DNA from: a virus
IMG/VR virus record: IMGVR_UViG_3300047510_001118
Coordinates: 62,001-126,000 of that record
DNA: 64,000 nt
Strand: one strand, 5' to 3'
This document shows positions 1 through 64,000 of the stretch, in pieces. Within the stretch, counting starts at the first letter, position 1. The number at the start of each line of letters is the position of its first letter. Made by a program: the position numbers and the translations under genes. A model generated the notes under the pieces. The model did not search any database, was not told where the DNA came from, and worked only from the letters and a program-made list of their open reading frames with translations.

Positions 1-1227
1 CATTATTTGATAGCGTCCTGCAGCACTGGAACCTGCTCTACGAGCATGTGCTAACTGATAAGATGCTAACTCTTCCATAGTCATATTTAAAATAGCCGGA
101 TCACGTTTGCCACCAAACATTATATCATATTGGCCGCCACTTTCTGGACCAGCAACAAAATTAAGCACTTGTCCAACTTTGCCTTTTGTAACAGCATCAA
201 GTTGTAAAGGTTTGCTGACATCTACCTTGCTTTGAGCTGGTCTAACTTCAGCCTGCGAACTCTTTTTCAATGTAGCCAATAGTTCTGGTTTGGCTTTAAG
301 CATGGCATTCATCTTATCAACTGTTGCTTTGTCAGCATCACCAGTGGCCGGCAATCCATTCTTTTCTTGGAATGTTCTAATAGCAGCCGTTGTTTCTTTT
401 CCTTGTAAGCCGTCAACACCAAATTTTGGTAATGGAACACCTAATGCTATCAATGCCTTCTGTACGTCAGCAGTTTGTGGGCTTCTTAAACTTGGTGGAA
501 CTTCAACTACAAAGGATTGTTTATTAGGATCTTGTTCTTTATCACCTAACCCAACTTTGTTTAATACTTTATTACCAAATCTATCAAGAGAAGATTTTGG
601 TTCTTTTGGTTCTTCTTTTGAACTTGATCCTGGTTCATTACTTCCAAAAGCAGTTGGTTTGGCTGAACTAACTACCTGTGATGCTACAACCTTATATGTA
701 GACATACCAGCATGTACACCATCAGTTAGTGGTTTGCCGTTGATGTCAATAATCGGTATACCGCCAAGAGCACTTCTAATTGCAGCACGTACCTCTTCTT
801 GAAACTCACCACCATAGAACTTGGCTTCTTTACTACCTCGTCCTGGACCGTTAGGGAATAATAAGAAAAGTACTTTTGAAGGTTGCTGTGCGTTAATTCT
901 ATCTACCACACTGGAAACATCAGATGCGATTGATTGAGCAGTGCGGGATGGTTTTCCCGGAACCATGGCGTTAGCAGTATCGTTGGCTCCTAACGCTACT
1001 AATACCACAGAACCTTTGGGTATTTTTGGAATATTGGCCAACATCTGTTGTGTTCTTGGTGCTGGACCTTTGCTGGCCGCTGAAGGCACTCCTAAATTAA
1101 GCCATTTTACGCCTTTCATTACACCGCCCATTACGCCTACTGCATGTGCGTGGCTGTCACCGATAGCAACATAGACTGGTTCGGGTTCTGATTCAAAAAT
1201 TTGGGTTATAAATTCACGTGCTCTCAT
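1..1227 (-). CDS. SGNH hydrolase / peptidoglycan-binding / lysozyme-like protein (3' end off window)
   Basis: The gene runs off the left edge; 409 codons are visible from ATG 1227. Residues 20-190 look like an SGNH/GDSL hydrolase: GDSH with the nucleophile serine near 25, a GAND block near 80 and a late DGVH that would supply the Asp/His pair. Residues about 248-312 match a PG_binding_1 repeat (FGVDGLQGKET, AIRTFQEKNGL). From about 350 the sequence resembles phage lysozyme/transglycosylase folds of the lambda R type: GPESGG with a candidate catalytic Glu, MFGG, then SSAAGRYQ. I infer a virion- or tail-associated enzyme acting on cell-envelope polymer or glycan. It starts MRAREFI, an N-terminal motif I recall from structural proteins of marine T4-like phages. 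The combination of three domains is unusual. Confidence 0.85.
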   Translation of the reverse strand, partial: MRAREFITQIFESEPEPVYVAIGDSHAHAVGVMGGVMKGVKWLNLGVPSAASKGPAPRTQQMLANIPKIPKGSVVLVALGANDTANAMVPGKPSRTAQSIASDVSSVVDRINAQQPSKVLFLLFPNGPGRGSKEAKFYGGEFQEEVRAAIRSALGGIPIIDINGKPLTDGVHAGMSTYKVVASQVVSSAKPTAFGSNEPGSSSKEEPKEPKSSLDRFGNKVLNKVGLGDKEQDPNKQSFVVEVPPSLRSPQTADVQKALIALGVPLPKFGVDGLQGKETTAAIRTFQEKNGLPATGDADKATVDKMNAMLKAKPELLATLKKSSQAEVRPAQSKVDVSKPLQLDAVTKGKVGQVLNFVAGPESGGQYDIMFGGKRDPAILNMTMEELASYQLAHARRAGSSAAGRYQIM

Positions 1228-1259
1228 AGTACAGTATTTAGTATTTTTTATCTTTGACT

Positions 1260-1267
1260 AATAAATA
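1260..1267 (+). promoter_or_regulatory. late promoter-like box AATAAATA
   Basis: T4-like late box ending five bases before the GTG start of the plus gene at 1273. A transcript would begin at or next to the start codon. Confidence 0.4.
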
Positions 1268-1272
1268 TTTTT

Positions 1273-1704
1273 GTGAAGGACATCTACGTTCGTACTTTTT
1301 ACACGCTGATCAAAGAGCGTGAACAGGAAACGGGATTTACTATGCCCGAACCAGTAGAACACTACTGTGTATTTTTGTTGGCAGAACGGGTTGAAAAAAC
1401 AGAGTTAATACCAGATCCTAGTTTTGCTGAAAAATATCTACAACTATACAGTGCCAAAGATCATACTGAAATAAAACATTTTGCTGACGACTGTTTATTT
1501 TTTACCAGTATACTTCCAGACTATGGAAAAAGACGCGGGTTAAACATGGACTACTACGCTACGTTAGGCATTAGCAGTTATTATGCTTATGGAGATCTAG
1601 TTAATGAATCGCTGTATACACACCTAGGAAATTACTTTTACCATCTACAAAAGTTTTTAGAATCAACGATCAAAAACAGACCGCTAATTAGTTTTGTTCT
1701 CTAA
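1273..1704 (+). CDS. phage protein of unknown function (143 aa)
   Basis: An isolated plus-strand gene between minus-strand virion genes. It starts with GTG at 1273, just after a late-promoter-like box, and no Shine-Dalgarno is visible. The protein is acidic to neutral and rich in Tyr and His, with no signal peptide or membrane span. It ends 17 bases inside the 3' end of the converging gene. I do not recognise a domain. I loosely recall similar proteins in marine T4-like phages among structural genes, but cannot name a role. Confidence 0.8.
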   Translation: MKDIYVRTFYTLIKEREQETGFTMPEPVEHYCVFLLAERVEKTELIPDPSFAEKYLQLYSAKDHTEIKHFADDCLFFTSILPDYGKRRGLNMDYYATLGISSYYAYGDLVNESLYTHLGNYFYHLQKFLESTIKNRPLISFVL

Positions 1705-2842
1705 CTTTTTCTACAGTAAAATCATCTCTGGTTAACGAAGGGTGACGTTCAATTACTCTATTAATAATATCTTCTTTGCTCTCGCCTTCAATTCTAGCCT
1801 GTTTACCATTTCTAGTCAGTGTAACAACATAGGTGCCAGGGCCTTGATCTTGGTCAACTTCTTCGTCATCTTTCTTTTCTTCTTCGCCGGAAGCAAAACT
1901 TAGAGGAAATCTCTGTTTTAGATCTTCAATTGCTGTGCCAACATCGTAGCCACCTGGAACTATTTCTTTGCTGGCGTCTTTGATTTCAGCAGCCTTAGAT
2001 TTAATGGCCGCTACAATTTTCTTCATTAGACCCGGAAACAATTCAGCAAACTTTTCGTCTCTGCGTACAGTTTGATTACCATTGTTGATTTGATTAGTTG
2101 GAGCATGAATCTGCCATTTACCATTAACATCTTCGTAGTTGTCTTTATCTACTACACTGATCACAGGACCGTCTTTAGCATAGCGATCAAACCATGTTGC
2201 TCCTGAACTAGAGCCTGTACAGAAACTTGCTTTGAATCCAGCACTGTTGTTAAATGTATAACAACTACCGTAGTTCATTGGCACAACAACTAGATACCGT
2301 TCATCGTCAATAAGTTCTACTTCTTTACGCTCACGCTTATGACGCTCAATAGTTTCCTGATCTTTAATTTTTTCTAATTCGTTGCGATATTCACGACTTT
2401 GAATTATGCTCTGTAGTTGACGCAGATTTTTAAATCTATTAAAATCTTGATGTTCTGGTTTTAATTTACCGCGAATACTCAGAGCCTTCCAAGCACCTAG
2501 AGCATCGCCGCCTTCACCGTTGATATCTTCGTAGTCTAGTATGCCATTCATATAAAGACGTGTCAGCCAATCATCAAACTTGCCGTCTGCTGATATATCA
2601 CCGTAGTCCGTTGATCGTAGACTGTTATCTAATAATTCACTCCAAAGATTAAGAAGTTTTTGATTGTTTTCTTCCTGTTTAGCAGGATCTGATTCACTGC
2701 GAAACACAGATGAACCTAGTGCCGCTACTTTATTTTTAGGCAGAGTAGCATCATGACGCATGGCAATACCAATCATCTTAATGGTCTTAGGATCTTTAAT
2801 TTTAGCCGCTACGTTGGCTTCTAATAAATGTATGACTTTCAT
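1688..2842 (-). CDS. phage protein with a FCTGSSSGATWFDRY-type core (384 aa)
   Basis: The centre (residues about 185-265) carries a pattern common in phage proteins of unknown function: a Cys-Thr-Gly/Ala-Ser segment, an aromatic F/W-x-x-Y, GP-V-I/S-V-V-D and a GKWQIHAPTNQI stretch. The flanks are charged and helical, and the C-terminus has a poly-acidic linker followed by a small basic domain with RNGKQARIEG. Its start overlaps the upstream stop by four bases (ATGA), so the two are translationally coupled. The N-terminus MKVIHLLEANVAA resembles the short leader-like starts of neighbouring virion proteins. Function unknown; a virion-associated role is an inference from position only. Confidence 0.85.
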   Translation of the reverse strand: MKVIHLLEANVAAKIKDPKTIKMIGIAMRHDATLPKNKVAALGSSVFRSESDPAKQEENNQKLLNLWSELLDNSLRSTDYGDISADGKFDDWLTRLYMNGILDYEDINGEGGDALGAWKALSIRGKLKPEHQDFNRFKNLRQLQSIIQSREYRNELEKIKDQETIERHKRERKEVELIDDERYLVVVPMNYGSCYTFNNSAGFKASFCTGSSSGATWFDRYAKDGPVISVVDKDNYEDVNGKWQIHAPTNQINNGNQTVRRDEKFAELFPGLMKKIVAAIKSKAAEIKDASKEIVPGGYDVGTAIEDLKQRFPLSFASGEEEKKDDEEVDQDQGPGTYVVTLTRNGKQARIEGESKEDIINRVIERHPSLTRDDFTVEKVREQN

Positions 2843-3723
2843 CCTGATATCAATGTCCTTTTAAAGAATCCTAAAACGGTTCCAAGTTTCTTTTGGTCGC
2901 CATTAGATATATCTTGAAGTAGTTTAGTGACTCCTTCTGATCGTTCTGGTTGATAATTTCCGCTATAGGCTCTTCTTATTTCACCGGTTTCGTTTGGATA
3001 ATGATAACTAGCAGCCATCATGATTGCGGTATTAACTGAAGATCGTACTGAGTCAGGACCATTTGAGTCTATGTTTCCAGATTCAAGACCTTCTATAGAA
3101 TTTTGTAATTTTTCAACTCTTTCTATTTTCTTTTTGGCTTTATCAAAGGCATCGTTCTTAATCATATTAGCCACGTGACCTTTGATATCTGCTATGGCAG
3201 CAGTTAACGCTCTTACCCATAAAGGTTTAAACTTTTTAACCAAGGTTTCCACATTCATTGGTTGAGGACCAACACCTTGTTGTCTATCTTTACGCTGACG
3301 TTGCTTGTCTGTTACTGCGGTTGTATTTCTAGAAGAAAAGAATTTTACAGGTTTGCCTACTTCTGATTTGATAAAATCTAAAATTGTGCCGCCGCGGCCG
3401 TCGGAAACTGATCGTGTTTCCCCGCCATCACTGACTACTGCTGTGTATGAACCTGTTGTTCCGCCTGTGGCTTTGATCGCGGCAGTACCATTTGAACAGC
3501 GCATGATTACCCAAGCACCTCTGTAACTGTCTTTTAAGTCACTCCAGGAAATCTTAGGTATTTCTTGATACTCTAAATTATGAGCTAACGACATACCTTG
3601 ATGTAGTTTTTTAATAACCTGCTGACCACCTGGATGATCTGTTATTAAATTCATAGATGTGCTGGCTTCTGTGATAGATTCACAGAGATGAGCAAATGCT
3701 TTGTAGGCTTGAGCTGTTAACAT
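2839..3723 (-). CDS. phage protein of unknown function (294 aa)
   Basis: Gly/Ser-rich middle (residues about 80-115) followed by a long helical, Lys-rich C-terminal half. No catalytic motif, signal peptide or membrane span is visible. Its stop is next to the nuclease gene's start region and its own end overlaps the next gene by four bases, so it is in a coupled pair. I do not recognise the family. A virion or head-completion role is possible from position only. A GATC-poor CACCGGT occurs inside it at about 2982. Confidence 0.82.
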   Translation of the reverse strand: MLTAQAYKAFAHLCESITEASTSMNLITDHPGGQQVIKKLHQGMSLAHNLEYQEIPKISWSDLKDSYRGAWVIMRCSNGTAAIKATGGTTGSYTAVVSDGGETRSVSDGRGGTILDFIKSEVGKPVKFFSSRNTTAVTDKQRQRKDRQQGVGPQPMNVETLVKKFKPLWVRALTAAIADIKGHVANMIKNDAFDKAKKKIERVEKLQNSIEGLESGNIDSNGPDSVRSSVNTAIMMAASYHYPNETGEIRRAYSGNYQPERSEGVTKLLQDISNGDQKKLGTVLGFFKRTLISG

Positions 3724-4158
3724 TTAATTACACCAACTTTGTTTTGCGTCACCATAGTATTCTCTAGCAAAGCCGTTGGCAATGAGTTGACTACGTAGAC
3801 TTTGTCCGTTTAGAATGATGTCGCCTAGAACACGCCCACCAAACTTATCCCATCCATAAAGGACCACTTGTCGTTTTTGACTGGCTTGAACGAGATTTTT
3901 AGTAAAAACTGATGCGGCTTCTCCTCGTTGTTTTTCACTATCGCATTGTCCACGAAAGCCTTTTTCGGGTGTGTCAACTCCGTAGATACGTACAGCAAGT
4001 TCTGGTTTAAGAGGCTGTGGGAGAAAGGGAGCGGCAATTACAATAGTATCGCCATCGCTTACTCTTAGTATTTGTGCGTCATACATAACGCCCTGCGGTG
4101 TTTTTTGTGCCAGTGCTAGTGTAGGAATTGCCAACAATAATAGTAGTAGTTTTTTCAT
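3724..4158 (-). CDS. exported thermonuclease-like (SNase family) nuclease
   Basis: Residues 1-18 form a classic signal peptide (MKK, seven leucines, ALA-Q cleavage site). The mature part is a staphylococcal-nuclease-like fold: VSDGDTIVI, VRIYGVDTPEK holding the Arg and Glu expected in the active site, an acidic EKQRGEAA helix, and DKFGGRVLGDI with the second active-site Arg. At 144 aa it is the size of a single TNase domain. Family knowledge says Ca2+-dependent DNA/RNA hydrolysis. The signal peptide places it in the periplasm, where it could degrade competitor or debris DNA or help release progeny; that use is inference. A late box (4184-4191) lies 26 bases upstream. Confidence 0.9.
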   Translation of the reverse strand: MKKLLLLLLAIPTLALAQKTPQGVMYDAQILRVSDGDTIVIAAPFLPQPLKPELAVRIYGVDTPEKGFRGQCDSEKQRGEAASVFTKNLVQASQKRQVVLYGWDKFGGRVLGDIILNGQSLRSQLIANGFAREYYGDAKQSWCN

Positions 4159-4183
4159 CAGTGAACCTTTGGATTAATATGAA

Positions 4184-4191
4184 TATTTATC
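4184..4191 (-). promoter_or_regulatory. late promoter box GATAAATA
   Basis: On the minus strand the box reads GATAAATA, seven of eight matches to the T4 late consensus. It is placed so that transcription starts about 20 bases before the nuclease ATG at 4158. It overlaps the last bases of the upstream gene. Confidence 0.55.
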
Positions 4192-4814
4192 TATACAGAT
4201 TTTTCTGTGTATTCTGCTTTGGTCCACCCTATTAAACTGCTGGCTTTCCAATGATTTTGTTCAAATCCCTGTAAGGTCTGCCATAGACTGCGAGTATTCC
4301 ATATATATTTGGCCGCATCCTGCCAATCTGTGTGCCGTACTGTGTAGTCAAAATTTATCATTCGATCTTTAAAATGATCGTAATCATAGTTGTCGTACTC
4401 AACATGTAGAACTTCAAATACTGTTCCATCTTCTGAGACAGCATCTAGGGCAAAATCAAACCCCCATTTTGCTTTTGTGCGTATAAGGTAATCAGCAGTT
4501 GGTATAGATTGTTTGAGTTTTTTTAATTGATCTAGTGCTTCGCCGTTATAAGAGCAACGACATAAAAACATACTGTGATCAAGTATTAAATTCAGATTAT
4601 CGTGTTCTAATTCAAACCAAGGCTCTTGCCAACACGTATGATTTAACAGTGGATATTGAATAGGATGACCCATAGCAGAATAAAACTTCTGTTCTGCTCG
4701 ATTTAATTCAAATCCATCTTTGTCGTAGTATTGAAAATCGTTAGATTCAATATCAAGTACTGGTTTTAAACAAAGCGGATTTGACATCAATGTAACATTG
4801 TGTCTACGAAACAT
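4191..4814 (-). CDS. phage protein of unknown function (207 aa)
   Basis: A soluble protein rich in Trp, Tyr and Asp, with segments FDFALDAV, EVLHVEYDNYDYDHF and a C-terminal W-rich helix. I recall the same pattern in marine T4-like phages, without a known role. The ATG at 4814 has a poor ribosome site; Met-10 (4787) is an alternative start. It stands between the cysteine-rich mini-gene and the exported nuclease. Confidence 0.82.
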   Translation of the reverse strand: MFRRHNVTLMSNPLCLKPVLDIESNDFQYYDKDGFELNRAEQKFYSAMGHPIQYPLLNHTCWQEPWFELEHDNLNLILDHSMFLCRCSYNGEALDQLKKLKQSIPTADYLIRTKAKWGFDFALDAVSEDGTVFEVLHVEYDNYDYDHFKDRMINFDYTVRHTDWQDAAKYIWNTRSLWQTLQGFEQNHWKASSLIGWTKAEYTEKSV

Positions 4815-4820
4815 TTGTTA

Positions 4821-4967
4821 TTACACTTGATCAAGGTTGTCGTGCTCGCAGAGATCACAAGCACATTCAGTACAGTGGTCACAGGTATCATCTAAACAAC
4901 TGTGTCCACAGTGAGCCGTATGTTTACAACTGTTACATATCATTTCATTCTGTTCTGTCTTTGTCAT
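4821..4967 (-). CDS. 48-aa cysteine/histidine-rich small protein
   Basis: A short gene with a strong ribosome site (GGAGGAGCG six bases before ATG 4967). The 48 residues contain nine cysteines (11, 14, 20, 24, 29, 32, 35, 37, 40) and five histidines, arranged largely as CxxC and CxC. That composition suggests a small metal-binding protein, zinc or iron-sulfur. It overlaps the 3' end of the upstream gene, itself Cys-rich, by 23 bases. I do not recognise the family. Confidence 0.75.
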   Translation of the reverse strand: MTKTEQNEMICNSCKHTAHCGHSCLDDTCDHCTECACDLCEHDNLDQV

Positions 4968-5370
4968 CTATCGCTCCTCCAGTGACCCATGCTGTACAAC
5001 TACGTGTGCCAGCGCATTTAAAATGTAAAAAGTTACAGTAACCTAAATCTGCCTTGTGTATTGTAGCCATAGCATCTGCTGATTTCTCGTCACCCTTAAT
5101 ACCATCTTCAATACAAGACCACATCTTATCTGAAACATCAAAGGCCGCACAGTTACCGCAACGCATTGTCTTAGCAGTCTTTTCGTCTATGTCCCAACGC
5201 TTGGCCGCATCCTTCCAGTAGTTACCTGACTCTTCAGGATTCGCAGGTCCATAATGATATTCGTCTATGGCTTTCTGACGATTTTTTAAGTTGACATCTA
5301 TGTCGTAGGTAGCAATGGGACAGCCTTTATTGGCTGCTTCTACTATGTTGATATATTTTCTGTAGATCAT
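4945..5370 (-). CDS. conserved phage protein with HiPIP-like cysteine pattern (141 aa)
   Basis: The C-terminal half has CGNCAAFDV, a single Cys about 15 residues later, then GYCNFLHFKC and a final RSCTAWVTGG. The CxxC ... C ... G-Y-C-x-x-F order recalls high-potential iron-sulfur proteins, although the extra cysteines differ. The N-terminal half has GCPIATYDIDVNLKNRQKAI. I recall very similar proteins in the structural region of marine T4-like phages, with no assigned function. Iron-sulfur binding is an inference. It is coupled to the upstream structural gene by a four-base overlap. Confidence 0.85.
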   Translation of the reverse strand: MIYRKYINIVEAANKGCPIATYDIDVNLKNRQKAIDEYHYGPANPEESGNYWKDAAKRWDIDEKTAKTMRCGNCAAFDVSDKMWSCIEDGIKGDEKSADAMATIHKADLGYCNFLHFKCAGTRSCTAWVTGGAIDDKDRTE

Positions 5371-6680
5371 AATTCATCCCATCCTATAGCCCAGCATTGT
5401 TGAGTTGAGTTAGTAGTTGTAGTTACAGCAATAAGAAACTCGTAATTTACACCTGTGAATGTGTTACGTTCTAACTGAAACTTGAAAGGAAATCCAGCCA
5501 GTGATGGTGCTATACTAGCCTGATTAGTGGCTATAACATACCCTTCATCAATCAGCCTACCGTTAGTATAACTAGTGGGTGTTAGGTTGTATTCTACTGA
5601 AGATGTTGTGCCGGTGTCTTGCCATTCACCACCAGTGGTGATAGCCTGCTGTATAATAAAGTATTGATAATTGGCTCCAGTTAATGGAGCAAAACTAAAA
5701 TTAGTAGGCACTACTATGGCGTTGTTTCTTCCTGCTTTGAGTCTTATACTGATCATAGGAACAGGAGTATTGACCTGTGCTTGGTTAGTAGTTCTCGGTG
5801 CGGTTATGTTATGGCCAATAACTCTAGGGCGACCTATGAGTTCATAGCCGCCTTCTGATATCACAGATTGGCAGATAAATTTTAGCGTGTCGCTGACTCC
5901 GGTGGCGCTGGTATTTTCTATCTCATAGCGAATAGGCAGTCGTGCTGTGCCCATATAGGTTGTGGTTATGCCAGCGTTGTTAGCATGATCCCATCTATGG
6001 CAGGGTATAAACTGTCCGTTGATTACAAATCCCATAGTCACTGATCCTACACCTAACCATTCTAAGTTGATATAAAGTATCTGCGATGTGGCTAGATTTA
6101 ATACGATCTTATCTGCGTCTGTGCCATCTAGTTTACTAATATTCCAATCTGCTTTGGCAATGCGAGTTGTATCTAAACTACCACTAGAACTGCTTCTTCG
6201 CACAAAGTAAACATCTGTTCCATCCTGTTCTAGATAGAAACCGTTGTCATTGTCAAAATATCCCACACGCTGTCTCAGTCCCACTCGGGCCTGTGCCATA
6301 CAGAATGTTTCTAATATCAACAAACTCTTGCCTGGTTGGTAGGCAAATGCCCTTGTACTTTCTCTGTAGACCTTACTGCCAGCGGTGCCATCTACGGTCA
6401 TTGCTAGGGCACTAGAATTTGTATTGTGTAAGGTACTGCCTCCGCTGGCAGTGAAGTTCACAAATCCATCTAAGTTGTCGTAGTACTTGCTGGAGTTGTC
6501 AAAAAGTGTAAAAGGCTCACTAGTACGAAATCGTCCAAACGCATCTACCGCCGTAGGACCTAATGTAGTTCTAATTATAGGGCGACCAAGTACATCGTAC
6601 TGCATGGCCATAGTTAAGTCATTGGTGTTTGGTTCGTAACTATGAAAGTAGTTGGTTGAGTTAGGATTTAAATTAGCCAT
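5367..6680 (-). CDS. virion structural protein, probably tail/fibre (437 aa)
   Basis: A long beta-rich protein with many Thr, Ser, Gly and Asn residues and few charges, as in phage fibre and baseplate-associated proteins. The N-terminus (residues 20-60: GRPIIRTTLGPTAVDAFGRFRTSEPFTLFD) is a pattern I recall from structural proteins of marine T4-like phages. No enzyme motif. It starts one base after the upstream gene's stop, so the two are likely co-translated, and is followed with a four-base overlap by the HiPIP-like gene. Confidence 0.8.
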   Translation of the reverse strand: MANLNPNSTNYFHSYEPNTNDLTMAMQYDVLGRPIIRTTLGPTAVDAFGRFRTSEPFTLFDNSSKYYDNLDGFVNFTASGGSTLHNTNSSALAMTVDGTAGSKVYRESTRAFAYQPGKSLLILETFCMAQARVGLRQRVGYFDNDNGFYLEQDGTDVYFVRRSSSSGSLDTTRIAKADWNISKLDGTDADKIVLNLATSQILYINLEWLGVGSVTMGFVINGQFIPCHRWDHANNAGITTTYMGTARLPIRYEIENTSATGVSDTLKFICQSVISEGGYELIGRPRVIGHNITAPRTTNQAQVNTPVPMISIRLKAGRNNAIVVPTNFSFAPLTGANYQYFIIQQAITTGGEWQDTGTTSSVEYNLTPTSYTNGRLIDEGYVIATNQASIAPSLAGFPFKFQLERNTFTGVNYEFLIAVTTTTNSTQQCWAIGWDEL

Positions 6681-6681
6681 A

Positions 6682-7134
6682 TCAAATCCAAGGCCTTCCT
6701 TGTACTAATCCGCTTGTGTTGACGTTATCGTCTGCGCCCGAAACATTACCGTTGTAAGTATCAGGCAACTGTGTTATATCGTAGGTATCTCTAGTATTAC
6801 CATCGCGTGTGCGTTTCTTCGCAGATATTTCAAGTTTTACAACTTGACGCTGTTGTTTGGTTAATCCTTCGTCTAGGGGGCGGGCAATGAATACGTCGCC
6901 CGGAACTAAAGTAATTCCTAAATCTGTTTCGATATCATCAAAAAAATCTGTTGGATAGTCTACACTGTTAAATCTACCGTCTCTTGCTAGGCTTAGATAA
7001 TAGTAACTCGAAGGTAAATCCTCTGCTAGGCGGATCACTTCGATATAGGCGTTAAACGTTGCAGTTTCCGTTCCTATGTTTAAAGTAGTCGGAGTTCTTA
7101 ATAACCCGTAGTATGTTGTATCAAAACTTGGCAT
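6682..7134 (-). CDS. virion-associated protein (150 aa)
   Basis: Starts MPSFDTTYYGLLRTPTTLNIGTE and has a beta-rich body with a C-terminal Gly/Asn-rich tail ending VQGRPWI. It is the first gene behind a late box at 7154-7161 and lies directly upstream of the large fibre-like protein. I read it as a structural or neck/tail partner; no motif identifies it more closely. Confidence 0.78.
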   Translation of the reverse strand: MPSFDTTYYGLLRTPTTLNIGTETATFNAYIEVIRLAEDLPSSYYYLSLARDGRFNSVDYPTDFFDDIETDLGITLVPGDVFIARPLDEGLTKQQRQVVKLEISAKKRTRDGNTRDTYDITQLPDTYNGNVSGADDNVNTSGLVQGRPWI

Positions 7135-7153
7135 TTATTTTTCCTCGATACGA

Positions 7154-7161
7154 TATTTATC
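7154..7161 (-). promoter_or_regulatory. late promoter box GATAAATA
   Basis: Minus-strand GATAAATA, 20 bases upstream of the ATG at 7134. It partly overlaps the divergent plus-strand box at 7162-7169. Confidence 0.55.
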
Positions 7162-7169
7162 GTTAAATA
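7162..7169 (+). promoter_or_regulatory. late promoter-like box GTTAAATA
   Basis: Plus-strand box that ends six bases before the ATG of the NodB deacetylase gene (7176). The same box, GTTAAATA, precedes the only other long plus gene of the late region (29575). Confidence 0.45.
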
Positions 7170-7175
7170 TTGCTT

Positions 7176-7784
7176 ATGAAACCTTTGTTGATGATACATG
7201 AAGTTCGAGAATGGATGTTTGATCTTCCATTAAATGACTACATCCTAACCTTTGATGACGGACTTTACAGCCAGTATTATTACAACGATCGTTTCAAACA
7301 ATTAACTACACAGAGAATATACTACATCAGTTCGGGTATTGTTAGCAGTGGTAAACAAAACTTAGATTTTCCAACCTGTGTAGATGCTCACATAAAAGCT
7401 CGCCAGGGCAACACAGAAGACTACATGACTGTTGCCCAGATCAAAGAACTGATGAAAGACCCAAACGTAATCATTGGCGCACACAGTCACAGTCATATTC
7501 GCTTGGATAACTTTACTAGTCTAGCAGAAAAGGTTAGATATATCAATGAAGATACAGAGCAGATGATACAGTGGTTTGAAACAAACTTAGGATTTAAACC
7601 CACACACTTCTGTTTCCCTTACAACGAAGATCCACACGGACTGTACAAAGGACTAGTTAAAAAATTTGGGATTACGAACTGCGTTGGATACGGTCGAACA
7701 CCAATCGAAACGCTTCGGCATAATGTAAGCCAACTTGATAGCCTCGATATTTTGCCAGCGTGGTCATTGCCTCGATACTCCTAG
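7176..7784 (+). CDS. NodB-type polysaccharide deacetylase
   Basis: The family signature is clear: TFDDG at residues 25-29 supplies the metal-binding Asp, GAHSHSH is the histidine motif, and FCFPYNED matches the downstream RxPY-type motif. CE4 enzymes remove N- or O-acetyl groups from polysaccharide such as peptidoglycan or GlcNAc polymers. No signal peptide is seen, so it would act in the cytoplasm on glycan precursors, or on the virion. I chose ATG 7176 over TTG 7170 because of the box at 7162-7169. Its 3' end overlaps the convergent PIG-L deacetylase gene by 113 bases, an unusually long overlap of two real genes. Confidence 0.85.
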   Translation: MKPLLMIHEVREWMFDLPLNDYILTFDDGLYSQYYYNDRFKQLTTQRIYYISSGIVSSGKQNLDFPTCVDAHIKARQGNTEDYMTVAQIKELMKDPNVIIGAHSHSHIRLDNFTSLAEKVRYINEDTEQMIQWFETNLGFKPTHFCFPYNEDPHGLYKGLVKKFGITNCVGYGRTPIETLRHNVSQLDSLDILPAWSLPRYS

Positions 7785-8331
7785 CGTCCGGAAACTCGTA
7801 AGTTTCTGTTTGATACCTTGACAGCGCCTGTTTCTTAACTTCAATATAATCACTGATGTCTATATAGGTAGTAGGTTGAAACGCAGGTGTTAGTTGATTA
7901 AATGTCCAATCTGTGCTAGACGGTACTTCAAAGAAATAAAGTCGATTAACAGTGCTATCCGGTTTAGGACGACTGGCTATCATAACAGCGTCTGCTAATA
8001 CTCTGTGGTCGTGATTGATATCTGATATGTTATGTGTGTAAACTACTTCAGGTTTATGTTGAGCAAATAACTGTGTGAGTAAATGAGCAGTATCATTGAG
8101 CTCTAGACTTAGATCTTTGTTATTCCAAATTTTCCATTCTATTCCTAGATGCTCGCAGTTGGCTTTGAGAGCAAACACTCTGTCAGCGGCCACTTGTTCA
8201 AAGCCCGGACGTTCTCCGTTACACAAACAGAACAGTGTGACCTTATGTCCTTCTGCTACCATTCTAGCCATAGTACCATACGGACCATATGCTTCATCGT
8301 CAGGGTGTGCTAGGACGAACAATATGTTCAC
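7672..8331 (-). CDS. PIG-L/LmbE family deacetylase
   Basis: AHPDDE at residues 8-13 is the zinc-binding signature of the PIG-L family, supported by HNISDINHDHR near 120. Members hydrolyse N-acetyl groups from GlcNAc-containing molecules. At 219 aa it is of normal length. It is the last gene of the long coupled minus-strand unit (four-base overlap with the epimerase), so it probably acts on the sugar products of that unit. Its 3' part lies antisense to the NodB gene. Confidence 0.9.
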   Translation of the reverse strand: MNILFVLAHPDDEAYGPYGTMARMVAEGHKVTLFCLCNGERPGFEQVAADRVFALKANCEHLGIEWKIWNNKDLSLELNDTAHLLTQLFAQHKPEVVYTHNISDINHDHRVLADAVMIASRPKPDSTVNRLYFFEVPSSTDWTFNQLTPAFQPTTYIDISDYIEVKKQALSRYQTETYEFPDARSIEAMTTLAKYRGYQVGLHYAEAFRLVFDRIQRSS

Positions 8332-9200
8332 AGCATGTCCCTGATGATGTCGTCTACACTGTGTCTTGCTACAAATCCTGTCATGTACTTTACTTTGGTT
8401 AGGTCAGGTACTCTGCTGATAATGTCACTGTGCGGTGTAGGTATGTACTGTATCTTAGAACTGGATCCAGACAATTCAATTACACGTTCTGCTAGACGTT
8501 TGATAGTAATAACACTGTCACTGCCTATGTTAAAAATTTCACCATTAATATTTTCTATCTTGAGCATAGTATCTATAGCATCTTCGATATGGCAGAAACT
8601 TCTAACCTGGTTGCCGTCACCGTAGACTGTGAGGTCTTTACCAGACTTAGCCGCATCAACAAATCGTGGCAGTACCATGCCGTGGTCTCCTATCTGTCCT
8701 GGGCCCGTGACATTAAAGAATCTAATTATAGTGTAAGGGAATGTACCTGCGGAGATCATAAACTCTGTTGCTAGTTTAGCAGCCGCATATCCCCAACGCA
8801 GGTCAGTGGGCGGACCTATGTGTAGAGTACTGTCTTCGCTAAATGGACCATCACCATAGACTTCCGATGTGGAACTAAAGATTACTTTCTTTTGATACCT
8901 TTCAAACAAAGGTATCAAACGAGACATTAGTTCTATGTTATTATGTAATGTTGTTGTTGGATTGTTGACGATGTTAGCAACGCCTACAGAGCCTGCTAGG
9001 TAATATACTACATCAGCATCTAACAGCAGTTCATCTAATGGAGCATATCTAATATCTGTTTTAATAAATTTAACAGGGAATGTCGGAGCCTTTGAAGTTA
9101 TCAGTGAATCTACTATTGTAACATCGTGTCCGTCTTTAATTAATCGCTGTGCTAAGTGGGCGCCAATAAATCCAGCGCCACCTAATAGTAGATACTTCAT
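8328..9200 (-). CDS. NAD-dependent sugar-nucleotide epimerase/dehydratase
   Basis: An extended short-chain dehydrogenase: GGAGFIG (residues 7-13) for NAD, SSTSEVYGD with the catalytic Ser/Thr near 110 and Y138-x3-K142. The closest family by eye is UDP-glucose 4-epimerase/dTDP-glucose 4,6-dehydratase. Length (290 aa) is slightly short. The exact sugar is not readable. It sits in a coupled run with PIG-L, DegT and CapD-like genes, consistent with making an unusual nucleotide sugar. Confidence 0.88.
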   Translation of the reverse strand: MKYLLLGGAGFIGAHLAQRLIKDGHDVTIVDSLITSKAPTFPVKFIKTDIRYAPLDELLLDADVVYYLAGSVGVANIVNNPTTTLHNNIELMSRLIPLFERYQKKVIFSSTSEVYGDGPFSEDSTLHIGPPTDLRWGYAAAKLATEFMISAGTFPYTIIRFFNVTGPGQIGDHGMVLPRFVDAAKSGKDLTVYGDGNQVRSFCHIEDAIDTMLKIENINGEIFNIGSDSVITIKRLAERVIELSGSSSKIQYIPTPHSDIISRVPDLTKVKYMTGFVARHSVDDIIRDML

Positions 9201-9985
9201 AGATTAACGATTTCTACCGACCTCTGGAACTCGCCTTCCATAGCAGTAAGTTTTGTAACGAATTCAGTCTGTTCTGCGGTCAATGGGGCAAAGGGAAAGA
9301 AATAAGCCTTTGTCGCGTCGTACTTCTCTGATTCGCTAGGGACCATTATGACACCAAATTTAGCAGTAGGATTCTCGTCAAATATCATTAAATCAACACA
9401 ACTGATTTGATCGTTCTTGATAAACAGCCGGTCATTTAAGTTACTTAATAATGGATTTACATCTCCGTTAAAAGTATTTTTAATCTTATCTAATGTTGTC
9501 TTATCAAGGCTATCTATAGTAATTTTTACTCCTGGATCGTCAAACTGAAGAAACTGCGGAGTTTCAATTAGAAATTTAGGAAATCCTCCAGGAGGATTTT
9601 GAATTAAAGATTTTATAGCATCGACACTATCAGCACCAGCAATGGCATTTTTTGATGTTAAGACAGACTTTAAAAAATTATCAACTTCAACTTGATCAGA
9701 GTTTTGAACATCGGCGGCTCGATTTTGAGCATCTTCTGTGTAAAATTGTTCTAGGAAATTTTTGTAATAGTACATTTTACCTTCGTGTAAACAGTAAAGG
9801 TCCCACACTCCCCAAACCATTTCGGGGTCAACAAAGGTATCAAATTCTGCTTCAAGAGCAAAGATTGTATTTGTTCTGCGGCAGCCTTTTTGAGACTCTG
9901 TATCGTATTCACAAAGTCTGTAAGGATTGTCTTTTGAATTTTCTACCTGTGTTGCTGGGATAGAAATTTGTTCATGTTCTGTCAT
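9197..9985 (-). CDS. phage protein of unknown function (262 aa)
   Basis: An acidic soluble protein with no recognisable domain. Notable parts are a CRRTNTIFALEAEFDTF strand, a central coiled or helical segment (residues 85-150) and FLQFDDPGVKI. It lies between the epimerase (four-base overlap) and the kinase-like gene, so it belongs to the same modification unit. Function unknown. Confidence 0.8.
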   Translation of the reverse strand: MTEHEQISIPATQVENSKDNPYRLCEYDTESQKGCRRTNTIFALEAEFDTFVDPEMVWGVWDLYCLHEGKMYYYKNFLEQFYTEDAQNRAADVQNSDQVEVDNFLKSVLTSKNAIAGADSVDAIKSLIQNPPGGFPKFLIETPQFLQFDDPGVKITIDSLDKTTLDKIKNTFNGDVNPLLSNLNDRLFIKNDQISCVDLMIFDENPTAKFGVIMVPSESEKYDATKAYFFPFAPLTAEQTEFVTKLTAMEGEFQRSVEIVNL

Positions 9986-9994
9986 GGTTGTTCC

Positions 9995-10639
9995 TCAATA
10001 TTCTATAATATTAGCATCTAATACAGGATAGTCAATACCCAAATGATCAGCAATGGGCTCCATATTTGTGCCTTTTTTAACGTATAGTGTATTTACCCTA
10101 TTATCTTCGTTGTAAAGGTAGATAAAGAAAGGCTTAGAATCCTTGGGTTCAAAGTGCTTAAAATCAATTAATTTAATTTGATCTCCGTTTCTAGCCAAAT
10201 TGTATGTCATACTGTTATAGAACGGAGTAAGTGCCAACTGCTCGTGCTGAGCGTTCAAATACTGAAACTCTTGCGCTGAGATTGATTCCACAGGGTCACC
10301 TTCCCAATACTCATAGACTAGGAAACTGTCGTTGCTTTCTAATAGTTTTGGTAACAGTGTTCCTTGATAGGATTCAAGAAATGTATAGATATCTGGAGGA
10401 CTAGTTTGTTTTGTTAGATAGCAGTAATAGGGATCAACTTCTTTGGTATATGTATCAGCATTAGTATAGACAAAGTTCAAAGCACGTTTGTGAATGTACT
10501 TTTTATTGTTGTGTTCAAAAAAATAAAAATATATCTTACGTGTAAAAGGAGTATGATCTAAGCCGTAGATTCTTTTAAAATCGTCACGGGCTTCTTTGAT
10601 AAAACGAACTTTGCTGTTAGTAAGATATGTATTGGTCAT
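9995..10639 (-). CDS. kinase-like protein (APH/LPS-kinase fold suspected)
   Basis: The middle shows a hinge-like FLVYEYWEGDP, followed by NLARNGDQIKLIDFKHF, which resembles the HxD...N and DFG/DFE ends of aminoglycoside-phosphotransferase or LPS heptose-kinase folds. The usual catalytic HxD is not obvious, so it may be degenerate or divergent. Substrate unknown; the surrounding glycan genes suggest a sugar or fibre-attached group. The start overlaps the upstream amidinotransferase by 23 bases. Confidence 0.6.
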   Translation of the reverse strand: MTNTYLTNSKVRFIKEARDDFKRIYGLDHTPFTRKIYFYFFEHNNKKYIHKRALNFVYTNADTYTKEVDPYYCYLTKQTSPPDIYTFLESYQGTLLPKLLESNDSFLVYEYWEGDPVESISAQEFQYLNAQHEQLALTPFYNSMTYNLARNGDQIKLIDFKHFEPKDSKPFFIYLYNEDNRVNTLYVKKGTNMEPIADHLGIDYPVLDANIIEY

Positions 10640-11690
10640 CGCGTACTAAATCCAAAGTTGAACAGTGGATGCCGCCGGCAAAGATTTCTCCGTGCTCTAA
10701 TTTAACAGGAATAACTGTGAAGCCATTCTTGTCTAGTATATCAGAAACTCCTACGGCACGTTCTGTAACTAACACAGTATTTTCGTCAACGCTTAGTACA
10801 TTAACGTCCATACCACGACTGCTGGCCAGTCTAATATCGATGTCAGTCATACCACGCACATCAATGTTTGCTGTTAGGTCTTTAGGATATAGATAAGTCC
10901 AGTTGCGAAACTTACTAGGCAATAAATCTTTAATGTTTGGATATAAAGGATTAACTAAGAATACTCCTGGACGTAAACAAATCAAACAACCGTCAATATG
11001 ATTGTCTGCTACATGTAACACATGGAAGTCTGTATCCGGATAAAAGCTCTTGATCCACTCATAGCCCAAGTATTGATTGTAACTGTTGATATTGACTATA
11101 CAGTCTTTACCCATGCGTAGGAACTGTGCGCCATCTACGGCCATTACATAGTTACTGGGAATATTTGTATAGTCACGACTATCTCCCCAGTGTCCTAGAT
11201 CGATAGTGTCTTCTGTTAACTCAGTGTGCGGAGCCTTAATCCATTGCCCGCCACGTCCTCGGTCCCAGGCACGACTATACACATCATGTAACAAAGTATT
11301 CTCATAATAACGATTGCGTACAAACGTAGGAGTTTCAATTAACTTGTTACCATATACCAGTGTTAGGTCTCTAACATTACTTGCTGAACTTAGTTCGCTA
11401 CGAAAACTAGGAGTAGTAAACGGAACAATCTTATCTAACACATCGGGTCTGTGTACTGTTACTCCTAGACCTTCTAGAGTCTTTGCCAATCCATCTAACT
11501 GTTCATTACGCTGGTCAATCAACTCCATGCTGACTGTATAGTTTTCAAATGGTGCTTCGTAGATGCGTTCGTCTAAGGCTTCTCTATAAAACTGTTTGAA
11601 TGTAATGTCGCTGATACGCTTGGCTAGTTTTAATTCTCTGCCAACTACAACTTCTTTTAACCGACCAAAACTTGTGTGTGAGTTAATCAC
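10617..11690 (-). CDS. amidinotransferase (glycine/inosamine amidinotransferase family)
   Basis: The protein shows the AGAT/StrB layout: VDGAQFLRMGKD with Asp-186, DNHIDGCL with His-231 and GGIHCSTLDLVRD with the nucleophilic Cys-343. These spacings match the Asp-His-Cys order known in human glycine amidinotransferase. The family moves the amidino group from arginine to an amine. Acceptors include glycine (creatine path) and inosamines (streptomycin). In this unit a guanidino group on a sugar or protein is plausible but inferred. Length 357 aa is normal for StrB-like enzymes. Confidence 0.85.
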   Translation of the reverse strand: MINSHTSFGRLKEVVVGRELKLAKRISDITFKQFYREALDERIYEAPFENYTVSMELIDQRNEQLDGLAKTLEGLGVTVHRPDVLDKIVPFTTPSFRSELSSASNVRDLTLVYGNKLIETPTFVRNRYYENTLLHDVYSRAWDRGRGGQWIKAPHTELTEDTIDLGHWGDSRDYTNIPSNYVMAVDGAQFLRMGKDCIVNINSYNQYLGYEWIKSFYPDTDFHVLHVADNHIDGCLICLRPGVFLVNPLYPNIKDLLPSKFRNWTYLYPKDLTANIDVRGMTDIDIRLASSRGMDVNVLSVDENTVLVTERAVGVSDILDKNGFTVIPVKLEHGEIFAGGIHCSTLDLVRDDQYISY

Positions 11691-12510
11691 TTAACTTCCT
11701 CATTCTATTAAAGTATTCTACTTTCTCTCTAACCTTATCGTACACAGGATCGTGTATAAGATGTTCGTGCCAAAAGTATACTGTTCTAAGTTCATCATCT
11801 GTGAACTCCTTTACTGGAGTATACCACTCGCCTATCTGATACTTTTGTATTGGCTGTACTGGCCACAGTTTGTTGTTATAGATCTTGTCCATAACGTATT
11901 CTTCTAAGTAGTAGTCTCCGCTGACCGCACGAACCTTCTCCCACTCGGGATCATGGTTAGTCATAGTATCTGTTAGCACATCAAAGAAGAACTTGTAGAA
12001 ACCACTGTCACGTCTGCTAATGGTAAAGCCCGTGTCAAACGGATTGCTCCATCCTTCTTTAACTGTGCGCTGTTGTGCTGTACAGTAGTCATCGTACTGT
12101 CCGCAGATTAATGTTTCACTGTTAACCAACTGTTCAGGCAAGGGCTTGATCAAATTCATGTCTAGGTCTATTTTGATTAAGACATCCTCTGTAAGTCTCT
12201 GCTCTAACAACATACCCACTAACGGAACATTTAAGAAACCGCTGATAAATGTTTCTGTGATAGGCTGATACTCTTCTATGTAAGTTACATTTAATTCTTT
12301 AAATTGTTCTTTTGTTTTGTCAGTTACAACGTTGTGCGTGGGACAAAAGGTATAGATAGCACAGTCTTTTAACCATCCCGCATTCTTACGCCAGTTTTCA
12401 AAGCACAGTGTGGCTTCGCTTTCAAACAAACGTCTAGTGCCAACAATGCCTTTCTGTTCGTTAAGGTTGTTAGCATCTCCTTCGATGGCTGTGATCAAGG
12501 CATACTTCAT
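11683..12510 (-). CDS. GT-A-like glycosyltransferase or related protein
   Basis: Met-8 of the open frame (12510) is the likely start because it gives a four-base overlap with the upstream stop. Near residue 115 IKIDLDMN has the DxD spacing of GT-A enzymes, followed by an acidic, aromatic-rich region (GDYYLEEYVMDKIY) and WHEH near the end. This agrees with a nucleotide-sugar transferase of 275 aa, but no specific family is certain. Confidence 0.6.
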   Translation of the reverse strand: MKYALITAIEGDANNLNEQKGIVGTRRLFESEATLCFENWRKNAGWLKDCAIYTFCPTHNVVTDKTKEQFKELNVTYIEEYQPITETFISGFLNVPLVGMLLEQRLTEDVLIKIDLDMNLIKPLPEQLVNSETLICGQYDDYCTAQQRTVKEGWSNPFDTGFTISRRDSGFYKFFFDVLTDTMTNHDPEWEKVRAVSGDYYLEEYVMDKIYNNKLWPVQPIQKYQIGEWYTPVKEFTDDELRTVYFWHEHLIHDPVYDKVREKVEYFNRMRKLSD

Positions 12511-13142
12511 AGAGCATAGTCCTTCAAACACGCAAACTTTGAAATGTCTGGATAGTCTTTGTGTGATCCGTTAGTGTAATGTTCGCTGAGTTGATTAAGC
12601 AACAGTGTGCCACGTGCGGCTTCGTCTGGACTCATGTACATATGATAGCCCATAATGATGCCTGTGTCTTCTGCTGTGGGTATACTACTGTCTCTGCCAT
12701 CATGTCGCATACGTTTTAACTTTTCATACATCTCTTTGTCATCTAATAGTATGGCTCCGCCTTTGCCTATGTTTAATCTTTTCTTTTGCTGAAAACTTAG
12801 ACACTGTACCTGTCCTGGTACATACATATTCTTTTCAAAGCCCACAGCATAGTCATAGACATTAGTATGTCCAATGCGATAGTGCTCACTCCATTGAATG
12901 TTTTCTAACCAAACATTGTAGCCGTAGTTGATTAAAGTCATCGGAACGCTGAGATAAGTCTGCTTGGGTAACGTTACCTTATGTCTTTTATGTCCGTAGT
13001 ATTCCATTGCTAATAAGATAGCATTGGTACAACGATCTACGGCTACAGCATAGGGAGCGCCTGTGTACTCACAGAGTCGTTGCTCAAATAGTTCTACAAA
13101 ATCGTTGTTGTTGTGATAATTTCGTTCAATGTCTTTAGACAT
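12507..13142 (-). CDS. short DegT/DnrJ-type sugar aminotransferase homologue
   Basis: It resembles the PLP sugar aminotransferase family: an N-terminal FEQRLCEYTGAPYAVAVDRCTNAI block and SFQQKKRLNIGKGG with the presumed Schiff-base Lys-121. Members make amino sugars from keto sugars. At 211 aa it is about half the usual 370-400 aa, lacking the C-terminal small domain, so it may be a minimal or partnered form. It overlaps the upstream CapD-like gene by 49 bases. Confidence 0.75.
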   Translation of the reverse strand: MSKDIERNYHNNNDFVELFEQRLCEYTGAPYAVAVDRCTNAILLAMEYYGHKRHKVTLPKQTYLSVPMTLINYGYNVWLENIQWSEHYRIGHTNVYDYAVGFEKNMYVPGQVQCLSFQQKKRLNIGKGGAILLDDKEMYEKLKRMRHDGRDSSIPTAEDTGIIMGYHMYMSPDEAARGTLLLNQLSEHYTNGSHKDYPDISKFACLKDYAL

Positions 13143-14056
13143 ATCTTATCCTTCTTTAGTTCATCAAGCAAAGTAACTATGTTAGTTATCATAGATACTG
13201 GGCGCCACTCAACTTTCTTAATCAAAGCATTGCCAGTATCCAGTAGTTGTTCGTAATCGTAGACTAATTCTTCTTGTAGTTTTTCTCCAGGTCTACGGCC
13301 AATTATAAGTTGCGGATAGTTCTTGGGTACTAAGTCCATTATAGATTGTTCTTCGCCCATGTCTAAGATATAAGTTGCTTTGGCAAACTCTAAGTGAACA
13401 ACATTAATGATCAACGACACAGCATCCTGTACTGAAATAAAATAACGTTTCATTTCAGGATCTGTAATAGTAATAGGCAAGTTGTTTGCTACCTGCCATT
13501 CTAAGGTTTCAACAAAGGAACCCGACGATTTATAAACATTGCCAAATCTTACTATCTTTATTTCTGCGTCAGAAGTTCTAGCATATTGTTGTACAATACG
13601 TTCACACCATAGTTTAGTATATCCCATGTTGTTAGTAGGATTAACTGCTTTGTCGCTGGATATGTGTATCATGGACTTGACTTGGTCAGCATGATCACAT
13701 AAGTTAATAACAGATAGAATATTATTCTTAACAACTGAATAAAAGTTATTTTCGTCTTCTAGTGTGTCTACATGTTTGTAAGCCGCGGCATTAAAAACGT
13801 AATCTATTTGATACTTGTTGAATATTAAATCTACTAGTTTCTTATCGCTAACATCTCCGACTATACAATGTACGTTCTTAGTGCCAATGCCGCGTTGTAG
13901 TTTATAGATAGCGTACTCGCTGATGTCAACTGCTATGATAGTTTTTGCCTGTATCTGATTTACCAGTTCACTGCCAATAGTTCCACCGGCGCCTGTCACT
14001 AGCACAGTGCTGTCCTTAAAACTTACAGGCTGATGTATTGGCAGTTTATTCTTCAT
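13094..14056 (-). CDS. CapD/PseB-like nucleotide-sugar dehydratase
   Basis: Rossmann signature VTGAGGTIGSE at residues 20-30, VFNAAAYKHV, and HISSDKAVNPTNNMGYTK, which is the hallmark of UDP-GlcNAc 4,6-dehydratase/CapD proteins. These make the 4-keto-6-deoxy sugar that a DegT aminotransferase then aminates, and a DegT homologue is the next gene. I use ATG 14056 (four-base overlap with the upstream stop), giving 320 aa, close to soluble PseB. Confidence 0.87.
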   Translation of the reverse strand: MKNKLPIHQPVSFKDSTVLVTGAGGTIGSELVNQIQAKTIIAVDISEYAIYKLQRGIGTKNVHCIVGDVSDKKLVDLIFNKYQIDYVFNAAAYKHVDTLEDENNFYSVVKNNILSVINLCDHADQVKSMIHISSDKAVNPTNNMGYTKLWCERIVQQYARTSDAEIKIVRFGNVYKSSGSFVETLEWQVANNLPITITDPEMKRYFISVQDAVSLIINVVHLEFAKATYILDMGEEQSIMDLVPKNYPQLIIGRRPGEKLQEELVYDYEQLLDTGNALIKKVEWRPVSMITNIVTLLDELKKDKICLKTLNEIITTTTIL

Positions 14057-14709
14057 TTTAATAGAAATTCCATTACTAGACACAATCGATGGTCGTCACT
14101 CTTGTGTTCTCCAACTGCGTGTGGAAGGTCAACTTTATGTATAACTAGATCTCCGGTTTTAACTGACACAGGAAATATTTCTTCCTTAGGTATGGATCGA
14201 GGATCTATACCCATCTCACAATATCTTCTAGTATTTTTTAAAATTAGTAAATCAGCACTGTTATCCGGTGCTTGTAGATAAAAGATTGCTACGACTTTTT
14301 TAGGTGAATTAGGATCGCTGTCATCGTCGTGCGTATGACAATTACCAAAGGATCCGTTATACATTACATTCATCCAGTTGATAGTTAACTGCGGTTTAGA
14401 TGTCAAATCTAAATCAAAGTGCTCTGCTACGGACTGTACTTTTTCTGATATCCATTCTAACAACATTTCTGAATTTTGAAAATCAAAAAAAGACCTTGCT
14501 GGAGTTTCAAAACTACTCCATACTAATGTTTCTCCGCTGACGCTATTTTTGTCTAGGTTACATGACTGATTATCTCTTATATTTGAATCTTTAAGTTCTT
14601 TTAAGGCAGAATCAATCCAGACTGGTTGTATATGTTTTCCGTCGTCGGCCAAGTTAAACTTGTAAATGTCATAGCCAAATGCTGATATTTTCTCTTTAAA
14701 ATTGTTCAT
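14053..14709 (-). CDS. 2OG-Fe(II) oxygenase-like protein
   Basis: The C-terminal half has the double-stranded beta-helix marks: NCHTHDDD (His-125/His-127/Asp) as the first iron ligand region, then DLVIHKVDLPHAVGEH with His-197 and Arg-208 for 2-oxoglutarate. VAIFYLQAP lies between them as in phage and prolyl-hydroxylase-like families. It would hydroxylate a protein or small molecule using 2OG and O2. It is coupled on both sides by four-base overlaps, so it is an integral member of the unit. Confidence 0.8.
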   Translation of the reverse strand: MNNFKEKISAFGYDIYKFNLADDGKHIQPVWIDSALKELKDSNIRDNQSCNLDKNSVSGETLVWSSFETPARSFFDFQNSEMLLEWISEKVQSVAEHFDLDLTSKPQLTINWMNVMYNGSFGNCHTHDDDSDPNSPKKVVAIFYLQAPDNSADLLILKNTRRYCEMGIDPRSIPKEEIFPVSVKTGDLVIHKVDLPHAVGEHKSDDHRLCLVMEFLLK

Positions 14710-16217
14710 TTGAAACTGTATCCTAGTTTATTATTTTTATAGTTTTCTAAAAATATAGGAAAATTTCTATAGTAAGGACCTAAAGACTTAGCACTTCCCC
14801 TTATTTTTTCTTTTAATGAAATAATTTTTCCATTATCATCTGGTAATATATTTGAAAGATAAAAAGGATCTAACCTTGACAAATCGTGCTGTCCTACTTT
14901 CCAAATATCGAAAAACTCTTTTACCCATTTATGAACTTGAATAACATTTAAATGATCATTTTCCCATGCTATGCTTCCAAAACTGCTGTGCTTAATCATA
15001 TCTTTAAATGCGGCTTTTACTTTTTCATCATCTGTTATATTCATCTCTCTGTAGCCATATTTTTTATAATCTAGTGATAACTCTGATGGCCTAAACTCAT
15101 CTGCTATTCGTTGTATCTCTAATGTATTAGCCATAGCCACTTGATCTGTCCAGTTTTTTCTAAACCAGTCACTTGTTTCATTTAAAGATTCAATAGTCTC
15201 ATACGGCAATCCACCGATCATTGCGATTATAGCACGATATAATCCATTGGATTTTTCTGTAAAGTATTTTTTAACTTCTATTAGTCCTTCTTTTACTTTA
15301 TCCGGATGCATGCCTTTGCCAATGACTTTTCCGCTTGCGTGGTTAAATGTTTCAACACCGTAAAAGTGTCCTAGAAACCCCATACGGATTAAATGATCCC
15401 AATCTTGTCTACGACTAATCAATAAGTCTGCTCTTATATAACCTGTAAAATATGGTTTGAATGGCAATGTTTCAACAACGTCAGCAAATTTAATAATTTT
15501 TTCTGTATGATCATTAAACGTTTCATCTGATACAATATAATTTTCAATTCCAAACTCGTCGTAATTTCTTAATAATTGATTTTTTACACTATCAGCATCT
15601 CTAGTATGATCCTCTTTAACTCCTAAGATAGGATAGTTACAGTACAAACATTTAAATTTACATCCCCTAGTAAACTCAATCATACCCCACTCGCCTGGTT
15701 GAATAAAATCTCGTTTTTCGTAAAAGATTGTTGCGTCTTTAAAAGGATAAGCCGGATACATATGAAGCGCATTAATAATTTTTGTATTGCCTTTAGATCT
15801 AACTACGTCAAATTTGGGTTTTTCGCCGTTACTAAACAAATATTTTAGAAGGGCATCTAAAGCATATTCTCCATACCCGGCAATATGATAATCAAAGTGT
15901 TTCATATCGGGTAGCATAGTTTGACCGCCGGACATTAACACAATATTGGGATATTTTTCTTTAATCCAAACACATAAATCTCGTATCTTATTTTCCGCAT
16001 CGGCATTGTTAAACAAAAAACTAAAACCAAAAAATTTCATGTTTTCGTCAACTCTGCTATCTACTAATTCTTTTAGTTCTTCTAATTCCCAGTAATCAAC
16101 AAAGTCTATAACTTCAACATCCCAGTCTTGTTTTCTAAGGTGAGTAGCGATTCTGTGAGCGCCAGAACTTCTATACATTGTATAATTGTTAACGGTAAAA
16201 AATAAACTTTTGTTCAT
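14706..16217 (-). CDS. B12-binding-domain radical SAM enzyme
   Basis: Residues 1-130 look like a cobalamin-binding-type Rossmann domain (SSGAHRIATHLR, GFSFLF, SGGQT, AGYGEYAL), though the His-loading DxHxxG motif is absent. C186-x3-C190-x2-C193 (RGCKFKCLYC) is the radical SAM cluster site, followed by a SAM barrel. Relatives perform methylations, ring contractions or C-C chemistry. At 503 aa it is the largest of eleven radical SAM proteins here and the first in the downstream half of the unit. Confidence 0.88.
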   Translation of the reverse strand: MNKSLFFTVNNYTMYRSSGAHRIATHLRKQDWDVEVIDFVDYWELEELKELVDSRVDENMKFFGFSFLFNNADAENKIRDLCVWIKEKYPNIVLMSGGQTMLPDMKHFDYHIAGYGEYALDALLKYLFSNGEKPKFDVVRSKGNTKIINALHMYPAYPFKDATIFYEKRDFIQPGEWGMIEFTRGCKFKCLYCNYPILGVKEDHTRDADSVKNQLLRNYDEFGIENYIVSDETFNDHTEKIIKFADVVETLPFKPYFTGYIRADLLISRRQDWDHLIRMGFLGHFYGVETFNHASGKVIGKGMHPDKVKEGLIEVKKYFTEKSNGLYRAIIAMIGGLPYETIESLNETSDWFRKNWTDQVAMANTLEIQRIADEFRPSELSLDYKKYGYREMNITDDEKVKAAFKDMIKHSSFGSIAWENDHLNVIQVHKWVKEFFDIWKVGQHDLSRLDPFYLSNILPDDNGKIISLKEKIRGSAKSLGPYYRNFPIFLENYKNNKLGYSFK

Positions 16218-17125
16218 ATAATGTATCTTAAGTCTTTCTTATCACATAGCTCTATTACAGCACGATCACAATACTTACAGACTTCGTACTGCATACTTAG
16301 AATCTTTTCGTAGTCGCCATCCCATTCTTTGCCTTTGCTGGCTTCTAAGAAGAGATAACAGGGATATACTTTGCCGTTTATGTCTACCTGCTGACTCTTG
16401 TTTTCCCAACTCATACAGTAAGCCTTACCTTTGACAGGACTAGCATATTTGGCCCTAGCAAACTTATCCATGTACATGTAATCATCGATCTTTTTAGGAT
16501 TAGGACGCAGTTTAATTAAGTTTGTTTTGTCCACATAGTTGGCTTCATCTTTCTGTAAGAAAGTCTCAGTCCAATACACATGACTAAACTCACTAACCAT
16601 TTCTTTAAATTTAGGACTGTCAAAGTCCTCCGAGTTGTAGTAGAACCTGATACACTGGGCATAGTCATTTTTACTAGGTCCACGGAAAGCGCGAGCATTT
16701 TCTAATATCCTTTTTAAATTTGTTCCTGTACGATAAATTTCGTGTAGTTCTTGTGTGCTACCGCAGATACTAAAATATACTTTGTCGTTGGCATTCATCA
16801 GTGTGGCTAGCTCTGCCCACCATTCTGGCTTGTGCGTATCTCCGTTAGTACAGATTTCAATCTTTAATCCTCGATCCTTCATGTACTTGACTAAAGGAAA
16901 GAAATATTTGTACATGGTAGGTTCTGATATAGTACCAACAAGACGTATCCATTCTAAATCAGGGAAGGTTTCTAACTGTGCTATAACTTCATCCAAGGGT
17001 CTAACTTTATCTTCGGGATAGTGTTCTTTAAATGCTGTGTAGTTACGATAACACAGGCCGCACTTGGCATTACAGTATGTTGTAAGTTCTAACTCTAGGT
17101 CAATGACCTTAGGCATCTTCAGCAT
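16214..17125 (-). CDS. radical SAM protein, paralogue trio A (1 of 3)
   Basis: Cluster cysteines 18, 22, 25 (CNAKCGLC). It shares with the next two genes a long set of landmarks: R-x-L-D near 40, SEPTMYK, TNG(D/N)T then EWW, CGSTQE(L/I)H and R(F/Y)-x-YN. After the barrel it has a Cys-containing C-terminal domain (CYLF, CKYCDR) that may hold auxiliary clusters. Substrate unknown. ATG 17116 is an alternative start. Tandem duplication is the simplest origin. Confidence 0.88.
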   Translation of the reverse strand: MLKMPKVIDLELELTTYCNAKCGLCYRNYTAFKEHYPEDKVRPLDEVIAQLETFPDLEWIRLVGTISEPTMYKYFFPLVKYMKDRGLKIEICTNGDTHKPEWWAELATLMNANDKVYFSICGSTQELHEIYRTGTNLKRILENARAFRGPSKNDYAQCIRFYYNSEDFDSPKFKEMVSEFSHVYWTETFLQKDEANYVDKTNLIKLRPNPKKIDDYMYMDKFARAKYASPVKGKAYCMSWENKSQQVDINGKVYPCYLFLEASKGKEWDGDYEKILSMQYEVCKYCDRAVIELCDKKDLRYII

Positions 17126-18048
17126 ACAAAGTCCAATCCCATTTTATCAATAAAGGTACGTGTGCGCTTCTCACATAGGAAACAATCTGGAAACTTAAAG
17201 GATAGGATATCACCGTAGTCCATGTCATCCTTGTCTGCTGGAAAGTAGTCTTGCTCGTTCTCAGCGTGAGTATAGCAGGCACTGACCTGTCCCCATTGAT
17301 TGATATAAATCTTTTTAGATTGCATACTACGACATTGTATGGTATATTGTTTTCCATCATTAGGCTCTGGGCGATTCTTAAACAACAACTTGATAGTTTG
17401 CTCCCGGGTCTTAACTGGACGAATGCCTAGTTCCACTTCTTTATTGTAGACGTTTACTCTACGCACACCTTCTGTTTCAACTTTCATTACACGACTAAAT
17501 TGATCAAAGATTGCTTTCATCGCAGGGCTTTCTCTATCCTCAGCATTGTACTCAAATCGTATATGTTGTATCCAATCGTTCTTGCGACCATTTTTACGAA
17601 AAGCAGCCGCATTATCTAATATTTGTTGTAGGTCACTGCCCACACGATACTTGGCATGTATTTCCTGTGTACTTCCGCAAACAGTAAAACAACACATACA
17701 CTTTTCAGGTACGATACTGCCTAACTGTTCCCACCATTCAGTATCGCGTGTATTGCCGTTGGTAAAGATTTCATAATAGATGTCACGACTGTTTAGGTAT
17801 TCAATAAACTTAATAAAGTCTTTGTACATTGTAGGTTCACTGACTACACCCGCAACAAAGAAACGTTTAAGTCCCGTGTATTGATCTAATTGTTTAATAA
17901 TAGTATCAATGTCACGTACATTCTTTTCTACTAGATGATTTGCGTGTTGATAGTTACGAGTACATAGTGGGCAGGAAAGGTTACAGACTCCTGTTAAGTC
18001 CATTTCCATTTCTTCCACTTCACTCTTTTTCATCGTAACCTGCGTCAT
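17119..18048 (-). CDS. radical SAM protein, paralogue trio A (2 of 3)
   Basis: Cluster cysteines 22, 26, 29 (CNLSCPLC) in a 309-aa protein. It keeps VSEPTMYKDF, NGNT plus EWWEQLG, VCGSTQEIH and DWIQHIRFEYN as in its neighbours. The C-terminal part has CYTH and FLCEKR cysteines suited to an auxiliary iron-sulfur domain. Start overlaps the previous stop by four bases. Confidence 0.88.
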   Translation of the reverse strand: MTQVTMKKSEVEEMEMDLTGVCNLSCPLCTRNYQHANHLVEKNVRDIDTIIKQLDQYTGLKRFFVAGVVSEPTMYKDFIKFIEYLNSRDIYYEIFTNGNTRDTEWWEQLGSIVPEKCMCCFTVCGSTQEIHAKYRVGSDLQQILDNAAAFRKNGRKNDWIQHIRFEYNAEDRESPAMKAIFDQFSRVMKVETEGVRRVNVYNKEVELGIRPVKTREQTIKLLFKNRPEPNDGKQYTIQCRSMQSKKIYINQWGQVSACYTHAENEQDYFPADKDDMDYGDILSFKFPDCFLCEKRTRTFIDKMGLDFVC

Positions 18049-18962
18049 CCCATTCGCTCCATACCATTACTTTCTAACATTGTCTTAGTCATGCTTTCGC
18101 ATTCGTAGCAGTAACGATTATTAAATTCAAATATATCGCTGTAGTCGTTGTGATCAAACGTCCTATTGTCATATATTCTATGTAGGAAGCAAGGATGCTC
18201 TCCTCCAAAATTATCAACAAACAAAAATTTTAATTCAAAACTCTTACATTTCATTGAACACTTAGTTCCGCTGTCATATCGTTTAAGGACAGCATTACGA
18301 ATTACATTGTATTTTTCACCCAACTTGCCGGCCATCTTTATATCGTTGTTAGGATCTTTAATTATATTAAACCGTTCTTGATAAGGAGCAGACTCGCAGA
18401 CATACAAATGATTAAATTCTTTAATAATCTTTTTCATGTCATCTGATTCTAGATTATCTTTGTTGTATTCAAAACGGATCAACTGTATCCAGTCGCTGGT
18501 ACATCCCGATTTACGAAATGCTTCAGCATGTCTTAACACTTGTTCTAAACTAGAATTGACACGATATTTTTCGTGTAACTCTTGTGTTGTGCCACAGACT
18601 GTAAACAGCACACGGTCTCTATCTTTAACTAGAGTTCCTAGTTCTTCCCACCACTCTTCTTTGTGTGTGTTAGCATTAGTGTATAGATCAAAACAAATGT
18701 TTCTAGAATTGAGGTATTTTATTAACTCTAAGAATTCTTTGTACATTGTAGGTTCACTGACTGCTCCACTTAGACAAGTGTATTTTAAATTTGGAAAACT
18801 ATCTAGGTGAGCAATCCATTCCTCTAAAGGACGGATGTGCTTGACATTAAGATGTTTAGCATTTTCATAACTTCTAGAACAAAGTGGGCAATCAAGATTA
18901 CAAGTACCCGTAAGCTCAAGTTCCAATTCTAGTATTTCTTCGCGTTTTAATCCAATAGTCAT
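18045..18962 (-). CDS. radical SAM protein, paralogue trio A (3 of 3)
   Basis: Cluster cysteines 21, 25, 28 (CNLDCPLC). AVSEPTMYKEF, TNANTHKEEWW, VCGTTQELH and DWIQLIRFEYN match the other two copies nearly word for word, so divergence after duplication is recent enough to see by eye. C-terminal CFLH and YCYECES supply further cysteines. Different C-terminal halves suggest different substrates for one shared chemistry. Confidence 0.88.
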   Translation of the reverse strand: MTIGLKREEILELELELTGTCNLDCPLCSRSYENAKHLNVKHIRPLEEWIAHLDSFPNLKYTCLSGAVSEPTMYKEFLELIKYLNSRNICFDLYTNANTHKEEWWEELGTLVKDRDRVLFTVCGTTQELHEKYRVNSSLEQVLRHAEAFRKSGCTSDWIQLIRFEYNKDNLESDDMKKIIKEFNHLYVCESAPYQERFNIIKDPNNDIKMAGKLGEKYNVIRNAVLKRYDSGTKCSMKCKSFELKFLFVDNFGGEHPCFLHRIYDNRTFDHNDYSDIFEFNNRYCYECESMTKTMLESNGMERMG

Positions 18963-19573
18963 AGGTATATTATACTGTCAAAGTCTTTCTCTTTAAACAC
19001 TCTCATTTTTGATTCTTCGCTCATTCTGTTATGGTGTTTGGCCAGCATGGCGTGTTTTAATTTGGTAGATAGTATTACTCCATTAATACCTTCTGGATTA
19101 GTAGCCGCAACAAGATGGAACTGTATCTGTGGGTATTTATTGAGGAACGCTTCTAGATTTTTAAAATTGTTATCTGTTACTATTAATAGATACTGTAAAT
19201 TTAATTCTGAATCAATTATTATATCGTCCTCCGGATCTAAGTTCTCGCTACAGTGATATAGGACAGTATCAAAACGAGGCAACAGATCACGATAGCGTTT
19301 GATAAACAGTCCGTTAGTGTTGATGCTAGGACGGCAACCTTTCTTCTCTAGTTCGTCTAGGATGTATTCAATGTCTTTGCGTTTCATACTACCCACTTCA
19401 CCGCCACTGAGTGTTACATTATATCCAGGAATAACTTTATCTAACTTGGCTTTTACTTCATCCATGGTCAGTGTAGGACGATTGTGTGTATCAACACAGC
19501 AATAGTCACAGTGCCAGTTACATACCCATGTAACAACTAATTCAATTTCTCGTTCTTGTGCGTGAATTGCCAT
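18959..19573 (-). CDS. short radical SAM protein, paralogue trio B (1 of 3)
   Basis: I start at ATG 19573, which overlaps the upstream stop as TAATG, giving 204 aa. CNWHCDYC (18, 22, 25) binds the cluster; DTHNRP, SGGEVGS, NTNGLFIKR and YHCSENL are shared with the next two genes. QueE-like in size but with the normal CX3CX2C spacing. No C-terminal auxiliary domain. Confidence 0.87.
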   Translation of the reverse strand: MAIHAQEREIELVVTWVCNWHCDYCCVDTHNRPTLTMDEVKAKLDKVIPGYNVTLSGGEVGSMKRKDIEYILDELEKKGCRPSINTNGLFIKRYRDLLPRFDTVLYHCSENLDPEDDIIIDSELNLQYLLIVTDNNFKNLEAFLNKYPQIQFHLVAATNPEGINGVILSTKLKHAMLAKHHNRMSEESKMRVFKEKDFDSIIYL

Positions 19574-20151
19574 TAGTGCCACCTTGCCACAACTGTGATG
19601 AATTCTTGTAATGATCCTGGATGTACTTTATCTCCGTGTTCATTAAAGAAGTCCATCATTAAGTTTAAGTTAATCTTCTTTTGACTACGCACATCTGGTA
19701 ACAACAGAAACTTAATGTGCGGATAACGTCTAATCATTTCATGTATGCTTCCATCTAAGAAGTTTGTGTTTGTAACTACAAGTCCGTAGGCTACATGATC
19801 TAACTGTAAGTCCGGAAACTCTATGTCGTCGGGCAAGTATTCAACACAATGATAATGTATCTTACCAAACTCGTGTACCAACGGCATATGACGTTTAAAG
19901 AACAGTCCGTTGGTTAATAAATCAATTACACAGTCTTTATTTTTCAAGATGCCAATTATTTCTTCTAACTGTTCACGCTTTAACAGTCCAGGTTCACCAC
20001 CACCAAAGGTAACTTCTGTGCCTGGTTCGATGGCATGTACTCTACGCAGAACTTCTTCGTAAGGCAACTCTGGACGATTGTGTGTGTCTGCTACACAATA
20101 GTCACAGTGCCAATTACACTTATAAGTTAAAGGAAGTTCTATTTCTTTCAT
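19573..20151 (-). CDS. short radical SAM protein, paralogue trio B (2 of 3)
   Basis: 192 aa, the smallest radical SAM protein here. CNWHCDYC at 12-19, DTHNRPELP, GGGEPGLL (SAM-binding GGE), LTNGLFFKRH and YHCVEYL align with both neighbours. It must be close to the minimum for a SAM barrel. Coupled by four-base overlap to the upstream copy. Confidence 0.87.
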   Translation of the reverse strand: MKEIELPLTYKCNWHCDYCVADTHNRPELPYEEVLRRVHAIEPGTEVTFGGGEPGLLKREQLEEIIGILKNKDCVIDLLTNGLFFKRHMPLVHEFGKIHYHCVEYLPDDIEFPDLQLDHVAYGLVVTNTNFLDGSIHEMIRRYPHIKFLLLPDVRSQKKINLNLMMDFFNEHGDKVHPGSLQEFITVVARWH

Positions 20152-20816
20152 CTCAGTGCTTTTAATTTCCGTATATCATTTACTTCTCTACAGGTCGTAA
20201 TCAAATGTATGTAACTGTTTGGATCAATACGATCTTTAAATTCTTGATACACTTTAAATCCGTTTGTTCTACTAAGTCCTTTGCCAATAACGTTATCTGC
20301 GCCAAATACTAAAAATTTAATATCTGGATACTTGTTGATATAGTATTCTAATCTATTCATAGTATCATCGGTGATTACTAATTGGAAGTCTATCCTAGAC
20401 TGTTCAACATAATTTGGAATCCATATTTCATCGTCATCCAGGTGCTCACTACAGTGATATAAAAAACTATCAGGTATATGGCAAAGGTTACGATGCTTTT
20501 TAAAAAATGTACCATTGGTGTTTACATTTATGAAACAGCCCTTGTCTTTCAATGTAGTCAGTAGCCAAAGCATTACTTCTTTGTTTAATGTTCCGGGCTC
20601 ACCGCCTGTAATGGCCACATCTGCTCCCTGAGGTATCTTATCTACTTTCTCTTTTAATTGCTCAATCGTTATATCTTTTCTATTATGTGTATCTTCACTA
20701 CAGTAATCGCAGAACCAATTACATTTGTAAGTCACATAGAGAGTATAGGAATTGGCTCCGTCTAGGCCTCCTTGAAAGAACTCGTAGTTTTCGTGTAGAT
20801 TATTCCCAGCAATCAT
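20148..20816 (-). CDS. short radical SAM protein, paralogue trio B (3 of 3)
   Basis: I use ATG 20816 (222 aa); a longer frame to 20903 would overlap the SDR gene by 104 bases. CNWFCDYC at 32-39, EDTHNRKD, TGGEPGTL, NTNGTFFKKH and YHCSEHL match trio B. A 30-residue N-terminal extension (FFQGGLDGANSY) is unique to this copy and could be a substrate or partner site. Confidence 0.86.
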   Translation of the reverse strand: MIAGNNLHENYEFFQGGLDGANSYTLYVTYKCNWFCDYCSEDTHNRKDITIEQLKEKVDKIPQGADVAITGGEPGTLNKEVMLWLLTTLKDKGCFINVNTNGTFFKKHRNLCHIPDSFLYHCSEHLDDDEIWIPNYVEQSRIDFQLVITDDTMNRLEYYINKYPDIKFLVFGADNVIGKGLSRTNGFKVYQEFKDRIDPNSYIHLITTCREVNDIRKLKALR

Positions 20817-21432
20817 ATACTCTTCCGTTCTGTGTATCGCCAAATATGTGTTCGTAAACTGTGTTAAATTGTCTGTGATACTTTTCTTTGTCTTCATAGT
20901 CAAACATAGGACTCACTGAACTAACATTTACACCTTTGTCGTTATGTTCAGCCAAGGCTAACATTAACTGATGTTGATAGGCTTTGCCGCCATAATATCC
21001 TAACTTGTCTAAACCAAAACTACGTTCTCTATCGTAAATTACATCAGTGGTCATGAACACAATTTTAGATTGACTGTTCATTTTCTTTAATGCTTCTATG
21101 GATAACGTGTGTGGTATAATTGTCTGTACATAAAATCCCTGTATGTATAACTTTTCTTTTATTATTCCTTTGCTGGTAAAAGAGTCAGGTTCATTGGGAT
21201 ATCCTTTATAAGCAGAGTTGTATAATAAAATATCAATTGTATCTAAGTCCTCTGTTACGGTATTAAATTTAACAACCGCATCTTCCGCAGTTAAGAATGT
21301 TAAAGTCGCATCAGTATCGTTGCCAGTCCTATGAGATAGTACACGAACAGCATGTCCGTTGGACTTTGCTTGGCGAACAAAGTCGTTACCAAATTGTCCA
21401 AACCTACTGCCGCCGACTACAACAATATTCAT
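20800..21432 (-). CDS. short-chain dehydrogenase/reductase-like protein
   Basis: N-terminal VVVGGSRFGQFGNDF is a Rossmann beta-alpha-beta start; LLYNSAYKG resembles the NAG region and YYGGKAYQ gives the YxxxK catalytic pair, with a TTD before it. 210 aa is short for the family. It lies within the radical SAM run and likely oxidises or reduces an intermediate of the same pathway. Confidence 0.72.
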   Translation of the reverse strand: MNIVVVGGSRFGQFGNDFVRQAKSNGHAVRVLSHRTGNDTDATLTFLTAEDAVVKFNTVTEDLDTIDILLYNSAYKGYPNEPDSFTSKGIIKEKLYIQGFYVQTIIPHTLSIEALKKMNSQSKIVFMTTDVIYDRERSFGLDKLGYYGGKAYQHQLMLALAEHNDKGVNVSSVSPMFDYEDKEKYHRQFNTVYEHIFGDTQNGRVYDCWE

Positions 21433-22454
21433 TTGTAGTATCCTTGTCTATAGAAGTTTACCTGATCAATCTTTTCGCCAGGTTCGGGTCTCAGTGTTAC
21501 ATTCTTAATCTGTTTCTCTACACCGTCACAGATATAGTAATGCTTACAGTTTAAACAGTCTTTGGTTTTATAATAAGTTCTATTGCGTTTGAATGCCGCC
21601 GCATCATACAGAGCCTTGTGTGGGTCCGCACGATACACCTGTGGATCTATGTCACCATTGTACACAGCAATATTCCAATCGTAGATGTCATAGATATGTT
21701 GATAGTAATTACAGACATACTGCTCATAGCCCTTCATAAAACAATAGGGCGTGTATCGAACATTGATCTTCTCTACAATATCTTTAAGTAAGTCTATGGC
21801 CTGATGTACATAGGGAGTAACTTCAGCATAGTCTATGGTTTCCTGTGCGCCAGCATCGTCCCAATAGTTCAGTGTTAGGAAGTTTACTTCAAATGGTTTG
21901 AGTTCTTTGACTAGCTCAACAAACTTAGTAGGCAAGCTCTTATAATTCTTATGTGTGACTGTACAGTTAACTCTAACCAACACTCCTAGTTCGTGTGCGT
22001 TTTTAATTGCCTGTACAATGTTCTCAAAGCCTTTGCGATGTCCTACTAGGATGTTGTGGCTTTCTTTATCATAGCCGTGTACTGAGAACAGTATTTCTTC
22101 TAAGCCGTGCTCTTTGCTTTTACGTAAGAACTCTTTGTCGGCAAACTTGTAGCCGTTGCTCAGTGTGCTGACCTTTAGTCCTTTACTCTTACAGTAGTCC
22201 AGTATGTCAAACCATTGCTTGTGTATACTACTTTCTCCGCCACTGAGATCTGCTTCTTTGATGCCGCAGGCTACAAGATAGTCTATTCGTTGTCGTATGG
22301 CATCGAACTCAGTTACATCATTTAACTGTGTTTTGTAATAGCAGAATTCGCAACGATAGTTACAGTGAGTGCCAGTGTCTAACTTGGCACGTTCACAGAT
22401 TGGTTCGTCACGGTCTATCTGTAACTTGTTGCTGAGTTCGTTGTAAAGTCTCAC
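21429..22454 (-). CDS. radical SAM protein with SPASM-like end (341 aa)
   Basis: CNYRCEFC at 31-38, LSGGESSIHK for SAM binding, TLSNGYKF, and LFSVHGYDKESHN. The C-terminal KDCLNCKHYYICDGV matches the CxxC-x5-CxG ending of SPASM/twitch domains, which hold auxiliary clusters and often act on peptides. Its start overlaps the upstream gene by 47 bases. Confidence 0.87.
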   Translation of the reverse strand: MRLYNELSNKLQIDRDEPICERAKLDTGTHCNYRCEFCYYKTQLNDVTEFDAIRQRIDYLVACGIKEADLSGGESSIHKQWFDILDYCKSKGLKVSTLSNGYKFADKEFLRKSKEHGLEEILFSVHGYDKESHNILVGHRKGFENIVQAIKNAHELGVLVRVNCTVTHKNYKSLPTKFVELVKELKPFEVNFLTLNYWDDAGAQETIDYAEVTPYVHQAIDLLKDIVEKINVRYTPYCFMKGYEQYVCNYYQHIYDIYDWNIAVYNGDIDPQVYRADPHKALYDAAAFKRNRTYYKTKDCLNCKHYYICDGVEKQIKNVTLRPEPGEKIDQVNFYRQGYYK

Positions 22455-23271
22455 GTTCTATCTCTTGGTATTGTTGATCAACTGGCACAGGATTGATCAT
22501 ATATTTCTTTTTACTTTCGGCCATTAGTTTAAAACTGCTGATGCTTTCCTTGTAACAGGTTCTACTAAAACTACTACAGTGTTTGACACAGATGCTTTGA
22601 CTGTCAAAAAACTTGTAGCGTATTGGATCTGTCAGTGCGTCTTTTAATGATGTATTGTGTAAGTTAGCAAAGGCTACCCTATCGTTAGGTGGTGTGTTGT
22701 CTTTGACAAACTTACAGAATACTACATCGCCATTGGCCATAATCTTAGGCATACTATGGAAGTGGCATTTGAGTTTAGGATCAAACTCTTCTGTTATCTT
22801 TGTGCCTGTGTAGTTAAACTCGTAACCATAATCTCTACGCTCTAGTTTATATTGTATGCCGTTAGCATCTAATTCTTCTAAACGTTTATGTACAATATCA
22901 AATAGATTCTTATCCATTGCTGTTAGTTCTTTGAAACGAGCAGGAGTATCTCCGTAGTAACTGACACAGAGTTTAATATTGTTCATAGGAACTTCTGCCA
23001 ACTTACGTACATTAACTGCGGTAACATTAGTAAACACAATGGTATACTTCATATGTTCGTTGAGGAACGCTAACATTTCATAGATGTCAGGATGTAAGAA
23101 TGGCTCTCCCTTTGCGGGGATAAGATCTATTTCAGTAATGCCCATTTCCTTTGCTTCAAGTATTATTCGTTTGAACAAGTCCAACGGCATATACTTTGGT
23201 TCAGTAATGTCTTTGGCTTTACAAAAATAACACTTGAAGTTACAGTACTCTAGGATCTCTACAACAATCAT
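22408..23271 (-). CDS. radical SAM protein with SPASM-like end (287 aa)
   Basis: The cluster site is very close to the N-terminus (CNFKCYFC, 10-17). PAKGEPFLHPD replaces the GGEP motif, and VFCKF ... CVKHCSSFSRTC gives a SPASM-type cysteine set near 235-250. The last 30 residues are charged and extend beyond the fold. Substrate unknown. Confidence 0.86.
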   Translation of the reverse strand: MIVVEILEYCNFKCYFCKAKDITEPKYMPLDLFKRIILEAKEMGITEIDLIPAKGEPFLHPDIYEMLAFLNEHMKYTIVFTNVTAVNVRKLAEVPMNNIKLCVSYYGDTPARFKELTAMDKNLFDIVHKRLEELDANGIQYKLERRDYGYEFNYTGTKITEEFDPKLKCHFHSMPKIMANGDVVFCKFVKDNTPPNDRVAFANLHNTSLKDALTDPIRYKFFDSQSICVKHCSSFSRTCYKESISSFKLMAESKKKYMINPVPVDQQYQEIERETLQRTQQQVTDRP

Positions 23272-24164
23272 ATTATACCTTTAAGTATGTTCACAAGGTC
23301 GTCACTGGGTCTTAGACACAGACTATCAAAGTCGTTTTCTATATCCCAGTTGCGCCAGTACAATCCGCGATCCTCGTCCCAATAATCGATATTGTGGAAA
23401 ATTACGGATTTACCGTAATATTTACATTCTGCTATGAACCTGGGACTACAATCCCATTTACGCTTAACTGGAGTATAGACGTAAGTGCCAAACTGTTCAA
23501 ACAAGTCGTTCACAGGAGGAATTACAAAAGTAAATCCATTTATAGATTTAGGCATATTCTCTTTGTTTGTTATAACTAGGATGTCATTGCCGTACTGCGT
23601 TAGTTCTTCATAGGAGTCTAACTGTCTACAGTTCTTAGTAGCATAGACCAACACTGAATCCTTACTAGGACCCAGTGTTTTTAATCTATCAAATAGAATC
23701 TTCTTTTTATAATTGACACCGTTTTTCTTTACAAGTTCGTAGACGCGATTGTCTTGTAAGATCCATACATTATCTTTGTCGTTGTCTTTGATTTCTTTAT
23801 TGCCGCAGGCAAAGTAAAAGATGTTATCAAATAACAGTGTCACCGGCCGCATATTAACTATGCCGCCGTCTGTGAATATTATGTTGCGTCCCTTGACCAA
23901 TGTAGGTCTATTGGCAAACACTGTGTTAGATTTGATATCCTCTATCTCTTCGTCTGTGAAATTGTATTTGCCACGGATACTGGATTCAAACGTTGGCCAG
24001 TCAATGTCTTCGCAGAGCAGTACTCCAACTTTGAAATCATTTCTTAGAGTAAAGTAATAATCTATAACTTCATAGGTGTGTCCACAGATGCCATGATTGT
24101 TATTGCTCCAAGAGTAACTAAGCCAAAGATCATAGGAGTCGTCTAACTGTGTTATCTTAGACAT
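23268..24164 (-). CDS. possible GT-B-like glycosyltransferase (298 aa)
   Basis: Alternating hydrophobic strands and the C-terminal CSPRFIAECKYYGKSVIFH recall the nucleotide-sugar site of GT-B transferases (PRxxxEAxxxG). No DxD. Together with the next upstream gene, which overlaps it by 13 bases, it could form the two halves of a transferase. This is a weak call; the genes are real but the activity is inferred. Confidence 0.5.
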   Translation of the reverse strand: MSKITQLDDSYDLWLSYSWSNNNHGICGHTYEVIDYYFTLRNDFKVGVLLCEDIDWPTFESSIRGKYNFTDEEIEDIKSNTVFANRPTLVKGRNIIFTDGGIVNMRPVTLLFDNIFYFACGNKEIKDNDKDNVWILQDNRVYELVKKNGVNYKKKILFDRLKTLGPSKDSVLVYATKNCRQLDSYEELTQYGNDILVITNKENMPKSINGFTFVIPPVNDLFEQFGTYVYTPVKRKWDCSPRFIAECKYYGKSVIFHNIDYWDEDRGLYWRNWDIENDFDSLCLRPSDDLVNILKGII

Positions 24165-24940
24165 GCTCGCACCATAGGACAGTTTTCTGTGAGAGTATAG
24201 TTACCTAGTCCGTTGACAACTATATCGTTGTAGCGTAATTGTATCGAGTCAGTGTTGAGATTGTAGGGTTCTTCTACAGTCACAGTCTTACCATAAAAGA
24301 ATCCTTCTGGTATGATCCTGTTGTTGGTATCTCTGACTACATGGATGTAATGAACAGCATCAATTTGATCAAATAGATCTCCAATGCCTGTATGTTGTTT
24401 TTTTAATAAGATAGGACGATTGAATTGTGTCTTTAATCTTTCATATTCATAGCGTATGTACTTTGGATCAAGACAACTGACAAATACGCCAGATTGACTC
24501 TTACAGGGTCTGAATATTTCAAAGTTTAATTTTAAGATACATTCTACATCGTAGCGTTGATATGGATACAATCCATAGTAGGTAACTGTGCGATTATTCT
24601 TATAACGAAACATCTCGTGTGTGTCATTGCTGAAACAATGTATTTCGTTGGTTAAGAATTCTTTACAGTCATAGAAAGTGTTTACATCGAGGATGAGTGT
24701 ACGATCAAGATTGAGTTTATATAACTCAACTAAGGTAACTGGAATTATGTTGTCAACTACAGTGTCGTATTTTGCCGTAAGGATTTCAACGACTAGTTCT
24801 AGATCCTTTGCGTCTATACCAACAATATAAAACTTTGCGTCAACATACTTTCTTAGAAATTTAAAGTATTCGAAACAGTAAAACAATGTTCCGTTGATCT
24901 TATTGTGTGGTTTAAACTTGTATACAACACCATAGTTCAT
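24152..24940 (-). CDS. phage protein, possibly a glycosyltransferase partner (262 aa)
   Basis: Aromatic-rich alpha/beta protein with LILDVNTFYDCKEFL in the middle and NGLGNYTLTENC near the end. No firm motif. The order and overlap with the GT-B-like gene suggest joint function. Start ATG 24940 lies three bases after the upstream stop. Confidence 0.6.
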   Translation of the reverse strand: MNYGVVYKFKPHNKINGTLFYCFEYFKFLRKYVDAKFYIVGIDAKDLELVVEILTAKYDTVVDNIIPVTLVELYKLNLDRTLILDVNTFYDCKEFLTNEIHCFSNDTHEMFRYKNNRTVTYYGLYPYQRYDVECILKLNFEIFRPCKSQSGVFVSCLDPKYIRYEYERLKTQFNRPILLKKQHTGIGDLFDQIDAVHYIHVVRDTNNRIIPEGFFYGKTVTVEEPYNLNTDSIQLRYNDIVVNGLGNYTLTENCPMVRACLR

Positions 24941-24942
24941 TA

Positions 24943-25560
24943 TCAGAAGTTTGCGTAGAATCGCTCTAAGAATCGCTCTTCTATGGCTTTGATTTCTTCA
25001 ACTGTGGTAGCCGCACGTATTTCATTTCTAAATGCCGTGAACTTACGTTCTAAGTGTGCCACTGCTTCAATTTCGTCTTTGTAGTTGAGATAATCTTCTA
25101 ACTTGGCGATTAGTTTTTCGTCGCCAGTTTCTAAAATTTCTAGATACTTTTCTTCACGATTTTCATTAGTGATAAAATATCCGTTGGCGGCCATGTCGTT
25201 GTTTAATACAATAAATCCGTACATGGCAAAGCCGCTGATCTTAGATAGTTCTGGAGTTACCAGCATACGTATTTTGACTACAGACGCATCTCTGGCTTCT
25301 TGAATTGGATCTGTTTCTTTTAGATCAATGACATCAAACTCTCCAGGTAATACTTCTCCTGTCTGTAGAGTCTTGTGGATGTGTACTCGCTTGCCTTCCA
25401 TCAGTGCCTGTTTGATCAACTGATGGCTCATGTAAGAAAGACGCAGAATCTTTTCGTCTTTGTCTGCTTGATTATCTAGTGTGTTTTGAGTTACGTTTGT
25501 TACAAACCAATGTGTGCCACGGTCTTGTACTGTGGCTAAATCATATATGATGCTACTCAT
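24943..25560 (-). CDS. phage protein of unknown function, next to fibre-like protein (205 aa)
   Basis: An acidic, helical C-terminal half (residues 135-205) suggests a coiled coil; the N-terminal half is mixed alpha/beta with SKISGFAMYGFIVLNNDM. It starts two bases after the fibre-like gene's stop. A chaperone or assembly partner for the fibre would fit the position, but nothing in the sequence proves it. Confidence 0.75.
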   Translation of the reverse strand: MSSIIYDLATVQDRGTHWFVTNVTQNTLDNQADKDEKILRLSYMSHQLIKQALMEGKRVHIHKTLQTGEVLPGEFDVIDLKETDPIQEARDASVVKIRMLVTPELSKISGFAMYGFIVLNNDMAANGYFITNENREEKYLEILETGDEKLIAKLEDYLNYKDEIEAVAHLERKFTAFRNEIRAATTVEEIKAIEERFLERFYANF

Positions 25561-25561
25561 C

Positions 25562-26350
25562 TTATTCCTTTACTGTTGTTGGTTCGCTCCAAAGTTCTCC
25601 GTTGTTAGGTAGTCTGTCGTAGTGTACTCTAAAGAACCCTTGCTCATCGATTTCAACAGCATGAGAGTATTCGCTTTGTAATATCTCTCCAGCCATAACA
25701 CCGATATACTTTGTTTCAGGATCCCATGTATAAGTGTAACTGTAGATATTAATTCCTTCACGTGTGCCAAGGAATTTGATGTTTTGTTTTAGACGCTCGT
25801 CACTGTAGTTACAGCCGCAGTCTCTGTGGCAGTTACATACAGCATTACAGGTACAGTCTGAGTTACAAATACAATCTTGACGCATGATGTTGTATTTGTC
25901 ACGTAGAGCAATCCAGTGACTGTCGTCAATTAGTGCGCCTGAGCTATAACTATTGGCAGGAGTCGTAGCATCTGCCGGGTTAGTATACACAGCCGCGGTG
26001 CTACCTACAGGCTCAGTAACGTTATTTGTCTGTTGAACCATTAATTCTAAATCGTTAATCTGTGCGGCGGAAATAACAGTGCTAGTGCCGAACGCACTAG
26101 TTTGGCGATTAGCAACACCGCTGAAATGATTAACTGTTCCGCTGTTAGTTGTATGTGTTTTATAGCGGTCTAATTCTGCATTTATTTTACTACGTAAATC
26201 TTCGATATCAGCCGCAGTAACACGACCTGTGGTTACAGCAAATTCTGTACTAGATGACAATGGTCTGTTTGTAGAGCAGGCTCCACGATGATTTGAACAG
26301 GTTGTTGTTCCTGAACTATTTAAATTACAAAATGTTCCGCTACAAGCCAT
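25562..26350 (-). CDS. fibre-like protein with (CxCxxx)4 stretch and S74 chaperone
   Basis: Three parts are visible. Residues 1-30 have Cys-3, 8, 18 and 25. Residues 35-155 are a Thr/Ser/Asn-rich body. Residues 160-180 hold eight cysteines in a strict hexad, C-x-C-x3 four times (160/162, 166/168, 172/174, 178/180). Directly after comes SDERLKQNI (183-191), the start of an intramolecular chaperone/peptidase S74 domain, whose Ser and Lys cut the chain just before it. After self-cleavage the cysteine hexads would be the new C-terminus of a trimeric fibre. The gene is flanked by a SPASM radical SAM gene one base upstream. Metal binding, disulfides or thioether modification are all possible; none is shown. 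Confidence 0.85.
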   Translation of the reverse strand: MACSGTFCNLNSSGTTTCSNHRGACSTNRPLSSSTEFAVTTGRVTAADIEDLRSKINAELDRYKTHTTNSGTVNHFSGVANRQTSAFGTSTVISAAQINDLELMVQQTNNVTEPVGSTAAVYTNPADATTPANSYSSGALIDDSHWIALRDKYNIMRQDCICNSDCTCNAVCNCHRDCGCNYSDERLKQNIKFLGTREGINIYSYTYTWDPETKYIGVMAGEILQSEYSHAVEIDEQGFFRVHYDRLPNNGELWSEPTTVKE

Positions 26351-26351
26351 T

Positions 26352-27524
26352 TTAATATATTTCCTCTTGTTTGATTTCCTCGGGCTTTTTGGCTAGTTCT
26401 TTGTCTAGATAAGCCTGAACTGTGCGATCGATTTCCCCAAATGCTTTGTAGAAACCGCACATGTTATTTACCCAACGATCAGTCCAACGATCAAAGTAAT
26501 CTTCTTTCTTGCTGTTATCTAAGCTCGAAACAGGGCAAATCATACAGGTTGTGGCCACACAGCCCTTACAGATATCGCTGACTTCACGTGCTTTTGGCTG
26601 ATAAGTTGTGGCCATTTTAATAACTTTATCGATAAAATCAGCATCATCGATATTGCCGCCCGATGCCATTTGCTCTTTATTTGGACTATATAACGAACCG
26701 TGGCAAGCGTAACTGTTACCATCTACGTTGATAGCATGCATTGATGCTCCGCTTTGGCAATGACTCTTAGCATCCCCACCGTCAAACCAAGTACACAAAT
26801 GATGTCCGTATTTTTTAACAAACGCAATCTCTTCCTTGGCAATCATCAACATCTCTTTGCGGAAGTCTGCTACCATATCCGGCATTTTATCTATAGGAAG
26901 ATCTGTTACGTAGTCAATCGTAGGTGCGTACTCAACGCGGCAGTTAGGGCCAATGTCTTTGAATCTCTCATACAATGTTTTATAATCTTGCCAAGCATTG
27001 TAGATACCTCTCATTGTTGATAGGGGAACTGTGGCCTTTAGGCTTAGGTTAACACCCTTGCGAGCAAAGTATTCAAAGTTCTCAATAACCTGTGCTGATG
27101 TAGGTTTACCGCTGTGTGTTAATCGGAACTTGTCGTTGATGTTCTTACCATCGTAACTAAACTGAATGTTTAGTTTTTTAATATTGATATTATCTAATAC
27201 ATGTTCTAAACGTTTACGATTGTAACCGTTGGTATAGATATGGAATCCAATGTTTTCAATGTGTTGGAATTCCTTCATAATATCAATAATTAGATCTCCA
27301 TTAAGGGTTGGCTCACCGCCCCAAAAGTCGATCATCAGTTCATCATAGTTCTCTTTGAACCAAGCACTTTCGTAGAACTCTCTGATACGTACTTTTAAAA
27401 TATCTACTTTATCGTCGAGTCGGCGTGTATCTGTCTTTACACCTTCGAAGCAATATGAGCAACCTAGATTACACAGTGCTGTGGTTGTAACTTCTAGTGT
27501 AAATGATCCTTTTGATACTTTCAT
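26352..27524 (-). CDS. SPASM radical SAM protein, anSME-like (390 aa)
   Basis: CNLGCSYC at 18-25, DFWGGEPTLN for SAM, QFSYDG, and a C-terminal cysteine set (CHGS; CKGCVATTCMICPV; MCGFYKAF) that fits two auxiliary clusters of the SPASM type seen in sulfatase-maturating enzymes and RiPP maturases. Such enzymes oxidise Cys/Ser side chains or form thioether links in proteins. It sits immediately upstream of the cysteine-hexad fibre gene, so that protein is the obvious candidate substrate. The link is inferred from adjacency only. Confidence 0.88.
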   Translation of the reverse strand: MKVSKGSFTLEVTTTALCNLGCSYCFEGVKTDTRRLDDKVDILKVRIREFYESAWFKENYDELMIDFWGGEPTLNGDLIIDIMKEFQHIENIGFHIYTNGYNRKRLEHVLDNINIKKLNIQFSYDGKNINDKFRLTHSGKPTSAQVIENFEYFARKGVNLSLKATVPLSTMRGIYNAWQDYKTLYERFKDIGPNCRVEYAPTIDYVTDLPIDKMPDMVADFRKEMLMIAKEEIAFVKKYGHHLCTWFDGGDAKSHCQSGASMHAINVDGNSYACHGSLYSPNKEQMASGGNIDDADFIDKVIKMATTYQPKAREVSDICKGCVATTCMICPVSSLDNSKKEDYFDRWTDRWVNNMCGFYKAFGEIDRTVQAYLDKELAKKPEEIKQEEIY

Positions 27525-27751
27525 TTGATATCCTCAATGTTTAATATTTCGTCTAAGACTGACATCATTGTTTCCTCGCTGACCTTTTCTGGTTCTTCTT
27601 GGATGATGCCTAGCATATCTTCAGCAAGTTTGGCTAGATATTCTGCTTCCTCTTGAAACAGTTCTTCGTTGGACAAATGCTTGCTGGCTTCTAATAAGTG
27701 GAAGCTCGCATTGTATAGTGCCCTATTCATTTTCTTAATACTCGTAGCCAT
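27521..27751 (-). CDS. small helical protein between two SPASM genes (76 aa)
   Basis: Almost wholly alpha-helical and acidic toward the end, without cysteines. ATG 27751 has a GGAA ribosome site inside the upstream gene; Met-8 (27730) is an alternative that avoids the 17-base overlap. Small proteins between RiPP maturases are sometimes recognition or escort proteins, but no RRE-like fold can be claimed here. Confidence 0.72.
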   Translation of the reverse strand: MATSIKKMNRALYNASFHLLEASKHLSNEELFQEEAEYLAKLAEDMLGIIQEEPEKVSEETMMSVLDEILNIEDIK

Positions 27752-28760
27752 CTTCGTATTCCTTTTCCATTTCTTCTTTAACGACTTGTTTAAAATCTGG
27801 GTTATTTTTTAGGGCCGCTGTCATGCGTTTAACTTCTCTATACGTATATTTATAGATATCGCAGAGCTCGACTATAGGACCTTGGTTTTTAATCTGCTCA
27901 AATAAACAGCCCTTTTTACAGTAATTCTTAACTTCACAGGTCTGACAAACGGGCATTTGGGCATATTTGGGTATAGCCGCTATCATGTCCGGACTGTCTT
28001 TAAAACGTGTACAGGGCACAACTTTGTTTTCGCTGAACATAAACATATTTGTACCAGCACCGCAGTTATCCGTAGTAACACCTTTGCTGTGATAATCCAA
28101 AAAGTGTCTTAGATAGAACAGCACAAAGTAAGGCATGCCCTGTTCTGGATTGGCAATATACCAGTCAAACATCTCAGTAATGCCTACTTTGAGTTTATCA
28201 ACGCTGTCCTGATCCCAAGTACCTACGTCACGTACCAGTGTAAGTTCTGGGTTAAATCCAAAGTGCTCTTTGATCCATAGATGATTTTCCAATAAGTTAT
28301 AACAGCCTTTGGTTATCATGCTGTGGCAACTGACTTCGGGTAACTTCTTAAACAGTTCTCGCTTTTCAAAGAAACGTTGTTTAGTTCCTTTGCCGTTTAA
28401 CTGTAGTCTATTCTTATCCTGCCATAGTCCATCAAAACTGATAGAAACTTCTATGTTGTTTCTAACTAGGAAGTCTACAGTTTCTTCTGTAAGCAGTAAT
28501 CCATTTGTAGGCATGAATAGTTTGATGTTGCCATCATCACGCACACCTTCTAGTATCTCTTCTATCAAATCTATCTGTAGCAAGGGCTCGCCACCAAAGA
28601 AGTCTATCTTAATTGTTTCATCTGGATATTGCTCACGCATCTTACGGAACTCAGCCAAATACAACACAGGGTCAATACGATTCTTAGACCACTTGTCTAC
28701 TCCGCAATATGAGCAGTTAAGATTACATTTTTCGGATAGAACAACTAATAATGTCTTCAC
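27735..28760 (-). CDS. SPASM radical SAM protein (341 aa)
   Basis: CNLNCSYC at 12-19, DFFGGEPLLQ, MPTNGLLL, SISFDG and a C-terminal CQTCEVKNYCKKGCLFE that matches a SPASM cluster site. Related to the anSME-like neighbour but with a shorter C-terminus. Overlaps the dehydrogenase stop by four bases. Likely a peptide or protein modifier. Confidence 0.88.
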   Translation of the reverse strand: MKTLLVVLSEKCNLNCSYCGVDKWSKNRIDPVLYLAEFRKMREQYPDETIKIDFFGGEPLLQIDLIEEILEGVRDDGNIKLFMPTNGLLLTEETVDFLVRNNIEVSISFDGLWQDKNRLQLNGKGTKQRFFEKRELFKKLPEVSCHSMITKGCYNLLENHLWIKEHFGFNPELTLVRDVGTWDQDSVDKLKVGITEMFDWYIANPEQGMPYFVLFYLRHFLDYHSKGVTTDNCGAGTNMFMFSENKVVPCTRFKDSPDMIAAIPKYAQMPVCQTCEVKNYCKKGCLFEQIKNQGPIVELCDIYKYTYREVKRMTAALKNNPDFKQVVKEEMEKEYEDGYEY

Positions 28761-29494
28761 TGTCTATATACCTTGTTTAACAACAGCACAACATCTAGCA
28801 AAGGTACATCAAACTCTTTGGCCAATACTTCTGTGTCTTTGGGTAGGCATGGGCCTCCGAACCCTCGCTCTCCATCTGGTCCCGGCACTTCAAAATGATG
28901 TGTGCCCATCCATGGATGATTGCGTAGGATACCTGTAACCATTGGCCAGTCTGCGCCTACTTGATTTGCCACATCATACATCTGATTCATAAATGTAAGT
29001 TTGGTAGCATAAAAACTGTTCATACAGTATTTGGCCATACAGGCATTTTCCACTGTGGTCAACACTACTCTGTCTAAATTAACTGTGCTCAGTGTTTCAT
29101 ATATATTTAATAGACGCTGTGCTTTATCCGAGTCTCCACCTATGATCACCATAGGAGGATTTACAAAGTCTTCGTTGGCTGTGGCTCTACTTAAAAACTC
29201 AGGATTAAACAACACGTCATAATCTTTGATATACTTTGGCAGTATCGTACTCTTAACTACTGTGATGCCTTGATAGCCTGTGGCTTTGATTTGATCCAGC
29301 ACAGAGGTCAGTGTGGAATAATTACTGTCATCTGTAGGTGTAGGTACACAGACAAATATAGCCAGGGGCTCTTGTCTACAGATTGCTTCAACAGTTACAG
29401 TATTATATTTTGGGTCTGAGTAAACAGCAGTGGTTTTAGAAAAGCCAAACTTTACTGCCTTGCCCACCATGCCTAGGCCAATTATTCCAATCAT
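28757..29494 (-). CDS. truncated UDP-glucose/GDP-mannose dehydrogenase-like protein
   Basis: Residues 2-14 [13 protein letters not shown] bind [28 protein letters not shown], the [13 protein letters not shown] helix and [11 protein letters not shown] with catalytic Cys-216 are all family marks. The enzyme oxidises a sugar nucleotide 6-OH to a uronic acid. It ends at 245 aa, while bacterial Ugd is about 390 aa, so the C-terminal UDP-binding domain is missing; another protein may supply it. The ATG lies six bases after a -10 box, so the mRNA head should be leaderless. Confidence 0.87.
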
Positions 29495-29500
29495 CTTATT

Positions 29501-29528
29501 ATTATACTTTCTTATTTGTAATTGTCAA
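29501..29528 (-). promoter_or_regulatory. sigma70 promoter heading the long minus-strand unit
   Basis: TTGACA (29528-29523) and TATAAT (29506-29501) with a 16-base spacer, both exact consensus on the minus strand. ATG 29494 begins seven bases after the -10 box ends, so +1 falls on the start codon. Confidence 0.82.
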
Positions 29529-29559
29529 CTCTTTTAACATATTTGTGGAATATTTATTG

Positions 29560-29567
29560 GTTAAATA
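29560..29567 (+). promoter_or_regulatory. late promoter-like box GTTAAATA
   Basis: Ends seven bases before ATG 29575. A TATACT-like string also lies in the gap, so an alternative -10 reading exists. Confidence 0.4.
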
Positions 29568-29574
29568 CTATACT

Positions 29575-30777
29575 ATGATTAACAAAGATCCCTTCAAAAA
29601 ACTAATCCAAGACATGAAAGACAACGGCAAATACCGTGTCTTCAACGACATTGTACGCGAAAACGGCAAGTTCCCACAGGCAATATGGTACGGCCCGTAC
29701 AATATTAAAAACATCATCAATTGGTGTTCAAACGACTATCTAGGCATGGGACAGCATAAAGTTGTTCTTGATGCCATGCACACCGCTCTTGACCATACAG
29801 GATCGGGATCAGGCGGTACTCGTAACATTGGCGGTACCAGTCACTATCACGTTGCTCTAGAGCGTGAACTAGCCAGTCTACATAATAAGACAGGCGCACT
29901 GTTATTCAGCAGTGCCTATGTGGCTAACGAATGGACTTTAATTGCCCTATCGAAGATCATAGACAATATAGAATTCATATCAGATGCCAATAATCATAAC
30001 AGTCTTATTATTGGTATGAGTCACAGTCGTGCGCCCAAACAGGTATTCAAACACAACGACCTAGCAGACTTAGAAAACAAATTAGCCAACAGTAAACTCA
30101 GTGGACGCACTCCTTGTATTGTATTCGAAAGTGTTTACAGTATGGACGGAGATGTGGGATTGATTGAGGAAATCTGTGATCTAGCAGATAGATATCATGC
30201 CATTACATATATTGATGAAGTACACGCTGTGGGACTATATGGTGACGAAGGCGCAGGTAAATTAGAAGAGTTGGGCTTACAGGATCGTGTTGACATAGTT
30301 AACGGTACACTTGGTAAAGCATTTGGTACACAAGGTGGGTACATTGCCGCAGACAAAACAGTGGTAGATGCTATTCGTAGTGTGGCTGCTGGCTTTATCT
30401 TTACAACGAGTATGAGTCCAGTTACCTGTGCTGGAGCCTTGGCCGCAGTAAAATATCTACGTGAACATCAAGACGTTCGCGATCAACATCAACGACAGGC
30501 TCGTAAACTCAAAGAAGAATTAAAGAAAGCAGACTTGCCAGTAATGGACTGTTCAACTACACACATTGTTCCTGTGCTTGTTGGTGATGCTAAACGTTGT
30601 AAGGCAATGAGTGATAAACTGTTAGAACAGTTTAATATCTATGTACAGCCTATTAACTATCCAACTGTAGATGTGGGAACGGAGCGGTTACGTTTCGCAC
30701 CTACTCCGTTTCATGATGATGGAATGATTGAGGATCTAGTTAATGCGTTGAAAGTTGTGTTTAAAGAAAATTATTAA
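29575..30777 (+). CDS. hemA: 5-aminolevulinate synthase
   Basis: A full-length (400 aa) alpha-oxoamine synthase. ALAS rather than KBL or BioF is indicated by [51 protein letters not shown] and GTLGKAFG with the PLP lysine at 248, the same number as in Rhodobacter ALAS. It condenses glycine and succinyl-CoA to 5-aminolevulinate, the first step of tetrapyrrole synthesis by the C4 route used in alphaproteobacteria. As an auxiliary metabolic gene it would raise heme supply during infection. I prefer ATG 29575 to GTG 29545 because the latter lies within the promoter box region. Isolated on the plus strand. Confidence 0.93.
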
Positions 30778-31180
30778 ACCAACCAATCTTGCGACCTTCG
30801 GCGATTCTCTTGTCGTGTTCTTCAACTGAACTAGGATAACGCCAAGCCCACACAGCAACCAATGCCATAAAGATTGCTGTACTAATAATACCAATTGGTT
30901 TAACTCCGCCAGTATACATCAGCACCAAACTCAACGACATCATGCCTAGCATGAAGTATTTCATCTTTAATGGGAACACACGCTTTTGGTTCCAGTTGGT
31001 TAGGAACGGACCAAACAGTTTATGATTGTATAGCCAAGCATGCATCTTAGGACTGCCTTTGGCAAAACAGTATGCGGCAAATACAACAAATGGACTGTAG
31101 GGGATGCCTGGTGTGACAACCCCTACATACGCCATTCCTAGGCTACAGAATCCTAGTATTTTCCAAAAGAATTTTTTCAT
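30761..31180 (-). CDS. DUF454 (YbaN-like) small membrane protein
   Basis: [40 protein letters not shown] is split here only by naming: it carries the PGIPxxPF turn and FAKGSP...HxWL of the DUF454 family, then two membrane spans. The start ATG 31180 follows the HNH gene's stop by four bases. An inner-membrane protein of unknown function. The 3' end overlaps the convergent ALAS gene by 17 bases. Confidence 0.82.
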
Positions 31181-31184
31181 ATAA

Positions 31185-31697
31185 TTATTTAATATAGTCA
31201 AGCCAACTAGGATGACGAACTTGAAAATCAAGTTGTTTCCGTTTATTGACTAACTCCCAATAGTCTGGCTTCTGAGGTTTAGTCAACGGTTTGATTTTTT
31301 TGTTGTTACCTTTGCTGGCATTACATGGACCGCAGGCAGTAACAGTATTATCAAATGTAGTCTTACCACCGTGGCTGACTGGCAGTACATGATCTAAAGT
31401 ACATTCGCGTTTCTCTAACTTATCACTACAGTATTGACAGGTATATTTGTCACGTAGGAACACGTTGCCTTTAGAAAATCTAACAGTCATCTTTGGCTTC
31501 ATATACTCAGTCAGCATCATCACTGCCGGAACTGGGGTTTCCCATCTAGCCGATCTAACGATCCAACCGTCGTGCCACTCCAGTACTCGTGCTTTGTCGA
31601 GTACCATATATTTGATAGCATCCTGCCAGGTCAATGTGCTCAAAGGCAACCATGACGCTGGTTGGGCATCACTGTTAAGCAAAAGAGTGTCAGCCAT
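31185..31697 (-). CDS. HNH endonuclease (170 aa)
   Basis: The C-terminal half has CQYC, LDHVLPVSHGGKTTFDN and CGPCNASKGN, that is two CxxC zinc-site pairs bracketing the HNH core. The N-terminal 70 residues (WHDGWIVRSARWE, PAVMMLTEY) match the form found in free-standing bacterial and phage HNH proteins. It nicks or cuts DNA; a homing or packaging role cannot be told apart. A perfect late box precedes it. Confidence 0.9.
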   Translation of the reverse strand: MADTLLLNSDAQPASWLPLSTLTWQDAIKYMVLDKARVLEWHDGWIVRSARWETPVPAVMMLTEYMKPKMTVRFSKGNVFLRDKYTCQYCSDKLEKRECTLDHVLPVSHGGKTTFDNTVTACGPCNASKGNNKKIKPLTKPQKPDYWELVNKRKQLDFQVRHPSWLDYIK

Positions 31698-31716
31698 TTT
31701 GATTCTGCGTTTAAGT

Positions 31717-31724
31717 TATTTATA
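31717..31724 (-). promoter_or_regulatory. late promoter box TATAAATA (perfect)
   Basis: The only exact T4 late consensus noted, 20 bases before the HNH start on the minus strand. A sigma70-like pair (TTGACA 31762-31757, TAAAAT 31738-31733) lies just upstream, so the gene may be read both early and late. Confidence 0.65.
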
Positions 31725-31768
31725 ATGTTAGTATTTTATGGCCAAGTAACAGCCATTGTCAACCGTTT

Positions 31769-32314
31769 TTAGATAGAAAAGTAACTGCTGACCATGTCTT
31801 TGGCGGCAAGATCTATACTTCGTTTCCAAATACGTTCACCGTCCTTGCCGAATAAGATTGATTCGTTAGTCGGAGCAGTTACCCAGGAATTCTTTTTGTT
31901 CCATGGAGGACTACCTTTGAGTTCACCTTCTAACTGCATTGGTGCCCATACTGTCATGCCAAGAAATAGTTTCCATTTCTTTGGAGCATCACCTTCGGTT
32001 AATCTTTCAATCATATCTCGATCAGAACTGATCATTATGTTTCCAGATATGTGCATGGTGTTCTTTGAAGACCAGTCGTCTGTGTGTAGCATTATAAGAC
32101 TGGATGGATTTACTGGCCCGCCTACGTAGAGAGGTTCGGCGCCATCATAGTGGTGTCCGTGATGTGTGGCCAGTTCAGACACATAACGTTCGCTGGGTTT
32201 ATTCAGCATTAGTCCTACTATACTGGCTGGGGATTTTTCGTAGATATAGATTACTGCGTGTTCCCAGTAATCGTCCTTCTGTGCGGGTGGCGCAACGAGA
32301 AGCGTACCAATCAT
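31769..32314 (-). CDS. AlgH/UPF0301 family protein
   Basis: The protein starts IGTLLVAPP, has LMLNKPS, a GGPV turn and an MTVWAPMQLEGELK strand: the ordered signature of the AlgH family (DUF179), 181 aa against about 185 usual. Function in bacteria is unclear. ATG 32314 is chosen over an upstream TTG because GGAG lies six bases before it. The GGAG overlaps the stop codon of the previous gene. Confidence 0.87.
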   Translation of the reverse strand: MIGTLLVAPPAQKDDYWEHAVIYIYEKSPASIVGLMLNKPSERYVSELATHHGHHYDGAEPLYVGGPVNPSSLIMLHTDDWSSKNTMHISGNIMISSDRDMIERLTEGDAPKKWKLFLGMTVWAPMQLEGELKGSPPWNKKNSWVTAPTNESILFGKDGERIWKRSIDLAAKDMVSSYFSI

Positions 32315-32316
32315 TG

Positions 32317-32562
32317 TTAACTCCAATCAGGCAATGGCCCGCCGTAGCGTTTTCCTTTGATCTTTTTGCCGCCCACCGTTTTGCGAGTCTTGCCGACCAA
32401 ATGACTTTTCTTTCCGTCTCGAGCTCTTAGTCCTTGGCTTTTACAACTAGCCAAATTAGAAGCGCCAAGTTCGGAATCGGACTTTTGACTCGCACAGAGT
32501 TTTCTGGAAGCCTTTTCGTCCAACGCTGTTTCAATGTTTTCGATTATTTCAATTACTCGCAT
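32317..32562 (-). CDS. small basic phage protein (81 aa)
   Basis: N-terminal helix MRVIEIIENIETAL, then a Ser/Lys-rich segment and a C-terminal GKKIKGKRYGGPLPDWS. I recall this C-terminus from phage proteins of unknown role. Highly basic middle suggests nucleic-acid contact. Confidence 0.78.
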   Translation of the reverse strand: MRVIEIIENIETALDEKASRKLCASQKSDSELGASNLASCKSQGLRARDGKKSHLVGKTRKTVGGKKIKGKRYGGPLPDWS

Positions 32563-32563
32563 A

Positions 32564-32779
32564 TTATCTATATTTATCTGCTGGGTTAAGCCAGTCCTCT
32601 GCGTAGGTTGGAGCCAATTTAAACGTAAGTGCTTTCCTTGGTCCTTTTGTTGTGTTTATTGTTACTTCTCCACTCTTTTCATGATACTCAATTTTAGTAA
32701 TTGTAGCATGTTCGTCATTTGGGCCCACTACAATTTCTTGACCTACTACCAAATTAATGGCAAGATTACGCAGGGTCAT
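32564..32779 (-). CDS. small phage protein (71 aa)
   Basis: A compact beta-rich protein (VGQEIVVGPNDEHATITKIEY) with a KOW/SH3-like look. It has a good ribosome site, AAGGAGAT seven bases before ATG 32779, and a late box (32805-32812). One base separates its stop from the next start. Confidence 0.78.
   Translation of the reverse strand: MTLRNLAINLVVGQEIVVGPNDEHATITKIEYHEKSGEVTINTTKGPRKALTFKLAPTYAEDWLNPADKYR
32571..32578 (-). promoter_or_regulatory. late promoter box GATAAATA
   Basis: Minus-strand late box inside the end of the upstream small gene, nine bases before ATG 32562. Confidence 0.45.
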
Positions 32780-32804
32780 GATTATCTCCTTTTGGACACA
32801 AACT

Positions 32805-32812
32805 TATTTATT
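32805..32812 (-). promoter_or_regulatory. late promoter box AATAAATA
   Basis: Minus-strand late box 26 bases before ATG 32779; first gene of the leftward late block here. Confidence 0.5.
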
Positions 32813-32827
32813 GGGTTTGGGTTTTAG

Positions 32828-32856
32828 TTGACAAATTCTGTGAATGGTCATATAAT
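32828..32856 (+). promoter_or_regulatory. sigma70 promoter heading the rightward early block
   Basis: TTGACA 32828-32833 and TATAAT 32851-32856, 17-base spacer. It diverges from the leftward late box at 32805 and marks the switch of gene direction. Confidence 0.82.
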
Positions 32857-32888
32857 AATAACATCATAAACACACAGACACTAGATCA

Positions 32889-33083
32889 ATGCGCCCAATT
32901 TTGGTATTATTAACTGCTGTTATTTTAACTGGTTGTGCTTCTACAGAATGGATGACTGTGGATAACTGTAGTTATGGTTATCGACCAGAGGATCCAAAAA
33001 TTCGCTGTGGTGAAAAATGGGATCAAGTACATCGACATCCGTTTGATGCTCAAATTCGTAGAGCTCGAGGAGAACAATGGTGA
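32889..33083 (+). CDS. small lipoprotein (64 aa)
   Basis: Residues 1-16 form a lipoprotein signal with lipobox LTGC (Cys-16), so it should be lipidated and placed in the envelope. The mature part has two more Cys and ends in a basic helix. First gene of the plus-strand early block. Candidates are superinfection exclusion or spanin-like roles, but there is no specific evidence. Confidence 0.82.
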   Translation: MRPILVLLTAVILTGCASTEWMTVDNCSYGYRPEDPKIRCGEKWDQVHRHPFDAQIRRARGEQW

Positions 33084-33424
33084 AGCTCAAAGTCTACAAT
33101 ACAATGTATGAACGCAGGACTTCATACTTCTTTGAAATACCTGAATTCAATTACTATGAAGGCGATGAAGTTAAAGTCAAATGGGTAAAACCTGAAGAGA
33201 TTGCTCTGAGTACAGGACTCAAAGACTTTTCATTTCGTGTCATACAAAGAAAATACATTAGAGAAATAGATGGTAAGCCTTATTCATTTGAAGTCAAGGA
33301 TAAGAAAGAAGAAGTTCGATTGGTACAGGGCAGTAATGGCAAGGTATACGAAGTAACCAGTCATAGTTGTACTTGTCCGGGGTTCACGTTTAGAGGTTCA
33401 TGTAAACATATAGGAGTTAAATGA
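33077..33424 (+). CDS. SWIM zinc-finger protein (115 aa)
   Basis: Cys-98-x-Cys-100-x8-Cys-109-x-His-111 (CTCPGFTFRGSCKH) is a classic SWIM zinc finger, known to bind DNA or protein. The N-terminal 90 residues are beta-rich and charged. It overlaps its neighbours by 7 and 4 bases. Confidence 0.85.
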   Translation: MVKLKVYNTMYERRTSYFFEIPEFNYYEGDEVKVKWVKPEEIALSTGLKDFSFRVIQRKYIREIDGKPYSFEVKDKKEEVRLVQGSNGKVYEVTSHSCTCPGFTFRGSCKHIGVK

Positions 33425-33666
33425 TGACTGAAGTTTTATTTGCGTTAATGCTAGTGTCTAAGACACCAAATTTTCCTGACCAACAAGTGGCTGTGTTTGC
33501 CAGTCGATCCGAATGTGTTAAAGAAGCACAGGCCATCATACAACAAGGACCTAGTGCCTATTGTGTTCCTGTTAACCAACAACCCAGTCCTGAAGAAGCA
33601 ATTAAAAGAATGACTGCTTTAATGAAAACTATGATGAAGGAAATGGAAAATGGGAACCGTAATTGA
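33421..33666 (+). CDS. small phage protein (81 aa)
   Basis: Hydrophobic N-terminus (TEVLFALMLVS) followed by a CVKEAQAI...YCVPV segment with two cysteines that could form a disulfide if exported, then a Met/Lys-rich helix. Unknown function. Confidence 0.75.
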   Translation: MMTEVLFALMLVSKTPNFPDQQVAVFASRSECVKEAQAIIQQGPSAYCVPVNQQPSPEEAIKRMTALMKTMMKEMENGNRN

Positions 33667-34006
33667 TTTTGAAAAGGAACGCGATCTCCGATATATGGGG
33701 ATGGAGATTCCTGAACATACCAAAGACAGTCTAGATCGTTATTTCGTTAATGGATTACGTCCAGGAGGCTTCTGTGAAGCCATGCTGGCACAGGATTACG
33801 ATCGAGCTCTTACTATAGCAGACACAGCCAATCGACAGATGTTTTGGGCTATTGCTACTTGGATTAGAGAAAATGCTCCGTTGGGCAGTGCTGGCAATTA
33901 CTCTATTATCGATGACTGGATTAAAGATAAAAACTCAGTTCGTTCAACCTTTGCTCGTCGAGCAGAAAAAGATTACACATGGCGAAGTCTAAAAAACGTG
34001 GACTAG
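33650..34006 (+). CDS. conserved phage protein with GGF-x-A-x-L motif (118 aa)
   Basis: RPGGFCEAMLAQDYDRALTIAD with N and W residues afterwards matches a widespread small phage protein family I recall (GGFLxAVLxNDLxxAxxxAD). Function unknown. Overlaps both neighbours. Confidence 0.8.
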   Translation: MGTVIDFEKERDLRYMGMEIPEHTKDSLDRYFVNGLRPGGFCEAMLAQDYDRALTIADTANRQMFWAIATWIRENAPLGSAGNYSIIDDWIKDKNSVRSTFARRAEKDYTWRSLKNVD

Positions 34007-34317
34007 GTTATTATCTAGCATATTTTGATAGCCTAGGATTTGAAACTATAATTGATCTCAGTGCCTACGAAAAGGATCTTACCTGGGCGGCACTTAAAGG
34101 TGAACAACCAAAAATGAAATTGCCTGTAGGAATGTTAATCATGCGAGCCAAAGCCAATCCACAACGATTTCCAGAGATTTGGACATTTCAATCAGAGGTT
34201 GACATAAAGACATTAAGACAGTATAGTATTGACTCGCCGCAGGGCCTGGCTGACTTGATACGTGAGCACGGATCTAAGGTATTTGTGACTCTTAGAGAAA
34301 AGGAAGTAATTCAATGA
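33979..34317 (+). CDS. phage protein of unknown function (112 aa)
   Basis: Basic start MAKSKKRG, then a soluble mixed fold ending VTLREKEV. No motif. Overlaps the previous gene by 28 bases and the next by four. Confidence 0.75.
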   Translation: MAKSKKRGLGYYLAYFDSLGFETIIDLSAYEKDLTWAALKGEQPKMKLPVGMLIMRAKANPQRFPEIWTFQSEVDIKTLRQYSIDSPQGLADLIREHGSKVFVTLREKEVIQ

Positions 34318-34934
34318 TCACACTAAAAGAATATATGGAGTTGGTGAACTACAGAATCACCGAAGGTAGTAACTACTGCTGGGACTGCTATGGCAATGAT
34401 GCTTATAGATTGGACAGTTGGAATCAAGATCAAAATGGACACACTGTCAGCATTGTGTTTGATACTAGAACTCAAACAGTCTACGAAGCAAGTGCCTATG
34501 ACTACAGTCGTAATCGTGCTTACAGATTGATCAATCCAGAATTCAAACATTATCATGACCAAGAAGCAGAAGTGCGGGGCATAGATGCCAATGAAGCATG
34601 GGATGATGTCAAATATATTGATTTGGATGTGGACGATGACTTTATCCAAAAAGCATTGGCCATTGTTGCTGGTGAAGATTATGATGATCGTGTAAAAGTT
34701 CCTATTGAACTTACAGATGAAGAACTACTGGAATACATGAAACTGGCACATGAGCGTGATATTACTTTCAATCAATTAGTTGAAGAAGCACTACGACATG
34801 CCATTGACGATTTACAACGTGATCCTGAAGGCATGAAAGCAAGAGCCGAACAATGGAAGTCTGTTCATGTGTCTAACACAGACAATCCTATAGATTTTCC
34901 TGTACCAAAAAAGAAAAGAAAAGGTAAGAAATGA
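34314..34934 (+). CDS. conserved T4-like phage protein (206 aa)
   Basis: The N-terminal half (EYMELVNYRITEGSNYCWDCYG, VFDTRTQTVYEASAYDY, NRAYRLI) is a pattern I recall from marine T4-like phages. The C-terminal part has a helix pair like a ribbon-helix-helix or short coiled coil (ERDITFNQLVEEAL) and a basic tail KKKRKGKK. Function unknown. Confidence 0.83.
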   Translation: MITLKEYMELVNYRITEGSNYCWDCYGNDAYRLDSWNQDQNGHTVSIVFDTRTQTVYEASAYDYSRNRAYRLINPEFKHYHDQEAEVRGIDANEAWDDVKYIDLDVDDDFIQKALAIVAGEDYDDRVKVPIELTDEELLEYMKLAHERDITFNQLVEEALRHAIDDLQRDPEGMKARAEQWKSVHVSNTDNPIDFPVPKKKRKGKK

Positions 34935-35149
34935 TTACTAAACTATTAAAACCGCAACCAAATTTTTCTTATCCATTAATGCGAGATCCTAAGCGTAATC
35001 CCAAATGTTATGAAATGACCGACGAAGAACGTAAAGAAGCAACTCAACGAGTAGAAAAAATCTTGGCTAATAAAAAGTCAGAACCTTATTTTGTCAATGA
35101 GTCCGGTCTTAAAATTAGTGCTGTTACCGGAGAATTAGTTAATGACTAA
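34931..35149 (+). CDS. small phage protein (72 aa)
   Basis: Charged, with ends resembling NESGLKISAVTGELVND. Four-base overlap with the previous gene. Unknown function. Confidence 0.75.
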   Translation: MITKLLKPQPNFSYPLMRDPKRNPKCYEMTDEERKEATQRVEKILANKKSEPYFVNESGLKISAVTGELVND

Positions 35150-35264
35150 GATTAGAATAGCCCTTGCTCGTTGGATATTGGGTAAACATTGTCCTTGCTA
35201 CAAAATGGGCTATCATAATCTCTGTGACTATAGAAAACACAGAATCGGAAACAAAAATATTTAA
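35142..35264 (+). CDS. small basic protein (40 aa)
   Basis: ATG 35142 overlaps the previous stop. The 40 residues are very basic, with two Cys pairs (HCPC, LCDYRKHR), possibly a zinc knuckle. No clear Shine-Dalgarno, so expression may depend on coupling. Confidence 0.6.
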   Translation: MTKIRIALARWILGKHCPCYKMGYHNLCDYRKHRIGNKNI

Positions 35265-35290
35265 TTATCTCAAAAAGAAAGGGCACTAAT

Positions 35291-35551
35291 TTGTCAATAA
35301 ACGAAAACGAAGCATTTGAATATAACAATGAAGAAGAAGCCGAAATGGCTCAACTTCATAGTATCCATTTACATTTGAACGCAATTGGTAAAGTTCAAGA
35401 ACAGTTAGCCAAACAGCGTAGTCAACCTAGTTTAGAAGAGTGCGAAGACTGCGGAGAAGAAATTCCCAAAGCACGGCAAGAAGCACAGCCAGGTGTAACT
35501 CGCTGTATCTACTGCCAAGAAAAATTTGAACGTAAACAACGAGGCCTATGA
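35291..35551 (+). CDS. DksA/TraR-type zinc-finger protein (86 aa)
   Basis: Cys 51, 54, 72, 75 in CEDCGEEIPKAR ... CIYCQEKFER is the DksA/TraR C4 signature. TraR-like phage proteins bind the secondary channel of RNA polymerase and alter promoter choice; the size fits. A TTG start at 35291 is needed; the next ATG (35345) would cut the acidic N-terminal helix that reaches the active site. Confidence 0.82.
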   Translation: MSINENEAFEYNNEEEAEMAQLHSIHLHLNAIGKVQEQLAKQRSQPSLEECEDCGEEIPKARQEAQPGVTRCIYCQEKFERKQRGL

Positions 35552-36030
35552 AAAAACAAACCATATTCTACAAAAAAGCAGGACGTAGATATGTTCCCGT
35601 GTCAGAATATGACAGCGAGTATTGTGATAGTTACCCCAAAGGCAGTCATCTTGTAGTATCAAAACCTGGATCGACTATGCGTATGTTTAATATTGATCCT
35701 GCCCTGGCTCCTATGGTTGCCGCAGGAACTTACGCCTTAGATGAAATCAGCGATAAAATTAGACAGGCCACAGAACTGCGCCCAGTTAATAGAGAAATGA
35801 CTGAAGAAGATAATCGTCGTTGGAAAGAGTTTATTAAGACCATGCCCGACGACATGCGGTTCATGATGACACACGGGTCAGCACGTGATGCTGCCGAAGC
35901 CGGTGTCAAAGCCATGACCAAAGAAGTAGAAAAACTTATGTCCAACCCGGCAGTGCGTAAAGCCTATGAAAGGTTTATGTTTGTCTGCCAACTTACTAAA
36001 GAAAGTGAGCGTAGTAAAAATGAGCAGTGA
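35548..36030 (+). CDS. conserved phage protein (160 aa)
   Basis: KKAGRRYVPVSEYDSE and GSHLVVSKPGSTMRMFNIDP at the start, helices after residue 75. I recall relatives in many T4-like phages; no known function. Four-base overlap with the DksA-like gene. Confidence 0.8.
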   Translation: MKKQTIFYKKAGRRYVPVSEYDSEYCDSYPKGSHLVVSKPGSTMRMFNIDPALAPMVAAGTYALDEISDKIRQATELRPVNREMTEEDNRRWKEFIKTMPDDMRFMMTHGSARDAAEAGVKAMTKEVEKLMSNPAVRKAYERFMFVCQLTKESERSKNEQ

Positions 36031-36316
36031 ATTATTATGTAAAGATTGTAAACATAGTTTTAGAACCATCTCTAGTATTATAACACACGGCTTTAACAGT
36101 GAGTATGCTTACCAGTGCCGAAAAAGTTTTAAAGAAACGCATATTGAACCTAATCCTGTTGTAGGATCTAAAAAGGTACTAGCCAAATACGATTCCTGCG
36201 GTGTTACCCGAATTGGTCGTCCAGACAGAGATGATCGATGTGGTGAATTAGGTAAGTGGTGGGAACCCAAGAGCAAAAAGTTTTTGTTCCTACAGATTAA
36301 ACACAGTGAACAATGA
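36020..36316 (+). CDS. small Cys-containing protein, tandem family member (98 aa)
   Basis: Started at ATG 36020 (SELLCKDCKHSF), not the longer frame. CxxC, then paired Cys further on, suggest a zinc ribbon. It ends KKFLFLQIKHSE, the same F-x-L-x-(K/R)-type end as the next genes. Confidence 0.76.
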   Translation: MSSELLCKDCKHSFRTISSIITHGFNSEYAYQCRKSFKETHIEPNPVVGSKKVLAKYDSCGVTRIGRPDRDDRCGELGKWWEPKSKKFLFLQIKHSEQ

Positions 36317-36585
36317 GTCGTAAAAGACAGATCGCCGAAATGGTTGCCGAGGATATGGCCAAGGATATGTCCGCGGCCATTGACTTTGAAGTCCTAGCAG
36401 GTATGTTAGTGGAACTTGGTTGGATCAGAGTTGACCTTATCTATACTCCTCCCGAACGTGCCTGGTATAAGATAAAAGATTGGGTTGATCAAAACTGTCA
36501 AGGGCATCATGAAGAACACATGGGAACATGGGTGTTTGAAAAGCAACAAGATGCCAATTGGTTTGTGCTAAGGTGGGGAAACTAA
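36313..36585 (+). CDS. small protein, tandem family member (90 aa)
   Basis: Helical N-terminus; a W-x3-DWVDQNC segment and an end WFVLRWGN. These two blocks recur in the neighbours, so duplication is likely. Four-base overlap upstream and TAATG downstream. Confidence 0.76.
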   Translation: MSRKRQIAEMVAEDMAKDMSAAIDFEVLAGMLVELGWIRVDLIYTPPERAWYKIKDWVDQNCQGHHEEHMGTWVFEKQQDANWFVLRWGN

Positions 36586-36881
36586 TGTCCTTGAAATTAG
36601 AATTTGACATTGACAAAGGTTACACAAACATTGTAACAAGGCAGGTATTGATACTCGAAGACTATCTCTGTCAACCAGTTATATCCTGGTGCCATGAAAG
36701 GATTGGACCAATGCTGTGGCCCAAAGACGTCAATGAAATACTTAGAGGCGACGGTTGGGAGATATCAGCAGACTGGAACACATGGATATACGATCATGAT
36801 AAAAAGCCTAGGACCAGTGTTATAATTCACAAAGACATAGACCCGCAACTGATTACAGAATTTTGGATGAGGTTTCAATAA
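36585..36881 (+). CDS. small protein, tandem family member (98 aa)
   Basis: ATG 36585 shares a base with the preceding TAA. Residues ISWCHERIGPMLWP and the end LITEFWMRFQ mirror the aromatic end of its neighbours. Function unknown. Confidence 0.76.
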   Translation: MSLKLEFDIDKGYTNIVTRQVLILEDYLCQPVISWCHERIGPMLWPKDVNEILRGDGWEISADWNTWIYDHDKKPRTSVIIHKDIDPQLITEFWMRFQ

Positions 36882-37195
36882 TGCCACGTAAAAAGAAAAC
36901 AGTCAACACACAGACAGTGAATACAGCAGTCACTAATCCCAGTGCTATTTTTAACAACATCACACTGCCCGCTCCATCAGGCGAAGATAAAAAAGGTCCT
37001 AAGATTGAAACCTGTGAAGTTGGTATGTTTAGACTTCCCGGAGTGAAACTGGATTTAGAACAGTTCACAGAAGACCAAATTAATGAAATGCGTAGTTGGG
37101 CCAAAGACAATGGCGCATACACTGATCCCGGCAATGGACTTTTCAGTTGGAAGGATCCTGCTAAACGTGATTGGTTTATACTCAAATGGAGTTAA
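36881..37195 (+). CDS. small protein, tandem family member (104 aa)
   Basis: Again TAATG coupling (ATG 36881). Basic N-terminus MPRKKKT, Ser/Thr/Pro linker, then a MRSWAKDNGAY...RDWFILKWS domain like the others. It ends at an internal TAATG as well, but the next frame is better from GTG 37200. Confidence 0.76.
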   Translation: MPRKKKTVNTQTVNTAVTNPSAIFNNITLPAPSGEDKKGPKIETCEVGMFRLPGVKLDLEQFTEDQINEMRSWAKDNGAYTDPGNGLFSWKDPAKRDWFILKWS

Positions 37196-37199
37196 TGTT

Positions 37200-37439
37200 G
37201 TGGGCACATCTAAAGAAGAACGTGATAGATACTTTAATTCTATTCGCAGAATGCGGCGTGAATATATCGAAGAGCACAAAGGTATCTATGATCTAACTGC
37301 TAGGCCCACGGTACATCATTGGGCAGAAAAGAAATACGGATTTGCCATGGCACTGGATGGCACTGGTAATTACACAGCCGATTATACTGTAACCAATCCA
37401 AAGAAGTTTATGTTGTTTCAAATAAAGTATTGGAAATGA
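37200..37439 (+). CDS. small protein, tandem family member (79 aa), GTG start
   Basis: The coding frame from GTG 37200 gives EERDRYFNSIRRMRREY, W and G rich middle and an end KKFMLFQIKYWK that matches the family. An ATG at 37195 in another frame gives only 33 residues and no family match. Confidence 0.68.
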   Translation: MGTSKEERDRYFNSIRRMRREYIEEHKGIYDLTARPTVHHWAEKKYGFAMALDGTGNYTADYTVTNPKKFMLFQIKYWK

Positions 37440-37445
37440 AATAAT

Positions 37446-37475
37446 TTGACAAAAACAACACAGTGACAGTATAAT
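37446..37475 (+). promoter_or_regulatory. sigma70 promoter
   Basis: TTGACA 37446-37451, TATAAT 37470-37475, 18-base spacer; serves the gene at 37506 with a 24-base leader carrying AGGAGTGAG. Confidence 0.8.
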
Positions 37476-37505
37476 GCTATTAAATACACACACAGGAGTG
37501 AGATT

Positions 37506-37940
37506 ATGGACATACTAGGATTTTTGATTCAAGTGGCTTTATTTTATGCTGTTTTTAAATTAGGTCAGTGGAGTATCCTAGTACCTATGAAATTAACACT
37601 TGCGAAATTGGCAAAAGAAAAAGGTATTGATCTTGAAAAGGTATTAGAAGAACTAAGATCTGAACAAGAAGATGAAGTAACAGAAGTAAGTAAGCAAGAA
37701 GAATTTCTAGATATTGAACGAGTAGACGGAGTTTATTTTGCCTATGGCGATCAGGGCAGATTCCTAGCACAGGGCGCAGACTTCCGATCTATGTTTGAAA
37801 ACGTCAAACAGCGATTTCCTGGAAAGAGTTTTCGTGTCAATAACTACAATGCTAATCTCACAGAAGAAGAAGCAGGTCGTTTAGTCAAGGCTGTTTTTGA
37901 AACTTTTGGAGGAAATAATGACGCAGGTAGAACAAGGTAG
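37506..37940 (+). CDS. membrane-anchored phage protein (144 aa)
   Basis: One N-terminal membrane span (residues 4-28, LGFLIQVALFYAVF), then a cytoplasmic acidic helix and a small alpha/beta domain (VYFAYGDQGRFLAQG). Ribosome site GGAGTGAG. Unknown function. Confidence 0.8.
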   Translation: MDILGFLIQVALFYAVFKLGQWSILVPMKLTLAKLAKEKGIDLEKVLEELRSEQEDEVTEVSKQEEFLDIERVDGVYFAYGDQGRFLAQGADFRSMFENVKQRFPGKSFRVNNYNANLTEEEAGRLVKAVFETFGGNNDAGRTR

Positions 37941-38121
37941 TCGTTGGTACGGCAACACTAGAGATTTTTATCACGTGCTCAGCGTGGTCGAAATAAACGG
38001 ACAGACTTGGGTACACTATCGTAGAGAAAATCCCTCTTCTGAAACACACAATGTAGAATTCAGTTGTTACTTAGAAAGTTTTCTTAGTAGGTTCTCTAGA
38101 TATGAAAACACCAGTCGTTAA
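37918..38121 (+). CDS. small phage protein (67 aa)
   Basis: ATG 37918 preceded by GGAGGAAATA. Strand-rich (GSRWYGNTRDFYHVLSV, GQTWVHYRRE) and reminiscent of a small SH3-like fold. Overlaps the previous gene by 23 bases. Confidence 0.75.
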   Translation: MTQVEQGSRWYGNTRDFYHVLSVVEINGQTWVHYRRENPSSETHNVEFSCYLESFLSRFSRYENTSR

Positions 38122-38278
38122 GAATTTTAGAACCTGGGCACAGGAAATATGGTTCCAAAACTGTGAGGAACACGACTTATACTATCTGCCCAGATATACA
38201 CAACAAGAGTATTTTCATCAGTATAAATGGTGGCTTCGAGCTCGTTATCAACAGCTCAAACGCCAAGGGCTAGTATGA
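38102..38278 (+). CDS. small basic protein (58 aa)
   Basis: Aromatic and basic (W x 5, Y x 6, WWLRARYQQLKRQGL tail), probably one long helix at the end. It is coupled on both sides by overlapping codons (ATGA with the next). Unknown function. Confidence 0.68.
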   Translation: MKTPVVKNFRTWAQEIWFQNCEEHDLYYLPRYTQQEYFHQYKWWLRARYQQLKRQGLV

Positions 38279-38622
38279 CACTATCAGAATTAGAAACATT
38301 GGCCGGACGACCCAGAGGCGGCAATCAGATCACTGAGTGGCAGTGCTGGGGCGATGATCCCTGTTATTACATCGACTGGGGCACAGAAGACAGTCACCTA
38401 ATGAGTGTGGTAGCCCTGGAAAACGAAACAGTGGTCTGCGTTGAACTGTTTGCGGCCAATGGTGCGTTTCGTTGGATTGAATCAGAATTCCGCAATGACT
38501 TTATGACAGAATGTCTAAACAAAAAGATAGATCCAGAGGACTCAGGTTGGGGACTTTGGCAAGATATTCAAGACCCGCAACAGATCCTAGTACTGTTAGC
38601 ACATATCACAGGTGAACTATGA
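38275..38622 (+). CDS. phage protein of unknown function (115 aa)
   Basis: Start ATG 38275 in an ATGA overlap. TLSELETLAGRPRGGNQITEW then a Trp/Asp-rich domain. No motif. Confidence 0.75.
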   Translation: MTLSELETLAGRPRGGNQITEWQCWGDDPCYYIDWGTEDSHLMSVVALENETVVCVELFAANGAFRWIESEFRNDFMTECLNKKIDPEDSGWGLWQDIQDPQQILVLLAHITGEL

Positions 38623-38933
38623 CACTGCCAGATGAACGTTATCGTGCTGTTTTGTGGGCTGGTAGATTCCTACAGAGCCTCTGCTACAGCAGTGAAACAC
38701 CACGTGTGCCCTTAAAGATTCGACAAGAAGCACGTAGCATACTTAGGCACTTTCCCAGCCAATGGGACATGGATCGTGCCAGCACAGCCGCACCAGATGT
38801 ATTCCAACAACAGATGGAAGCCGTTAGTCGCTTGTTCGCCCAATACGAGTTAAATAAACTAAAGGAGAACACAAATGGCACAGATTTGGACAGTGATGGC
38901 ATTCAGTCCGTCAAAAAATCAACTACAGCGTGA
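38619..38933 (+). CDS. BPSL0761-like small protein (104 aa)
   Basis: DERYRAVLWAGRFLQSL, VPLKIRQEARSILRHFPS fits a small bacterial/phage family of unknown function (DERxxAV...VRxxAxxLLRHYP). Helical throughout. The last 59 bases are also read in another frame by the next gene. Confidence 0.72.
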   Translation: MTLPDERYRAVLWAGRFLQSLCYSSETPRVPLKIRQEARSILRHFPSQWDMDRASTAAPDVFQQQMEAVSRLFAQYELNKLKENTNGTDLDSDGIQSVKKSTTA

Positions 38934-39087
38934 GTTTGACGAAGACAGCCTCAAAGGGCGTCATACCCAGGATCGCAAGTTGGCTCAGCAAAAAGCAGAG
39001 AGTTTCGCACAGCGCCTGAATCAACGTCAGTTCCTACGCACACAGGACTGGCAACCTAAAGTCGAATTAATCGAAACACTGATTTAA
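38875..39087 (+). CDS. small phage protein (70 aa)
   Basis: The strong site AAAGGAG (38862-38868) directs ATG 38875 although the previous frame continues to 38933. QLQREFDEDSLKG and a helical Gln/Arg-rich middle. Unknown function. Confidence 0.76.
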   Translation: MAQIWTVMAFSPSKNQLQREFDEDSLKGRHTQDRKLAQQKAESFAQRLNQRQFLRTQDWQPKVELIETLI

Positions 39088-39089
39088 GG

Positions 39090-39118
39090 TTGACAGCCCA
39101 GGTCTAGTATTGTATAAT
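39090..39118 (+). promoter_or_regulatory. sigma70 promoter, leaderless
   Basis: TTGACA 39090-39095, TATAAT 39113-39118, 17-base spacer. ATG 39125 starts after a six-base gap. Confidence 0.83.
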
Positions 39119-39124
39119 ACTAGC

Positions 39125-39808
39125 ATGAGTAAACAATTTCACCAAGCCCTCAAGACTATACTTGACATGCCCTACTATAAGAACGACCAAGCTCGTTCTG
39201 GGGCCACAGACGCAGGACACGAACAGGCCGTGGCCGACAGAGTTGAATCCGCAGGATTCACAGCAGTGTCCAAAGCACAACACCCAAAACTGACCAAAAG
39301 CCTACTGCGTCGATGGGCAGAGGGTGGCAGCGATCAAGACCTACGTCGAGCCACAGAAGGCATGCCTCCGGGTTCATTTATTGTACAGCCCGCAGGATCA
39401 CAGGGCTTTCCAGATATCCTAGTTCGAGACTTCAACGACAGATTCATAGCCCTTGAATGTAAAAGCGGTAAAAATGGACAGTGTCCCATGTGGAATGACA
39501 ACACTCCCAAACCCATGGCTATCTATGTGCTGAGTTCGGGCGTACAGAACAGCACCACAGTGTTCATGGGTCGTGATGTGATCACAGCAGAAGAACAGAG
39601 CCTAATGGATGAGCTACAGACCAAACTCACAGCCATAGTCAAAGAGTATGCTGTGAAGTTAACCAAAGTAGATCGTTTTAACAGGGGTTGGATACAAAAG
39701 GCACGTAAACAACATTTTCAAGGCGGGGGCTCGGAAAAGACTAATTACTTTACACACAGCCAACGATCAATCTGCGAAAAGAATGCCCTAGACTATGCCC
39801 AACAGTAA
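39125..39808 (+). CDS. PD-(D/E)xK nuclease, likely restriction endonuclease
   Basis: GFPDILVRDFNDRFIALECKSGK gives Asp-97 and Glu-111-x-Lys-113, the PD-(D/E)xK core. 227 aa is normal for a small type II restriction enzyme, and the next gene, overlapping by 14 bases, is a DNA methyltransferase, so a complete R-M pair is likely. Holliday-junction or replication-linked nucleases are the alternative. Note the leaderless promoter: ATG 39125 begins on the predicted +1. Confidence 0.8.
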   Translation: MSKQFHQALKTILDMPYYKNDQARSGATDAGHEQAVADRVESAGFTAVSKAQHPKLTKSLLRRWAEGGSDQDLRRATEGMPPGSFIVQPAGSQGFPDILVRDFNDRFIALECKSGKNGQCPMWNDNTPKPMAIYVLSSGVQNSTTVFMGRDVITAEEQSLMDELQTKLTAIVKEYAVKLTKVDRFNRGWIQKARKQHFQGGGSEKTNYFTHSQRSICEKNALDYAQQ

Positions 39809-40748
39809 ACCATTAAAGCCAGTTAACCTACACCTAAACTCTGTGACCCTCACAGACATTGAAAATCATAAGAACATCACTACCAAAGAACTGCGCAGGG
39901 ATTTGGATAACCTGAATCGCTTTGACGCCCGAGCCAATGCCAACAACTTTGCGGGCAATCCATTCCTTTATCACTATCAGTTTAAGAATCTGCTGAAATG
40001 CCGCAGACAGGATGGCAAGACCATCTATGACATACACAGTGACCCCCAGGCCTGGGCTAAACTGATTGCGGATACCAAAGTACGCAATCGCGGGGGTCGT
40101 ACTGCCGCAGGCAACGTGTTTGAGTGCTTTCGTATCAACTTGGGCAGTATCGTAATGTTCAAGGCCACCACTGCCAAATACCTGTATAAAAAGTATCGTG
40201 CTAAGAGTGTGTTAGACCCTACTGCGGGTTGGGGTGGACGTATGTTGGGTGCTTGGAGCCTGGGCATTGACTACACAGGCATTGACACCAACGTGGAAAT
40301 GAAGCCAGCATACGCAGACATGATGGCATTCTTAAAAGCAGAAACGGGCTTTGACAATGCCCTGTTTGAAGTAGACAACGGGTCTAAGTTAAACATGATT
40401 TGGCGTAGTTGCCTAGACGTAGACTTCAGCGAGCTTGACTACGACTTTGTATTAACCAGCCCACCCTATGTTAATCTAGAGCTCTACGAGCACATGACAC
40501 CCTGGCAACGGGATGAAGACTTTTACACAAACTTCTTTATACCCTTACACACCAAATGTGTCACACACATTAGGCCAGGCGGGCATGTGGCATTTAACAT
40601 TAGCCCAAAGATGTACGCAGATGCTGTCAAGCACGGACTTAGACCCTGTGATGAAGAAGAGGATCTAAAACAGCAGATGGGCCAAAAGGTGGCTGCTCTA
40701 AAAAAGGGTAAAAAGTCGCAGGACAAGATCTACGTTTGGCAGTGCTAG
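39795..40748 (+). CDS. DNA methyltransferase (N4C/N6A, TSPPY type)
   Basis: SAM motif I VLDPTAGWGGRML at 139-151 and catalytic motif IV TSPPY at 221-225; the SPPY form is typical of exocyclic-amine MTases, often N4-cytosine. The first 100 residues (FDARANANNF, NVFECFRIN) may serve as target recognition. Overlap with the nuclease gene suggests one co-regulated modification or restriction module. Recognition site not readable. Confidence 0.85.
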   Translation: MPNSKPLKPVNLHLNSVTLTDIENHKNITTKELRRDLDNLNRFDARANANNFAGNPFLYHYQFKNLLKCRRQDGKTIYDIHSDPQAWAKLIADTKVRNRGGRTAAGNVFECFRINLGSIVMFKATTAKYLYKKYRAKSVLDPTAGWGGRMLGAWSLGIDYTGIDTNVEMKPAYADMMAFLKAETGFDNALFEVDNGSKLNMIWRSCLDVDFSELDYDFVLTSPPYVNLELYEHMTPWQRDEDFYTNFFIPLHTKCVTHIRPGGHVAFNISPKMYADAVKHGLRPCDEEEDLKQQMGQKVAALKKGKKSQDKIYVWQC

Positions 40749-40750
40749 TG

Positions 40751-40924
40751 TCACTGTAGTTCAATCCAAGTGGCCATGCGATCATCACACTCTACCAGTG
40801 TAACATAGTGATCAGTGAGATCGTCATACATGATGTGTATGATGCGAAAGTAGCCCTGGAACCGGAGATCCTGTACACGATTCAATTGGCTGAGGTTAAG
40901 GTCAAAGGTCCTGATTCTAGTCAT
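40751..40924 (-). CDS. small phage protein (57 aa)
   Basis: A lone minus-strand frame after the methyltransferase: TRIRTFDLNLSQLNRVQDL and a beta-hairpin-like end TLVECDDRMATWIELQ. A late-type box CATAAATA (40932-40939) lies seven bases ahead of its ATG. Shares a few bases with the divergent plus gene's region. Confidence 0.65.
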   Translation of the reverse strand: MTRIRTFDLNLSQLNRVQDLRFQGYFRIIHIMYDDLTDHYVTLVECDDRMATWIELQ

Positions 40925-40931
40925 GGTCAAA

Positions 40932-40939
40932 TATTTATG
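40932..40939 (-). promoter_or_regulatory. late promoter box CATAAATA
   Basis: Minus-strand box seven bases before ATG 40924. Confidence 0.42.
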
Positions 40940-40952
40940 GATAACTACTGAT

Positions 40953-41243
40953 ATGAACTTATTACGTGCAACCCGTGACTTCTGGGTGAGAAGTTATACT
41001 AGTGATCGCAGGGCATTTTACTATGAAACCATAGCCGCAGTATGCCTATTCACATCAACTACCTATTTGGCAGTCACTGCCAATCAACCCTTGATGTACT
41101 ACATATATCCCATAAACTTCCTGGGTGCGATCTTTAGTATCTTGAGTTTCCTACGCAGAGGCGCAGGCTGGCCCTTGGTCATGACCATATATTTCGCACA
41201 CCTACACGTATTTGGCTTTGGACGCAGTCTAGGCTTTTGGTAG
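40953..41243 (+). CDS. conserved phage membrane protein (96 aa)
   Basis: Three hydrophobic stretches (TIAAVCLFTSTTYLAV, YIYPINFLGAIFSILSF, WPLVMTIYFAHLHVFGF). The pattern LLRATRDFWVRSYTSD...YYE is one I recall from marine T4-like phages, where it begins MNLL; hence ATG 40953 rather than 40923. Inner-membrane, function unknown. Confidence 0.8.
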   Translation: MNLLRATRDFWVRSYTSDRRAFYYETIAAVCLFTSTTYLAVTANQPLMYYIYPINFLGAIFSILSFLRRGAGWPLVMTIYFAHLHVFGFGRSLGFW

Positions 41244-41244
41244 A

Positions 41245-41436
41245 CTAGGCCACGTGGTCTTTACGGGGCACAGGTGTCATCTCTGGGTCTATCATCAGGG
41301 CCCAAAATACCCGATCTTCCCGTATGTAGAACTCTGCGTATGGCTCCACGGCGCAGGCATGTACCCACTCTGCGCACTGCCATAACTGCTCCTGAACACC
41401 CTCGGGTGCCGAAGTTCTATAACAACGTATGTACAT
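41245..41436 (-). CDS. small protein (63 aa)
   Basis: AGGAGCGAATT before ATG 41436 decides the start and is a minus-strand copy of the phage's extended ribosome site. A variant late box (TGTAAATA, 41465-41458) lies upstream. Alternating hydrophobic strands with Cys, Trp; unknown. Confidence 0.75.
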   Translation of the reverse strand: MYIRCYRTSAPEGVQEQLWQCAEWVHACAVEPYAEFYIREDRVFWALMIDPEMTPVPRKDHVA

Positions 41437-41496
41437 AATTCGCTCCTCGCTCACTGTTATTTACACAGAGCTTTAAATACTTCAAGGAGCGGGATT

Positions 41497-41709
41497 ATGA
41501 CCAAACAACAGCAGAGAACTCAGCGAATCATAGCACAGATGCGGATTCTAGCAGAAACACGCTACAGAGATCGAAATCTACAGCAGTTATATATGGTGGG
41601 ATTTCTAGCAGAACACCTGAGCAGGGCCATGGGTCAAGACAGCAAGGTCTACACAGACTTTTGGGATAATATTCAAGAGCTGGGACTTACAGAACCCGGC
41701 CCCAACTGA
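41497..41709 (+). CDS. small helical protein (70 aa)
   Basis: Preceded by AAGGAGCGGGATT. Basic N-terminal helix with many Gln and Arg, then LYMVGFLAEHLSRAM. Unknown. Converges with the DUF2061 gene (23-base overlap). Confidence 0.77.
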   Translation: MTKQQQRTQRIIAQMRILAETRYRDRNLQQLYMVGFLAEHLSRAMGQDSKVYTDFWDNIQELGLTEPGPN

Positions 41710-41896
41710 TTCTAGCCCATATACGATCATAAAGATAGTAGGATGTCATCCAAACAGCATTGATGATCAAGGTGGGCACTAGAGCGGATTCCAAGCTCTG
41801 CCCTGTGACCAATAACATAATATAGGTAGTGATCAAAACCCATATTCTGTATATGACAGTTTTAACTAGACTGCGAGTAGGTGTTTCGTAGAGCAT
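41687..41896 (-). CDS. DUF2061-like small membrane protein (69 aa)
   Basis: YETPTRSLVKTVIYRIW, two membrane spans with LVTGQSLESAL between, and an end YDRIWARISWG fit the DUF2061 family. Inner membrane; role unknown. Confidence 0.8.
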   Translation of the reverse strand: MLYETPTRSLVKTVIYRIWVLITTYIMLLVTGQSLESALVPTLIINAVWMTSYYLYDRIWARISWGRVL

Positions 41897-41949
41897 AAAT
41901 TCCCGTTCAAGAGTCCCCTAAGCCCTAGAAGGGCCAGCGCAAAAATTTT

Positions 41950-42135
41950 TTAGTGTATGTACTCTATATAATAAGCAACAGCAGACAATAACAAAGTCAC
42001 ATATATCCAACCAAACTGTGATAAATGACCCAACTCTTCTGGCTCCGGTACTGGATAATAGCAGTCATAGTCCGGGTCATAGCGATACCGTCGGCCACTG
42101 CGTACTATGTATTCGTTGTATAGATCGTTGTTCAT
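41950..42135 (-). CDS. small protein with C-terminal membrane span (61 aa)
   Basis: YNEYIVRSGRRYRYDPDYDCYYPVPEP is a motif I recall from T4-like phages; residues 41-60 form one membrane anchor. Function unknown. Confidence 0.78.
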   Translation of the reverse strand: MNNDLYNEYIVRSGRRYRYDPDYDCYYPVPEPEELGHLSQFGWIYVTLLLSAVAYYIEYIH

Positions 42136-42136
42136 A

Positions 42137-42247
42137 TTAGACTAGATCACTGGCCAGTTCGCGAGCTAGATCCTGACTGGGATCTCTTGACAAATACAAA
42201 ACAGCAAATACTGACCAAAACAACCCAAATGCTAGATAACCTATCAT
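42137..42247 (-). CDS. 36-aa membrane peptide
   Basis: AAGGAG nine bases before ATG 42247. One transmembrane helix (residues 3-20) and an acidic tail. It ends one base before the next gene's ATG codon. Confidence 0.66.
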   Translation of the reverse strand: MIGYLAFGLFWSVFAVLYLSRDPSQDLARELASDLV

Positions 42248-42307
42248 ATAGTTTACTCCTTTGTAGTATATATGCGATGCCATTTTGGCTAGCACAGAGT
42301 CTGAATA

Positions 42308-42337
42308 GCCGCGAAGCGGCAGCGCCGCGGTTTTTTT
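42308..42337 (+). terminator. probable rho-independent terminator
   Basis: GCCGC-GAA-GCGGC followed by CCGCGG and seven T. Would stop rightward read-through before the operator hub. Confidence 0.6.
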
Positions 42338-42491
42338 GGCCTCCTAACTTCAACAGTGTATACACTATATTCTACTGTACTCACACTGTACGCTACTGTA
42401 CGCTACTGTATACGCAGCCTAAACGCACTGGCCCCGCTGCACCCACCTAGACCCATTGGTGTAATCTACCTGAGTGAACTGCCAAACTCCA

Positions 42492-42520
42492 TTGACCCCG
42501 CTGCACTGATCTAGTATAAT
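42492..42520 (+). promoter_or_regulatory. sigma70 promoter, leaderless
   Basis: TTGACC 42492-42497, TATAAT 42515-42520, 17-base spacer, then six bases to ATG 42526. Confidence 0.8.
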
Positions 42521-42525
42521 AAGGG

Positions 42526-42825
42526 ATGGACTCTAGACTTAGACAGTTTCTCTTGGGAATTTTGGCTATGTGCACAGTTGTGACCCTATGGCTGTGGGTC
42601 TCTGCCATAGAGATTGAAGAAGAGTTGATGGAACCTGAGTGGACAGTGCCGGAACGGTTCCTTAAGCCCGAAATCGCTGGCCCTAACTCAGTAGAAGATG
42701 ACGTAGACACTACAAAGATCTTAGAGCCCGAACCCCAGCATGGGTGGATAGTGCCTCCAGAACCCCTACGCAAGGCTGCGGGTAAGGTTAAACGGAAGAT
42801 CAAAAAGACTGTGAAAAAAGGGTGA
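42526..42825 (+). CDS. membrane-anchored phage protein (99 aa)
   Basis: N-terminal membrane span (residues 8-28, FLLGILAMCTVVTLWLWV), acidic Pro/Glu-rich middle and a Lys-rich C-terminus (RKAAGKVKRKIKKTVKKG). The shape, anchored with a basic tail, is like phage inhibitors or spanins, but no family is recognised. Leaderless start. Confidence 0.75.
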   Translation: MDSRLRQFLLGILAMCTVVTLWLWVSAIEIEEELMEPEWTVPERFLKPEIAGPNSVEDDVDTTKILEPEPQHGWIVPPEPLRKAAGKVKRKIKKTVKKG

Positions 42826-42849
42826 GAGTATTTGAACTATGCCTATCAT

Positions 42850-43414
42850 CGGTACGGACCGGTCAAGAAAAATATTGCTCATATCCTAGGTTTACCAGTA
42901 GCGACCGGTTGGGAAAACAGTGGCCGGTAGTGACCGCCGGTGTCTACCACCGTGAACCGGTATAGACCGAAACAGTGTTTTCACCATAAAAATCCCCTAG
43001 ATCGATGATAAATTACCATTCGGTCGCGACCGGTTCAAGGGTCTTTTAACCCTAGACACGGTAGGGTCACAGAGGATCTAAGTTAGTGTACGCTAACTCT
43101 AGATGCGAATAGTTCTTATCTACAGCGAAAAAACCGTTGTTCAAAAGCCACATCGGTCTCGACCGGCGGGTTAGTTAGTGCTTACTTAGAGAGAAAGTTA
43201 GTTGGCGCTTACATTTCTAGAAATGACAGGCACCCTCCACGTCCACCCCCGGACTGCCCGATCGAACGCATGTAGGACTAAGGTGTTATTATTATCGCTC
43301 TCTTAGTGTTTGCAGTATACTGTCACTCAGAGATTCTGTCAACCGGTAGTGACCGAATAGTTGAGTAGACTCTAGGGCTTTTCGGTAGTGACCGGTTGAC
43401 ATCGGTAGCGACCG
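42850..43414. repeat. CGGT-N4-ACCG operator array
   Basis: Nine 12-bp inverted repeats spaced 10-190 bases apart. The spacers vary (ACGG, AGTG, ATAG, CGCG, CTCG, AGCG), while the arms are nearly fixed, as expected for a dimeric DNA-binding protein. The same site sits between -35 and -10 of promoters at 44333, 44858, 45329, 45947 and 50575. Confidence 0.8.
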
Positions 43415-43424
43415 GTGTTATACT
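43396..43424 (+). promoter_or_regulatory. sigma70 promoter with operator in spacer
   Basis: TTGACA 43396-43401, TATACT 43419-43424, 17-base spacer carrying the 43403 operator; a second operator ends two bases before the -35. Confidence 0.85.
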
Positions 43425-43456
43425 ATAGACTAGTTAATTAATTCAGGAGCGAACTG

Positions 43457-44158
43457 ATGAAACTGTTAAGTACTGCCAACCCAAAGATCCAGAAGGGTAC
43501 GAAACTGGGTTACTTGAGCTTTATCCTACACCTTGCGCCCGCAGATCTCAGTGGTCGTGAGACTTGCCCCAAGCGCACTCAAGGCTGCACCAGTGCATGT
43601 CTTAATACAGCGGGTCGTGGGGGTATGTTTAAACGGGGTGAAACGACTAACATGATCCAACAAGCTCGCATTCGTAAGACAAGGATGTTCTTTGAAGCTC
43701 GCGACGAATTCATGGCTCAACTAGAGAAAGACATTCGTTTAGGTATTAAGCAGGCCTCTAAGTTGGGATTGACACCCGTATTCCGTTTAAATGGTACCAG
43801 CGATCTTGCCTGGGAGAAGTACGGGATCATTGACAAGTTCCCAGGTGTACAGTTCTATGACTATACTAAGGTTTTGGGTCGCAAGGTCAGCCACTTAAAG
43901 AACTATCACTTGACGTTTTCAGCGGCAGATGGCAACGACAGAGATGTCCAAAAGGCCGTAGATCAAGGCATGAATGTGGCTGTGGTGTTCGATCGTTTGC
44001 CCGAAACTTACATGGGCAGGCGTGTGGAAGACGCTGATCAGCACGATCTGCGCTTCTTAGACCCTAAGGGTACAGTGGCAGGACTCAAAGCCAAGGGCCG
44101 TGCTAAGAAGGACACCACCGGATTTGTTCGTAAGACTATTATCTTGGAGGTTGCATAA
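43457..44158 (+). CDS. GP88-like phage/plasmid protein (233 aa)
   Basis: CPKRTQGCTSACLNTAGRGG and the following RIRKTRMFFE ... EFMAQL are the marks of a family found in phages and plasmids (gene product 88-like), of unknown biochemical role; the cysteines may bind metal. Ribosome site AGGAGCGAACTG. First gene behind the operator hub, so probably among the earliest expressed. Confidence 0.82.
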   Translation: MKLLSTANPKIQKGTKLGYLSFILHLAPADLSGRETCPKRTQGCTSACLNTAGRGGMFKRGETTNMIQQARIRKTRMFFEARDEFMAQLEKDIRLGIKQASKLGLTPVFRLNGTSDLAWEKYGIIDKFPGVQFYDYTKVLGRKVSHLKNYHLTFSAADGNDRDVQKAVDQGMNVAVVFDRLPETYMGRRVEDADQHDLRFLDPKGTVAGLKAKGRAKKDTTGFVRKTIILEVA

Positions 44159-44346
44159 TGGCTCAATATGATCCGCAGGACGATCTACTGTTAGAGGACT
44201 TGGAGTATCGTAAGCAGATGGCCGTGGCCACCCTAAACGATGCCATCAATCAGATCTATAACATAGAGGGCGATCGCTGGCAAATGGCCTATGATACCCT
44301 GGAAGCCGTCATGGGTAATCTCAAGATAGAGGTTGACAACCGGTAG
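44158..44346 (+). CDS. small phage protein (62 aa)
   Basis: TAATG coupling with the previous gene. Acidic, helical. Its last codons are also the -35 and operator of the next promoter, so promoter and coding constraint overlap. Confidence 0.75.
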   Translation: MAQYDPQDDLLLEDLEYRKQMAVATLNDAINQIYNIEGDRWQMAYDTLEAVMGNLKIEVDNR

Positions 44347-44362
44347 GGACCGGTGCTATACT
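44333..44362 (+). promoter_or_regulatory. sigma70 promoter with operator in spacer
   Basis: TTGACA 44333-44338, TATACT 44357-44362, 18-base spacer with CGGTAGGGACCG (44341-44352). Overlaps the 3' end of the previous gene. Confidence 0.85.
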
Positions 44363-44391
44363 ATAGGCTAGATAGTTAAAAAGGAGCGAAG

Positions 44392-44655
44392 ATGTTTACA
44401 GTTGAAATCTACAAGAAGGATGCCCGTACTAAAGTGGGTGAGCGCATGGTCCACAAGGCAGATCATAATACCGATAACCTCTCAATGCTAGAGCACTCTG
44501 TGAAGAATACTTGGCGTGCATCACAGGGCTATCGCTACGAGATCCACGAGACCTATGTAACCCGACGGAACTTGATGGGCGGTGCGGAGTTCAAAGAACG
44601 CTATGACACGCCCTACTATTGCTCACCCAGTTCTGAATCTTATTGGAGTATGTGA
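44392..44655 (+). CDS. small phage protein (87 aa)
   Basis: Ribosome site AAGGAGCGAAG. Strand/helix mix with an aromatic end (YYCSPSSESYWSM). Unknown. Confidence 0.78.
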   Translation: MFTVEIYKKDARTKVGERMVHKADHNTDNLSMLEHSVKNTWRASQGYRYEIHETYVTRRNLMGGAEFKERYDTPYYCSPSSESYWSM

Positions 44656-44656
44656 T

Positions 44657-44854
44657 ATGGCTACTGTAGACGGCGTAAGAGTACAGGTAGGGGACTGGGT
44701 CTCGTTTAAGAGCGACATAGAACAGTCGGGCAAGATCCAAGCAGTACTGTCGGGCAATAGGTTAGTGCTCACTAACCCTAACGGATTCCAGGGTGACTAC
44801 ATTGGTGGCTCGGAGACTACGATAGAACGTGCAGAGGACTGTTGGATCGAATAG
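44657..44854 (+). CDS. small SH3/KOW-like protein (65 aa)
   Basis: Start ATG 44657, one base after the previous stop. VRVQVGDWVSFKSDIEQSGKIQAVLSGNRLVLT reads as a small beta-barrel of the KOW/SH3 type. Possibly binds DNA or RNA polymerase. Inference only. Confidence 0.72.
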   Translation: MATVDGVRVQVGDWVSFKSDIEQSGKIQAVLSGNRLVLTNPNGFQGDYIGGSETTIERAEDCWIE

Positions 44855-44857
44855 TGG

Positions 44858-44887
44858 TTGACAACCGGTACTGACCGGTTGTATACT
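44858..44887 (+). promoter_or_regulatory. sigma70 promoter with operator in spacer
   Basis: TTGACA 44858-44863, TATACT 44882-44887, 18 bases, CGGTACTGACCG at 44866-44877. Confidence 0.84.
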
Positions 44888-44916
44888 GCAGTTATAGTAA
44901 ACAAAAAGGAGCGAAG

Positions 44917-45180
44917 ATGAATATCAGTACACTGCAAGCATTGGTAGAACAAGAGAATCGTTGGGGTAAATTGTTTGGGCGTCGTGAGCTCAGCCTGCTC
45001 CGCGCAGAAGATCGTCAGAAGATCGCTGGGATCATTGACAGCAGACTCAGCCCTGAGAACTTGACCTGCGATGGCGAGTTAAGCCGTGCAGAAGTGAACA
45101 GTCGCTATCGTCAATTGACCCGTGCGGCAGAAGAGTTGTTGAGCATTGACTCTAGTGTGACCTTTTACGAATTTAACTAA
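44917..45180 (+). CDS. small helical phage protein (87 aa)
   Basis: Ribosome site AAGGAGCGAAG. Mostly helical and charged (GRRELSLLRAEDRQK). Unknown. Confidence 0.77.
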   Translation: MNISTLQALVEQENRWGKLFGRRELSLLRAEDRQKIAGIIDSRLSPENLTCDGELSRAEVNSRYRQLTRAAEELLSIDSSVTFYEFN

Positions 45181-45190
45181 GGAGATTGAT

Positions 45191-45328
45191 ATGAACACCT
45201 ATCGTATTCAAGTGCGACTCAGTAACGGTATGGTCACTGAGACCGCTGTACAGGCTATTAGCCCTGCGATCGCCCGTGCCATGGTTGAGAGTCAGTATGG
45301 CGCAGGTTCCTTTTTGGGCTACCTTTAA
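45191..45328 (+). CDS. small phage protein (45 aa)
   Basis: ATG 45191 after AAGGAGATTGAT. One beta hairpin and a helix with ARAMVESQYG. Unknown. Confidence 0.72.
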   Translation: MNTYRIQVRLSNGMVTETAVQAISPAIARAMVESQYGAGSFLGYL

Positions 45329-45358
45329 TTGACAACCGGTCATGACCGGTAGTAAAGT
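45329..45358 (+). promoter_or_regulatory. sigma70 promoter with operator, leaderless
   Basis: TTGACA 45329-45334, TAAAGT 45353-45358 (18 bases), operator CGGTCATGACCG at 45337-45348. ATG 45365 follows six bases later. The only weak -10 of the set. Confidence 0.75.
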
Positions 45359-45364
45359 ATAACT

Positions 45365-45655
45365 ATGAAAGCAGTCAAACACACCGACGGAATACGCAGG
45401 ATCACCATGAAGATGGAGGTTGCTGTGGATGTTCGCCACTTGACCCTGTATGCACTGGACATGGTCAAAGGCGAGCAGTTCCCGGTGGACGTGATTTGTT
45501 CTGCTAACAAAAGGGAGATCTTTGCCCTAGCTCGAGCCAATATTCAGTCATTTGGTAAGGACACAGCAATTCAGAACGTGCCGCTGAGTCTAAACCCTGT
45601 AGAGATACAGCGAGCAATGGATCACGTTCGTAGTGTTTTTCCGGAGATTGATTAA
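45365..45655 (+). CDS. phage protein of unknown function (96 aa)
   Basis: Beta-rich start and a helical end. Leaderless start at the predicted +1. Unknown. Confidence 0.75.
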   Translation: MKAVKHTDGIRRITMKMEVAVDVRHLTLYALDMVKGEQFPVDVICSANKREIFALARANIQSFGKDTAIQNVPLSLNPVEIQRAMDHVRSVFPEID

Positions 45656-45960
45656 TGAATTCGATGCTTAGTTTGTATGGTAGACCTGTGGTCATGTTCG
45701 ATGTTAAGAACAAAGAACATCGTAGGATGGCACACCGGTTCTTGGTGGAACGTTCATGGGGTGGGTGCCCGGTGAGATTCGCCCTGCCCATTGGTGAGGG
45801 CAATGTCTACTCTATGGTCATGCGACTGTTGACCCAGTACTATTCTGCCAAAGAGTTTGGCCCTATTCCACAAGAGGACAGCGATCGTTGGCGTGAAGAT
45901 CTTGTGGCAAATACGCCACAGGTTGAATGGCGTAGAGCAACAGAGGTTGACAACCGGTAG
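45655..45960 (+). CDS. phage protein of unknown function (101 aa)
   Basis: TAATG coupling. SLYGRPVVMFDV, ERSWGGCPVRFAL; a small alpha/beta fold. Its 3' end again contains the next promoter. Confidence 0.75.
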   Translation: MNSMLSLYGRPVVMFDVKNKEHRRMAHRFLVERSWGGCPVRFALPIGEGNVYSMVMRLLTQYYSAKEFGPIPQEDSDRWREDLVANTPQVEWRRATEVDNR

Positions 45961-45976
45961 GGACCGGTGCTATACT
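45947..45976 (+). promoter_or_regulatory. sigma70 promoter with operator in spacer
   Basis: TTGACA 45947-45952, TATACT 45971-45976, 18 bases, CGGTAGGGACCG at 45955-45966. Confidence 0.85.
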
Positions 45977-46092
45977 AATGATACTGTGAAAGTTAAGGGT
46001 GGTTCTGGCAGTCCTAGGTAAAACCTTAATTCAGAGTCAAATCAAGTGCGTGCCAACTCTGAGCCCAACTATTTTTGAAAAGGAGCGAACCT
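45977..46092 (+). promoter_or_regulatory. long 5' leader with stem-loop
   Basis: An unusually long leader (about 110 bases; most here are 25-35). It includes TCAGAGT ... ACTCTGA, a 7-bp stem around an 18-base loop, shortly before the AAGGAGCGAA ribosome site. Could control translation. Confidence 0.45.
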
Positions 46093-46290
46093 ATGTATGA
46101 CATCGTAAAGAACCCAATCCCCCGTAGCGGTCTATTCACTACGCCTACCCTGGAAGAGATCCAACGTCACATCAGCGGTCTACCCAGCGGTGAGCAGGCA
46201 GTGGCCAGCATGGTGTTCATGTTCACGCTGAACGCCTGTAACAAACTCGTAGAAGACGAGATCCTCTCTAAAGATGTATTCGCACAGTAA
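46093..46290 (+). CDS. small helical phage protein (65 aa)
   Basis: ATG 46093 is fixed by AAGGAGCGAA. TPTLEEIQRHISGLPSGEQAV then a Met/Phe-rich helix. Unknown. Confidence 0.76.
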   Translation: MYDIVKNPIPRSGLFTTPTLEEIQRHISGLPSGEQAVASMVFMFTLNACNKLVEDEILSKDVFAQ

Positions 46291-46300
46291 GGAGCAGACT

Positions 46301-46576
46301 ATGAAGTCAGTACAAGAGATCAACTCAGCAATCATCCAAGGTACCTTTACCAATGACGAGCTCACTAGCATGATTGACGCTGTGAAGTTTGCACGTAGCC
46401 GTCTAAGTAACCAAATCAAATTCCAGGTGCGCAATGGTAGCACAGTGACATTCACTAGCAAACACGGTATGACTTATAGGGGCACTGTGGAGAAGGTGGC
46501 TATCAAATACGCCACAGTCAACACCCAAGTAGGTCGTTACAAGGTTCCTATGAACATGTTAGAGGTTGTTGCGTAA
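46301..46576 (+). CDS. conserved T4-like phage protein, KOW-like end (91 aa)
   Basis: Residues 1-35 helix (LTNDEL-type), then GSTVTFTSKHGMTYRGTVEKV, a small barrel. I recall homologues in cyanophages, function unknown. ATG 46301 after AAGGAGCAGACT. Confidence 0.78.
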   Translation: MKSVQEINSAIIQGTFTNDELTSMIDAVKFARSRLSNQIKFQVRNGSTVTFTSKHGMTYRGTVEKVAIKYATVNTQVGRYKVPMNMLEVVA

Positions 46577-46587
46577 ACGCAACACAC

Positions 46588-46599
46588 CGGTAACTACCG
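46588..46599. promoter_or_regulatory. operator CGGT-AACT-ACCG upstream of promoter
   Basis: A full palindrome one base before the -35 at 46601, with a single half-site (46616-46619) inside the spacer. So the operator has moved upstream at this promoter. Confidence 0.72.
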
Positions 46600-46600
46600 G

Positions 46601-46629
46601 TTGACAAGATAGCGGACCGGTAGTATACT
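46601..46629 (+). promoter_or_regulatory. sigma70 promoter
   Basis: TTGACA 46601-46606, TATACT 46624-46629, 17 bases. Confidence 0.83.
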
Positions 46630-46656
46630 ATAGGCTAAGTTAACAAGGAGCGAACT

Positions 46657-46926
46657 ATGTTAAACATCAGCAAAATCGTCAAAGTCTACAACGGACGCAT
46701 AGGTTGTATGTGCGGCTGTAACGGAAAATATTCCTATACCGAAGACGGTGCCAGGAACTATGGCCCGGGCTACGACGTCACAGACAGCATCAATGAGCGT
46801 AGTGTGCGCATCATTGCTAAGAAGATCCTCAGCAATCCGAATGTAGAGTTTGAAAACAATTATGCGTTCGTAGAGGATCGCGTTCGTAACAAAATGCAAA
46901 TGGTGGTTTTTAAGGAGCAGGCATGA
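46657..46926 (+). CDS. conserved phage protein (89 aa)
   Basis: VYNGRIGCMCGCNGKYSY has three near cysteines; then a mixed fold. Recalled from marine T4-like phages, unknown role. Ribosome site AAGGAGCGAACT. Confidence 0.8.
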   Translation: MLNISKIVKVYNGRIGCMCGCNGKYSYTEDGARNYGPGYDVTDSINERSVRIIAKKILSNPNVEFENNYAFVEDRVRNKMQMVVFKEQA

Positions 46927-47273
46927 TTAAATTTAATTGCGTATTAGAGACAGCCGGAAACGGCTACTGGTCGGACGTTGCTAAGTCTGTGAACGTCACT
47001 AAGATCAGCGTACCCTATGTCAACGAAGACGAGGACTTTGGTGAGCTCTGCGTTTACTTTGACAAGCAATGGGACACCCGCAAGGACGGGTTGATCTATA
47101 CGGACAGCCAGTTCCTTACAATGCTGAAAGACCGGCTCACAGAGTGTGGCTTTGATGCCACAGATGTAGACTACTCAGAGCAGGGCATGCAGGGCAACGA
47201 CTACGTGAGCTTAGACGTAGGCGAAAAGTTCCTAAAAAGTTGGTTCAATGTGGTTGACAAAGTTCTGGATTGA
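46923..47273 (+). CDS. phage protein of unknown function (116 aa)
   Basis: Four-base overlap upstream. Acidic with aromatic strands; the 3' end carries the next -35. Unknown. Confidence 0.77.
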   Translation: MIKFNCVLETAGNGYWSDVAKSVNVTKISVPYVNEDEDFGELCVYFDKQWDTRKDGLIYTDSQFLTMLKDRLTECGFDATDVDYSEQGMQGNDYVSLDVGEKFLKSWFNVVDKVLD

Positions 47274-47282
47274 GCTTATACT
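47254..47282 (+). promoter_or_regulatory. sigma70 promoter (no operator)
   Basis: TTGACA 47254-47259, TATACT 47277-47282, 17 bases. Confidence 0.83.
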
Positions 47283-47315
47283 ATTAAAACAGTAACAAAT
47301 TAAGGAGCGAAACTT

Positions 47316-47795
47316 ATGGCAACTCGAAGCAGAATTGGCGTCATGCACGGAGATGTGGTCAAACACGTTTACTGTCACTGGGACGGTTATTTGAGCAATA
47401 ATGGTCAAATCCTACAAGAACACTACGATTCAACAAAGGCCAACAACTTGGTCGCGCTGGGTGACATTAGCAGTCTGCGCCCCGACATTGGTGAGAAGCA
47501 CGACTTTAGCCGTTTGGACAGCCCCCTGTCTGAAGACGAGTACGAAAAGCTCTACGGCAACATGACCACGTTCTACGGACGTGATCGCGGCGAAGAGAAC
47601 ACAGGTTGGAAGGTCAGCCACTCGTTTGAGGACTTCTTGGATCACGCTGCCGGATGCGGTGCTGAATGGTACTACATTCTCAGAGACGGTGTTTGGTATT
47701 GTGGCAACTTGTACAGCAGTGATTCACGCCACTACAAGAACTTGGTAGTACTGCGTGACAGCATTGAGTTGGAGTTGGCAGAGGAGGCAGCATGA
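47316..47795 (+). CDS. conserved phage protein, MATRSRIG family (159 aa)
   Basis: Opens MATRSRIGVMHGD...YCHWDGYLSNNG and LVALGDISSLRP, a very widespread phage protein family with no known function. Ribosome site AAGGAGCGAAACT. Confidence 0.86.
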   Translation: MATRSRIGVMHGDVVKHVYCHWDGYLSNNGQILQEHYDSTKANNLVALGDISSLRPDIGEKHDFSRLDSPLSEDEYEKLYGNMTTFYGRDRGEENTGWKVSHSFEDFLDHAAGCGAEWYYILRDGVWYCGNLYSSDSRHYKNLVVLRDSIELELAEEAA

Positions 47796-48004
47796 AAGTT
47801 ATCGTAGAGACTGTGCTGACCCAAGAGCTTGAGGTTCCTGACAACTGGGATAGGTACGATGTGTTTGACTTCCTAGCAGAGAATCAATCCTTCCGTACAG
47901 CGTTCCAGGGTGTGAGCAACACGGACCAAACAGCCCGCATCATTGACGTGGGTGTGGTAACTGAAACAGTAACCGAAATGGGCGAGGAGGCCTTTGATGA
48001 GTAA
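47792..48004 (+). CDS. small acidic phage protein (70 aa)
   Basis: Four-base overlap. VETVLTQELEVPDNWDRYDVFDFLAENQ; Unknown. Confidence 0.76.
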   Translation: MKVIVETVLTQELEVPDNWDRYDVFDFLAENQSFRTAFQGVSNTDQTARIIDVGVVTETVTEMGEEAFDE

Positions 48005-48179
48005 AATGGCAGAATTGGATATGTATGCTTACGATATTGAGCAACTGTATATCGATGGCTTGACTGAAAAGAACATTGCCAAGACCCTGGACATCCCCGT
48101 AGAGTACGTCTACGCTTGGATGGAGATGAATGGTGTGTGCGACGAAGAGTTCAGCCCTAACGCAACTATTAACTCCTAA
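47997..48179 (+). CDS. helix-turn-helix protein (60 aa)
   Basis: QLYIDGLTEKNIAKTLDIPVEYVYAWMEMNG is a compact HTH of the sigma-region-4/resolvase kind. A candidate small DNA-binding regulator, for example of the CGGT-N4-ACCG sites, but without direct evidence. GGCGAGGAGG before ATG 47997. Confidence 0.75.
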   Translation: MSKMAELDMYAYDIEQLYIDGLTEKNIAKTLDIPVEYVYAWMEMNGVCDEEFSPNATINS

Positions 48180-48190
48180 GGCCCCGCTAT

Positions 48191-48418
48191 ATGCAGATCA
48201 CAATTCAGAACCTTAGCCCTGTTGAAATCGAAATTGCGGATGCGCTTTGGGCCTGCGAGGATTTGAATGAGGTCAGAGACTACGTTCTCAGACTGCCAAA
48301 ATCATTGAGAGATCGGGCTCATGCTCTTTATCATACAATGATCTACGAAGTTATTGATCAGGAAATGGATGTTAACGATCTAGAAATGGCGAATCAAGTC
48401 ATTGACAAATATCGTTAA
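48191..48418 (+). CDS. conserved T4-like phage protein (75 aa)
   Basis: ITIQNLSPVEIEIADALWACEDLNEV is a motif I recall in cyanophages. Helical. Unknown. Confidence 0.78.
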   Translation: MQITIQNLSPVEIEIADALWACEDLNEVRDYVLRLPKSLRDRAHALYHTMIYEVIDQEMDVNDLEMANQVIDKYR

Positions 48419-48429
48419 TCTGCTATAAT
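48402..48429 (+). promoter_or_regulatory. sigma70 promoter
   Basis: TTGACA 48402-48407, TATAAT 48424-48429, 16 bases; -35 inside the preceding gene's end. Confidence 0.8.
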
Positions 48430-48476
48430 AATAAGACGATGCGGAACAGCATCTCTTTAACTACAGAGGAATTAAA

Positions 48477-48752
48477 ATGAAATACACTTTTTCTAAAGAA
48501 AGCAAGACTTTTAAAGTTTTCAACGCTCTTTATCAGGGCGAGCGTTTGACACAGAGCCAAGCCGTTAAACGTTTCGGCGTTAAGAATTTGGCTGCTGAAG
48601 CAAGCCGTATCCGTCAAAACGGTTACGCTGTCTACGCAAAGAGCCGTACTGCTGGTAATGGTGTTACCGTTACTGAGTACGAAATGGGTAATCCAAGTCG
48701 TGAGATCGTTGCTTTAGGTTACAAAGCCAAAGCAATGGGCATCACTATCTAA
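48477..48752 (+). CDS. winged-HTH-like conserved phage protein (91 aa)
   Basis: FKVFNALYQGERLTQSQAVKRFGVKNLAAEASRIRQNGYAVYA reads as a winged helix with a recognition helix at AAEASRIRQ. Recalled from T4-like phages. Candidate transcription regulator. The anti-Shine-Dalgarno hairpins lie directly in its 3' region. Confidence 0.78.
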   Translation: MKYTFSKESKTFKVFNALYQGERLTQSQAVKRFGVKNLAAEASRIRQNGYAVYAKSRTAGNGVTVTEYEMGNPSREIVALGYKAKAMGITI

Positions 48753-48783
48753 GAATAAACTCGCCGCGATGGCGATGTGAAGT

Positions 48784-48868
48784 CCTAGGATTCGCTCCCC
48801 TAGGCAACGGCTGAACCGATTCGCTCCCGGGTAGGCCACCGGAAGGGTACTGTAAAAGGTACCCTTCC
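48784..48868 (+). ncRNA. candidate small RNA with two anti-Shine-Dalgarno loops
   Basis: Hairpin 1: CCTAGG (48784-48789) and CCTAGG (48799-48804) around loop ATTCGCTCC. Hairpin 2: stem GGC..CCG / CGG..GCC (48809-48837, with mismatches) around the same loop ATTCGCTCC (48819-48827). Hairpin 3: GGAAGGGTAC / GTACCCTTCC (48841-48868), a possible 3' end, though without a T-run. TTCGCTCC is the exact complement of the extended ribosome site GGAGCGAA. It may be released from the mRNA of the winged-HTH gene (promoter 48402). Confidence 0.62.
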
Positions 48869-48895
48869 ACCTTATGTGGGTATTCAAAATACCAG

Positions 48896-48924
48896 TTGAC
48901 AGTTTGGAGGATCGGCGCTATACT
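48896..48924 (+). promoter_or_regulatory. sigma70 promoter
   Basis: TTGACA 48896-48901, TATACT 48919-48924, 17 bases. Confidence 0.83.
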
Positions 48925-48954
48925 ATGCACATAGTAAGAAGTTAGGAGCGAAAG

Positions 48955-49239
48955 ATGGAAAAAGGAACTTGCCCAGTCTGTAATGGATCAACCCGTGTGC
49001 CCGCTGGGGATAACAAATATAAATCAGTTATCGCTGGCTACGACCAGGCTACTGATACTTTTGGTTGTACCAACTGCGGGGGTCAGTATATGTACGGTCG
49101 CCCAACAGGTGAAGTTCGCTTGAACAAGGCGGGAGAGCCCTGCACTCACAAATATTCTTCTAAGACAGTGGGACGGTGCTTGACGGAATACACCTGCGAG
49201 CATTGTGGGGATCGATTCCAGATTGACAGCGGTGACTGA
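48955..49239 (+). CDS. zinc-ribbon phage protein (94 aa)
   Basis: Three Cys pairs: CPVCNG, CTNCGG, CEHCGDRF, resembling DnaJ-type and rubredoxin-like zinc ribbons. VPAGDNKY...GYDQATDTF is a pattern recalled from phage proteins. Ribosome site AGGAGCGAAAG. Confidence 0.8.
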   Translation: MEKGTCPVCNGSTRVPAGDNKYKSVIAGYDQATDTFGCTNCGGQYMYGRPTGEVRLNKAGEPCTHKYSSKTVGRCLTEYTCEHCGDRFQIDSGD

Positions 49240-49251
49240 TTGTGCTATACT
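49223..49251 (+). promoter_or_regulatory. sigma70 promoter
   Basis: TTGACA 49223-49228, TATACT 49246-49251, 17 bases. Confidence 0.83.
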
Positions 49252-49281
49252 ATAGGTATAGTGAATGATAAGGAGCGAAAA

Positions 49282-49533
49282 ATGTTGACACTAGATAAAA
49301 TCCGTAAAATTGAATTCCGTGGCGAAGAGTTTGAACAGTTCCACGGCAGTCCGTTTGATCGCGGTGCAGCAGATAGTTATTACGGGAGACCTCAGGACCC
49401 GCATTGGTTTCCTGAAGGCACTTACAAGGGACGCCGCATTGACAGCCCTGACATGACTATGAAAGAACTTCGTGCTTACTTCGCAGGCTACGAATACAAC
49501 GAACAGCATGGCGACAAGAAGGACTGGGGTTAA
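49282..49533 (+). CDS. conserved phage protein, HGSPFDRG family (83 aa)
   Basis: FHGSPFDRGAADSYYGRPQDPHW and an end GYEYNEQHGDKKDWG are typical of a common phage family with no known role. ATG 49282 is fixed by AAGGAGCGAAAA. Confidence 0.83.
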   Translation: MLTLDKIRKIEFRGEEFEQFHGSPFDRGAADSYYGRPQDPHWFPEGTYKGRRIDSPDMTMKELRAYFAGYEYNEQHGDKKDWG

Positions 49534-49625
49534 TGGCTGACCTTGTAACCTATGTCCTACTTCGCATCATCCAGGTGGCGATACTGGTGTTTGCGATAGC
49601 AGTTTTTATCAACGGTTTTTTCTAA
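49533..49625 (+). CDS. 30-aa membrane peptide
   Basis: TAATG coupling, one membrane helix (residues 6-27). A tiny membrane protein such as lysis or exclusion peptides, unidentified. Confidence 0.62.
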   Translation: MADLVTYVLLRIIQVAILVFAIAVFINGFF

Positions 49626-49634
49626 GGAGCGAAT

Positions 49635-50258
49635 ATGCCTAATTGGTGCAATAACAGAGTGGTGATCAGCCACGAAGACTCAAGCAAGATGGAAGCCTTG
49701 GTAGAGGCTATCAAAGATGGTAAGTTCTGTAATCATGTGATTCCTGTGCCCGAAAGTCTACATATCGTAGCAGGCTCTGTAGGTGACCCTGATGAGCAGA
49801 AGAAGCTCGAAGAGGACACAGCCCGTAACCTAGAAGTCCACGGCTATGGCAACTGGTATGACTTCTGTGTGAATCGCTGGGGAACCAAGTGGGATGTAGA
49901 CCCTTACGATCCTACAGATGTTAAGGTTGAGAACAACACCATTGAGTTTGGTTTTGATTCAGCCTGGGCACCACCCGTGGGAGTCTACGATGAACTAGTG
50001 AATCAGGGCTTCGAAGTAGAGGCAACTTACTACGAGCCAGGCATGGCCTTTGTGGGTCGTTGGCATAATGGCTATGATGACTGCGTTGAGTTCGGCGGTG
50101 AGACCTCTGCGACTGTGCGTGATGTCATCGGAGAAGAGCTAGATGATGAGTATGGTATCTCAGAGACCATGGCTGAATACGAAGAGATGGACAAGGACGA
50201 AACTACCCAGTGGTATGAAGAGGGTGTGGAATCCAAAGGTTTAGAGCCACACAAATAA
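49635..50258 (+). CDS. YubB/DUF1281-type ferredoxin-like protein (207 aa)
   Basis: MPNWCNNRVVI, YDFCVNRWGTKWD, FDSAWAPPVGVYDEL and ATYYEPGMAFVGRW are in the order of the YubB ferredoxin-like/Api92 family, common in plasmids and phages, function unknown. Ribosome site AAGGAGCGAAT. Confidence 0.83.
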   Translation: MPNWCNNRVVISHEDSSKMEALVEAIKDGKFCNHVIPVPESLHIVAGSVGDPDEQKKLEEDTARNLEVHGYGNWYDFCVNRWGTKWDVDPYDPTDVKVENNTIEFGFDSAWAPPVGVYDELVNQGFEVEATYYEPGMAFVGRWHNGYDDCVEFGGETSATVRDVIGEELDDEYGISETMAEYEEMDKDETTQWYEEGVESKGLEPHK

Positions 50259-50259
50259 C

Positions 50260-50310
50260 AGCCACTAGGCCCTGCAACACGCCTGGGCACTTCGCTGGTG
50301 TGGCTTTTTT
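50260..50310 (+). terminator. terminator with long-arm stem
   Basis: AGCCAC (50260) pairs with GTGGCT (50300-50305) followed by six T; an alternative pairing uses AGCCACAC at 50245 inside the gene's end. Confidence 0.62.
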
Positions 50311-50321
50311 ACAACAGGAAT

Positions 50322-50345
50322 ACCCTACTTAACCGTAGGGTTTTT
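50322..50345 (+). terminator. rho-independent terminator
   Basis: ACCCTAC, TTAACC loop, GTAGGGT, then five T. Second stop in tandem, isolating the next promoter. Confidence 0.78.
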
Positions 50346-50356
50346 CTGCTTTTTGG

Positions 50357-50385
50357 TTGACGGTTTGGGTGGCCCCTGCTATACT
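50357..50385 (+). promoter_or_regulatory. sigma70 promoter
   Basis: TTGACG 50357-50362, TATACT 50380-50385, 17 bases. The spacer GTTTGGGTGGCCCCTGC resembles that of 52236. Confidence 0.8.
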
Positions 50386-50412
50386 ATAGAAACTGTAACA
50401 AAGGAGCGAGCA

Positions 50413-50565
50413 ATGCTGACACTGAAAGACGCTAAGAAACTGTGTGGGATGGATCCGCGCACTACGGCACGTTGGTATGCGCAGGGCTACTATATGAAGG
50501 CTGACGGACGCTGGTACATTACTGTAGGCGGTGTAGAGTATGTGAAATACTACACCGGAAACTAG
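50413..50565 (+). CDS. small MerR-like HTH protein (50 aa)
   Basis: LTLKDAKKLCGMDPRTTARWYAQG reads as a helix-turn-helix of the excisionase/MerR type, then a wing (WYITVGGVEYVKYY). A candidate DNA-binding regulator. ATG 50413 after AAGGAGCGAGCA. Confidence 0.75.
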   Translation: MLTLKDAKKLCGMDPRTTARWYAQGYYMKADGRWYITVGGVEYVKYYTGN

Positions 50566-50574
50566 GGTTTTTGG

Positions 50575-50604
50575 TTGACAACCGGTAGTGACCGGTGCTA
50601 TAAT
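50575..50604 (+). promoter_or_regulatory. sigma70 promoter with operator, leaderless
   Basis: TTGACA 50575-50580, TATAAT 50599-50604, 18 bases, CGGTAGTGACCG at 50583-50594. ATG 50611 starts after six bases. Confidence 0.84.
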
Positions 50605-50610
50605 ATGAAC

Positions 50611-50829
50611 ATGAACTTAGAAACTATCGCCAAACACACAGCCCTGTTCTTTACCCTAGTAGGGGCCCTATTCACAGCACTAGCCTGGGATCCCATGAAC
50701 ATCCTGTTCTTGAACTTGGGCAGTCTGCTGTATCTCTTTTGGGCCTACAGGGTTAGGGATTGGAATCTCGTAGCAGTCAATGCAGGACTGTTGACAATCT
50801 ATGTGATTGGCGCTATAATTAGACTATGA
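50611..50829 (+). CDS. small phage membrane protein (72 aa)
   Basis: Three membrane spans. ATG 50611 is preferred over 50605, which would lie within three bases of the -10. Operator-controlled. Unknown. Confidence 0.75.
   Translation: MNLETIAKHTALFFTLVGALFTALAWDPMNILFLNLGSLLYLFWAYRVRDWNLVAVNAGLLTIYVIGAIIRL
50791..50819 (+). promoter_or_regulatory. sigma70 promoter, leaderless
   Basis: TTGACA 50791-50796, TATAAT 50814-50819, 17 bases, inside the previous gene; six bases to ATG 50826. Confidence 0.8.
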
Positions 50830-50972
50830 TGAAACTTCAAGTAAAGATTCCCCAAAAGACTCGTGCACATCGTGTGCTTTGGGACAGAGACTTGCCTTTT
50901 CGTCCAAAAACGGAACAGAGCAAGACACAGTATCGCCGCAAGGCTAAACATCCTAACAAGGAGATTGCATAA
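50826..50972 (+). CDS. small basic phage protein (48 aa)
   Basis: Very basic (KIPQKTRAHRVLWDRDLPFR, YRRKAKHPNK). Likely nucleic-acid binding; unknown. Four-base overlap with the previous gene. Confidence 0.72.
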   Translation: MMKLQVKIPQKTRAHRVLWDRDLPFRPKTEQSKTQYRRKAKHPNKEIA

Positions 50973-51154
50973 TGAAAGAAGGCTTCATGTTTGTCACTGG
51001 ACTCTTGCTGACGCTGGGCGGAGTGGGTGGAATTGAGAACTCTATGACGGACAGCGAACTGCTCTCATCGCTTGCTGTTGCTGTTGTGGGCTTGGGAATC
51101 TTTGGTTGTTCTGCTCTGATGATTCAGCAGAAAGAATTGGACAACCAAATCTAA
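50972..51154 (+). CDS. small membrane protein (60 aa)
   Basis: TAATG coupling, two membrane spans, acidic loop between. Unknown. Confidence 0.72.
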   Translation: MKEGFMFVTGLLLTLGGVGGIENSMTDSELLSSLAVAVVGLGIFGCSALMIQQKELDNQI

Positions 51155-51162
51155 AATATTGG

Positions 51163-51191
51163 TTGACACCCAATCCAAACGGTGTTACAAT
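51163..51191 (+). promoter_or_regulatory. sigma70 promoter
   Basis: TTGACA 51163-51168, TACAAT 51186-51191, 17 bases. Confidence 0.8.
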
Positions 51192-51197
51192 ATGGAT

Positions 51198-51216
51198 ACA
51201 GTGAAAGGTTCACTGT
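51198..51216 (+). promoter_or_regulatory. 5'-end stabilising hairpin
   Basis: ACAGTGAA-AGG-TTCACTGT, a perfect 8-bp stem whose first base is the predicted +1. Such terminal hairpins protect mRNA from RppH/RNase E. Confidence 0.65.
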
Positions 51217-51249
51217 TAACTTTAGGCAACTATAGAAAGGCAACTTAAA

Positions 51250-51618
51250 ATGGCAACTAGTAAACTGTACAACGTGGTAGGTATCTCTACCCTCAATGGC
51301 GACGCCAAAGTTCGCTTCGCAAATGATGTGATGCGCATCAAAGTGTTGGCTAAGAATGGTCACACTGACATCAATCTTGTAGAGCTTCCCTCTGCGATGT
51401 TGAAAACTGATGCAGCTCGCTTCTTGAGCAATCTCCCTGAGTTCCAAACTGCTGTGGCCAAGGCTGCTGTAGCAGAGTACCTTGACAAGAACGATCGTGC
51501 TCCTAAGGCACGTGTCGAAGTCAAGACTGCGGTGAAGAAAGCCGTTGAGACCAAGCCCGCAAAGGCCAAGGCTCCACGTGTGACTACTCCTGCTGAGGAC
51601 GAAGACGCACCCTTCTAA
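51250..51618 (+). CDS. conserved phage protein with SSB-like C-terminal tip (122 aa)
   Basis: Residues 1-80 (TSKLYNVVGISTLNGDAKVRFANDVMRIKVLAKNGHTD is broken here only by reading order) are a known phage family of unknown role. Residues 85-115 are an Ala/Lys/Pro linker and the end is EDEDAPF, like the acidic -DDxPF tip with which bacterial SSB recruits partner enzymes. Confidence 0.78.
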   Translation: MATSKLYNVVGISTLNGDAKVRFANDVMRIKVLAKNGHTDINLVELPSAMLKTDAARFLSNLPEFQTAVAKAAVAEYLDKNDRAPKARVEVKTAVKKAVETKPAKAKAPRVTTPAEDEDAPF

Positions 51619-51636
51619 GGTAGGGATCAAAAGCGG

Positions 51637-51665
51637 TTGACAACAGCCGCTTTTGGTGCTATACT
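51637..51665 (+). promoter_or_regulatory. sigma70 promoter within inverted repeat
   Basis: TTGACA 51637-51642, TATACT 51660-51665, 17 bases. AAAAGCGG ... CCGCTTTT (8-bp arms) brackets the -35; a second kind of operator, or a terminator stem for the gene upstream. Confidence 0.78.
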
Positions 51666-51689
51666 TTAACAAATAGTAAGGAGCGTGAG

Positions 51690-51824
51690 ATGGAACTTAT
51701 TCTAGCATTCGTAGCAGGACTCATCGTAATGGATCTTCTCTGGGCTTGGCGCATGGGCATTCCCCAAATGCTTTGGGCTCGTTGGAAGTATCGTAAATCT
51801 CTCAAAGATCAGGAGCAATCATGA
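51690..51824 (+). CDS. small membrane-anchored protein (44 aa)
   Basis: Ribosome site AAGGAGCGTGAG. N-terminal span then basic tail. ATGA overlap with the next gene. Confidence 0.72.
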   Translation: MELILAFVAGLIVMDLLWAWRMGIPQMLWARWKYRKSLKDQEQS

Positions 51825-51949
51825 CCAGTCATATCATAGCATTCATCGCAGGTGTCGTAGTGGCCACAGTAGGTTTCACAGGCGTGGCTCAGATCGCAGA
51901 CTCAGGCATCCAGAAGGTTCAGGCAATATCAAAAGAAGCGGCTAAGTAA
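51821..51949 (+). CDS. small membrane protein (42 aa)
   Basis: One membrane span (IIAFIAGVVVATVGFTG), acidic-basic tail. Partner of the previous gene by overlap. Confidence 0.7.
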   Translation: MTSHIIAFIAGVVVATVGFTGVAQIADSGIQKVQAISKEAAK

Positions 51950-51956
51950 TCAACCT

Positions 51957-52034
51957 GGGCCTCTAGCTCATGTTGGTTAGAGCAGTGGACTCATAATCCA
52001 TTGGTGCGGAGTTCGACTCTCCGGGGGCCCACCA
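51957..52034 (+). tRNA. tRNA-Met or tRNA-Ile2 (anticodon CAT)
   Basis: Acceptor GGGCCTC/GGGGCCC, D stem GCTC/GAGC, anticodon loop CTCATAA, T arm CGGAG/CTCCG, CCA encoded at 52032-52034. CAU is elongator Met unless modified to lysidine for Ile. Confidence 0.9.
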
Positions 52035-52038
52035 GATC

Positions 52039-52123
52039 GCGACTGTGGTGAAATCGGTAGACACAAGAGACTTAAAATCTCTCGCTGCAAGGCGTGCCAG
52101 TTCGATTCTGGCCAGTCGCACCA
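52039..52123 (+). tRNA. tRNA-Leu (anticodon TAA)
   Basis: Acceptor GCGACTG/CAGTCGC, anticodon stem AGAGA/TCTCT with loop CTTAAAA, long variable arm, TTCGATT loop, CCA encoded. Confidence 0.92.
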
Positions 52124-52129
52124 AACAAT

Positions 52130-52206
52130 CTGCCCGTAGCTCAACCGGATAGAGCAACGGCCTTCTAAGCCGTAGGTTGGGGGTTCGATTCCCTCCGGGC
52201 AGGCCA
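52130..52206 (+). tRNA. tRNA-Arg (anticodon TCT)
   Basis: Acceptor CTGCCCG/CGGGCAG, D stem GCTC/GAGC, anticodon stem ACGGC/GCCGT with loop CTTCTAA, G discriminator, CCA encoded. Confidence 0.92.
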
Positions 52207-52233
52207 GTGTTGCGAAAAAACAACACATTTTTT
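52207..52233 (+). terminator. terminator of the tRNA unit
   Basis: GTGTTG, CGAAAAAA loop, CAACAC, then ATTTTTT. Starts at the base after the last CCA. Confidence 0.75.
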
Positions 52234-52235
52234 GG

Positions 52236-52264
52236 TTGACAATTTGGCTGACCCCTGCTATACT
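52236..52264 (+). promoter_or_regulatory. sigma70 promoter
   Basis: TTGACA 52236-52241, TATACT 52259-52264, 17 bases. Confidence 0.82.
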
Positions 52265-52294
52265 ATTGATACTGTGATAACGAAGGAGCGAATG

Positions 52295-52633
52295 ATGATA
52301 CTAGTAATCGACACACAATACATGGAAAACTACGGTGCCCACGATTGGGACGGCAAGGGCGAGTGCCCCCAGTACTGGAAGATGAAGGGCGGCAGTTCCT
52401 ACAAGATCACCGGCATTCCTTCCGGTGTAGACTTCCAGGCAGTCATCGAACAGGTGACCCCAGAGATCGAGCGTAGCAACGACTACTGCCGTGAATACAT
52501 CATCGGCACCCACAGTGAAGCAGATGACTACCTCTCTGAGTTTGAGAAGAGCCAACTGGACTACGAGGGTGAGATCCAGTTTCCGGAACCCACAATCCAG
52601 TACGGGTCTTTGGTTGACAAAGTCGCGGCTTGA
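52295..52633 (+). CDS. conserved phage protein (112 aa)
   Basis: MILVIDTQYMENYGAHDWDGKGECPQYWK, a marine-phage motif. ATG 52295 gives six bases after GGAG; 52292 would give three. Unknown function. Confidence 0.8.
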   Translation: MILVIDTQYMENYGAHDWDGKGECPQYWKMKGGSSYKITGIPSGVDFQAVIEQVTPEIERSNDYCREYIIGTHSEADDYLSEFEKSQLDYEGEIQFPEPTIQYGSLVDKVAA

Positions 52634-52642
52634 TCGTATACT
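52614..52642 (+). promoter_or_regulatory. sigma70 promoter
   Basis: TTGACA 52614-52619, TATACT 52637-52642, 17 bases. Confidence 0.82.
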
Positions 52643-52671
52643 ATTAAAACTGTAACTAAGGAGCGAACCAA

Positions 52672-53004
52672 ATGACAGACATCAAAACTATCGTAGATCA
52701 AGCAGTGGCCCTGGCTCAGGACGCTAGCCAGCAGTACTTCCAAAACACACTGAAAGGCCAGGATCAATTCGCCTGCGGCTTTGCCTGGGTTGATGTATAC
52801 GTAGAGCGTACCAATTCAAAAGAAGCCAAAGAGCTAATCGCTGCAGGCTTTAAGAAAGACTACAAGCCCAAGTGCTTGAGCATGTGGAACCCAGGCGGTA
52901 TCAACGTACAGAACATTGACACCAAAGAAGCGGGTGCTGATGCTATGGCTCGTTATCTACAGGCCCAGGGCTTCAAAGCCTACGCAGGCAGTCGATTAGA
53001 CTAA
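52672..53004 (+). CDS. conserved phage protein (110 aa)
   Basis: FACGFAWVDVYVERTNSKE..., PGGINVQNIDTKEAGADAMA, end AYAGSRLD; recalled as common in T4-like phages. Unknown. AAGGAGCGAACCAA precedes ATG. Confidence 0.8.
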   Translation: MTDIKTIVDQAVALAQDASQQYFQNTLKGQDQFACGFAWVDVYVERTNSKEAKELIAAGFKKDYKPKCLSMWNPGGINVQNIDTKEAGADAMARYLQAQGFKAYAGSRLD

Positions 53005-53007
53005 GTA

Positions 53008-53037
53008 TTGACAGCCCCCAGGGGGCTGTAGTATAAT
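53008..53037 (+). promoter_or_regulatory. sigma70 promoter with perfect palindrome in spacer
   Basis: TTGACA 53008-53013, TATAAT 53032-53037, 18 bases. CAGCCCCC-A-GGGGGCTG (53012-53028) fills the spacer: a third operator type. Confidence 0.8.
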
Positions 53038-53064
53038 TACATTTTTAACAGAGAAAGAGCGAAC

Positions 53065-53916
53065 ATGACTAATTTGGCAACTAAACCCGCAGGCTATCGT
53101 GTACTGAGTCTTGAGCAAGAAAGTCCTGCTCAAACACGTGAAACAGACGCAGAGATCATTGAACGCTTGCGTGAGCGTTTTGACATCCTTGATGACATGA
53201 CTCGTGCTGTAAAGAAAGGCGCTGTACGTGCAATGATCGTCAGTGGTGCTCCAGGCGTAGGTAAGAGCTTTGGTGTTGAGAAAGTTCTGGGCAAGCATGA
53301 TCTAATGGCCAATATCGCCAACGATGAAAAGCTCAAGAAGTACGAGATCGTCAAGGGTGCGATGTCAGCAATTGGCTTGTACTCAAAGCTCTATGAGTTC
53401 TCAGCAGAGAAGAACATCCTAGTGTTCGACGACTGTGACTCAGTACTGTTAGATGATCTTAGCCTTAACATTCTAAAGGCTGCTCTAGATACAAGTAAGA
53501 AGCGTACCATCCATTGGAACACTGACAGCAGACTGTTACGCAGTGAAGGTGTGCCCAATTCGTTTGAGTTCAAGGGTGGTGCTATCTTTATTACCAATAT
53601 CAACTTTCAGAACATCAAGAGCAAGAAGTTACAGGATCACTTGGCAGCTCTGGAAAGCCGTTGCCACTACATTGATCTAACCATACACACAGAGCGTGAG
53701 AAGATGTTGCGCATCAAACAGATCGTAGGCGATGGCATGCTCAACGAGTATGAGTTCTCAGAAGAGCAGACAGCAGAGCTTATTGGGTTTATTGACCTTA
53801 ACAAGAAGCGTCTACGCGAGCTGAGCCTGCGTACAGTACTAAAGACTGCAGACCTTATGCGCAGTTTCCCTGGGGACAAATGGCAGCGTGTAGCACAGAT
53901 CAGCCTAATGAAGTAA
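53065..53916 (+). CDS. AAA+ ATPase (283 aa)
   Basis: Walker A GAPGVGKS (61-68), Walker B ILVFDDCD (118-125), sensor-1 GGAIFITNINF, Arg finger-like LESRCHYIDL. Single AAA+ domain typical of a phage family whose target is unknown; a remodelling role in replication, transcription or takeover is likely. AAAGAGCGAAC precedes ATG. Confidence 0.87.
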   Translation: MTNLATKPAGYRVLSLEQESPAQTRETDAEIIERLRERFDILDDMTRAVKKGAVRAMIVSGAPGVGKSFGVEKVLGKHDLMANIANDEKLKKYEIVKGAMSAIGLYSKLYEFSAEKNILVFDDCDSVLLDDLSLNILKAALDTSKKRTIHWNTDSRLLRSEGVPNSFEFKGGAIFITNINFQNIKSKKLQDHLAALESRCHYIDLTIHTEREKMLRIKQIVGDGMLNEYEFSEEQTAELIGFIDLNKKRLRELSLRTVLKTADLMRSFPGDKWQRVAQISLMK

Positions 53917-53917
53917 C

Positions 53918-53966
53918 GCTAGTTCGCTCCTAGCCTTAGAGGATCCTTCGGGGTCCTCTTTTTTTA
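53918..53966 (+). ncRNA. candidate small RNA: anti-Shine-Dalgarno hairpin plus terminator
   Basis: GCTAG (53918-53922), loop TTCGCTC, CTAGC (53930-53934), then AGAGGATCC-TTCG-GGGTCCTCT and T-run (53938-53966). It starts one base after the AAA+ stop codon (53914-53916), so it is a 3'UTR element. Its loop is again the complement of GGAGCGAA. Confidence 0.65.
53938..53966 (+). terminator. rho-independent terminator with TTCG tetraloop
   Basis: Nine-base stem, stable TTCG loop, eight T. Ends the AAA+ unit. Confidence 0.9.
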
Positions 53967-54176
53967 TCAAAAATTTTTTCGTCGAGGAGGTTAGAAAAAA
54001 TCTTTTCGAAAAAAAATTCGGTGAGGGGTAGTAAAATAAAACTGTTGTAAAAAAACAACATAGTGGTAACAAATCACCAGGCCACCGAAAAAATACCCTA
54101 TACTTTAATTTTTTACGGTGCAGTTTTTTAAAACCAGAGTGGACCCATTCGGGCCAAGTTCCTCGCTATATACTGT

Positions 54177-54398
54177 ATGATCAGATTCCCCCAAGAAACT
54201 ATCCAAAAGATTGTTCAAACACTCGCAGCCATAACAGCCACAGGTTTTATTACCTTTACAGTAACGCACCTACATGCGCCATTGATATCCTGGCTGTTAT
54301 GGTTTACACATTGGATTGTTGCCATCCCCATAGCCTTAGGCACTGTGTTTTGGCTAGCACCCCTATACAGTCGGTGGCTTAAAAAACTGGTTGGATAA
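54177..54398 (+). CDS. DUF2798-like small membrane protein (73 aa)
   Basis: Two membrane spans, ITFTVTHLHAP between, and IPIALGTVFWLAPLY, resembling DUF2798. No good ribosome site; a TATACT ends two bases before ATG, so the start signal is odd. Confidence 0.68.
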   Translation: MIRFPQETIQKIVQTLAAITATGFITFTVTHLHAPLISWLLWFTHWIVAIPIALGTVFWLAPLYSRWLKKLVG

Positions 54399-54469
54399 GT
54401 ATATAAGTACTCCGCAAATTTTTTTTGCGGGCTATTTTTTAAAACCGGGCAGGACCCATTGGAGCAACT

Positions 54470-54748
54470 GTGGCAAAACGTAAATCTGCAACTGTAGACA
54501 TAGAAACAAACCTCCCCAACGACGACTTTTCAAAACTCACTGAAGACCAAACTCTGGATCTATTAGAACTAACGTTCACAGCACTGTGTCAACGCTTAGA
54601 GCAAGGTGGAGTAGACCCAGAACTGATCACTGGCACACTGTTTGGCATATTTGCTGATCGTATGGCTGAGCTAGGAGATCGTGAATCATTTGACTGTATG
54701 TTAGCCGAAGCCATCGAAACACCATGGCAGGACTATACTCTACACTAA
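54470..54748 (+). CDS. phage protein of unknown function (92 aa)
   Basis: GTG start at 54470, five bases after GGAG. Acidic, helical (LLELTFTALCQRLEQGG). Unknown. Confidence 0.75.
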   Translation: MAKRKSATVDIETNLPNDDFSKLTEDQTLDLLELTFTALCQRLEQGGVDPELITGTLFGIFADRMAELGDRESFDCMLAEAIETPWQDYTLH

Positions 54749-54869
54749 CGAGTTTCTGTACAGTCTTTTAATGATATTCACTATGTACTTTATGGTCATT
54801 TAGTCATATAATACTGATACATACTAATGCAATACCTAGTATGTTTTATCAACACAAAGGAGTATTATT
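54749..54869. other. short gap before pqqA
   Basis: TATAAT at 54807-54812 without a good -35 (TGTACT at 54785), then AACACAAAGGAG. Probable middle or weak promoter. Confidence 0.5.
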
Positions 54870-54941
54870 ATGTGGACCAAACCAACTGCAACTGAAATGC
54901 GTTACGGTTTTGAAGTAACCATGTACATCATGAACAGATAA
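54870..54941 (+). CDS. pqqA: PqqA, PQQ precursor peptide (23 aa)
   Basis: 23 residues, MWTKPTATEMRYGFEVTMYI plus MNR, the same length and frame as Klebsiella PqqA, with the Glu-15 and Tyr-19 (E-V-T-M-Y) that PqqE joins by a C-C bond to make pyrroloquinoline quinone. MW-K-P, R-x-G and the N-R end also fit. AAGGAG lies seven bases before ATG and a terminator follows, so it is a stand-alone expressed gene. No PqqB, C, D or E is in the window; host enzymes would have to process the peptide. Confidence 0.85.
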   Translation: MWTKPTATEMRYGFEVTMYIMNR

Positions 54942-54965
54942 TCTCTGTCACTGTGTATAAGGAAC

Positions 54966-54989
54966 AGCCCACATAATAGTGGGCTTTTT
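54966..54989 (+). terminator. rho-independent terminator after pqqA
   Basis: AGCCCAC, ATAATA loop, GTGGGCT, then five T. Confidence 0.83.
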
Positions 54990-55019
54990 CTTGGCTAAAA
55001 ATTTGTTTTTGACCGCTAC

Positions 55020-55032
55020 GCGGCTTCGCCGC
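55020..55032 (-). repeat. GCGGC-TTC-GCCGC hairpin between convergent units
   Basis: Lies within a repeated CCGCTACG pair (55013, 55029) just past the helicase stop on the minus strand. Similar to the 42308 hairpin. Not followed by a T-run on the minus strand. Confidence 0.5.
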
Positions 55033-55042
55033 TACGTGACTC

Positions 55043-56482
55043 TCAGACAGGATCACCTGTGCCAATATTACTGAGGAATTGGCGCAGTTTAGTTGAATCT
55101 GCCTGTGCCCGTATTTTGGGCAAGGGTGCGCCCTGTGTGGGATCAGTGACTTCTCCAGTTTCTGGATCTGTTGCCGTATTACTGGTGCGTTTGATCTGAT
55201 CTAATATAGCAGTACTCTTGGGTCTATAGTCTGTGTCGCCTTCTATGCCCGGATCTGTGATACGCAGTGTGTCAATGTCAAAGTCTAGATCAATCTTCAT
55301 GCCCACACCACTTGATGAGCGTGTCTTCATCAACTGTATCTGATACTTGCCACGCTCACGCATAGCACGGCTGGTAAAGATACCTATGACGTTGTCTGCT
55401 GTTTGAATTTTACTGAGTCCGCCTGAAATGTGGCTGTGATCAAACTCTACTTCTTCTACAGCCGCACGGTTTAACTGGCTGGCAGTGACAAACACACACT
55501 GTTTTTCCATGGCTAGATTTCTGAGTTCTTCACTGACAAACTTGTCCTTGACAAACAGATCTGCGGGGCTGATCTTTTTGTTTATGGGCATCATTAGATC
55601 TAGGTAGTCCACTAATAACACGTCTACTTTACGATCTGTTTTGATTTCATACTCTTTTAAGTAAGCACGTATGTCATTGGCGTTCTTGCCTGAAGCCATG
55701 TATTTGACTTGGAATGCGCCCGATTTCTTGCCAATCATCTTGACCTTCATTTCCACGCCGTCTAAATCTTTGAAAATGTCCTTGGTTGATATGCCCGTGG
55801 TCATTGAATCTACACGCATACTTACCAGTGCTTCACTGAGCTCAAAGGTCAAGTACATGACGTTCAAGCCCGCCAGGGCCCAATTAACGCCCAAGTTGGC
55901 CAAGAATAGACTTTTACCTGCGCCCGAACCGCCAGCAAAGATATTCAACTCTCCGCGATTCATTCCGCCAAATAGGCGTTTGTCCACAGTTTCCCAACCA
56001 GTCTTTACCTGTCCGTTTTTGTCTTTTAGGCCTAGTAGTCTGCCCTTGGGATCACGCCAGTAGTCTGTGCCCAGATCTTTTTGAAGTCCTATCTGTACGG
56101 CCTGTTTGATCATGTCTTCCACAGGACCATAGTTGCCTTCTTCCAGCATGTCTGCGGCTTTGAGTATGGCACGTTCTAGACCCTTGTGTCGGGTAAATGT
56201 TTCAAACTCTGTGAGCAGCCAATCATAGTGCTCGTCTTTGAGCTGTCCTGGATCTTTGAGTTCTGTTTTGGTTGCGGCCACCACCATGTCAAATGTGGGC
56301 AGAGCATTGTGTTCTGACACATAGTTGTTGATGAATTCCGCTGAGTCCTGTAGTCTGCGATCAAATAGAGTGTGATCAAAAATGCTTTGGCAGCGCACAA
56401 AAGTGGCGGCATCACTGAGCATCATTTCCAAATACAGTTTCTGTATGTCATGTCCGTAGTCTGTGTTTTGTCTTGTTGTCAT
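55043..56482 (-). CDS. 41: replicative DNA helicase, DnaB-like (T4 gp41)
   Basis: A RecA-fold helicase: Walker A GGSGAGKS at 184-191,TFELSEALVSMR, Walker B VLLVDYLDLM at 288-297, QLNRA (sensor) and HISGGLSKI. N-terminal 170 residues form the helical collar. 479 aa, like T4 gp41 (475). It unwinds the lagging-strand template 5'-3' and works with the primase encoded just upstream. Minus strand, separated by eight bases. Confidence 0.93.
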   Translation of the reverse strand: MTTRQNTDYGHDIQKLYLEMMLSDAATFVRCQSIFDHTLFDRRLQDSAEFINNYVSEHNALPTFDMVVAATKTELKDPGQLKDEHYDWLLTEFETFTRHKGLERAILKAADMLEEGNYGPVEDMIKQAVQIGLQKDLGTDYWRDPKGRLLGLKDKNGQVKTGWETVDKRLFGGMNRGELNIFAGGSGAGKSLFLANLGVNWALAGLNVMYLTFELSEALVSMRVDSMTTGISTKDIFKDLDGVEMKVKMIGKKSGAFQVKYMASGKNANDIRAYLKEYEIKTDRKVDVLLVDYLDLMMPINKKISPADLFVKDKFVSEELRNLAMEKQCVFVTASQLNRAAVEEVEFDHSHISGGLSKIQTADNVIGIFTSRAMRERGKYQIQLMKTRSSSGVGMKIDLDFDIDTLRITDPGIEGDTDYRPKSTAILDQIKRTSNTATDPETGEVTDPTQGAPLPKIRAQADSTKLRQFLSNIGTGDPV

Positions 56483-56490
56483 ATACTATA

Positions 56491-57483
56491 TTATATCTCC
56501 GAGAACCAACGTTTTGCCATTAATTTGACTTTTAATTCTGACTGCTCCCTGTGCTGATAGATCTGCTCCAAACACCAAATCTTACCATAGCGTTGAACAG
56601 CATCATGTGCGTCTTTGCAGCCTGGAAACTCAGGCAGGCTCACTGACCAACCCAATTCCAGTGCTCGTGACACTGTGCGACTGCCATCTGTGTCACGATC
56701 TGGAACCAGTATGATTTCACGATCCAATCTATTGATCAGCATGGCCTGTTTTTCCATGACGTCTGCGCCCAATATGGCCACACCGTCAATGCTGAGTGCG
56801 TCCATGGGTCCTTCAACCACTACCACAAACTGTCTGTCACCCTGCTGATCTAAATTGAACACATAGCCTGGCTTTTGATCTGAAATGTACTTGGGCTTGC
56901 CCTCTACGACCTTGCGGGCAGTATTGCCCACTATGTTGCCTTGATAACGGAATGGTATGATCACACGATCTTGATAGCCATTTAAGGGTGTCCAATAGAA
57001 GTCATCCATGGGGTCAAAGCCTCGACTGTACACATAGTCTATGACCTGATTGAACCACTCTGCCAAATCCGGGGGCAGTTGATCTAAACTGATCAACCAC
57101 TGCCTGATTGGCAAACTGCCCTGGGGCAATTCACGCTGTTCAAACGTGGGCAGAGTCACAGCGGCCAGGGCCTGCTCATCTGCTTCTATTTTCATGGCTT
57201 CAAGGCTGAGTTTGGTTATGGCATCGTCTGGTGCGCCCATCCACTGCAGCAGTTGACGCATCTTACGTGGCAAATGACGCCCTGCTACATAACTGGCTTT
57301 GTATCCACAGTTAAAGCAGTGATAACTACAGCCGTCACTGTTGCGTATAATACCGCCACGCTGACGTGTGTCTAGGGTAGTGCCGTTATGATGGCAGCAC
57401 ACAGCGTTGAACTTGGTCCAACCGCTGGGTGTCTGTTTCCGTTTTGCGGGAAGGTACGTATAGATCGCATCGACGATACTCAT
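56491..57483 (-). CDS. 61: DNA primase (T4 gp61-like)
   Basis: N-terminal zinc site Cys-29/30, His-31 and C56-x2-C59 (CFNCG), then the TOPRIM core VVVEGPMDAL with Glu-224 and PDRDTDG (261-267). 330 aa, like T4 gp61 (342). Makes RNA primers in a complex with the gp41 helicase. Promoter (57490-57518) gives a leaderless mRNA at ATG 57483. Confidence 0.93.
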   Translation of the reverse strand: MSIVDAIYTYLPAKRKQTPSGWTKFNAVCCHHNGTTLDTRQRGGIIRNSDGCSYHCFNCGYKASYVAGRHLPRKMRQLLQWMGAPDDAITKLSLEAMKIEADEQALAAVTLPTFEQRELPQGSLPIRQWLISLDQLPPDLAEWFNQVIDYVYSRGFDPMDDFYWTPLNGYQDRVIIPFRYQGNIVGNTARKVVEGKPKYISDQKPGYVFNLDQQGDRQFVVVVEGPMDALSIDGVAILGADVMEKQAMLINRLDREIILVPDRDTDGSRTVSRALELGWSVSLPEFPGCKDAHDAVQRYGKIWCLEQIYQHREQSELKVKLMAKRWFSEI

Positions 57484-57489
57484 ACATAC

Positions 57490-57518
57490 ATTTTAGTTTC
57501 TTATTCGGATTTTGTCAA
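57490..57518 (-). promoter_or_regulatory. sigma70 promoter for primase/helicase, leaderless
   Basis: On minus: TTGACA 57518-57513, TAAAAT 57495-57490, 17 bases, then six bases to ATG 57483. Sits within the 3' end of the structural gene. Confidence 0.8.
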
Positions 57519-58557
57519 TGGGATTGGGCGGTCTGCCTACGGGATCTGTGCCAATACTTTCATAGACATTGGAACCACTGGTGCCAGTGCCAGTCCAAGA
57601 AATTGTGTCTATGTTGCCCTGAGTGGTCACGCCGTTGATTAGGCCTGTGACTGTGACAGTGATGTCGTTGAGTCCATTTACACCACCTAGGAAACTGCCC
57701 AATATGGTCAATGTATCACCAACTAGATAGTTCTGCCCACGCAGTACAGGGGTTACTGCTGAGTAGACGCCCGCAGTTTTGGTCACTGCGAATCGTGCGC
57801 CTGAACCAGCACCTGAACCTCTATTTCTAAAGATACGGAAACGAACAAATCTCCAATCGCCTGTGAGCGTTTTGGTAGTGTCTACACCAGTGTCCCAAAC
57901 ACCAATATTTGTCCAAGTAACGCTGTTGGCTGTGCTCTTATCACGTGTGGCTTCAACAATAATGCCGCCTTCGTATGTGCCTTCGTAATCTACAGTTATG
58001 GTTCTAGTGGCGCCTATATCATCATTGATGCTGTTGCCAAACCGTCCAACTTCACTGACATATTCTTTGCGATCAAATTCATAGTTAAACACTGTAAGTT
58101 CTTCGATCACAGTGCCTGCGGCATTGAGTTCATTGTAGCCATTTAGTACTTCTACAGATCCAAACAATTCAAACTGTCCGTCAATATACAGTGGAGTAGT
58201 ATCGTCATCACCGTCAACTAATCTAACAGCCATCAACAGTTGTTGTGGATCTACGTCATCTAATGTTGCTGTGGGTATAACCATGGATAACTGTCCAGGT
58301 TGACTGACAATAGGTGTAGCAGTGACTTCAAACAGTTTTTTGTGTTCACTGTCAAAAAATAACACATCAGCAGTGTAGCCTACAACATTCTGCTTACGCT
58401 GTTCTGAATTGCGTACATCTATCTGTATGGCATTGTCCGTGCCTTTGTATAATTTTAATTTGCGCTGATACACTTTTCTAAACTCCGTGTTGAATCCTAC
58501 TCGATCTGTAGTAACTGTAATCCTATTTGGTACTAAATAAAACTGAATTTTTTGCAT
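57493..58557 (-). CDS. virion structural protein (354 aa)
   Basis: Beta-rich with the Thr/Gly/Asp composition of tail or neck proteins (YLVPNRITVTTD, VDGDDDTTPLYIDGQFELFGS). No enzyme motif. Ordinary late box (58588-58595). Its C-terminal codons hold the primase promoter, so structural and replication genes are interleaved. Confidence 0.77.
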   Translation of the reverse strand: MQKIQFYLVPNRITVTTDRVGFNTEFRKVYQRKLKLYKGTDNAIQIDVRNSEQRKQNVVGYTADVLFFDSEHKKLFEVTATPIVSQPGQLSMVIPTATLDDVDPQQLLMAVRLVDGDDDTTPLYIDGQFELFGSVEVLNGYNELNAAGTVIEELTVFNYEFDRKEYVSEVGRFGNSINDDIGATRTITVDYEGTYEGGIIVEATRDKSTANSVTWTNIGVWDTGVDTTKTLTGDWRFVRFRIFRNRGSGAGSGARFAVTKTAGVYSAVTPVLRGQNYLVGDTLTILGSFLGGVNGLNDITVTVTGLINGVTTQGNIDTISWTGTGTSGSNVYESIGTDPVGRPPNPIDKIRIRN

Positions 58558-58587
58558 TGGGATAATTCACTCAATTTGTAGTTATTG

Positions 58588-58595
58588 TATTTATG
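58588..58595 (-). promoter_or_regulatory. late promoter box CATAAATA
   Basis: Minus-strand box 30 bases before ATG 58557. Confidence 0.5.
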
Positions 58596-58964
58596 GTAAA
58601 ACTAACGGAAGAAATCAGAGAAAACTTTCCTTTTATTTCAGTGGTCCACTACGGGGGCTTGGAATACGTGGGAATCGTGATCAATCAAGATCAATATGTA
58701 ACCAGCCTTTATAATTATGAAGCTCTAAGGTCTGACCTTGAAAAACGCCAGTTTTTAGAGTTAGGCGAAGCGTGGTGGTGGGAAAGTAATCGCACTATTC
58801 CAATTAACATTTTCTTAAAAATAGAAATGGAACCCTACAAATACAGCATCATGACCATGAATACCAAAGATGTTAATGTGGTATTTGGTCCTACTATAAA
58901 CATTCACAATATTTCTATTAAACGTGTAAAACGCAAGGTCATACAGTTAATACGCAAACGTTAA
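58593..58964 (+). CDS. phage protein of unknown function (123 aa)
   Basis: Single plus gene: EEIRENFPFISVVHYGGLEYVGIVINQDQ. Basic C-terminus (KRVKRKVIQLIRKR). Recalled from marine T4-like phages. Overlaps the convergent gene by four bases and the opposite late box at its start. Confidence 0.8.
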   Translation: MVKLTEEIRENFPFISVVHYGGLEYVGIVINQDQYVTSLYNYEALRSDLEKRQFLELGEAWWWESNRTIPINIFLKIEMEPYKYSIMTMNTKDVNVVFGPTINIHNISIKRVKRKVIQLIRKR

Positions 58965-59539
58965 CTGTATCCGTAACTGAGACCTTCACAGATTAAATTC
59001 ATGTGTACTACCACAGCCATAGCGTAGCTCATCGCATGTGCTTTTTTAAAGTAGTATTCACCGTTCGCTGGTTTCGTCCAAATCTCCTGCCCAATCTCTG
59101 TCCAAGTCTTCCCAACTAGATGTCTCTTCGCCGGGCGGATCAAAGCGAGCAACATTGCCAACTCTTCTATACTGCGGGGTTTCATTTGTCTCAGCAACCC
59201 ACCGTGCCCATTTACGTGGAATAGTAAATCCGTGAACTCGTCCTGCTCTAGTAGATCCCATAGCGGTTCAGTCTCCATTAGTTCTGTGAGATGTTCTTCA
59301 TTGCGAACACCTGTATATATCCCTACATTTAAAAAGTCTATTTTAAAGTAGCCGCGCTGTTCAGCATCCTTGTAATCGATAGTTGATTGATTAGTTCTAT
59401 AATCTTTGGGAATAGGTGTAACATATATGCCTGTGTTATGAGGCTTTACTTCGCCGCGATCTTCTCGTACGGCCACAGTGTGTTCGAATAATTCTAAGGC
59501 TCGACTTCTATCAGCAAAGTCTATGTCAATGTCCGGCAT
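58961..59539 (-). CDS. minimal DNA polymerase III alpha (DnaE)-palm-like protein
   Basis: 192 aa that align in order with the palm of bacterial DnaE: PDIDIDF (Asp-3, Asp-5; E. coli D401, D403), NTGIYVTP, YKDAEQRGYFKIDFLNV with Asp-68 (E. coli D555), LLxxDExTDLLFHVN, MKPRSIEELAMLLALIRP and KKAHAMSYAMAV. PHP, fingers, beta-binding and tau-binding parts are missing. All three catalytic aspartates remain. Recalled, without known function, from T4-like cyanophages; this phage family has its own polymerase gp43 elsewhere. Confidence 0.82.
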   Translation of the reverse strand: MPDIDIDFADRSRALELFEHTVAVREDRGEVKPHNTGIYVTPIPKDYRTNQSTIDYKDAEQRGYFKIDFLNVGIYTGVRNEEHLTELMETEPLWDLLEQDEFTDLLFHVNGHGGLLRQMKPRSIEELAMLLALIRPAKRHLVGKTWTEIGQEIWTKPANGEYYFKKAHAMSYAMAVVVHMNLICEGLSYGYS

Positions 59540-59706
59540 GTTTCAACCTTTTTCCAATCCTGAGATCCGTTAGTGTGATGTCCAATATAGCGTTCACCCG
59601 TTTCAAGATCTATTAACATCCATTTCTCTGGACACTTGGTTTTAACAACCAATGTCTTTGGTTCTGCCAATTCTTGAACTTCTTTTCCGTCTAACAGTTT
59701 TCTCAT
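59521..59706 (-). CDS. small phage protein (61 aa)
   Basis: Mixed strand protein (KCPEKWMLIDLETGERYIGHHTNGSQDW). Overlaps neighbours by 4 and 19 bases; unknown, but likely co-translated with the DnaE-like gene. Confidence 0.74.
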   Translation of the reverse strand: MRKLLDGKEVQELAEPKTLVVKTKCPEKWMLIDLETGERYIGHHTNGSQDWKKVETCRTLT

Positions 59707-60437
59707 AGTTTTCCTTCTTCAACAACACTACGAACCATTTCCATGTCAACTGGATAAATTCTAAATCGTTTAGACCAAAACTCTGGCTCTAACACAGCAA
59801 ATACAATGGCCAGTTGTTCGTCGTTGAATTTACTCAACAGTTGACGTCCTGACTCACAGTTTAACACTAACCAAGGACTGATTTTTCCGTCCTTAATATC
59901 ATAGACTGCTCTGTTAACACTGACGTATTTGAAATAATGATTCCATTGACTTTGATTATTATCTGCCCAGGCCATCATAGTTGATATAGATCGTTGTAGG
60001 GCCACATCAGCAGGTTCTTTCTTGATAAGGTCTAGAACATAGTCATAGTACAGTTCTTCTCTACACCAATGATCTAATTTAACTCCACTGGTTACTACAA
60101 AATCAATATATCGATCTGTATACAACGGATTAACGTTGCTTAGAAAACTGCCAAACTTGACAAAAGCATTGTAGTAAGGACTTTTGGCAAATTCTTCGTA
60201 GGTTTTTTGATTTTTTACTTTTTGCGTTAGTTGAAAAAATCTCACATAGGTCTGATAGCCTAATAAGACATGTTTCTCATCTTTGGCTAAATGTCTACGT
60301 TTCTGTTCGCACATGTGAACAGACAGAGTACTTTCTTTGGTGTACCCATTGTTACAGTACTGACAGACATATGGTTTTTCAACGGCAGTCAATTTTATCT
60401 TGATTCCTTTGTGTTTCTCGAAAACATCTAAATTCAT
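59703..60437 (-). CDS. zinc-finger protein, marine phage type (244 aa)
   Basis: CQYCNNGYTKESTLSVHM...QKRRH gives a C2H2 finger (Cys-25, Cys-28, His-41, His-49). The rest is helical. I recall it as conserved near replication genes of T4-like marine phages. Four-base overlaps on both sides. Confidence 0.82.
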   Translation of the reverse strand: MNLDVFEKHKGIKIKLTAVEKPYVCQYCNNGYTKESTLSVHMCEQKRRHLAKDEKHVLLGYQTYVRFFQLTQKVKNQKTYEEFAKSPYYNAFVKFGSFLSNVNPLYTDRYIDFVVTSGVKLDHWCREELYYDYVLDLIKKEPADVALQRSISTMMAWADNNQSQWNHYFKYVSVNRAVYDIKDGKISPWLVLNCESGRQLLSKFNDEQLAIVFAVLEPEFWSKRFRIYPVDMEMVRSVVEEGKL

Positions 60438-60901
60438 AATAATTTTTTAATTTCTTTGTCATCGTAACCTAGGTCTTTGGCTATTTCCTTAATTTCTTTT
60501 TCTGAAGTGATCTTTGCTAATAATTCTAATTCATCTGTTTTCATGTCAGGATAAACAGTTTCTAAAAACTTAAGAACTTTATTATTTTCACTTTTCTTTT
60601 TATAGCCAATCCATTCATGAAAGTAAATTTTCTTTTCTTCGTTGCCAGTCATACAGACTAGATACCATAATAGTTTAGGGTGCTTGCTGATATCAAAAAA
60701 GTTTTTATTATAGTATTCGTTGGTTTTAAACACAGCCAACTCTTGTGCGTCTCTATCGCTGGTTTTAATAGAACTGGCATATCGTAACAGAAGATAAAGA
60801 CTAATCTGTTTTCTTTGATCATCTGTGAAGTTATCCCAGAGATCTCTAGCACCCATATCAATGGCTGCGGTTTCGTCTTTGATAGTTAGTTTATCACTCA
60901 T
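60434..60901 (-). CDS. phage protein of unknown function (155 aa)
   Basis: Helical, charged: LWDNFTDDQRKQISLYLLLRYASS then DLGYDDKEIKKLL. Conserved beside the zinc finger gene in related phages as I recall. No motif. Confidence 0.8.
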   Translation of the reverse strand: MSDKLTIKDETAAIDMGARDLWDNFTDDQRKQISLYLLLRYASSIKTSDRDAQELAVFKTNEYYNKNFFDISKHPKLLWYLVCMTGNEEKKIYFHEWIGYKKKSENNKVLKFLETVYPDMKTDELELLAKITSEKEIKEIAKDLGYDDKEIKKLL

Positions 60902-61520
60902 CTTTAGGTCTCAATAATGCGTCAAAGGCCATAACAGTTCTAGTTCCTGTACCTGTCCACGGATATACAGTGTGCGGTATATGACTAGGGAATACTATTA
61001 TTGTGCCCGGATTTGGTGTGTATTTCCAAACATCGTTCATTACAAATTTAGTAATGTCTTTGGTCTGTGGCATTCTAAAAAGAATCTGTCCGTCCGATAC
61101 TTTTTTATTTTCATCAAAGTCTGGAGCAGTAATATACATGTTTCCACTGATATGTCCTCCAGGATGACTATGAAGTTCTTGATATTCGCCTTCGTGTTGT
61201 TGTATAGTCCAGATGCTGGTTATCAACGGTTTACATAATTTTAATTCTTCAGCACCACTTTGTGCTGTGACAAGGTCCATGTATCCTTGGCAGACATATT
61301 CCAAATACTTTACCAACCAACTGACGTCTATGTCTAATTGATTAGGATATACCTGTATTTGTTGTCCCCCACGCAGGCTGATGTTAGGATCACCGCCATC
61401 GTTTAATTCCGGGTGACTGTGAAACTCGTCAGCCAACTTATGAATTTTTACAAAGGTGGATGCTGGGATATCATCTAATGCTATAACAGTGGGTTGAAAG
61501 TATGCTACCTTAAATGCCAT
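60894..61520 (-). CDS. 2OG-Fe(II) oxygenase (208 aa)
   Basis: ELHSHPGGHISGNMYI with His-117/119 region, FPSHIPHTVYP with His-183 and Arg-194 (TRTVMAFD). Fits the 2OG-FeII_Oxy_5 family in cyanophages. Hydroxylates an unknown target. TAATG coupling upstream, eight-base overlap downstream. Confidence 0.85.
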   Translation of the reverse strand: MAFKVAYFQPTVIALDDIPASTFVKIHKLADEFHSHPELNDGGDPNISLRGGQQIQVYPNQLDIDVSWLVKYLEYVCQGYMDLVTAQSGAEELKLCKPLITSIWTIQQHEGEYQELHSHPGGHISGNMYITAPDFDENKKVSDGQILFRMPQTKDITKFVMNDVWKYTPNPGTIIVFPSHIPHTVYPWTGTGTRTVMAFDALLRPKDE

Positions 61521-61795
61521 TATTTGTCCTTGATTGTCTGATATATTAGTATAGCACGGTCTAGGGCTTTTTGTAAAGTAGGATTGGTACGTGCTTCTCT
61601 CCGAATTTCACCCCACATCTTATCTTCCATTACGTGATCGTGTAACGGTCGTCCATCAACGGTTCTTGGATCATTTTTATCGTATTCCCAACCGATTGGT
61701 TTTCTTGTATCGGGGGCCGCACCAATCTCTCGAGCATAGACAGTGTTGCCGTCACGCTCGTATATGTAAGTTGCCCCAGGTGTTAGCGATCCCAT
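61520..61795 (-). CDS. conserved phage protein, MGSLTPGATYIYER family (91 aa)
   Basis: I place the start at ATG 61795, which gives the known family head MGSLTPGATYIYERDGNTVY and avoids an 83-base overlap. End RTNPTLQKALDRAI. Recalled as common in marine T4-likes. Confidence 0.82.
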   Translation of the reverse strand: MGSLTPGATYIYERDGNTVYAREIGAAPDTRKPIGWEYDKNDPRTVDGRPLHDHVMEDKMWGEIRREARTNPTLQKALDRAILIYQTIKDK

Positions 61796-61796
61796 A

Positions 61797-62303
61797 TTAT
61801 AATAACTTGTAATGGTTGATAATTTCGCTCTGTCTACTAATGTCTTTAGTAAAAAACGCACACATAGGTTTTGGCCCATCAGTTAACGGTACGCTGAGCA
61901 ATTGATTATTTTTCATTTTAGGAAAGTACCATTTAACATCACTGTAAATGTTTACTATTTCAATCTGAGCATACTCGTGTTTAAATGCGCTCAATGGATT
62001 AAAAATAAATGCTTCAAATCCTCTGTCGTTTAAACTAGTCAAAGGTAGAACTTCTAACTCGTTTCCGCACTCACTGTCCCCTACTGCTATGCTCCAATCT
62101 ATAGGCATAGTTACTTCGTTGCCTCCAATGTTTAATACCATTGCTGGACTATTAAAACTTTCTAAAAAGATTAATGGAATAAAAAAGAAATCGGGATTAT
62201 TTGGATCGTTGTTATCTAGAACACTAAATCTAATATCTTCCTCAACTTCATCTGGCATTTTTGATAAATCAAATGTCTTGTTGTCTATTGTTAAAATTAA
62301 CAT
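61797..62303 (-). CDS. conserved phage protein (168 aa)
   Basis: LNDRGFEAFIFNPLSAF, IEIVNIYSDVKWYFPKMKNNQLL and PMCAFFTKDISRQSEIINH match, from memory, a family in marine T4-like phages next to uvsW. Unknown role; RNA-like beta fold is possible. Confidence 0.8.
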   Translation of the reverse strand: MLILTIDNKTFDLSKMPDEVEEDIRFSVLDNNDPNNPDFFFIPLIFLESFNSPAMVLNIGGNEVTMPIDWSIAVGDSECGNELEVLPLTSLNDRGFEAFIFNPLSAFKHEYAQIEIVNIYSDVKWYFPKMKNNQLLSVPLTDGPKPMCAFFTKDISRQSEIINHYKLL

Positions 62304-62315
62304 CTTATCTCCGAG

Positions 62316-63776
62316 TTACAGCCAATTTATCTTTTCAAGAGTAAAAGGATACTTGGCTTCTTTGTAAAATTTTTTTCGCTCTGTTAAGTGTCGTTTCGCG
62401 TATTTGCACGTTGACGTGATGTCCCAGATTTGTACAAAGTCTTTATCTTCTGCCTTTCTAATCCCTCGCCCAATGCTTTGTATAACGCGGACAAAGCTCT
62501 TTCCGGGTTCAAGAAGAACCAGATTAAAAATCCTTGGAATATTAAGACCCACAGCGGCCACACCATAAGTCGCCACAATAACCTTGCTATCAGATTCTTT
62601 AACTTCATCATAATGTTCTTTTCTCTCTGTTAATTTAACTTCGCCGCTGATAAACACTGAATCTGGAATCGCTTCAACGATTTGTTTGCCTGCGTCTAGC
62701 CTATCTACTAATATTAATGTATTGCCTGCATCTTTTATTGAATTACATAATTTTGCGATATATCCTATACGTTCACTGTCTGTGACAAGATATTTTAATT
62801 CTTCTTGATAGGTTCTAAATTCTTTTACATCTAGCATCTGTACAATGTTAACATGACATTGTGCCAACACACCTCGCTCTTGTAGTTGATGTGCCGCTAT
62901 TCTATTAACCACTGGGCCAATTGTGGCTAGGATACTATGAAAATTAATTTCTTCTTTGGGTATAGTTCCTGTAAGTCCCCAACGTATAGGAGCATGAGCC
63001 ATGTTTTGACTCAGTAGTTTCTTTAACACATCTGCCTTGGCCTGGTGAACTTCGTCTATGATTACACAGACTACACCTTCTAAGAATTCCGCCAATGACA
63101 GTGTTTCAGAATCGTAACTTTTCTTATCTAGTATGTTTAAACTTTGCCAAGTACAGATAGTATGTGTACGATTTAATTCTTTTCTATCTCCAAAATATAC
63201 CCCAACATCTAACCCAACATTGCGATAGTCTTCTTCTGTTTGAACAACTAGGCTCTTATTTGGAACAATAACTAATGTTCGACCGTAAGGTTCACACAGT
63301 GCTGATAGAGTGGCTGTGATAATTGTTTTACCTGCGCCAGTGGCTAACTCTTGTAACCCTTGCGGGTTATCCATAAAGTTATTAATCGCATCTAGTTGAT
63401 AGTCACGTAATACAATAGGTTGCCCAGCCATAGGGTGACCTTTTGGCCATGTCTTACCTTGTTCAGCCCAATATTGATCTGTGATTTTAGCAAAATCAAA
63501 TTTGTGTGTTTGGCGTAGATCTTCAATTTCTTCAACGCTGACGTCGCACTCTTCTAATATAGGAAGAATAGTTTCTAAGTGATTTAGATAACCATTGCCT
63601 CCAAGACCAAAGAACGTAGTAGTACCATCCCATCGTCCTAATTTGTATTGTGGCATGTGACGAGCATATGGAAGCTCAAATTTTAATGCGTTAGAAATTT
63701 TCCTCCGTATTTCAACTGGAAGACCTTCTATTTTAATATTGACTTCGTCTCGAATAATTATTTTACAACTGTACAA
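62316..63776 (-). CDS. uvsW: UvsW-type recombination/replication helicase
   Basis: SF2 helicase: Walker A LATGAGKT at 144-151, DEVH box 241-244, LTGTIPK motif III, QSIGRGIRKA motif VI (433-442). The N-terminal 100 residues (YKLGRWDGTTTFFG) match the T4 UvsW dsDNA-binding part. Reverses forks, unwinds R-loops and drives branch migration; in T4 it also helps switch from origin- to recombination-dependent replication. The start must be TTG at 63776; no ATG lies near. 486 aa (T4: 503). Confidence 0.94.
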   Translation of the reverse strand: MYSCKIIIRDEVNIKIEGLPVEIRRKISNALKFELPYARHMPQYKLGRWDGTTTFFGLGGNGYLNHLETILPILEECDVSVEEIEDLRQTHKFDFAKITDQYWAEQGKTWPKGHPMAGQPIVLRDYQLDAINNFMDNPQGLQELATGAGKTIITATLSALCEPYGRTLVIVPNKSLVVQTEEDYRNVGLDVGVYFGDRKELNRTHTICTWQSLNILDKKSYDSETLSLAEFLEGVVCVIIDEVHQAKADVLKKLLSQNMAHAPIRWGLTGTIPKEEINFHSILATIGPVVNRIAAHQLQERGVLAQCHVNIVQMLDVKEFRTYQEELKYLVTDSERIGYIAKLCNSIKDAGNTLILVDRLDAGKQIVEAIPDSVFISGEVKLTERKEHYDEVKESDSKVIVATYGVAAVGLNIPRIFNLVLLEPGKSFVRVIQSIGRGIRKAEDKDFVQIWDITSTCKYAKRHLTERKKFYKEAKYPFTLEKINWL

Positions 63777-64000
63777 TTACTGAATTTCCTTTTCTAGTGT
63801 AATTAGAACGTAAGTTATTATTATAATAGTAAACTGTTAAAAAGTCACTGATATACGCAGATGTTTTTCCATATTCATATGTGGTCGCCACAACAGCAGT
63901 GTGTGGTTTCCAATCAGCATTTAACAAAGGTTTAGGAATACGATTTTTTGTGATAAAAACCACCTTAGTATCCGGACCAATGTAACTGTTCAATTTTTGA
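63763..64000 (-). CDS. phage protein, 5' end off window
   Basis: The frame stays open to base 64000, so the protein is cut at the N-terminus. Visible part: YIGPDTKVVFITKNRIPK, TYEYGKTSAYISDFL. Unknown. Its last 14 bases overlap uvsW's TTG start. Confidence 0.7.
   Translation of the reverse strand, partial: QKLNSYIGPDTKVVFITKNRIPKPLLNADWKPHTAVVATTYEYGKTSAYISDFLTVYYYNNNLRSNYTRKGNSVIVQL

Follow-up and report, generated by a model that had tools for sequence, protein, structure and literature searches.

The closest described counterparts of the sites reported here are dispersed phage repressor sites such as the mycobacteriophage stoperators (PMC6550527). A single repressor in mycobacteriophage L5 and other cluster A phages has many near-identical sites of which only some lie in early promoters, the site specificity has diversified among related phages, and autoregulation has been proposed (PMC6550527). 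Stoperators are asymmetric and are bound by a monomeric repressor (PMC9283540). These phages are temperate, with 20-30 sites along the genome. KorB of RK2, a ParB-family protein, is described as having dispersed palindromic operators, as repressing several promoters and as having a possible second role at a cluster of sites. Iteron-type plasmid origins have clustered binding sites near DnaA boxes, and the same site is found in promoters. Little is known, to our knowledge, about early-gene shut-off in giant virulent phages that have many tiny, strong promoters of the host type, and a literature search for jumbo-phage early-promoter repressors found no paper on the topic.

The DNA analysed here, called the window, is a 64-kb stretch taken from a virus record of 278,126 bases, in which it spans positions 62001-126000. 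It contains many near-identical sites, only some of them in promoters, and in this respect it resembles the cluster A phages. It differs from them in that the sites are palindromic and confined to one region, no integrase was matched in the record, which may be incomplete, and the candidate regulator, a 96-aa protein, is without a sequence relative in the searched libraries. Stoperators are 13-bp asymmetric sites with a single orientation, which palindromes are not, and because this defining asymmetry fails we do not file the locus as a stoperator system, though it would work likewise. The likeness to KorB lies in the dispersed palindromic sites, several of them at promoters, and in a cluster that may have a second role; the 96-aa protein, however, showed no similarity to known families. 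With iteron-type origins the locus shares clustered sites, near DnaA boxes in some relatives, and the recurrence of the same site in promoters, but its sites are palindromic and irregularly spaced and no initiator family was identified.

Sites and promoter registers

Exact copies of CGGT-N4-ACCG (CGGTNNNNACCG) occur 14 times in the window versus 0.23 expected, and none of 100 shuffles reaches 14. All of them lie within 42850-50594, and the remaining 214 kb of the record holds only two more, both far away. Eight of the 14 are in a 631-base noncoding gap, the hub (starts 42850, 42925, 42958, 43021, 43154, 43344, 43383 and 43403), together with three one-mismatch sites (42896, 42938 and 43393), in agreement with the eight to nine palindromes that the initial annotation had counted there. 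Each site is palindromic in itself, and the spacing is irregular (30-100 bases). The six exact sites outside the gap had gone unmentioned, and it is these that identify the motif. They are located in promoters of the form TTGACA-aCCGGTnnnnACCGGtgc-TATACT, directly ahead of a small rightward gene. The features to the right of the gap are the following.

43457..44158, plus strand: gene of the GP88 family (PF17338)
44341..44352: putative operator, in the promoter spacer ahead of gene 44392
44866..44877: putative operator, in the promoter spacer ahead of gene 44917
45337..45348: putative operator, following a TTGACA with a weak -10, 28 bases ahead of the start codon of the candidate regulator gene
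45365..45655, plus strand: candidate operator-binding regulator P0001, 96 aa, without known family
45955..45966: putative operator, in the promoter spacer ahead of the next small gene
46588..46599: putative operator, abutting the -35 of the promoter ahead of gene 46657
50583..50594: putative operator, in a promoter spacer; last site of the region

The position of the sites relative to promoters was surveyed for all 92 exact sites of seven array-bearing loci, each from a different contig (the window, L095, L007, L013, L096, L093 and L094), on the assumption that transcription starts seven bases past the -10 hexamer. The palindrome takes a fixed place overlapping the -35/-10 region in 55 of the 92 cases, which fall on three exact registers of consensus sigma70 promoters: 34 are centred at -22.5, 4 at -32.5 and 17 at -42.5, i.e. 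the registers are ten bases, or one helical turn, apart. One of the other 37 is at -19.5, and most belong to promoter-free hub arrays. The strong sigma70 promoters of the record are concentrated at 32-53 kb of the window. A sigma70-like promoter was found upstream of GP88 in all 82 regions tested and the site in 7 of them, and these seven are exactly the phages that have the 96-aa protein. The registers thus make it almost certain, as far as sequence can tell, that the CGGT-N4-ACCG sites are operators of early-type sigma70 promoters.

Organisation of the noncoding hub

The hub has an equivalent, conserved region in related phages. Its features are listed from left to right.

42826..43456: noncoding hub, between gene 42526-42825 and GP88
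42830..42843, plus strand: left conserved element ATTTGAACTATGCC, also present in operator-free relatives
42850..43032: promoter-free array of putative operators, exact at 42850, 42925, 42958 and 43021, with one mismatch at 42896 and 42938
43082..43097: second palindrome GTTAGTGTACGCTAAC, GTTAG-N6-CTAAC, with near-copies at 43170 and 43197
43154..43165: putative operator CGGTCTCGACCG, away from any promoter
43212..43225: 14-base palindrome CATTTCTAGAAATG
43236..43249, minus strand: core of the conserved leftward element, GGGRTGGACG
43314..43342, minus strand: leftward sigma70 promoter TTGACA-17-TATACT, predicted to drive the conserved leftward element
43344..43355: putative operator abutting the leftward -35, centre -42.5
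43383..43394: putative operator abutting the GP88 -35, centre -42.5
43396..43424, plus strand: GP88 promoter TTGACA-17-TATACT
43403..43414: putative operator within the GP88 promoter spacer, centre -22.5

The right part of the hub consists of two divergent promoters (GP88 rightward at 43396, leftward at 43342), each with a site against its -35. The long paired repeat noted earlier is this very arrangement: the inverted pair 43337-43360 / 43378-43401 corresponds to the two back-to-back promoters with one site each. The site at the leftward promoter is kept in 6/6 carrier loci in which the hub is present (L013 is truncated), and the first site begins 20 bases from the left element in the four carriers for which that element was detected (the window, L004, L062 and L094). 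Relatives without any site keep the left element, the leftward promoter and the downstream core GGGRTGGACG, so the hub is independent of its operators. Lineage-specific palindromes at the same place in the hubs of regulator-free relatives followed no common pattern.

The other symmetric repeats of the initial annotation fared differently. An exact GTTAG-N6-CTAAC is present at 43082; this palindrome is about 36-fold enriched in hubs and, in relatives, is conserved about 50 bases beyond the core of the leftward element. The 14-base palindrome is likewise in place at 43212-43225, but as a repeated element it was not seen.

The leftward element (GTTCGAAC ... GGGRTGGACG) is found on the minus strand among the loci L001-L080, with two copies in several loci. 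Downstream of extra copies of GGGRTGGACG elsewhere, terminator-like hairpins were seen by eye in several cases, which suggests a small RNA; the element is probably a small noncoding phage RNA that is as yet undescribed. An Rfam search of the window hub gave no match. A peptide reading was rejected because, by inspection, the reading frame differs between copies. An RNA hairpin within the element was also considered and is unsupported, as a stem of at least 3 pairs occurs in 29/50 copies versus 28 in shuffles.

The candidate regulator

A search with GP88 gave 80 related loci (the best 80 of 106), five of them array-bearing and 75 array-free. The 96-aa protein encoded at 45365-45655 is present in 5/5 of the former and in 0/75 of the latter, a distribution that no other forward gene of the window at 41-55.5 kb shows. 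A reverse-strand frame that overlaps it (45340-45540) likewise matches only the five array-bearing loci. A profile search of the translated loci confirmed the protein only in carriers, the next best scores being E 2 or worse.

Placed on an 82-row tree of GP88, the carriers (seven, L094 included) require seven separate changes, and seven of seven independent pairs agree in having protein and sites together (two-sided sign test, p 0.016). Shared GP88 ancestry therefore does not explain the pairing. Co-inheritance as a block may explain part of it, since the protein gene is physically linked to the sites; the sites, though, reach 5-6 kb past the regulator gene, into a stretch whose genes are found in non-carriers as well. 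Separate IMG/VR scans retrieved 6 contigs with the protein and 7 with the operator-promoter pattern, of which 6 are common to both; the seventh pattern contig (L103, 7.5 kb) has a single site and no protein homologue. In these freshwater phages a site stands directly before the regulator gene in 2/7 cases, and in the other 5/7 the nearest upstream site is 319-556 bases off.

The protein had no match in Pfam, PHROGs, NCBIfam, PDB sequences or Foldseek, and the best hits in a collection of named phages were only E 0.7 or worse. The AlphaFold model (pLDDT 84) predicts an N-terminal strand region and five helices, with no clear structural relative; that none is among the VIA-align matches listed excludes nothing. 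The BFVD model A0A7T3U7F0 was considered as a structural relative and set aside (TM 0.60, E 1.8, not significant). The distribution nevertheless argues that 45365-45655 quite likely encodes the binder of CGGT-N4-ACCG. The initial annotation had also read the palindromes as operators, which the fixed promoter registers support, but had named helix-turn-helix proteins as candidate binders, and these do not track the sites: 47994 is present in 40 and 48477 in 16 site-free relatives, and 50353, which overlaps the candidate named at 50413, occurs in one other locus only.

The nearest named GP88 relatives are the jumbo phages CM1, RAS14 and XacN1. In Xanthomonas phage XacN1 and Stenotrophomonas phage RAS14, GP88 is about 50% identical and stands behind consensus-like promoters; the 17 and 14 kb read in these two contain neither CGGT-N4-ACCG nor DnaA boxes, and no significant homologue of the regulator was found in the phage collection.

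Marine homologues

When bacterial genomes were scanned with a profile, a single relative of the 96-aa protein came up, and it led to 44 viral contigs of a marine branch. The marine proteins that were aligned are 29-35% identical to the window protein. Their promoters carry another palindrome, YAAG-N4-CTTR (YAAG-ACRT-CTTG), at spacer register 2-3, i.e. in the same promoter register as the freshwater CGGT-N4-ACCG. The counts at the two registers, 7 and 5 versus about 2 each in shuffles, are a modest excess, and that at register 2 (7 versus 2.0 expected) equals the highest value in 500 shuffles. In six whole marine records, a promoter-anchored search yielded 32 matches, distributed over all six, versus 4 with the reversed control. 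The palindrome is directly ahead of the protein gene in 25/45 marine loci, while no clear operator was seen in the promoter regions read for the two most diverged homologues.

When IMG/VR was scanned for the marine operator without the protein, 71 stretches from 67 contigs matched, and 21 of these contigs are among the 44 protein contigs. Thirteen larger records that had been reached through operator matches were tested with the protein profile, and five of them encode the protein; two of the 13 were already known holders (G006 and G018), and three are new, strongly diverged marine homologues in records of 135, 98 and 40 kb (E 1e-14 to 2e-13). All four operator-reached records of at least 55 kb have the protein, and the eight without it are fragments of 27-50 kb.

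Model and alternatives

We propose that a phage-encoded repressor, most likely the product of 45365-45655, binds the operator CGGT-N4-ACCG (CGGTAGTGACCG), which lies within near-consensus host sigma70 promoters or abuts their -35. Each promoter would serve a single small rightward gene or a few of them in the 32-54 kb stretch, which is probably the early region. With its accumulation the protein would fill the operators and block RNA polymerase, and the early promoters and its own synthesis would be turned off; a protein bound at -22.5 would fill the spacer and should block the polymerase. The hub would be the control point of the region, with its two divergent operator-bearing promoters and a promoter-free array of five to seven sites that may serve cooperative control of the hub or set a repressor threshold by titration. 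The sites, their registers, the co-occurrence with the protein and a second branch whose palindrome differs but takes the same register are observed; binding, repression rather than activation, early timing and the role of the array are what we infer here. We consider it very likely that the 45365-45655 product represses, and reasonably likely that the 96-aa protein represents a new family of small autoregulated repressors that shut off early phage promoters.

Alternatively, the 96-aa protein may be an activator or another co-inherited effector, the true binder being encoded elsewhere. No DNA-binding fold was recognised in the protein and 17/92 sites are at -42.5, a position from which class II activators can work. 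This alternative is doubtful, however: 34/92 sites are between -35 and -10, the promoters are so near to consensus that an activator is unneeded, no other gene near the sites is in all carriers and absent from all non-carriers, and the association of protein and sites recurs in the marine branch. Less unlikely, though still improbable in our opinion, is that the hub is primarily a replication origin; the regulator would then bind the array to initiate replication or to regulate the origin, and its sites in promoters would be secondary. The array begins 20 bases from an element common to regulator-free phages, and perfect DnaA boxes (TTATCCACA) number 43 in 32,120 hub bases versus 9 in 494,002 bases outside (about 73-fold). 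They are in tandem, often about 11 bases apart, and 11/42 equivalent hubs, including those of the carriers L004, L007 and L044, have at least two. The hubs of the window, L062 and L094, on the other hand, have no perfect box, and the window hub contains no cluster but only a one-mismatch box (TTATCTACA at 43117). Moreover, GP88 is present without the sites in 75 relatives (among the best 80 of 106), so the region functions in their absence; GC skew makes no clear turn at the hub and mostly reflects gene-strand bias, and the record encodes a family B DNA polymerase.

The boxes of the relatives may mark an origin or a trap that titrates host DnaA, and titration would explain them equally well; a literature search for DnaA boxes at jumbo-phage origins found no matching paper. 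What stands of the origin proposed in the initial annotation is thus a conserved noncoding gap with DnaA boxes in relatives, without such boxes in the window itself. On circumstantial evidence, phages of this group may have an origin at the hub, a role that is not carried by the palindromes. A partition-like centre had been suggested as well, i.e. the centromere of a ParABS-like or KorB-like system that also represses promoters. Clustered palindromes with scattered promoter sites resemble the KorB operators of RK2, and the evidence is this resemblance only. Most sites are in promoters, and the 278-kb record, which may be incomplete, has no match to PF13614 (ParA-type ATPase) or PF00589 (integrase) and nothing that indicates a maintained prophage or plasmid; we regard this explanation as highly improbable.

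If the 96-aa protein is an early-promoter repressor as proposed, it would be a new transcription-factor family represented in two or more phage groups that differ in site specificity, and would offer a natural series of repressor-operator pairs for studying specificity change. A farther-reaching version is speculative and, in our judgement, unlikely to hold in full: a new DNA-binding fold would define exchangeable early-gene shut-off cassettes in virulent giant phages, in which regulator and operators are acquired or lost as a unit, the cluster at the origin-like hub couples shut-off of early transcription to replication, and superinfection immunity exists without lysogeny.

Further observations

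No DNA similarity to public phages was found. In addition to the polymerase, the record encodes a ribonucleotide reductase and a tropism-determinant-like domain. The part of the window at 38000-54000 has a GC content of 46-48% versus roughly 38% elsewhere, and contains rightward genes, three tRNA genes and most consensus sigma70 promoters of the record. GP88 (PF17338) is widely conserved among these loci and in many phages. Tandem perfect DnaA boxes are located at L004 2205-2281, L035 1074-1167, L044 385-528 and L061 2561-2664.

The regulator-free relatives L016, L018, L047, L061 and L067 have GGTAAAACC / GGTTTTACC (CGGT-N3-ACCG) in promoter spacers, which is possibly a second operator type with another regulator. 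A protein with CHASE2 and adenylate/guanylate cyclase domains is encoded in the phage record of L082 at 5692-7734 (record bases about 25692-27734).

Follow-up and report, generated by a model that had tools for sequence, protein, structure and literature searches.

Related Regulatory Systems

The temperate mycobacteriophages L5 and Bxb1 encode an immunity repressor that acts through operators and stoperators, 20-30 sites distributed genome-wide and oriented with transcription (PMC6550527). Relatives of these phages display distinct site consensus sequences, each matched to its own protein (PMC6550527). The locus described here lies in a 64-kb window (the whole stretch of DNA analysed) of a viral contig from IMG/VR. 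As in L5 and Bxb1, one phage protein, here a candidate regulator of 96 amino acids, is associated with numerous short sites that lie both within early promoters and elsewhere, and related phages differ in site consensus, matched to their own protein. Unlike those of L5 and Bxb1, the sites here are palindromic and lie within 8 kb; no integrase was found in this T4-like phage, and its candidate regulator matches no described family. The arrangement is not the stoperator pattern, as the palindromic sites are confined to 8 kb and those off promoters lie in one non-coding region only.

In phage lambda, CI and Cro act at pR and pL through sites inside or across the -35 and -10 elements of early promoters, with autoregulation and divergent promoters. 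The present phage resembles lambda in operator position at early promoters, in its divergent promoters and in a presumed autoregulation. However, no CI/Cro-like HTH protein was recognised, the promoters are many and dispersed, and there is no evidence of lysogeny. The early-to-middle switch of T4 (AsiA/MotA, Alc and others) relies mainly on changes to sigma-70 and the polymerase rather than on an operator-binding early repressor. The present phage belongs to the same superfamily and has the same task of leaving early transcription, but its solution would differ by a putative operator-binding repressor.

MerR-type promoters carry a palindrome in a 19-20-bp spacer and are associated with a MerR-family protein; here, the spacers are 17 or 18 bp and no MerR match was found. 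The ribbon-helix-helix repressors MetJ, Arc, and CopG are similar to the present system in their self-complementary half-sites, 10-bp period and conserved N-terminal basic strand before helices, but have no detectable homology to the 96-aa protein. A description of this regulator and operator was not found in the open-access literature.

A Clustered Palindrome in a T4-Like Phage

The sequence-only reading of the window took the phage to be T4-like, and the 278-kb contig indeed encodes a Gp23-type major capsid protein (G000:205176-206138, E 5.8e-99). Since neither an integrase (PF00589) nor a ParA (PF13614) family was found in this contig, which is possibly incomplete, a lambda-like lysogeny switch would be without support.

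The palindrome CGGT-N4-ACCG has 14 exact copies in the window, compared with 0.23 expected from shuffles (none of 100 reached 14), and all lie within 42850-50594, about 8 kb. The seven palindrome coordinates given by the sequence-only reading are all exact. That reading also called for a genome-wide search, which shows that the motif is not equally frequent elsewhere: the whole 278,126-base contig holds 16 copies, of which 14 are clustered, and the two extra ones are isolated single copies away from the window cluster. The copy at 208902, which forms the stem of a hairpin resembling a terminator (AAAAAAACCGGTCAAAACCGGTTAAAAA), was rejected as an operator. Among all 256 four-letter half-sites at gap 4, CGGT shows the strongest clustering (14 in 8 kb; the runner-up, TTTT, has 8), and enrichment of the CGGT palindrome is seen at a gap of 4 only. 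The complete operator is ACCGGT-N4-ACCGGT, two self-complementary hexamers spaced 10 bp, or one helical turn, apart. Across 91 sites from seven phages, the extended consensus is ACCGGT-[A/C]NN[G/T]-ACCGGT.

Operator Position at the Promoters

In the promoter sites of the seven operator phages, the operator centre is found almost exclusively 10.5, 20.5, or 30.5 bp upstream of the -10 element. Counted from the first -35 base, the same registers are -7.5, +2.5, +12.5 (17-bp spacers), and +13.5 (18-bp spacers). They step by one helical turn, in phase with the -10, and cover the spacer, the -35 element, or the bases just upstream of it. Where a promoter carries two full hexamers, its spacer is 18 bp, the length required to fit both between the -35 and the -10, whereas operator-less neighbours mostly have 17 bp. 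Sites near -42.5 also match the classical position of activators.

On the forward strand of the window, the promoter of gp88 (43381-43424; -35 at 43396, -10 TATACT at 43419) reads TTCGGT-N4-ACCGGT-TGAC-ATCGGT-N4-ACCGGT, with four hexamers in unbroken 10-bp phase over 43381-43416. The gene itself (43457-44158, forward strand; Gp88 family, PF17338, E 1.6e-40) is the first behind the array described below and served as the marker gene for relatives. Forward-strand promoters with an 18-bp spacer and a TATACT -10 are found at 44333-44362 (operator 44339-44354), 44858-44887 (operator 44864-44879), and 45947-45976 (operator 45953-45968). Behind the first two lie forward genes for proteins of 87 aa each (44392-44655 and 44917-45180, respectively). 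The forward promoter at 50575-50604 (operator 50581-50596) also has an 18-bp spacer, and its -10 is TATAAT. The promoter of the 96-aa gene (45329-45358, forward; operator 45335-45350) reads TTGACA-ACCGGTCATGACCGGTAG-TAAAGT. At 46586-46629, also forward, the operator (46586-46601) abuts the -35 (46601), the half-site ACCGGT occupies 46616-46621 in the spacer, and the -10 is TATACT; an 89-aa gene (46657-46926, forward) follows. The sites 43344 and 43383 adjoin promoters just as that at 46588 does, with the centre 7.5 bp upstream of the first -35 base.

The -35 and -10 elements are near consensus, of sigma-70 type with 17-18-bp spacing, so no activator would be needed. TATACT and GGAGCGAA, which had been noted on the operator promoters, are present on many of them but are not operator-specific, as operator-less promoters of the block have both. 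Nor does TATACT extend to every listed promoter, because the -10 is TATAAT at 50599 and a weak TAAAGT at 45353. As in a regulon, one operator is repeated at several early promoters, above chance.

The Non-Coding Region Upstream of gp88

Further sites lie off promoters in the non-coding stretch 42826-43456 upstream of gp88, where five are exact and one is degenerate. They form an array without recognisable promoters (42848-43167, no strand assigned; sites 42848, 42894 (degenerate), 42923, 42956, 43019, and 43152), often 24-46 bp apart. A divergent leftward promoter follows on the reverse strand (43314-43357; -35 43342-43337, 17-bp spacer, -10 TATACT 43319-43314), and its operator (43342-43357) is just upstream of the -35. 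Five other operator contigs have a divergent operator promoter of like layout, and the combination of array and divergent promoter is repeated in the other operator contigs that reach that far.

Downstream of the divergent promoter is an RNA-leader motif (43228-43269, reverse strand; GTTCGA..GGGGGTGGACGTGGAGGGTGCCTG), which is conserved in this position in many relatives and has no match in Rfam. Clusters of the DnaA-box-like TTATNCACA occur in the equivalent region of several relatives, with and without operators, and the region is also found in relatives without any operator. It therefore looks origin-like and older than the operators, and it may serve as an origin.

A 96-aa Protein Tracks the Operator

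Eighty gp88-family loci were taken from IMG/VR. The early-promoter array is common to them, but the operator is found in few. All open reading frames (ORFs) of the operator phages were compared with 75 operator-less gp88 loci, the compared phages all being metagenomic contigs and mostly fragments. A single real ORF is shared by 7/7 operator phages and found in 0/75 operator-less relatives, where absence was judged on loci with at most 8 kb of flank and on pattern-seeded scans, which can miss diverged copies. This ORF encodes the 96-aa candidate regulator (45365-45655, forward strand) and begins 7 bases past the weak -10 of its operator promoter. CGGTN4ACCG is likewise absent from all 848 promoters of the operator-less relatives. 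Scans of 2.9 million viral contigs in IMG/VR, one with the DNA pattern and one with the protein, independently returned the identical six contigs, which in the DNA scan were those with clustered sites. Contigs from the DNA scan with one match only had three sites or fewer each, similar to the reversed-pattern control. Among 50,697 records of isolated phages, no convincing match to the 96-aa family was found.

On the gp88 tree, which represents one locus of phages that look mosaic, each operator phage has its own well-supported branch, seven changes are forced, and grouping the operator phages in one clade is rejected (p-AU 6e-69). In 7/7 independent pairs, the gene goes with the operator (p 0.016, the minimum possible because seven operator phages are known). 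In the window and in contig L102, an operator promoter is directly upstream of the 96-aa gene; in the other five operator phages, the gene is within a gene run downstream of an operator promoter. Thus, as in a regulon, a phage protein is tied to the operator by co-distribution and is placed under an operator promoter. The idea that operator-less phages carry a replacement regulator at the position of the 96-aa gene was rejected, because further block genes, chiefly a homolog of 49635-50258, occupy this position. The sequence-only reading had proposed a switch shared by early-type promoters together with a feedback loop, and both are well supported by the comparison. Its term takeover genes is conjectural, as no function is known for the majority of genes in the block.

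Distant Homologs and Their Different Operator

Profile-seeded scans identified 53 more viral loci with 30-38% identity to the 96-aa protein and one metagenome-assembled bacterial contig. CGGTN4ACCG was not found around these distant homologs. A CAAGACGTCTTG-like palindrome (at most 3 mismatches) is instead present in 66/137 distinct promoters (shuffled mean 2.2, maximum 5), where distinct promoter sequences rather than loci are counted because the loci include many near-copies. The centres of all but one of these 66 sites lie at +12.5 or +13.5, a register shared with the window operator. Furthermore, the homolog's own promoter carries a CAAGACGTCTTG-like site in 51/53 loci. Among the window's operator-less relatives, such sites are no more common than chance predicts. 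Five of the distant-homolog contigs, which may be fragments, gave no Gp23 match, suggesting that these contigs are probably from another phage group.

Family and Fold of the 96-aa Protein

The 96-aa protein matched no family in Pfam, PHROG, or PDB, and no DNA-binding domain is recognisable in its sequence. Its AlphaFold2 monomer (pLDDT 86.5) has N-terminal strands and five helices and no significant match to solved structures. Two AlphaFold2 models compared by Foldseek (PDB, BFVD) and VIA-align revealed no solved relative, and the sole near match by fold is the viral protein A0A7T3U7F0 (TM 0.78, E 0.029). As neither sequence nor fold revealed a related family, these comparisons favour treating the protein as a new family of unknown fold.

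A MetJ relation was suggested by the strand at the N-terminus and by the core of the distant clade's operator, AGACGTCT, which is the MetJ box. Ribbon-helix-helix proteins fold as a strand and two helices and form an intertwined dimer. Sequence gave no support for a MetJ or ribbon-helix-helix relation: the 96-aa protein has no Pfam hit, and profile comparison with E. coli MetJ was no better than with shuffled MetJ.

Proposed Mechanism and Alternative Explanations

With a probability of about 0.75, a phage-encoded, autoregulated regulator, the 96-aa protein, uses the palindrome as its operator, which it would bind, most likely acting as a repressor. The near-consensus promoters, the site positions and the autoregulation point to repression by polymerase exclusion. 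Shortly after infection, these promoters would be transcribed by the sigma-70 RNA polymerase of the host, and the 96-aa protein would be one early product. The protein would then bind pairs of ACCGGT hexamers (up to four hexamers) one helical turn apart and, positioned over the spacer or the -35 or immediately upstream of the latter, block polymerase at the promoters of the block and at its own. The divergent promoter, which reads leftward through the leader RNA and the origin-like region, would also be blocked. The outcome would be a self-limiting early pulse, although we infer the early timing and any effect on the origin-like region.

The 96-aa protein might bind the operators yet activate or retime the promoters in a MerR- or class-II-like manner. 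The slightly long 18-bp operator spacer superficially recalls MerR promoters and the sites near -42.5 recall class II activators, but activation is improbable given that the sites occupy three registers, including one on top of the -35, that the elements are near consensus with 17-18-bp spacing and that there is no MerR match. A host transcription factor could also own the sites, with the phage exploiting or sensing the state of its host and the 96-aa gene a mere companion. The promoters are of sigma-70 type, and operator type varies among relatives in a way that could follow different hosts. However, gene and site co-occur exactly across seven branches, divergence of the gene family is accompanied by a changed site, and the operator promoter, searched as an exact pattern, is found in 0 of 84,980 bacterial and archaeal genomes. 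A host owner is therefore very unlikely.

A main role of the sites in replication or partition, as iterons or a centromere, with those at promoters a by-product, would fit the array in the origin-like non-coding region and the DnaA-box clusters of some relatives. This explanation is highly unlikely because most sites are at promoters in a fixed register, no ParA was found, the origin-like region is present in relatives without the operator, and the sites of the distant homologs are found at promoters. The sequence-only reading favoured a small HTH protein as the binder, for which the block offers an HTH_39 protein (48477-48752, forward strand), an HTH_23-like protein (47994-48179), and an HTH_17-like protein (50413-50565). 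Homologs of the first two occur in 16/75 and 40/75 operator-less relatives, respectively, which argues against these two as binders. The HTH_39 protein, a predicted winged HTH, is present in 5/6 other operator phages. Nevertheless, it is not tied to the operator: 5 of its 16 operator-less carriers belong to the group with neither operator type, and it is absent from the shortest operator contig (G002, 4.7 kb, which may be cut). Binding by this protein, or by any phage protein other than the 96-aa one, is scarcely credible. The comparison is best read as pointing to the 96-aa protein, from a family not described before, as a repressor of early genes including its own that would bind and repress with a changeable operator specificity.

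Possibly Exchangeable Operator States

In 20 relatives, promoters of the kind described here carry a second spacer motif, GGTAAAACC. CGGTN4ACCG and GGTAAAACC are mutually exclusive, with no locus having both in its promoters. No gene within 8 kb tracks GGTAAAACC fully; the best signal is a GIY-YIG-like gene (read by eye) upstream of gp88, present in 8/14 strong cases and 0/55 loci without the motif. The mutual exclusion and the scattered distribution on the tree suggest interchangeable operator states. Tentatively, operator and regulator may constitute an exchangeable module in otherwise lytic large phages, one of several exclusive types (CGGTN4ACCG, GGTAAAACC, or neither) that has been repeatedly gained or lost. 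Heterotypic switches could then determine which phage is silenced during co-infection, a form of immunity-like competition outside lysogeny, mediated by a family whose DNA reading is unrecognised.

Comparison alone identifies a previously undescribed candidate regulator family along with its putative DNA target, in two distinct groups of uncultured phages, and makes two matched protein-operator pairs available for in vitro work. If operator state is indeed exchanged between lytic phages, this would raise the question of repressor-type competition outside lysogeny.

Spacer motifs and an associated gene

Among the gp88 relatives (IMG/VR viral loci sharing the Gp88-family gene, PF17338), many early promoters of L049, L058, L062, L072, L080, L083, L087, L088, L107, L110, L113, and L116 carry a different spacer motif, GGTAAAACC, which was never found together with the operator palindrome CGGTN4ACCG. 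A gene for a small GIY-YIG-like protein, so called by eye, lies upstream of gp88 in L110, L113, L083, L058, and L080. This gene was present in 8 of 14 strong cases of the GGTAAAACC group, compared with 0 of 55 loci without the motif. In several loci with neither motif (e.g., L044, L045, L060, and L109), TTTGGGC or its complement GCCCAAA is frequent in promoter spacers, and may be a further promoter element common to such loci. Spacer palindromes of other kinds, CCACCTACGGGTGG and GCCCCCAGGGGGC, occur in two non-regulon promoters, at C1 44527 (−) of G000, the contig holding the window, and at window position 53008 (+).

Leader RNA and other genes

A conserved leader RNA motif (window 43228-43269, − strand) lies directly downstream of a strong divergent promoter. 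The gp88 relatives contain 42 copies, in which TCGA and GGG-TGGACG are invariant and the inner 3-bp stem displays compensatory changes; comparison with Rfam gave no match. Three tRNA genes (Met, Leu, and Arg; window 51957-52206) immediately follow the operator block. Consecutive radical-SAM-like and sugar-nucleotide-type genes, called by eye from translations, occupy 12-29 kb of the window (− strand) within this T4-like genome.

DnaA-box-like clusters

The non-coding DNA upstream of gp88 contains DnaA-box-like clusters of TTATNCACA in L046, L041, L084, L047, L061, L091, L101, L107, and L056. These clusters suggest an origin of the host-DnaA type in relatives of this T4-like phage.

Follow-up and report, generated by a model that had tools for sequence, protein, structure and literature searches.

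Does a 72-base reading frame in a large virus genome encode PqqA, the 23-residue peptide precursor of the redox cofactor PQQ in methanol-using Methylophilaceae, and what could a phage do with the substrate of a pathway alone? The frame lies in the window analysed here, a stretch of 64,000 bases (positions 62001-126000 of a 278,126-base virus record) whose own numbering is used throughout. The record (G000) contains a terminase, indicating a genuine phage genome, and the window matches a DnaB-like helicase, a primase, a DNA polymerase and a virion protein. The nearest helicases, at ~50% identity, are those of PA5oct-like Pseudomonas jumbo phages. These matches, together with relatives of the gene in isolated phages, agree with the phage location assumed in an earlier reading of the window. 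The 278-kb phage is large and of the lytic type, and the type of its peptide and the operator described below suggest that its host is probably a Methylophilaceae methylotroph.

The pqqA unit of the 278-kb phage

The predicted peptide scores above the cut-offs of both PqqA families, Pfam PF08042 (E=1.8e-8, 34.6 bits versus 21.1) and the NCBIfam equivalog TIGR02107 (E=8.1e-9, 35.1 bits versus 20), which bears out the identity proposed by the sequence-only reading. It contains E-V-T-x-Y, with Glu and Tyr four residues apart at positions 15 and 19, as that reading had noted. We take E15 and Y19 to be the crosslinked residues of known PqqA peptides, and the window peptide would accordingly be a predicted substrate for crosslinking by PqqE/PqqD and conversion to PQQ. 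Its residues 6, 12, 20 and 23 are not those of the commonest host peptide, and no exact bacterial copy was found in the bacterial set compared. The features of the locus are as follows.

54769-54783, plus strand: 15-bp palindrome TAATGATATTCACTA of the host PQQ-regulon type, putative activator operator (16.7 bits with a position weight matrix, PWM, from bacterial pqqA upstream regions only)
54807-54812, plus strand: -10 box TATAAT, identified by sequence; the operator centre is 31 bp upstream of its start
54856-54862, plus strand: ribosome binding site AAAGGAG, identified by sequence; 7 nt spacing to the ATG
54870-54941, plus strand: pqqA, stop included, with an ATG start; encodes the 23-aa PQQ precursor peptide MWTKPTATEMRYGFEVTMYIMNR with E15 and Y19
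54966-54991, plus strand: intrinsic terminator AGCCCAC-ATAATA-GTGGGCT-TTTTCTT, a 7-bp stem (54966-54985) and a T tract

As judged from these elements, operator, -10 box, ribosome binding site, pqqA and terminator together make up a self-contained unit with one gene. The strong ribosome site and the gene's own terminator had both been recognised earlier; the hairpin begins 24 bases past the pqqA stop, and a near-identical stem occurs in two viral relatives (L004, L084). The unit had been delimited as 54870-54989, which correctly takes in the gene and the terminator but leaves out the palindrome and the -10 box upstream, at 54769-54812. Assuming the usual 12 bp from the start of the -10 box, as for all start sites given here, transcription of pqqA would begin near 54819. 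A simple sigma-70 scan missed this promoter, which has no -35 consensus, as is expected of an activator-dependent promoter. The 78-bp leader was considered as a general phage early promoter, but it occurs once in the window and so belongs to pqqA. A riboswitch or other RNA element was also rejected, as tRNAs alone reach the gathering threshold and no match lies near pqqA.

Adjacency to pqqBCDE is usual for pqqA but not defining, and orphan copies occur in hosts. The usual neighbours are missing here: the 278-kb record, searched whole for PqqE, PqqC and PQQ dehydrogenases, contains no PqqE above the family cut-off and no PqqC, and tblastn with host proteins gave no match to pqqB or pqqC in the window. 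The same holds for related loci, consistent with the earlier proposal that a phage supplies the peptide alone. In profile searches PqqE exceeded its cut-off in none of 44 viral records and PqqC was found in none of 31 (the TIGR02111 search ran without a positive control; its outcome is supported by tblastn using the PqqB and PqqC proteins of hosts). Across 0.96 Mb of viral loci and the window itself, tblastn with host PqqB, PqqC, MxaF and MxaJ gave no match; in host loci, searched as a positive control, there were 23 PqqB and 18 PqqC matches. Many of the viral records are fragments, for which gene absence covers the neighbourhood of pqqA.

A single phage cluster on the minus strand of the window (14706-28760) contains nine or more radical SAM genes, including one type that binds B12 and SPASM types resembling PapB/sulfatase maturases, adjoined by PseB-, PseC- and epimerase-like sugar genes. 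The cluster may represent an unusual surface-sugar or peptide-modifying pathway. Its genes were considered as a phage PqqE and rejected: the best score to TIGR02109 is 41.7 bits against a cut-off of 381, and generic radical SAM proteins in all control genomes also give a signal. A 5-aminolevulinate synthase is encoded at 29545-30777 on the plus strand (TIGR01821, 568.9 bits versus a cut-off of 338.6), as the sequence-only reading had remarked.

Occurrence of pqqA in phages and selection on the peptide

A tblastn search of phage genomes with the 23 residues, a check suggested by that reading, returned 12 phage records, 10 of them genuine, with peptide identities of 74-83%. The ten are Venkman, ctXG6705, MEP301, P19250A, four Melnitz variants, MEP401 and MEP402, and nine are phages of Methylophilales or Methylophilaceae. 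The gene had been expected to escape gene callers, and pqqA is annotated in none of the ten: the position is either left blank or assigned to a hypothetical gene with no name, which lay on the opposite strand in both cases inspected. The six Methylophilales isolates (Venkman, MEP301, P19250A, Melnitz, MEP401 and MEP402) encode a clear PqqA, as the window does, and four of the six have the operator; they differ from the window phage in being smaller and in having pqqA unannotated or under an opposite-strand hypothetical gene. Two matches titled Acinetobacter phage MD-2021a were set aside. The one inspected (CAKLQF020000010.1, L291) encodes ppk, pqqB and pqqC, and is a piece of bacterial chromosome in a phage collection.

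A strict DNA pattern identified at least 120 pqqA contigs in IMG/VR, making 121 viral genes with that of the window. Among the matches listed, all 121 encode exactly 23 residues and all have Y19; the pattern required neither this length nor Y19, whereas E15 was fixed by it. Among the matches listed, a Shine-Dalgarno sequence precedes all 120 viral genes, and 52 of the 120 have a terminator within 110 nt; random pieces drawn from these contigs predict 1.8. Other PqqA types occur, mostly without the operator, in the viral contigs L003, L009, L012, L015, L042, L060, L063 and L073, which are possibly phages of other PQQ-making bacteria. Phage pqqA is far commoner than has been described.

The viral genes are under purifying selection similar to that in hosts. 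Over the codons left free by the viral search pattern, 107 distinct viral sequences (among the matches listed) give a pN/pS of 0.245 and 110 bacterial ones give 0.242; the bacterial set came from a stricter pattern, so the two values are similar but the comparison is inexact. Synonymous divergence among the viral genes is large (pS 0.72), and viral peptides closely resemble those of hosts, to the point of identity in some cases.

The sequence-only reading knew of no described phage case, but one had been published. According to the available text of that report, the T4-like Lake Baikal contig VP_266, assigned to Methylophilaceae, carries PqqA and methanol dehydrogenase, and its PqqA was proposed to aid methanol oxidation (PMC7678222). 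VP_266 and the window share a phage-encoded PqqA and Methylophilaceae hosts, the latter predicted in the case of the window. They differ in that the VP_266 gene occurs with a phage methanol dehydrogenase, whereas the PQQ-alcohol dehydrogenase TIGR03075 was found in none of 44 viral records, and in that the available text describes no regulatory site for VP_266, whereas the window pqqA has a palindrome. We rejected a methanol dehydrogenase like that of the Baikal phages for the 278-kb phage, as its record also lacks PF13360. Viral pqqA is among the genes in a 2026 reservoir paper (PMC13188868), and in the paper on Melnitz PQQ appears solely as an addition to the growth medium (PMC9004378).

A palindrome shared with host pqq and mxa genes

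Side-by-side comparison of upstream regions revealed a recurring palindrome. We trained a 15-bp palindromic PWM only on 126 bacterial pqqA upstream regions (TMATGA-WWW-TCATKA, 17.8 bits), from a starting consensus drawn by inspection of the viral and bacterial sets. Sites of at least 8 bits occur in 80 of 114 viral pqqA upstream regions among the matches listed (70%, versus 1.0% of random pieces from the same contigs) and in 90% of bacterial ones (control, 1.1%). When near-duplicate upstream regions are removed, 51 of 71 viral ones keep the site (among the matches listed). The site tracks the type of peptide, being present at 74 of 92 viral genes of the Methylophilaceae type versus 8 of 26 of other types, among the matches listed. 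Five of the seven distinct phages from annotated collections have it (Venkman, ctXG6705, MEP301, P19250A and Melnitz), and the PWM scan did not find it in MEP401 or MEP402. In the 278-kb record the window site TAATGATATTCACTA is the sole exact match to the pattern TMATGAWWWTCAYTA. The window leader resembles host leaders only at the palindrome, so it did not arise simply by recent copying of an entire host promoter.

Among the matches listed from a scan of 84,980 species genomes, the peptide motif T-E-M-R-F/Y-G-F-E-V-T-M-Y belongs mostly to Methylophilaceae, and all 100 Methylophilaceae genomes studied have pqqA, in 1-12 copies. PqqA of this family (PF08042, TIGR02107) resembles that of the window in its 23 residues, E15/Y19, motif and upstream palindrome, and orphan host copies resemble it in lying away from pqqBCDE. 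In six Methylophilaceae genomes the exact site occurs 3-6 times per genome among the matches listed, and 20 of the 23 such sites precede pqqA copies, pqqB operons, or mxaJ just after mxaF. The palindrome is thus a candidate mark of a host regulon comprising pqqA copies, the pqqB operon and mxaJ. Two of the remaining three sites are Fur-box-like, one of them at fecI/fecR-like genes of a Methylophilus genome (L267). A Methylophilus locus with no recognised pqq or mxa gene nearby also carries an exact palindrome, TAATGAAAATCATTA (L268, positions 1026-1040). Loci with the 15-bp palindrome in Methylophilaceae are L246-L263, L269, L273 and L279.

The position of the site is also regular. In most host promoters with a callable -10 box, the palindrome centre lies 53 bp from the -10 start, and hosts have a weak partial tandem site exactly 23 bp downstream of the palindrome. 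Phage spacings cluster at 30-31 bp and again at 52-54 bp. The window gene thus differs from Methylophilaceae pqqA in its location in a phage and in an operator placed 31 bp rather than 53 bp before the -10 box, which is the phage mode. With the usual 12 bp to the start site, spacings of 53 and 31 bp would place the centres near -65 and -42. These are class I and class II activator positions, and they are 23 bp apart, about two helical turns. Such a fixed spacing to the -10 box is activator-like, and makes the palindrome a putative activator-binding site. No description of this operator was found in the literature searched, which was mainly open-access, with a 2015 Methylovorus pqqA study outside it. 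The new element is the operator with its geometry; the phage PqqA peptide was already known.

Proposed role of the phage peptide

One PqqA is consumed per PQQ molecule. We propose, with a probability of roughly 0.75, that the phage contributes an extra substrate gene to the host PQQ regulon and that host PqqB-E would do the chemistry. This proposal builds on what was established here, namely peptide identity, selection, the absence of other pathway genes in the searched records, and the operator with its spacing; from these we infer host identity, activator binding, expression, a gain in PQQ and a benefit to the phage. During infection, the host activator of pqqA, pqqBCDE and mxaJ would also turn on the phage pqqA. 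The phage peptide would be crosslinked by host PqqE/PqqD and completed by host PqqB and PqqC, and PQQ might continue to reach PQQ-dependent methanol dehydrogenase at a stage when host genes are being silenced or degraded. As for phage AMGs, the gene is in a genuine phage genome and shows selection at the protein level (pN/pS 0.245, n=107, among the matches listed), and a changed host metabolism during infection would be the predicted outcome.

Literature on PQQ production makes it plausible, by analogy, that a phage pqqA raises PQQ. In a Gluconobacter oxydans extract, added PqqA was converted to PQQ at 70-80%, as cited in the available text of PMC9851590, and as PqqA is used once per PQQ, peptide supply alone can work. 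The same text describes a methylotroph with multiple, separately located pqqA copies, one of which is among the two most expressed (PMC9851590). The peptide is not always the bottleneck, given that in Acetobacter pqqAB raised PQQ by 29% and the whole cluster eightfold (PMC7936290).

The sequence-only reading had offered as an alternative that the peptide is a decoy, binding PqqD/PqqE and blocking host PQQ synthesis. A lone substrate analogue without pathway enzymes could indeed compete, but a decoy would need neither the operator nor both crosslink residues. The gene bears the site that co-regulates the host genes, E15 (fixed by the pattern) and Y19 (free) are invariant in the 121 viral genes among the matches listed, and the viral peptide is close to the host's, sometimes identical, with a similar pN/pS. 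We consider a decoy very improbable. Orphan pqqA units are abundant in hosts with their 1-12 copies, which makes capture easy, and operator and gene could arrive as one piece; the unit might then be a recently acquired passenger with no fitness effect. But pqqA occurs in a number of phages that are not related to each other (Venkman, MEP301, P19250A, Melnitz and the 278-kb phage), a pS of 0.72 goes with strong protein constraint, and the operator spacing of 30-31 bp is typical of phages. These features point instead to long retention under selection, making a passenger quite unlikely.

The upstream dyad itself might be a Fur box responding to iron, or a repressor site, in which case the unit would be controlled by iron or a repressor and stand outside the PQQ regulon. 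In its AT version, TAATGATTATCATTA, the dyad is similar to the Fur core, and, as noted, such a site lies upstream of fecI/fecR-like genes in Methylophilus (L267). Host pqq and mxa sites, however, are mostly TCATGA-WWW-TCATGA and stand before pqqA, pqqB and mxaJ, and many pqqA sites have the fixed 53 bp to the -10 box and the partial tandem site 23 bp downstream, a geometry of activators; we regard this explanation as unlikely. The earlier observation of a phage pqqA is therefore confirmed, and its interpretation partly supported. Extending our proposal of an added substrate gene to the wider set of phages, we consider it reasonably probable, if less so than the proposal itself, that a portable unit of one gene, plugged into the host PQQ/methanol regulon, is found in unrelated Methylophilaceae phages, often with the phage-typical class II spacing. 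Such a unit would drive only the consumable substrate, and the host regulator would decide when.

If this is correct, phages would boost a cofactor through its consumable peptide alone, under transcription control borrowed from the host. Taking over metabolism in this way would cost little, and the methanol oxidisers concerned are abundant in the sea and in fresh water. The gene would have been overlooked because it is 72 bases long. The isolates Venkman, MEP301, P19250A and Melnitz are tractable phages bearing both pqqA and the operator, and the operator DNA TCATGAAAATCATGA offers a testable handle on a Methylophilaceae regulator of PQQ and methanol oxidation.
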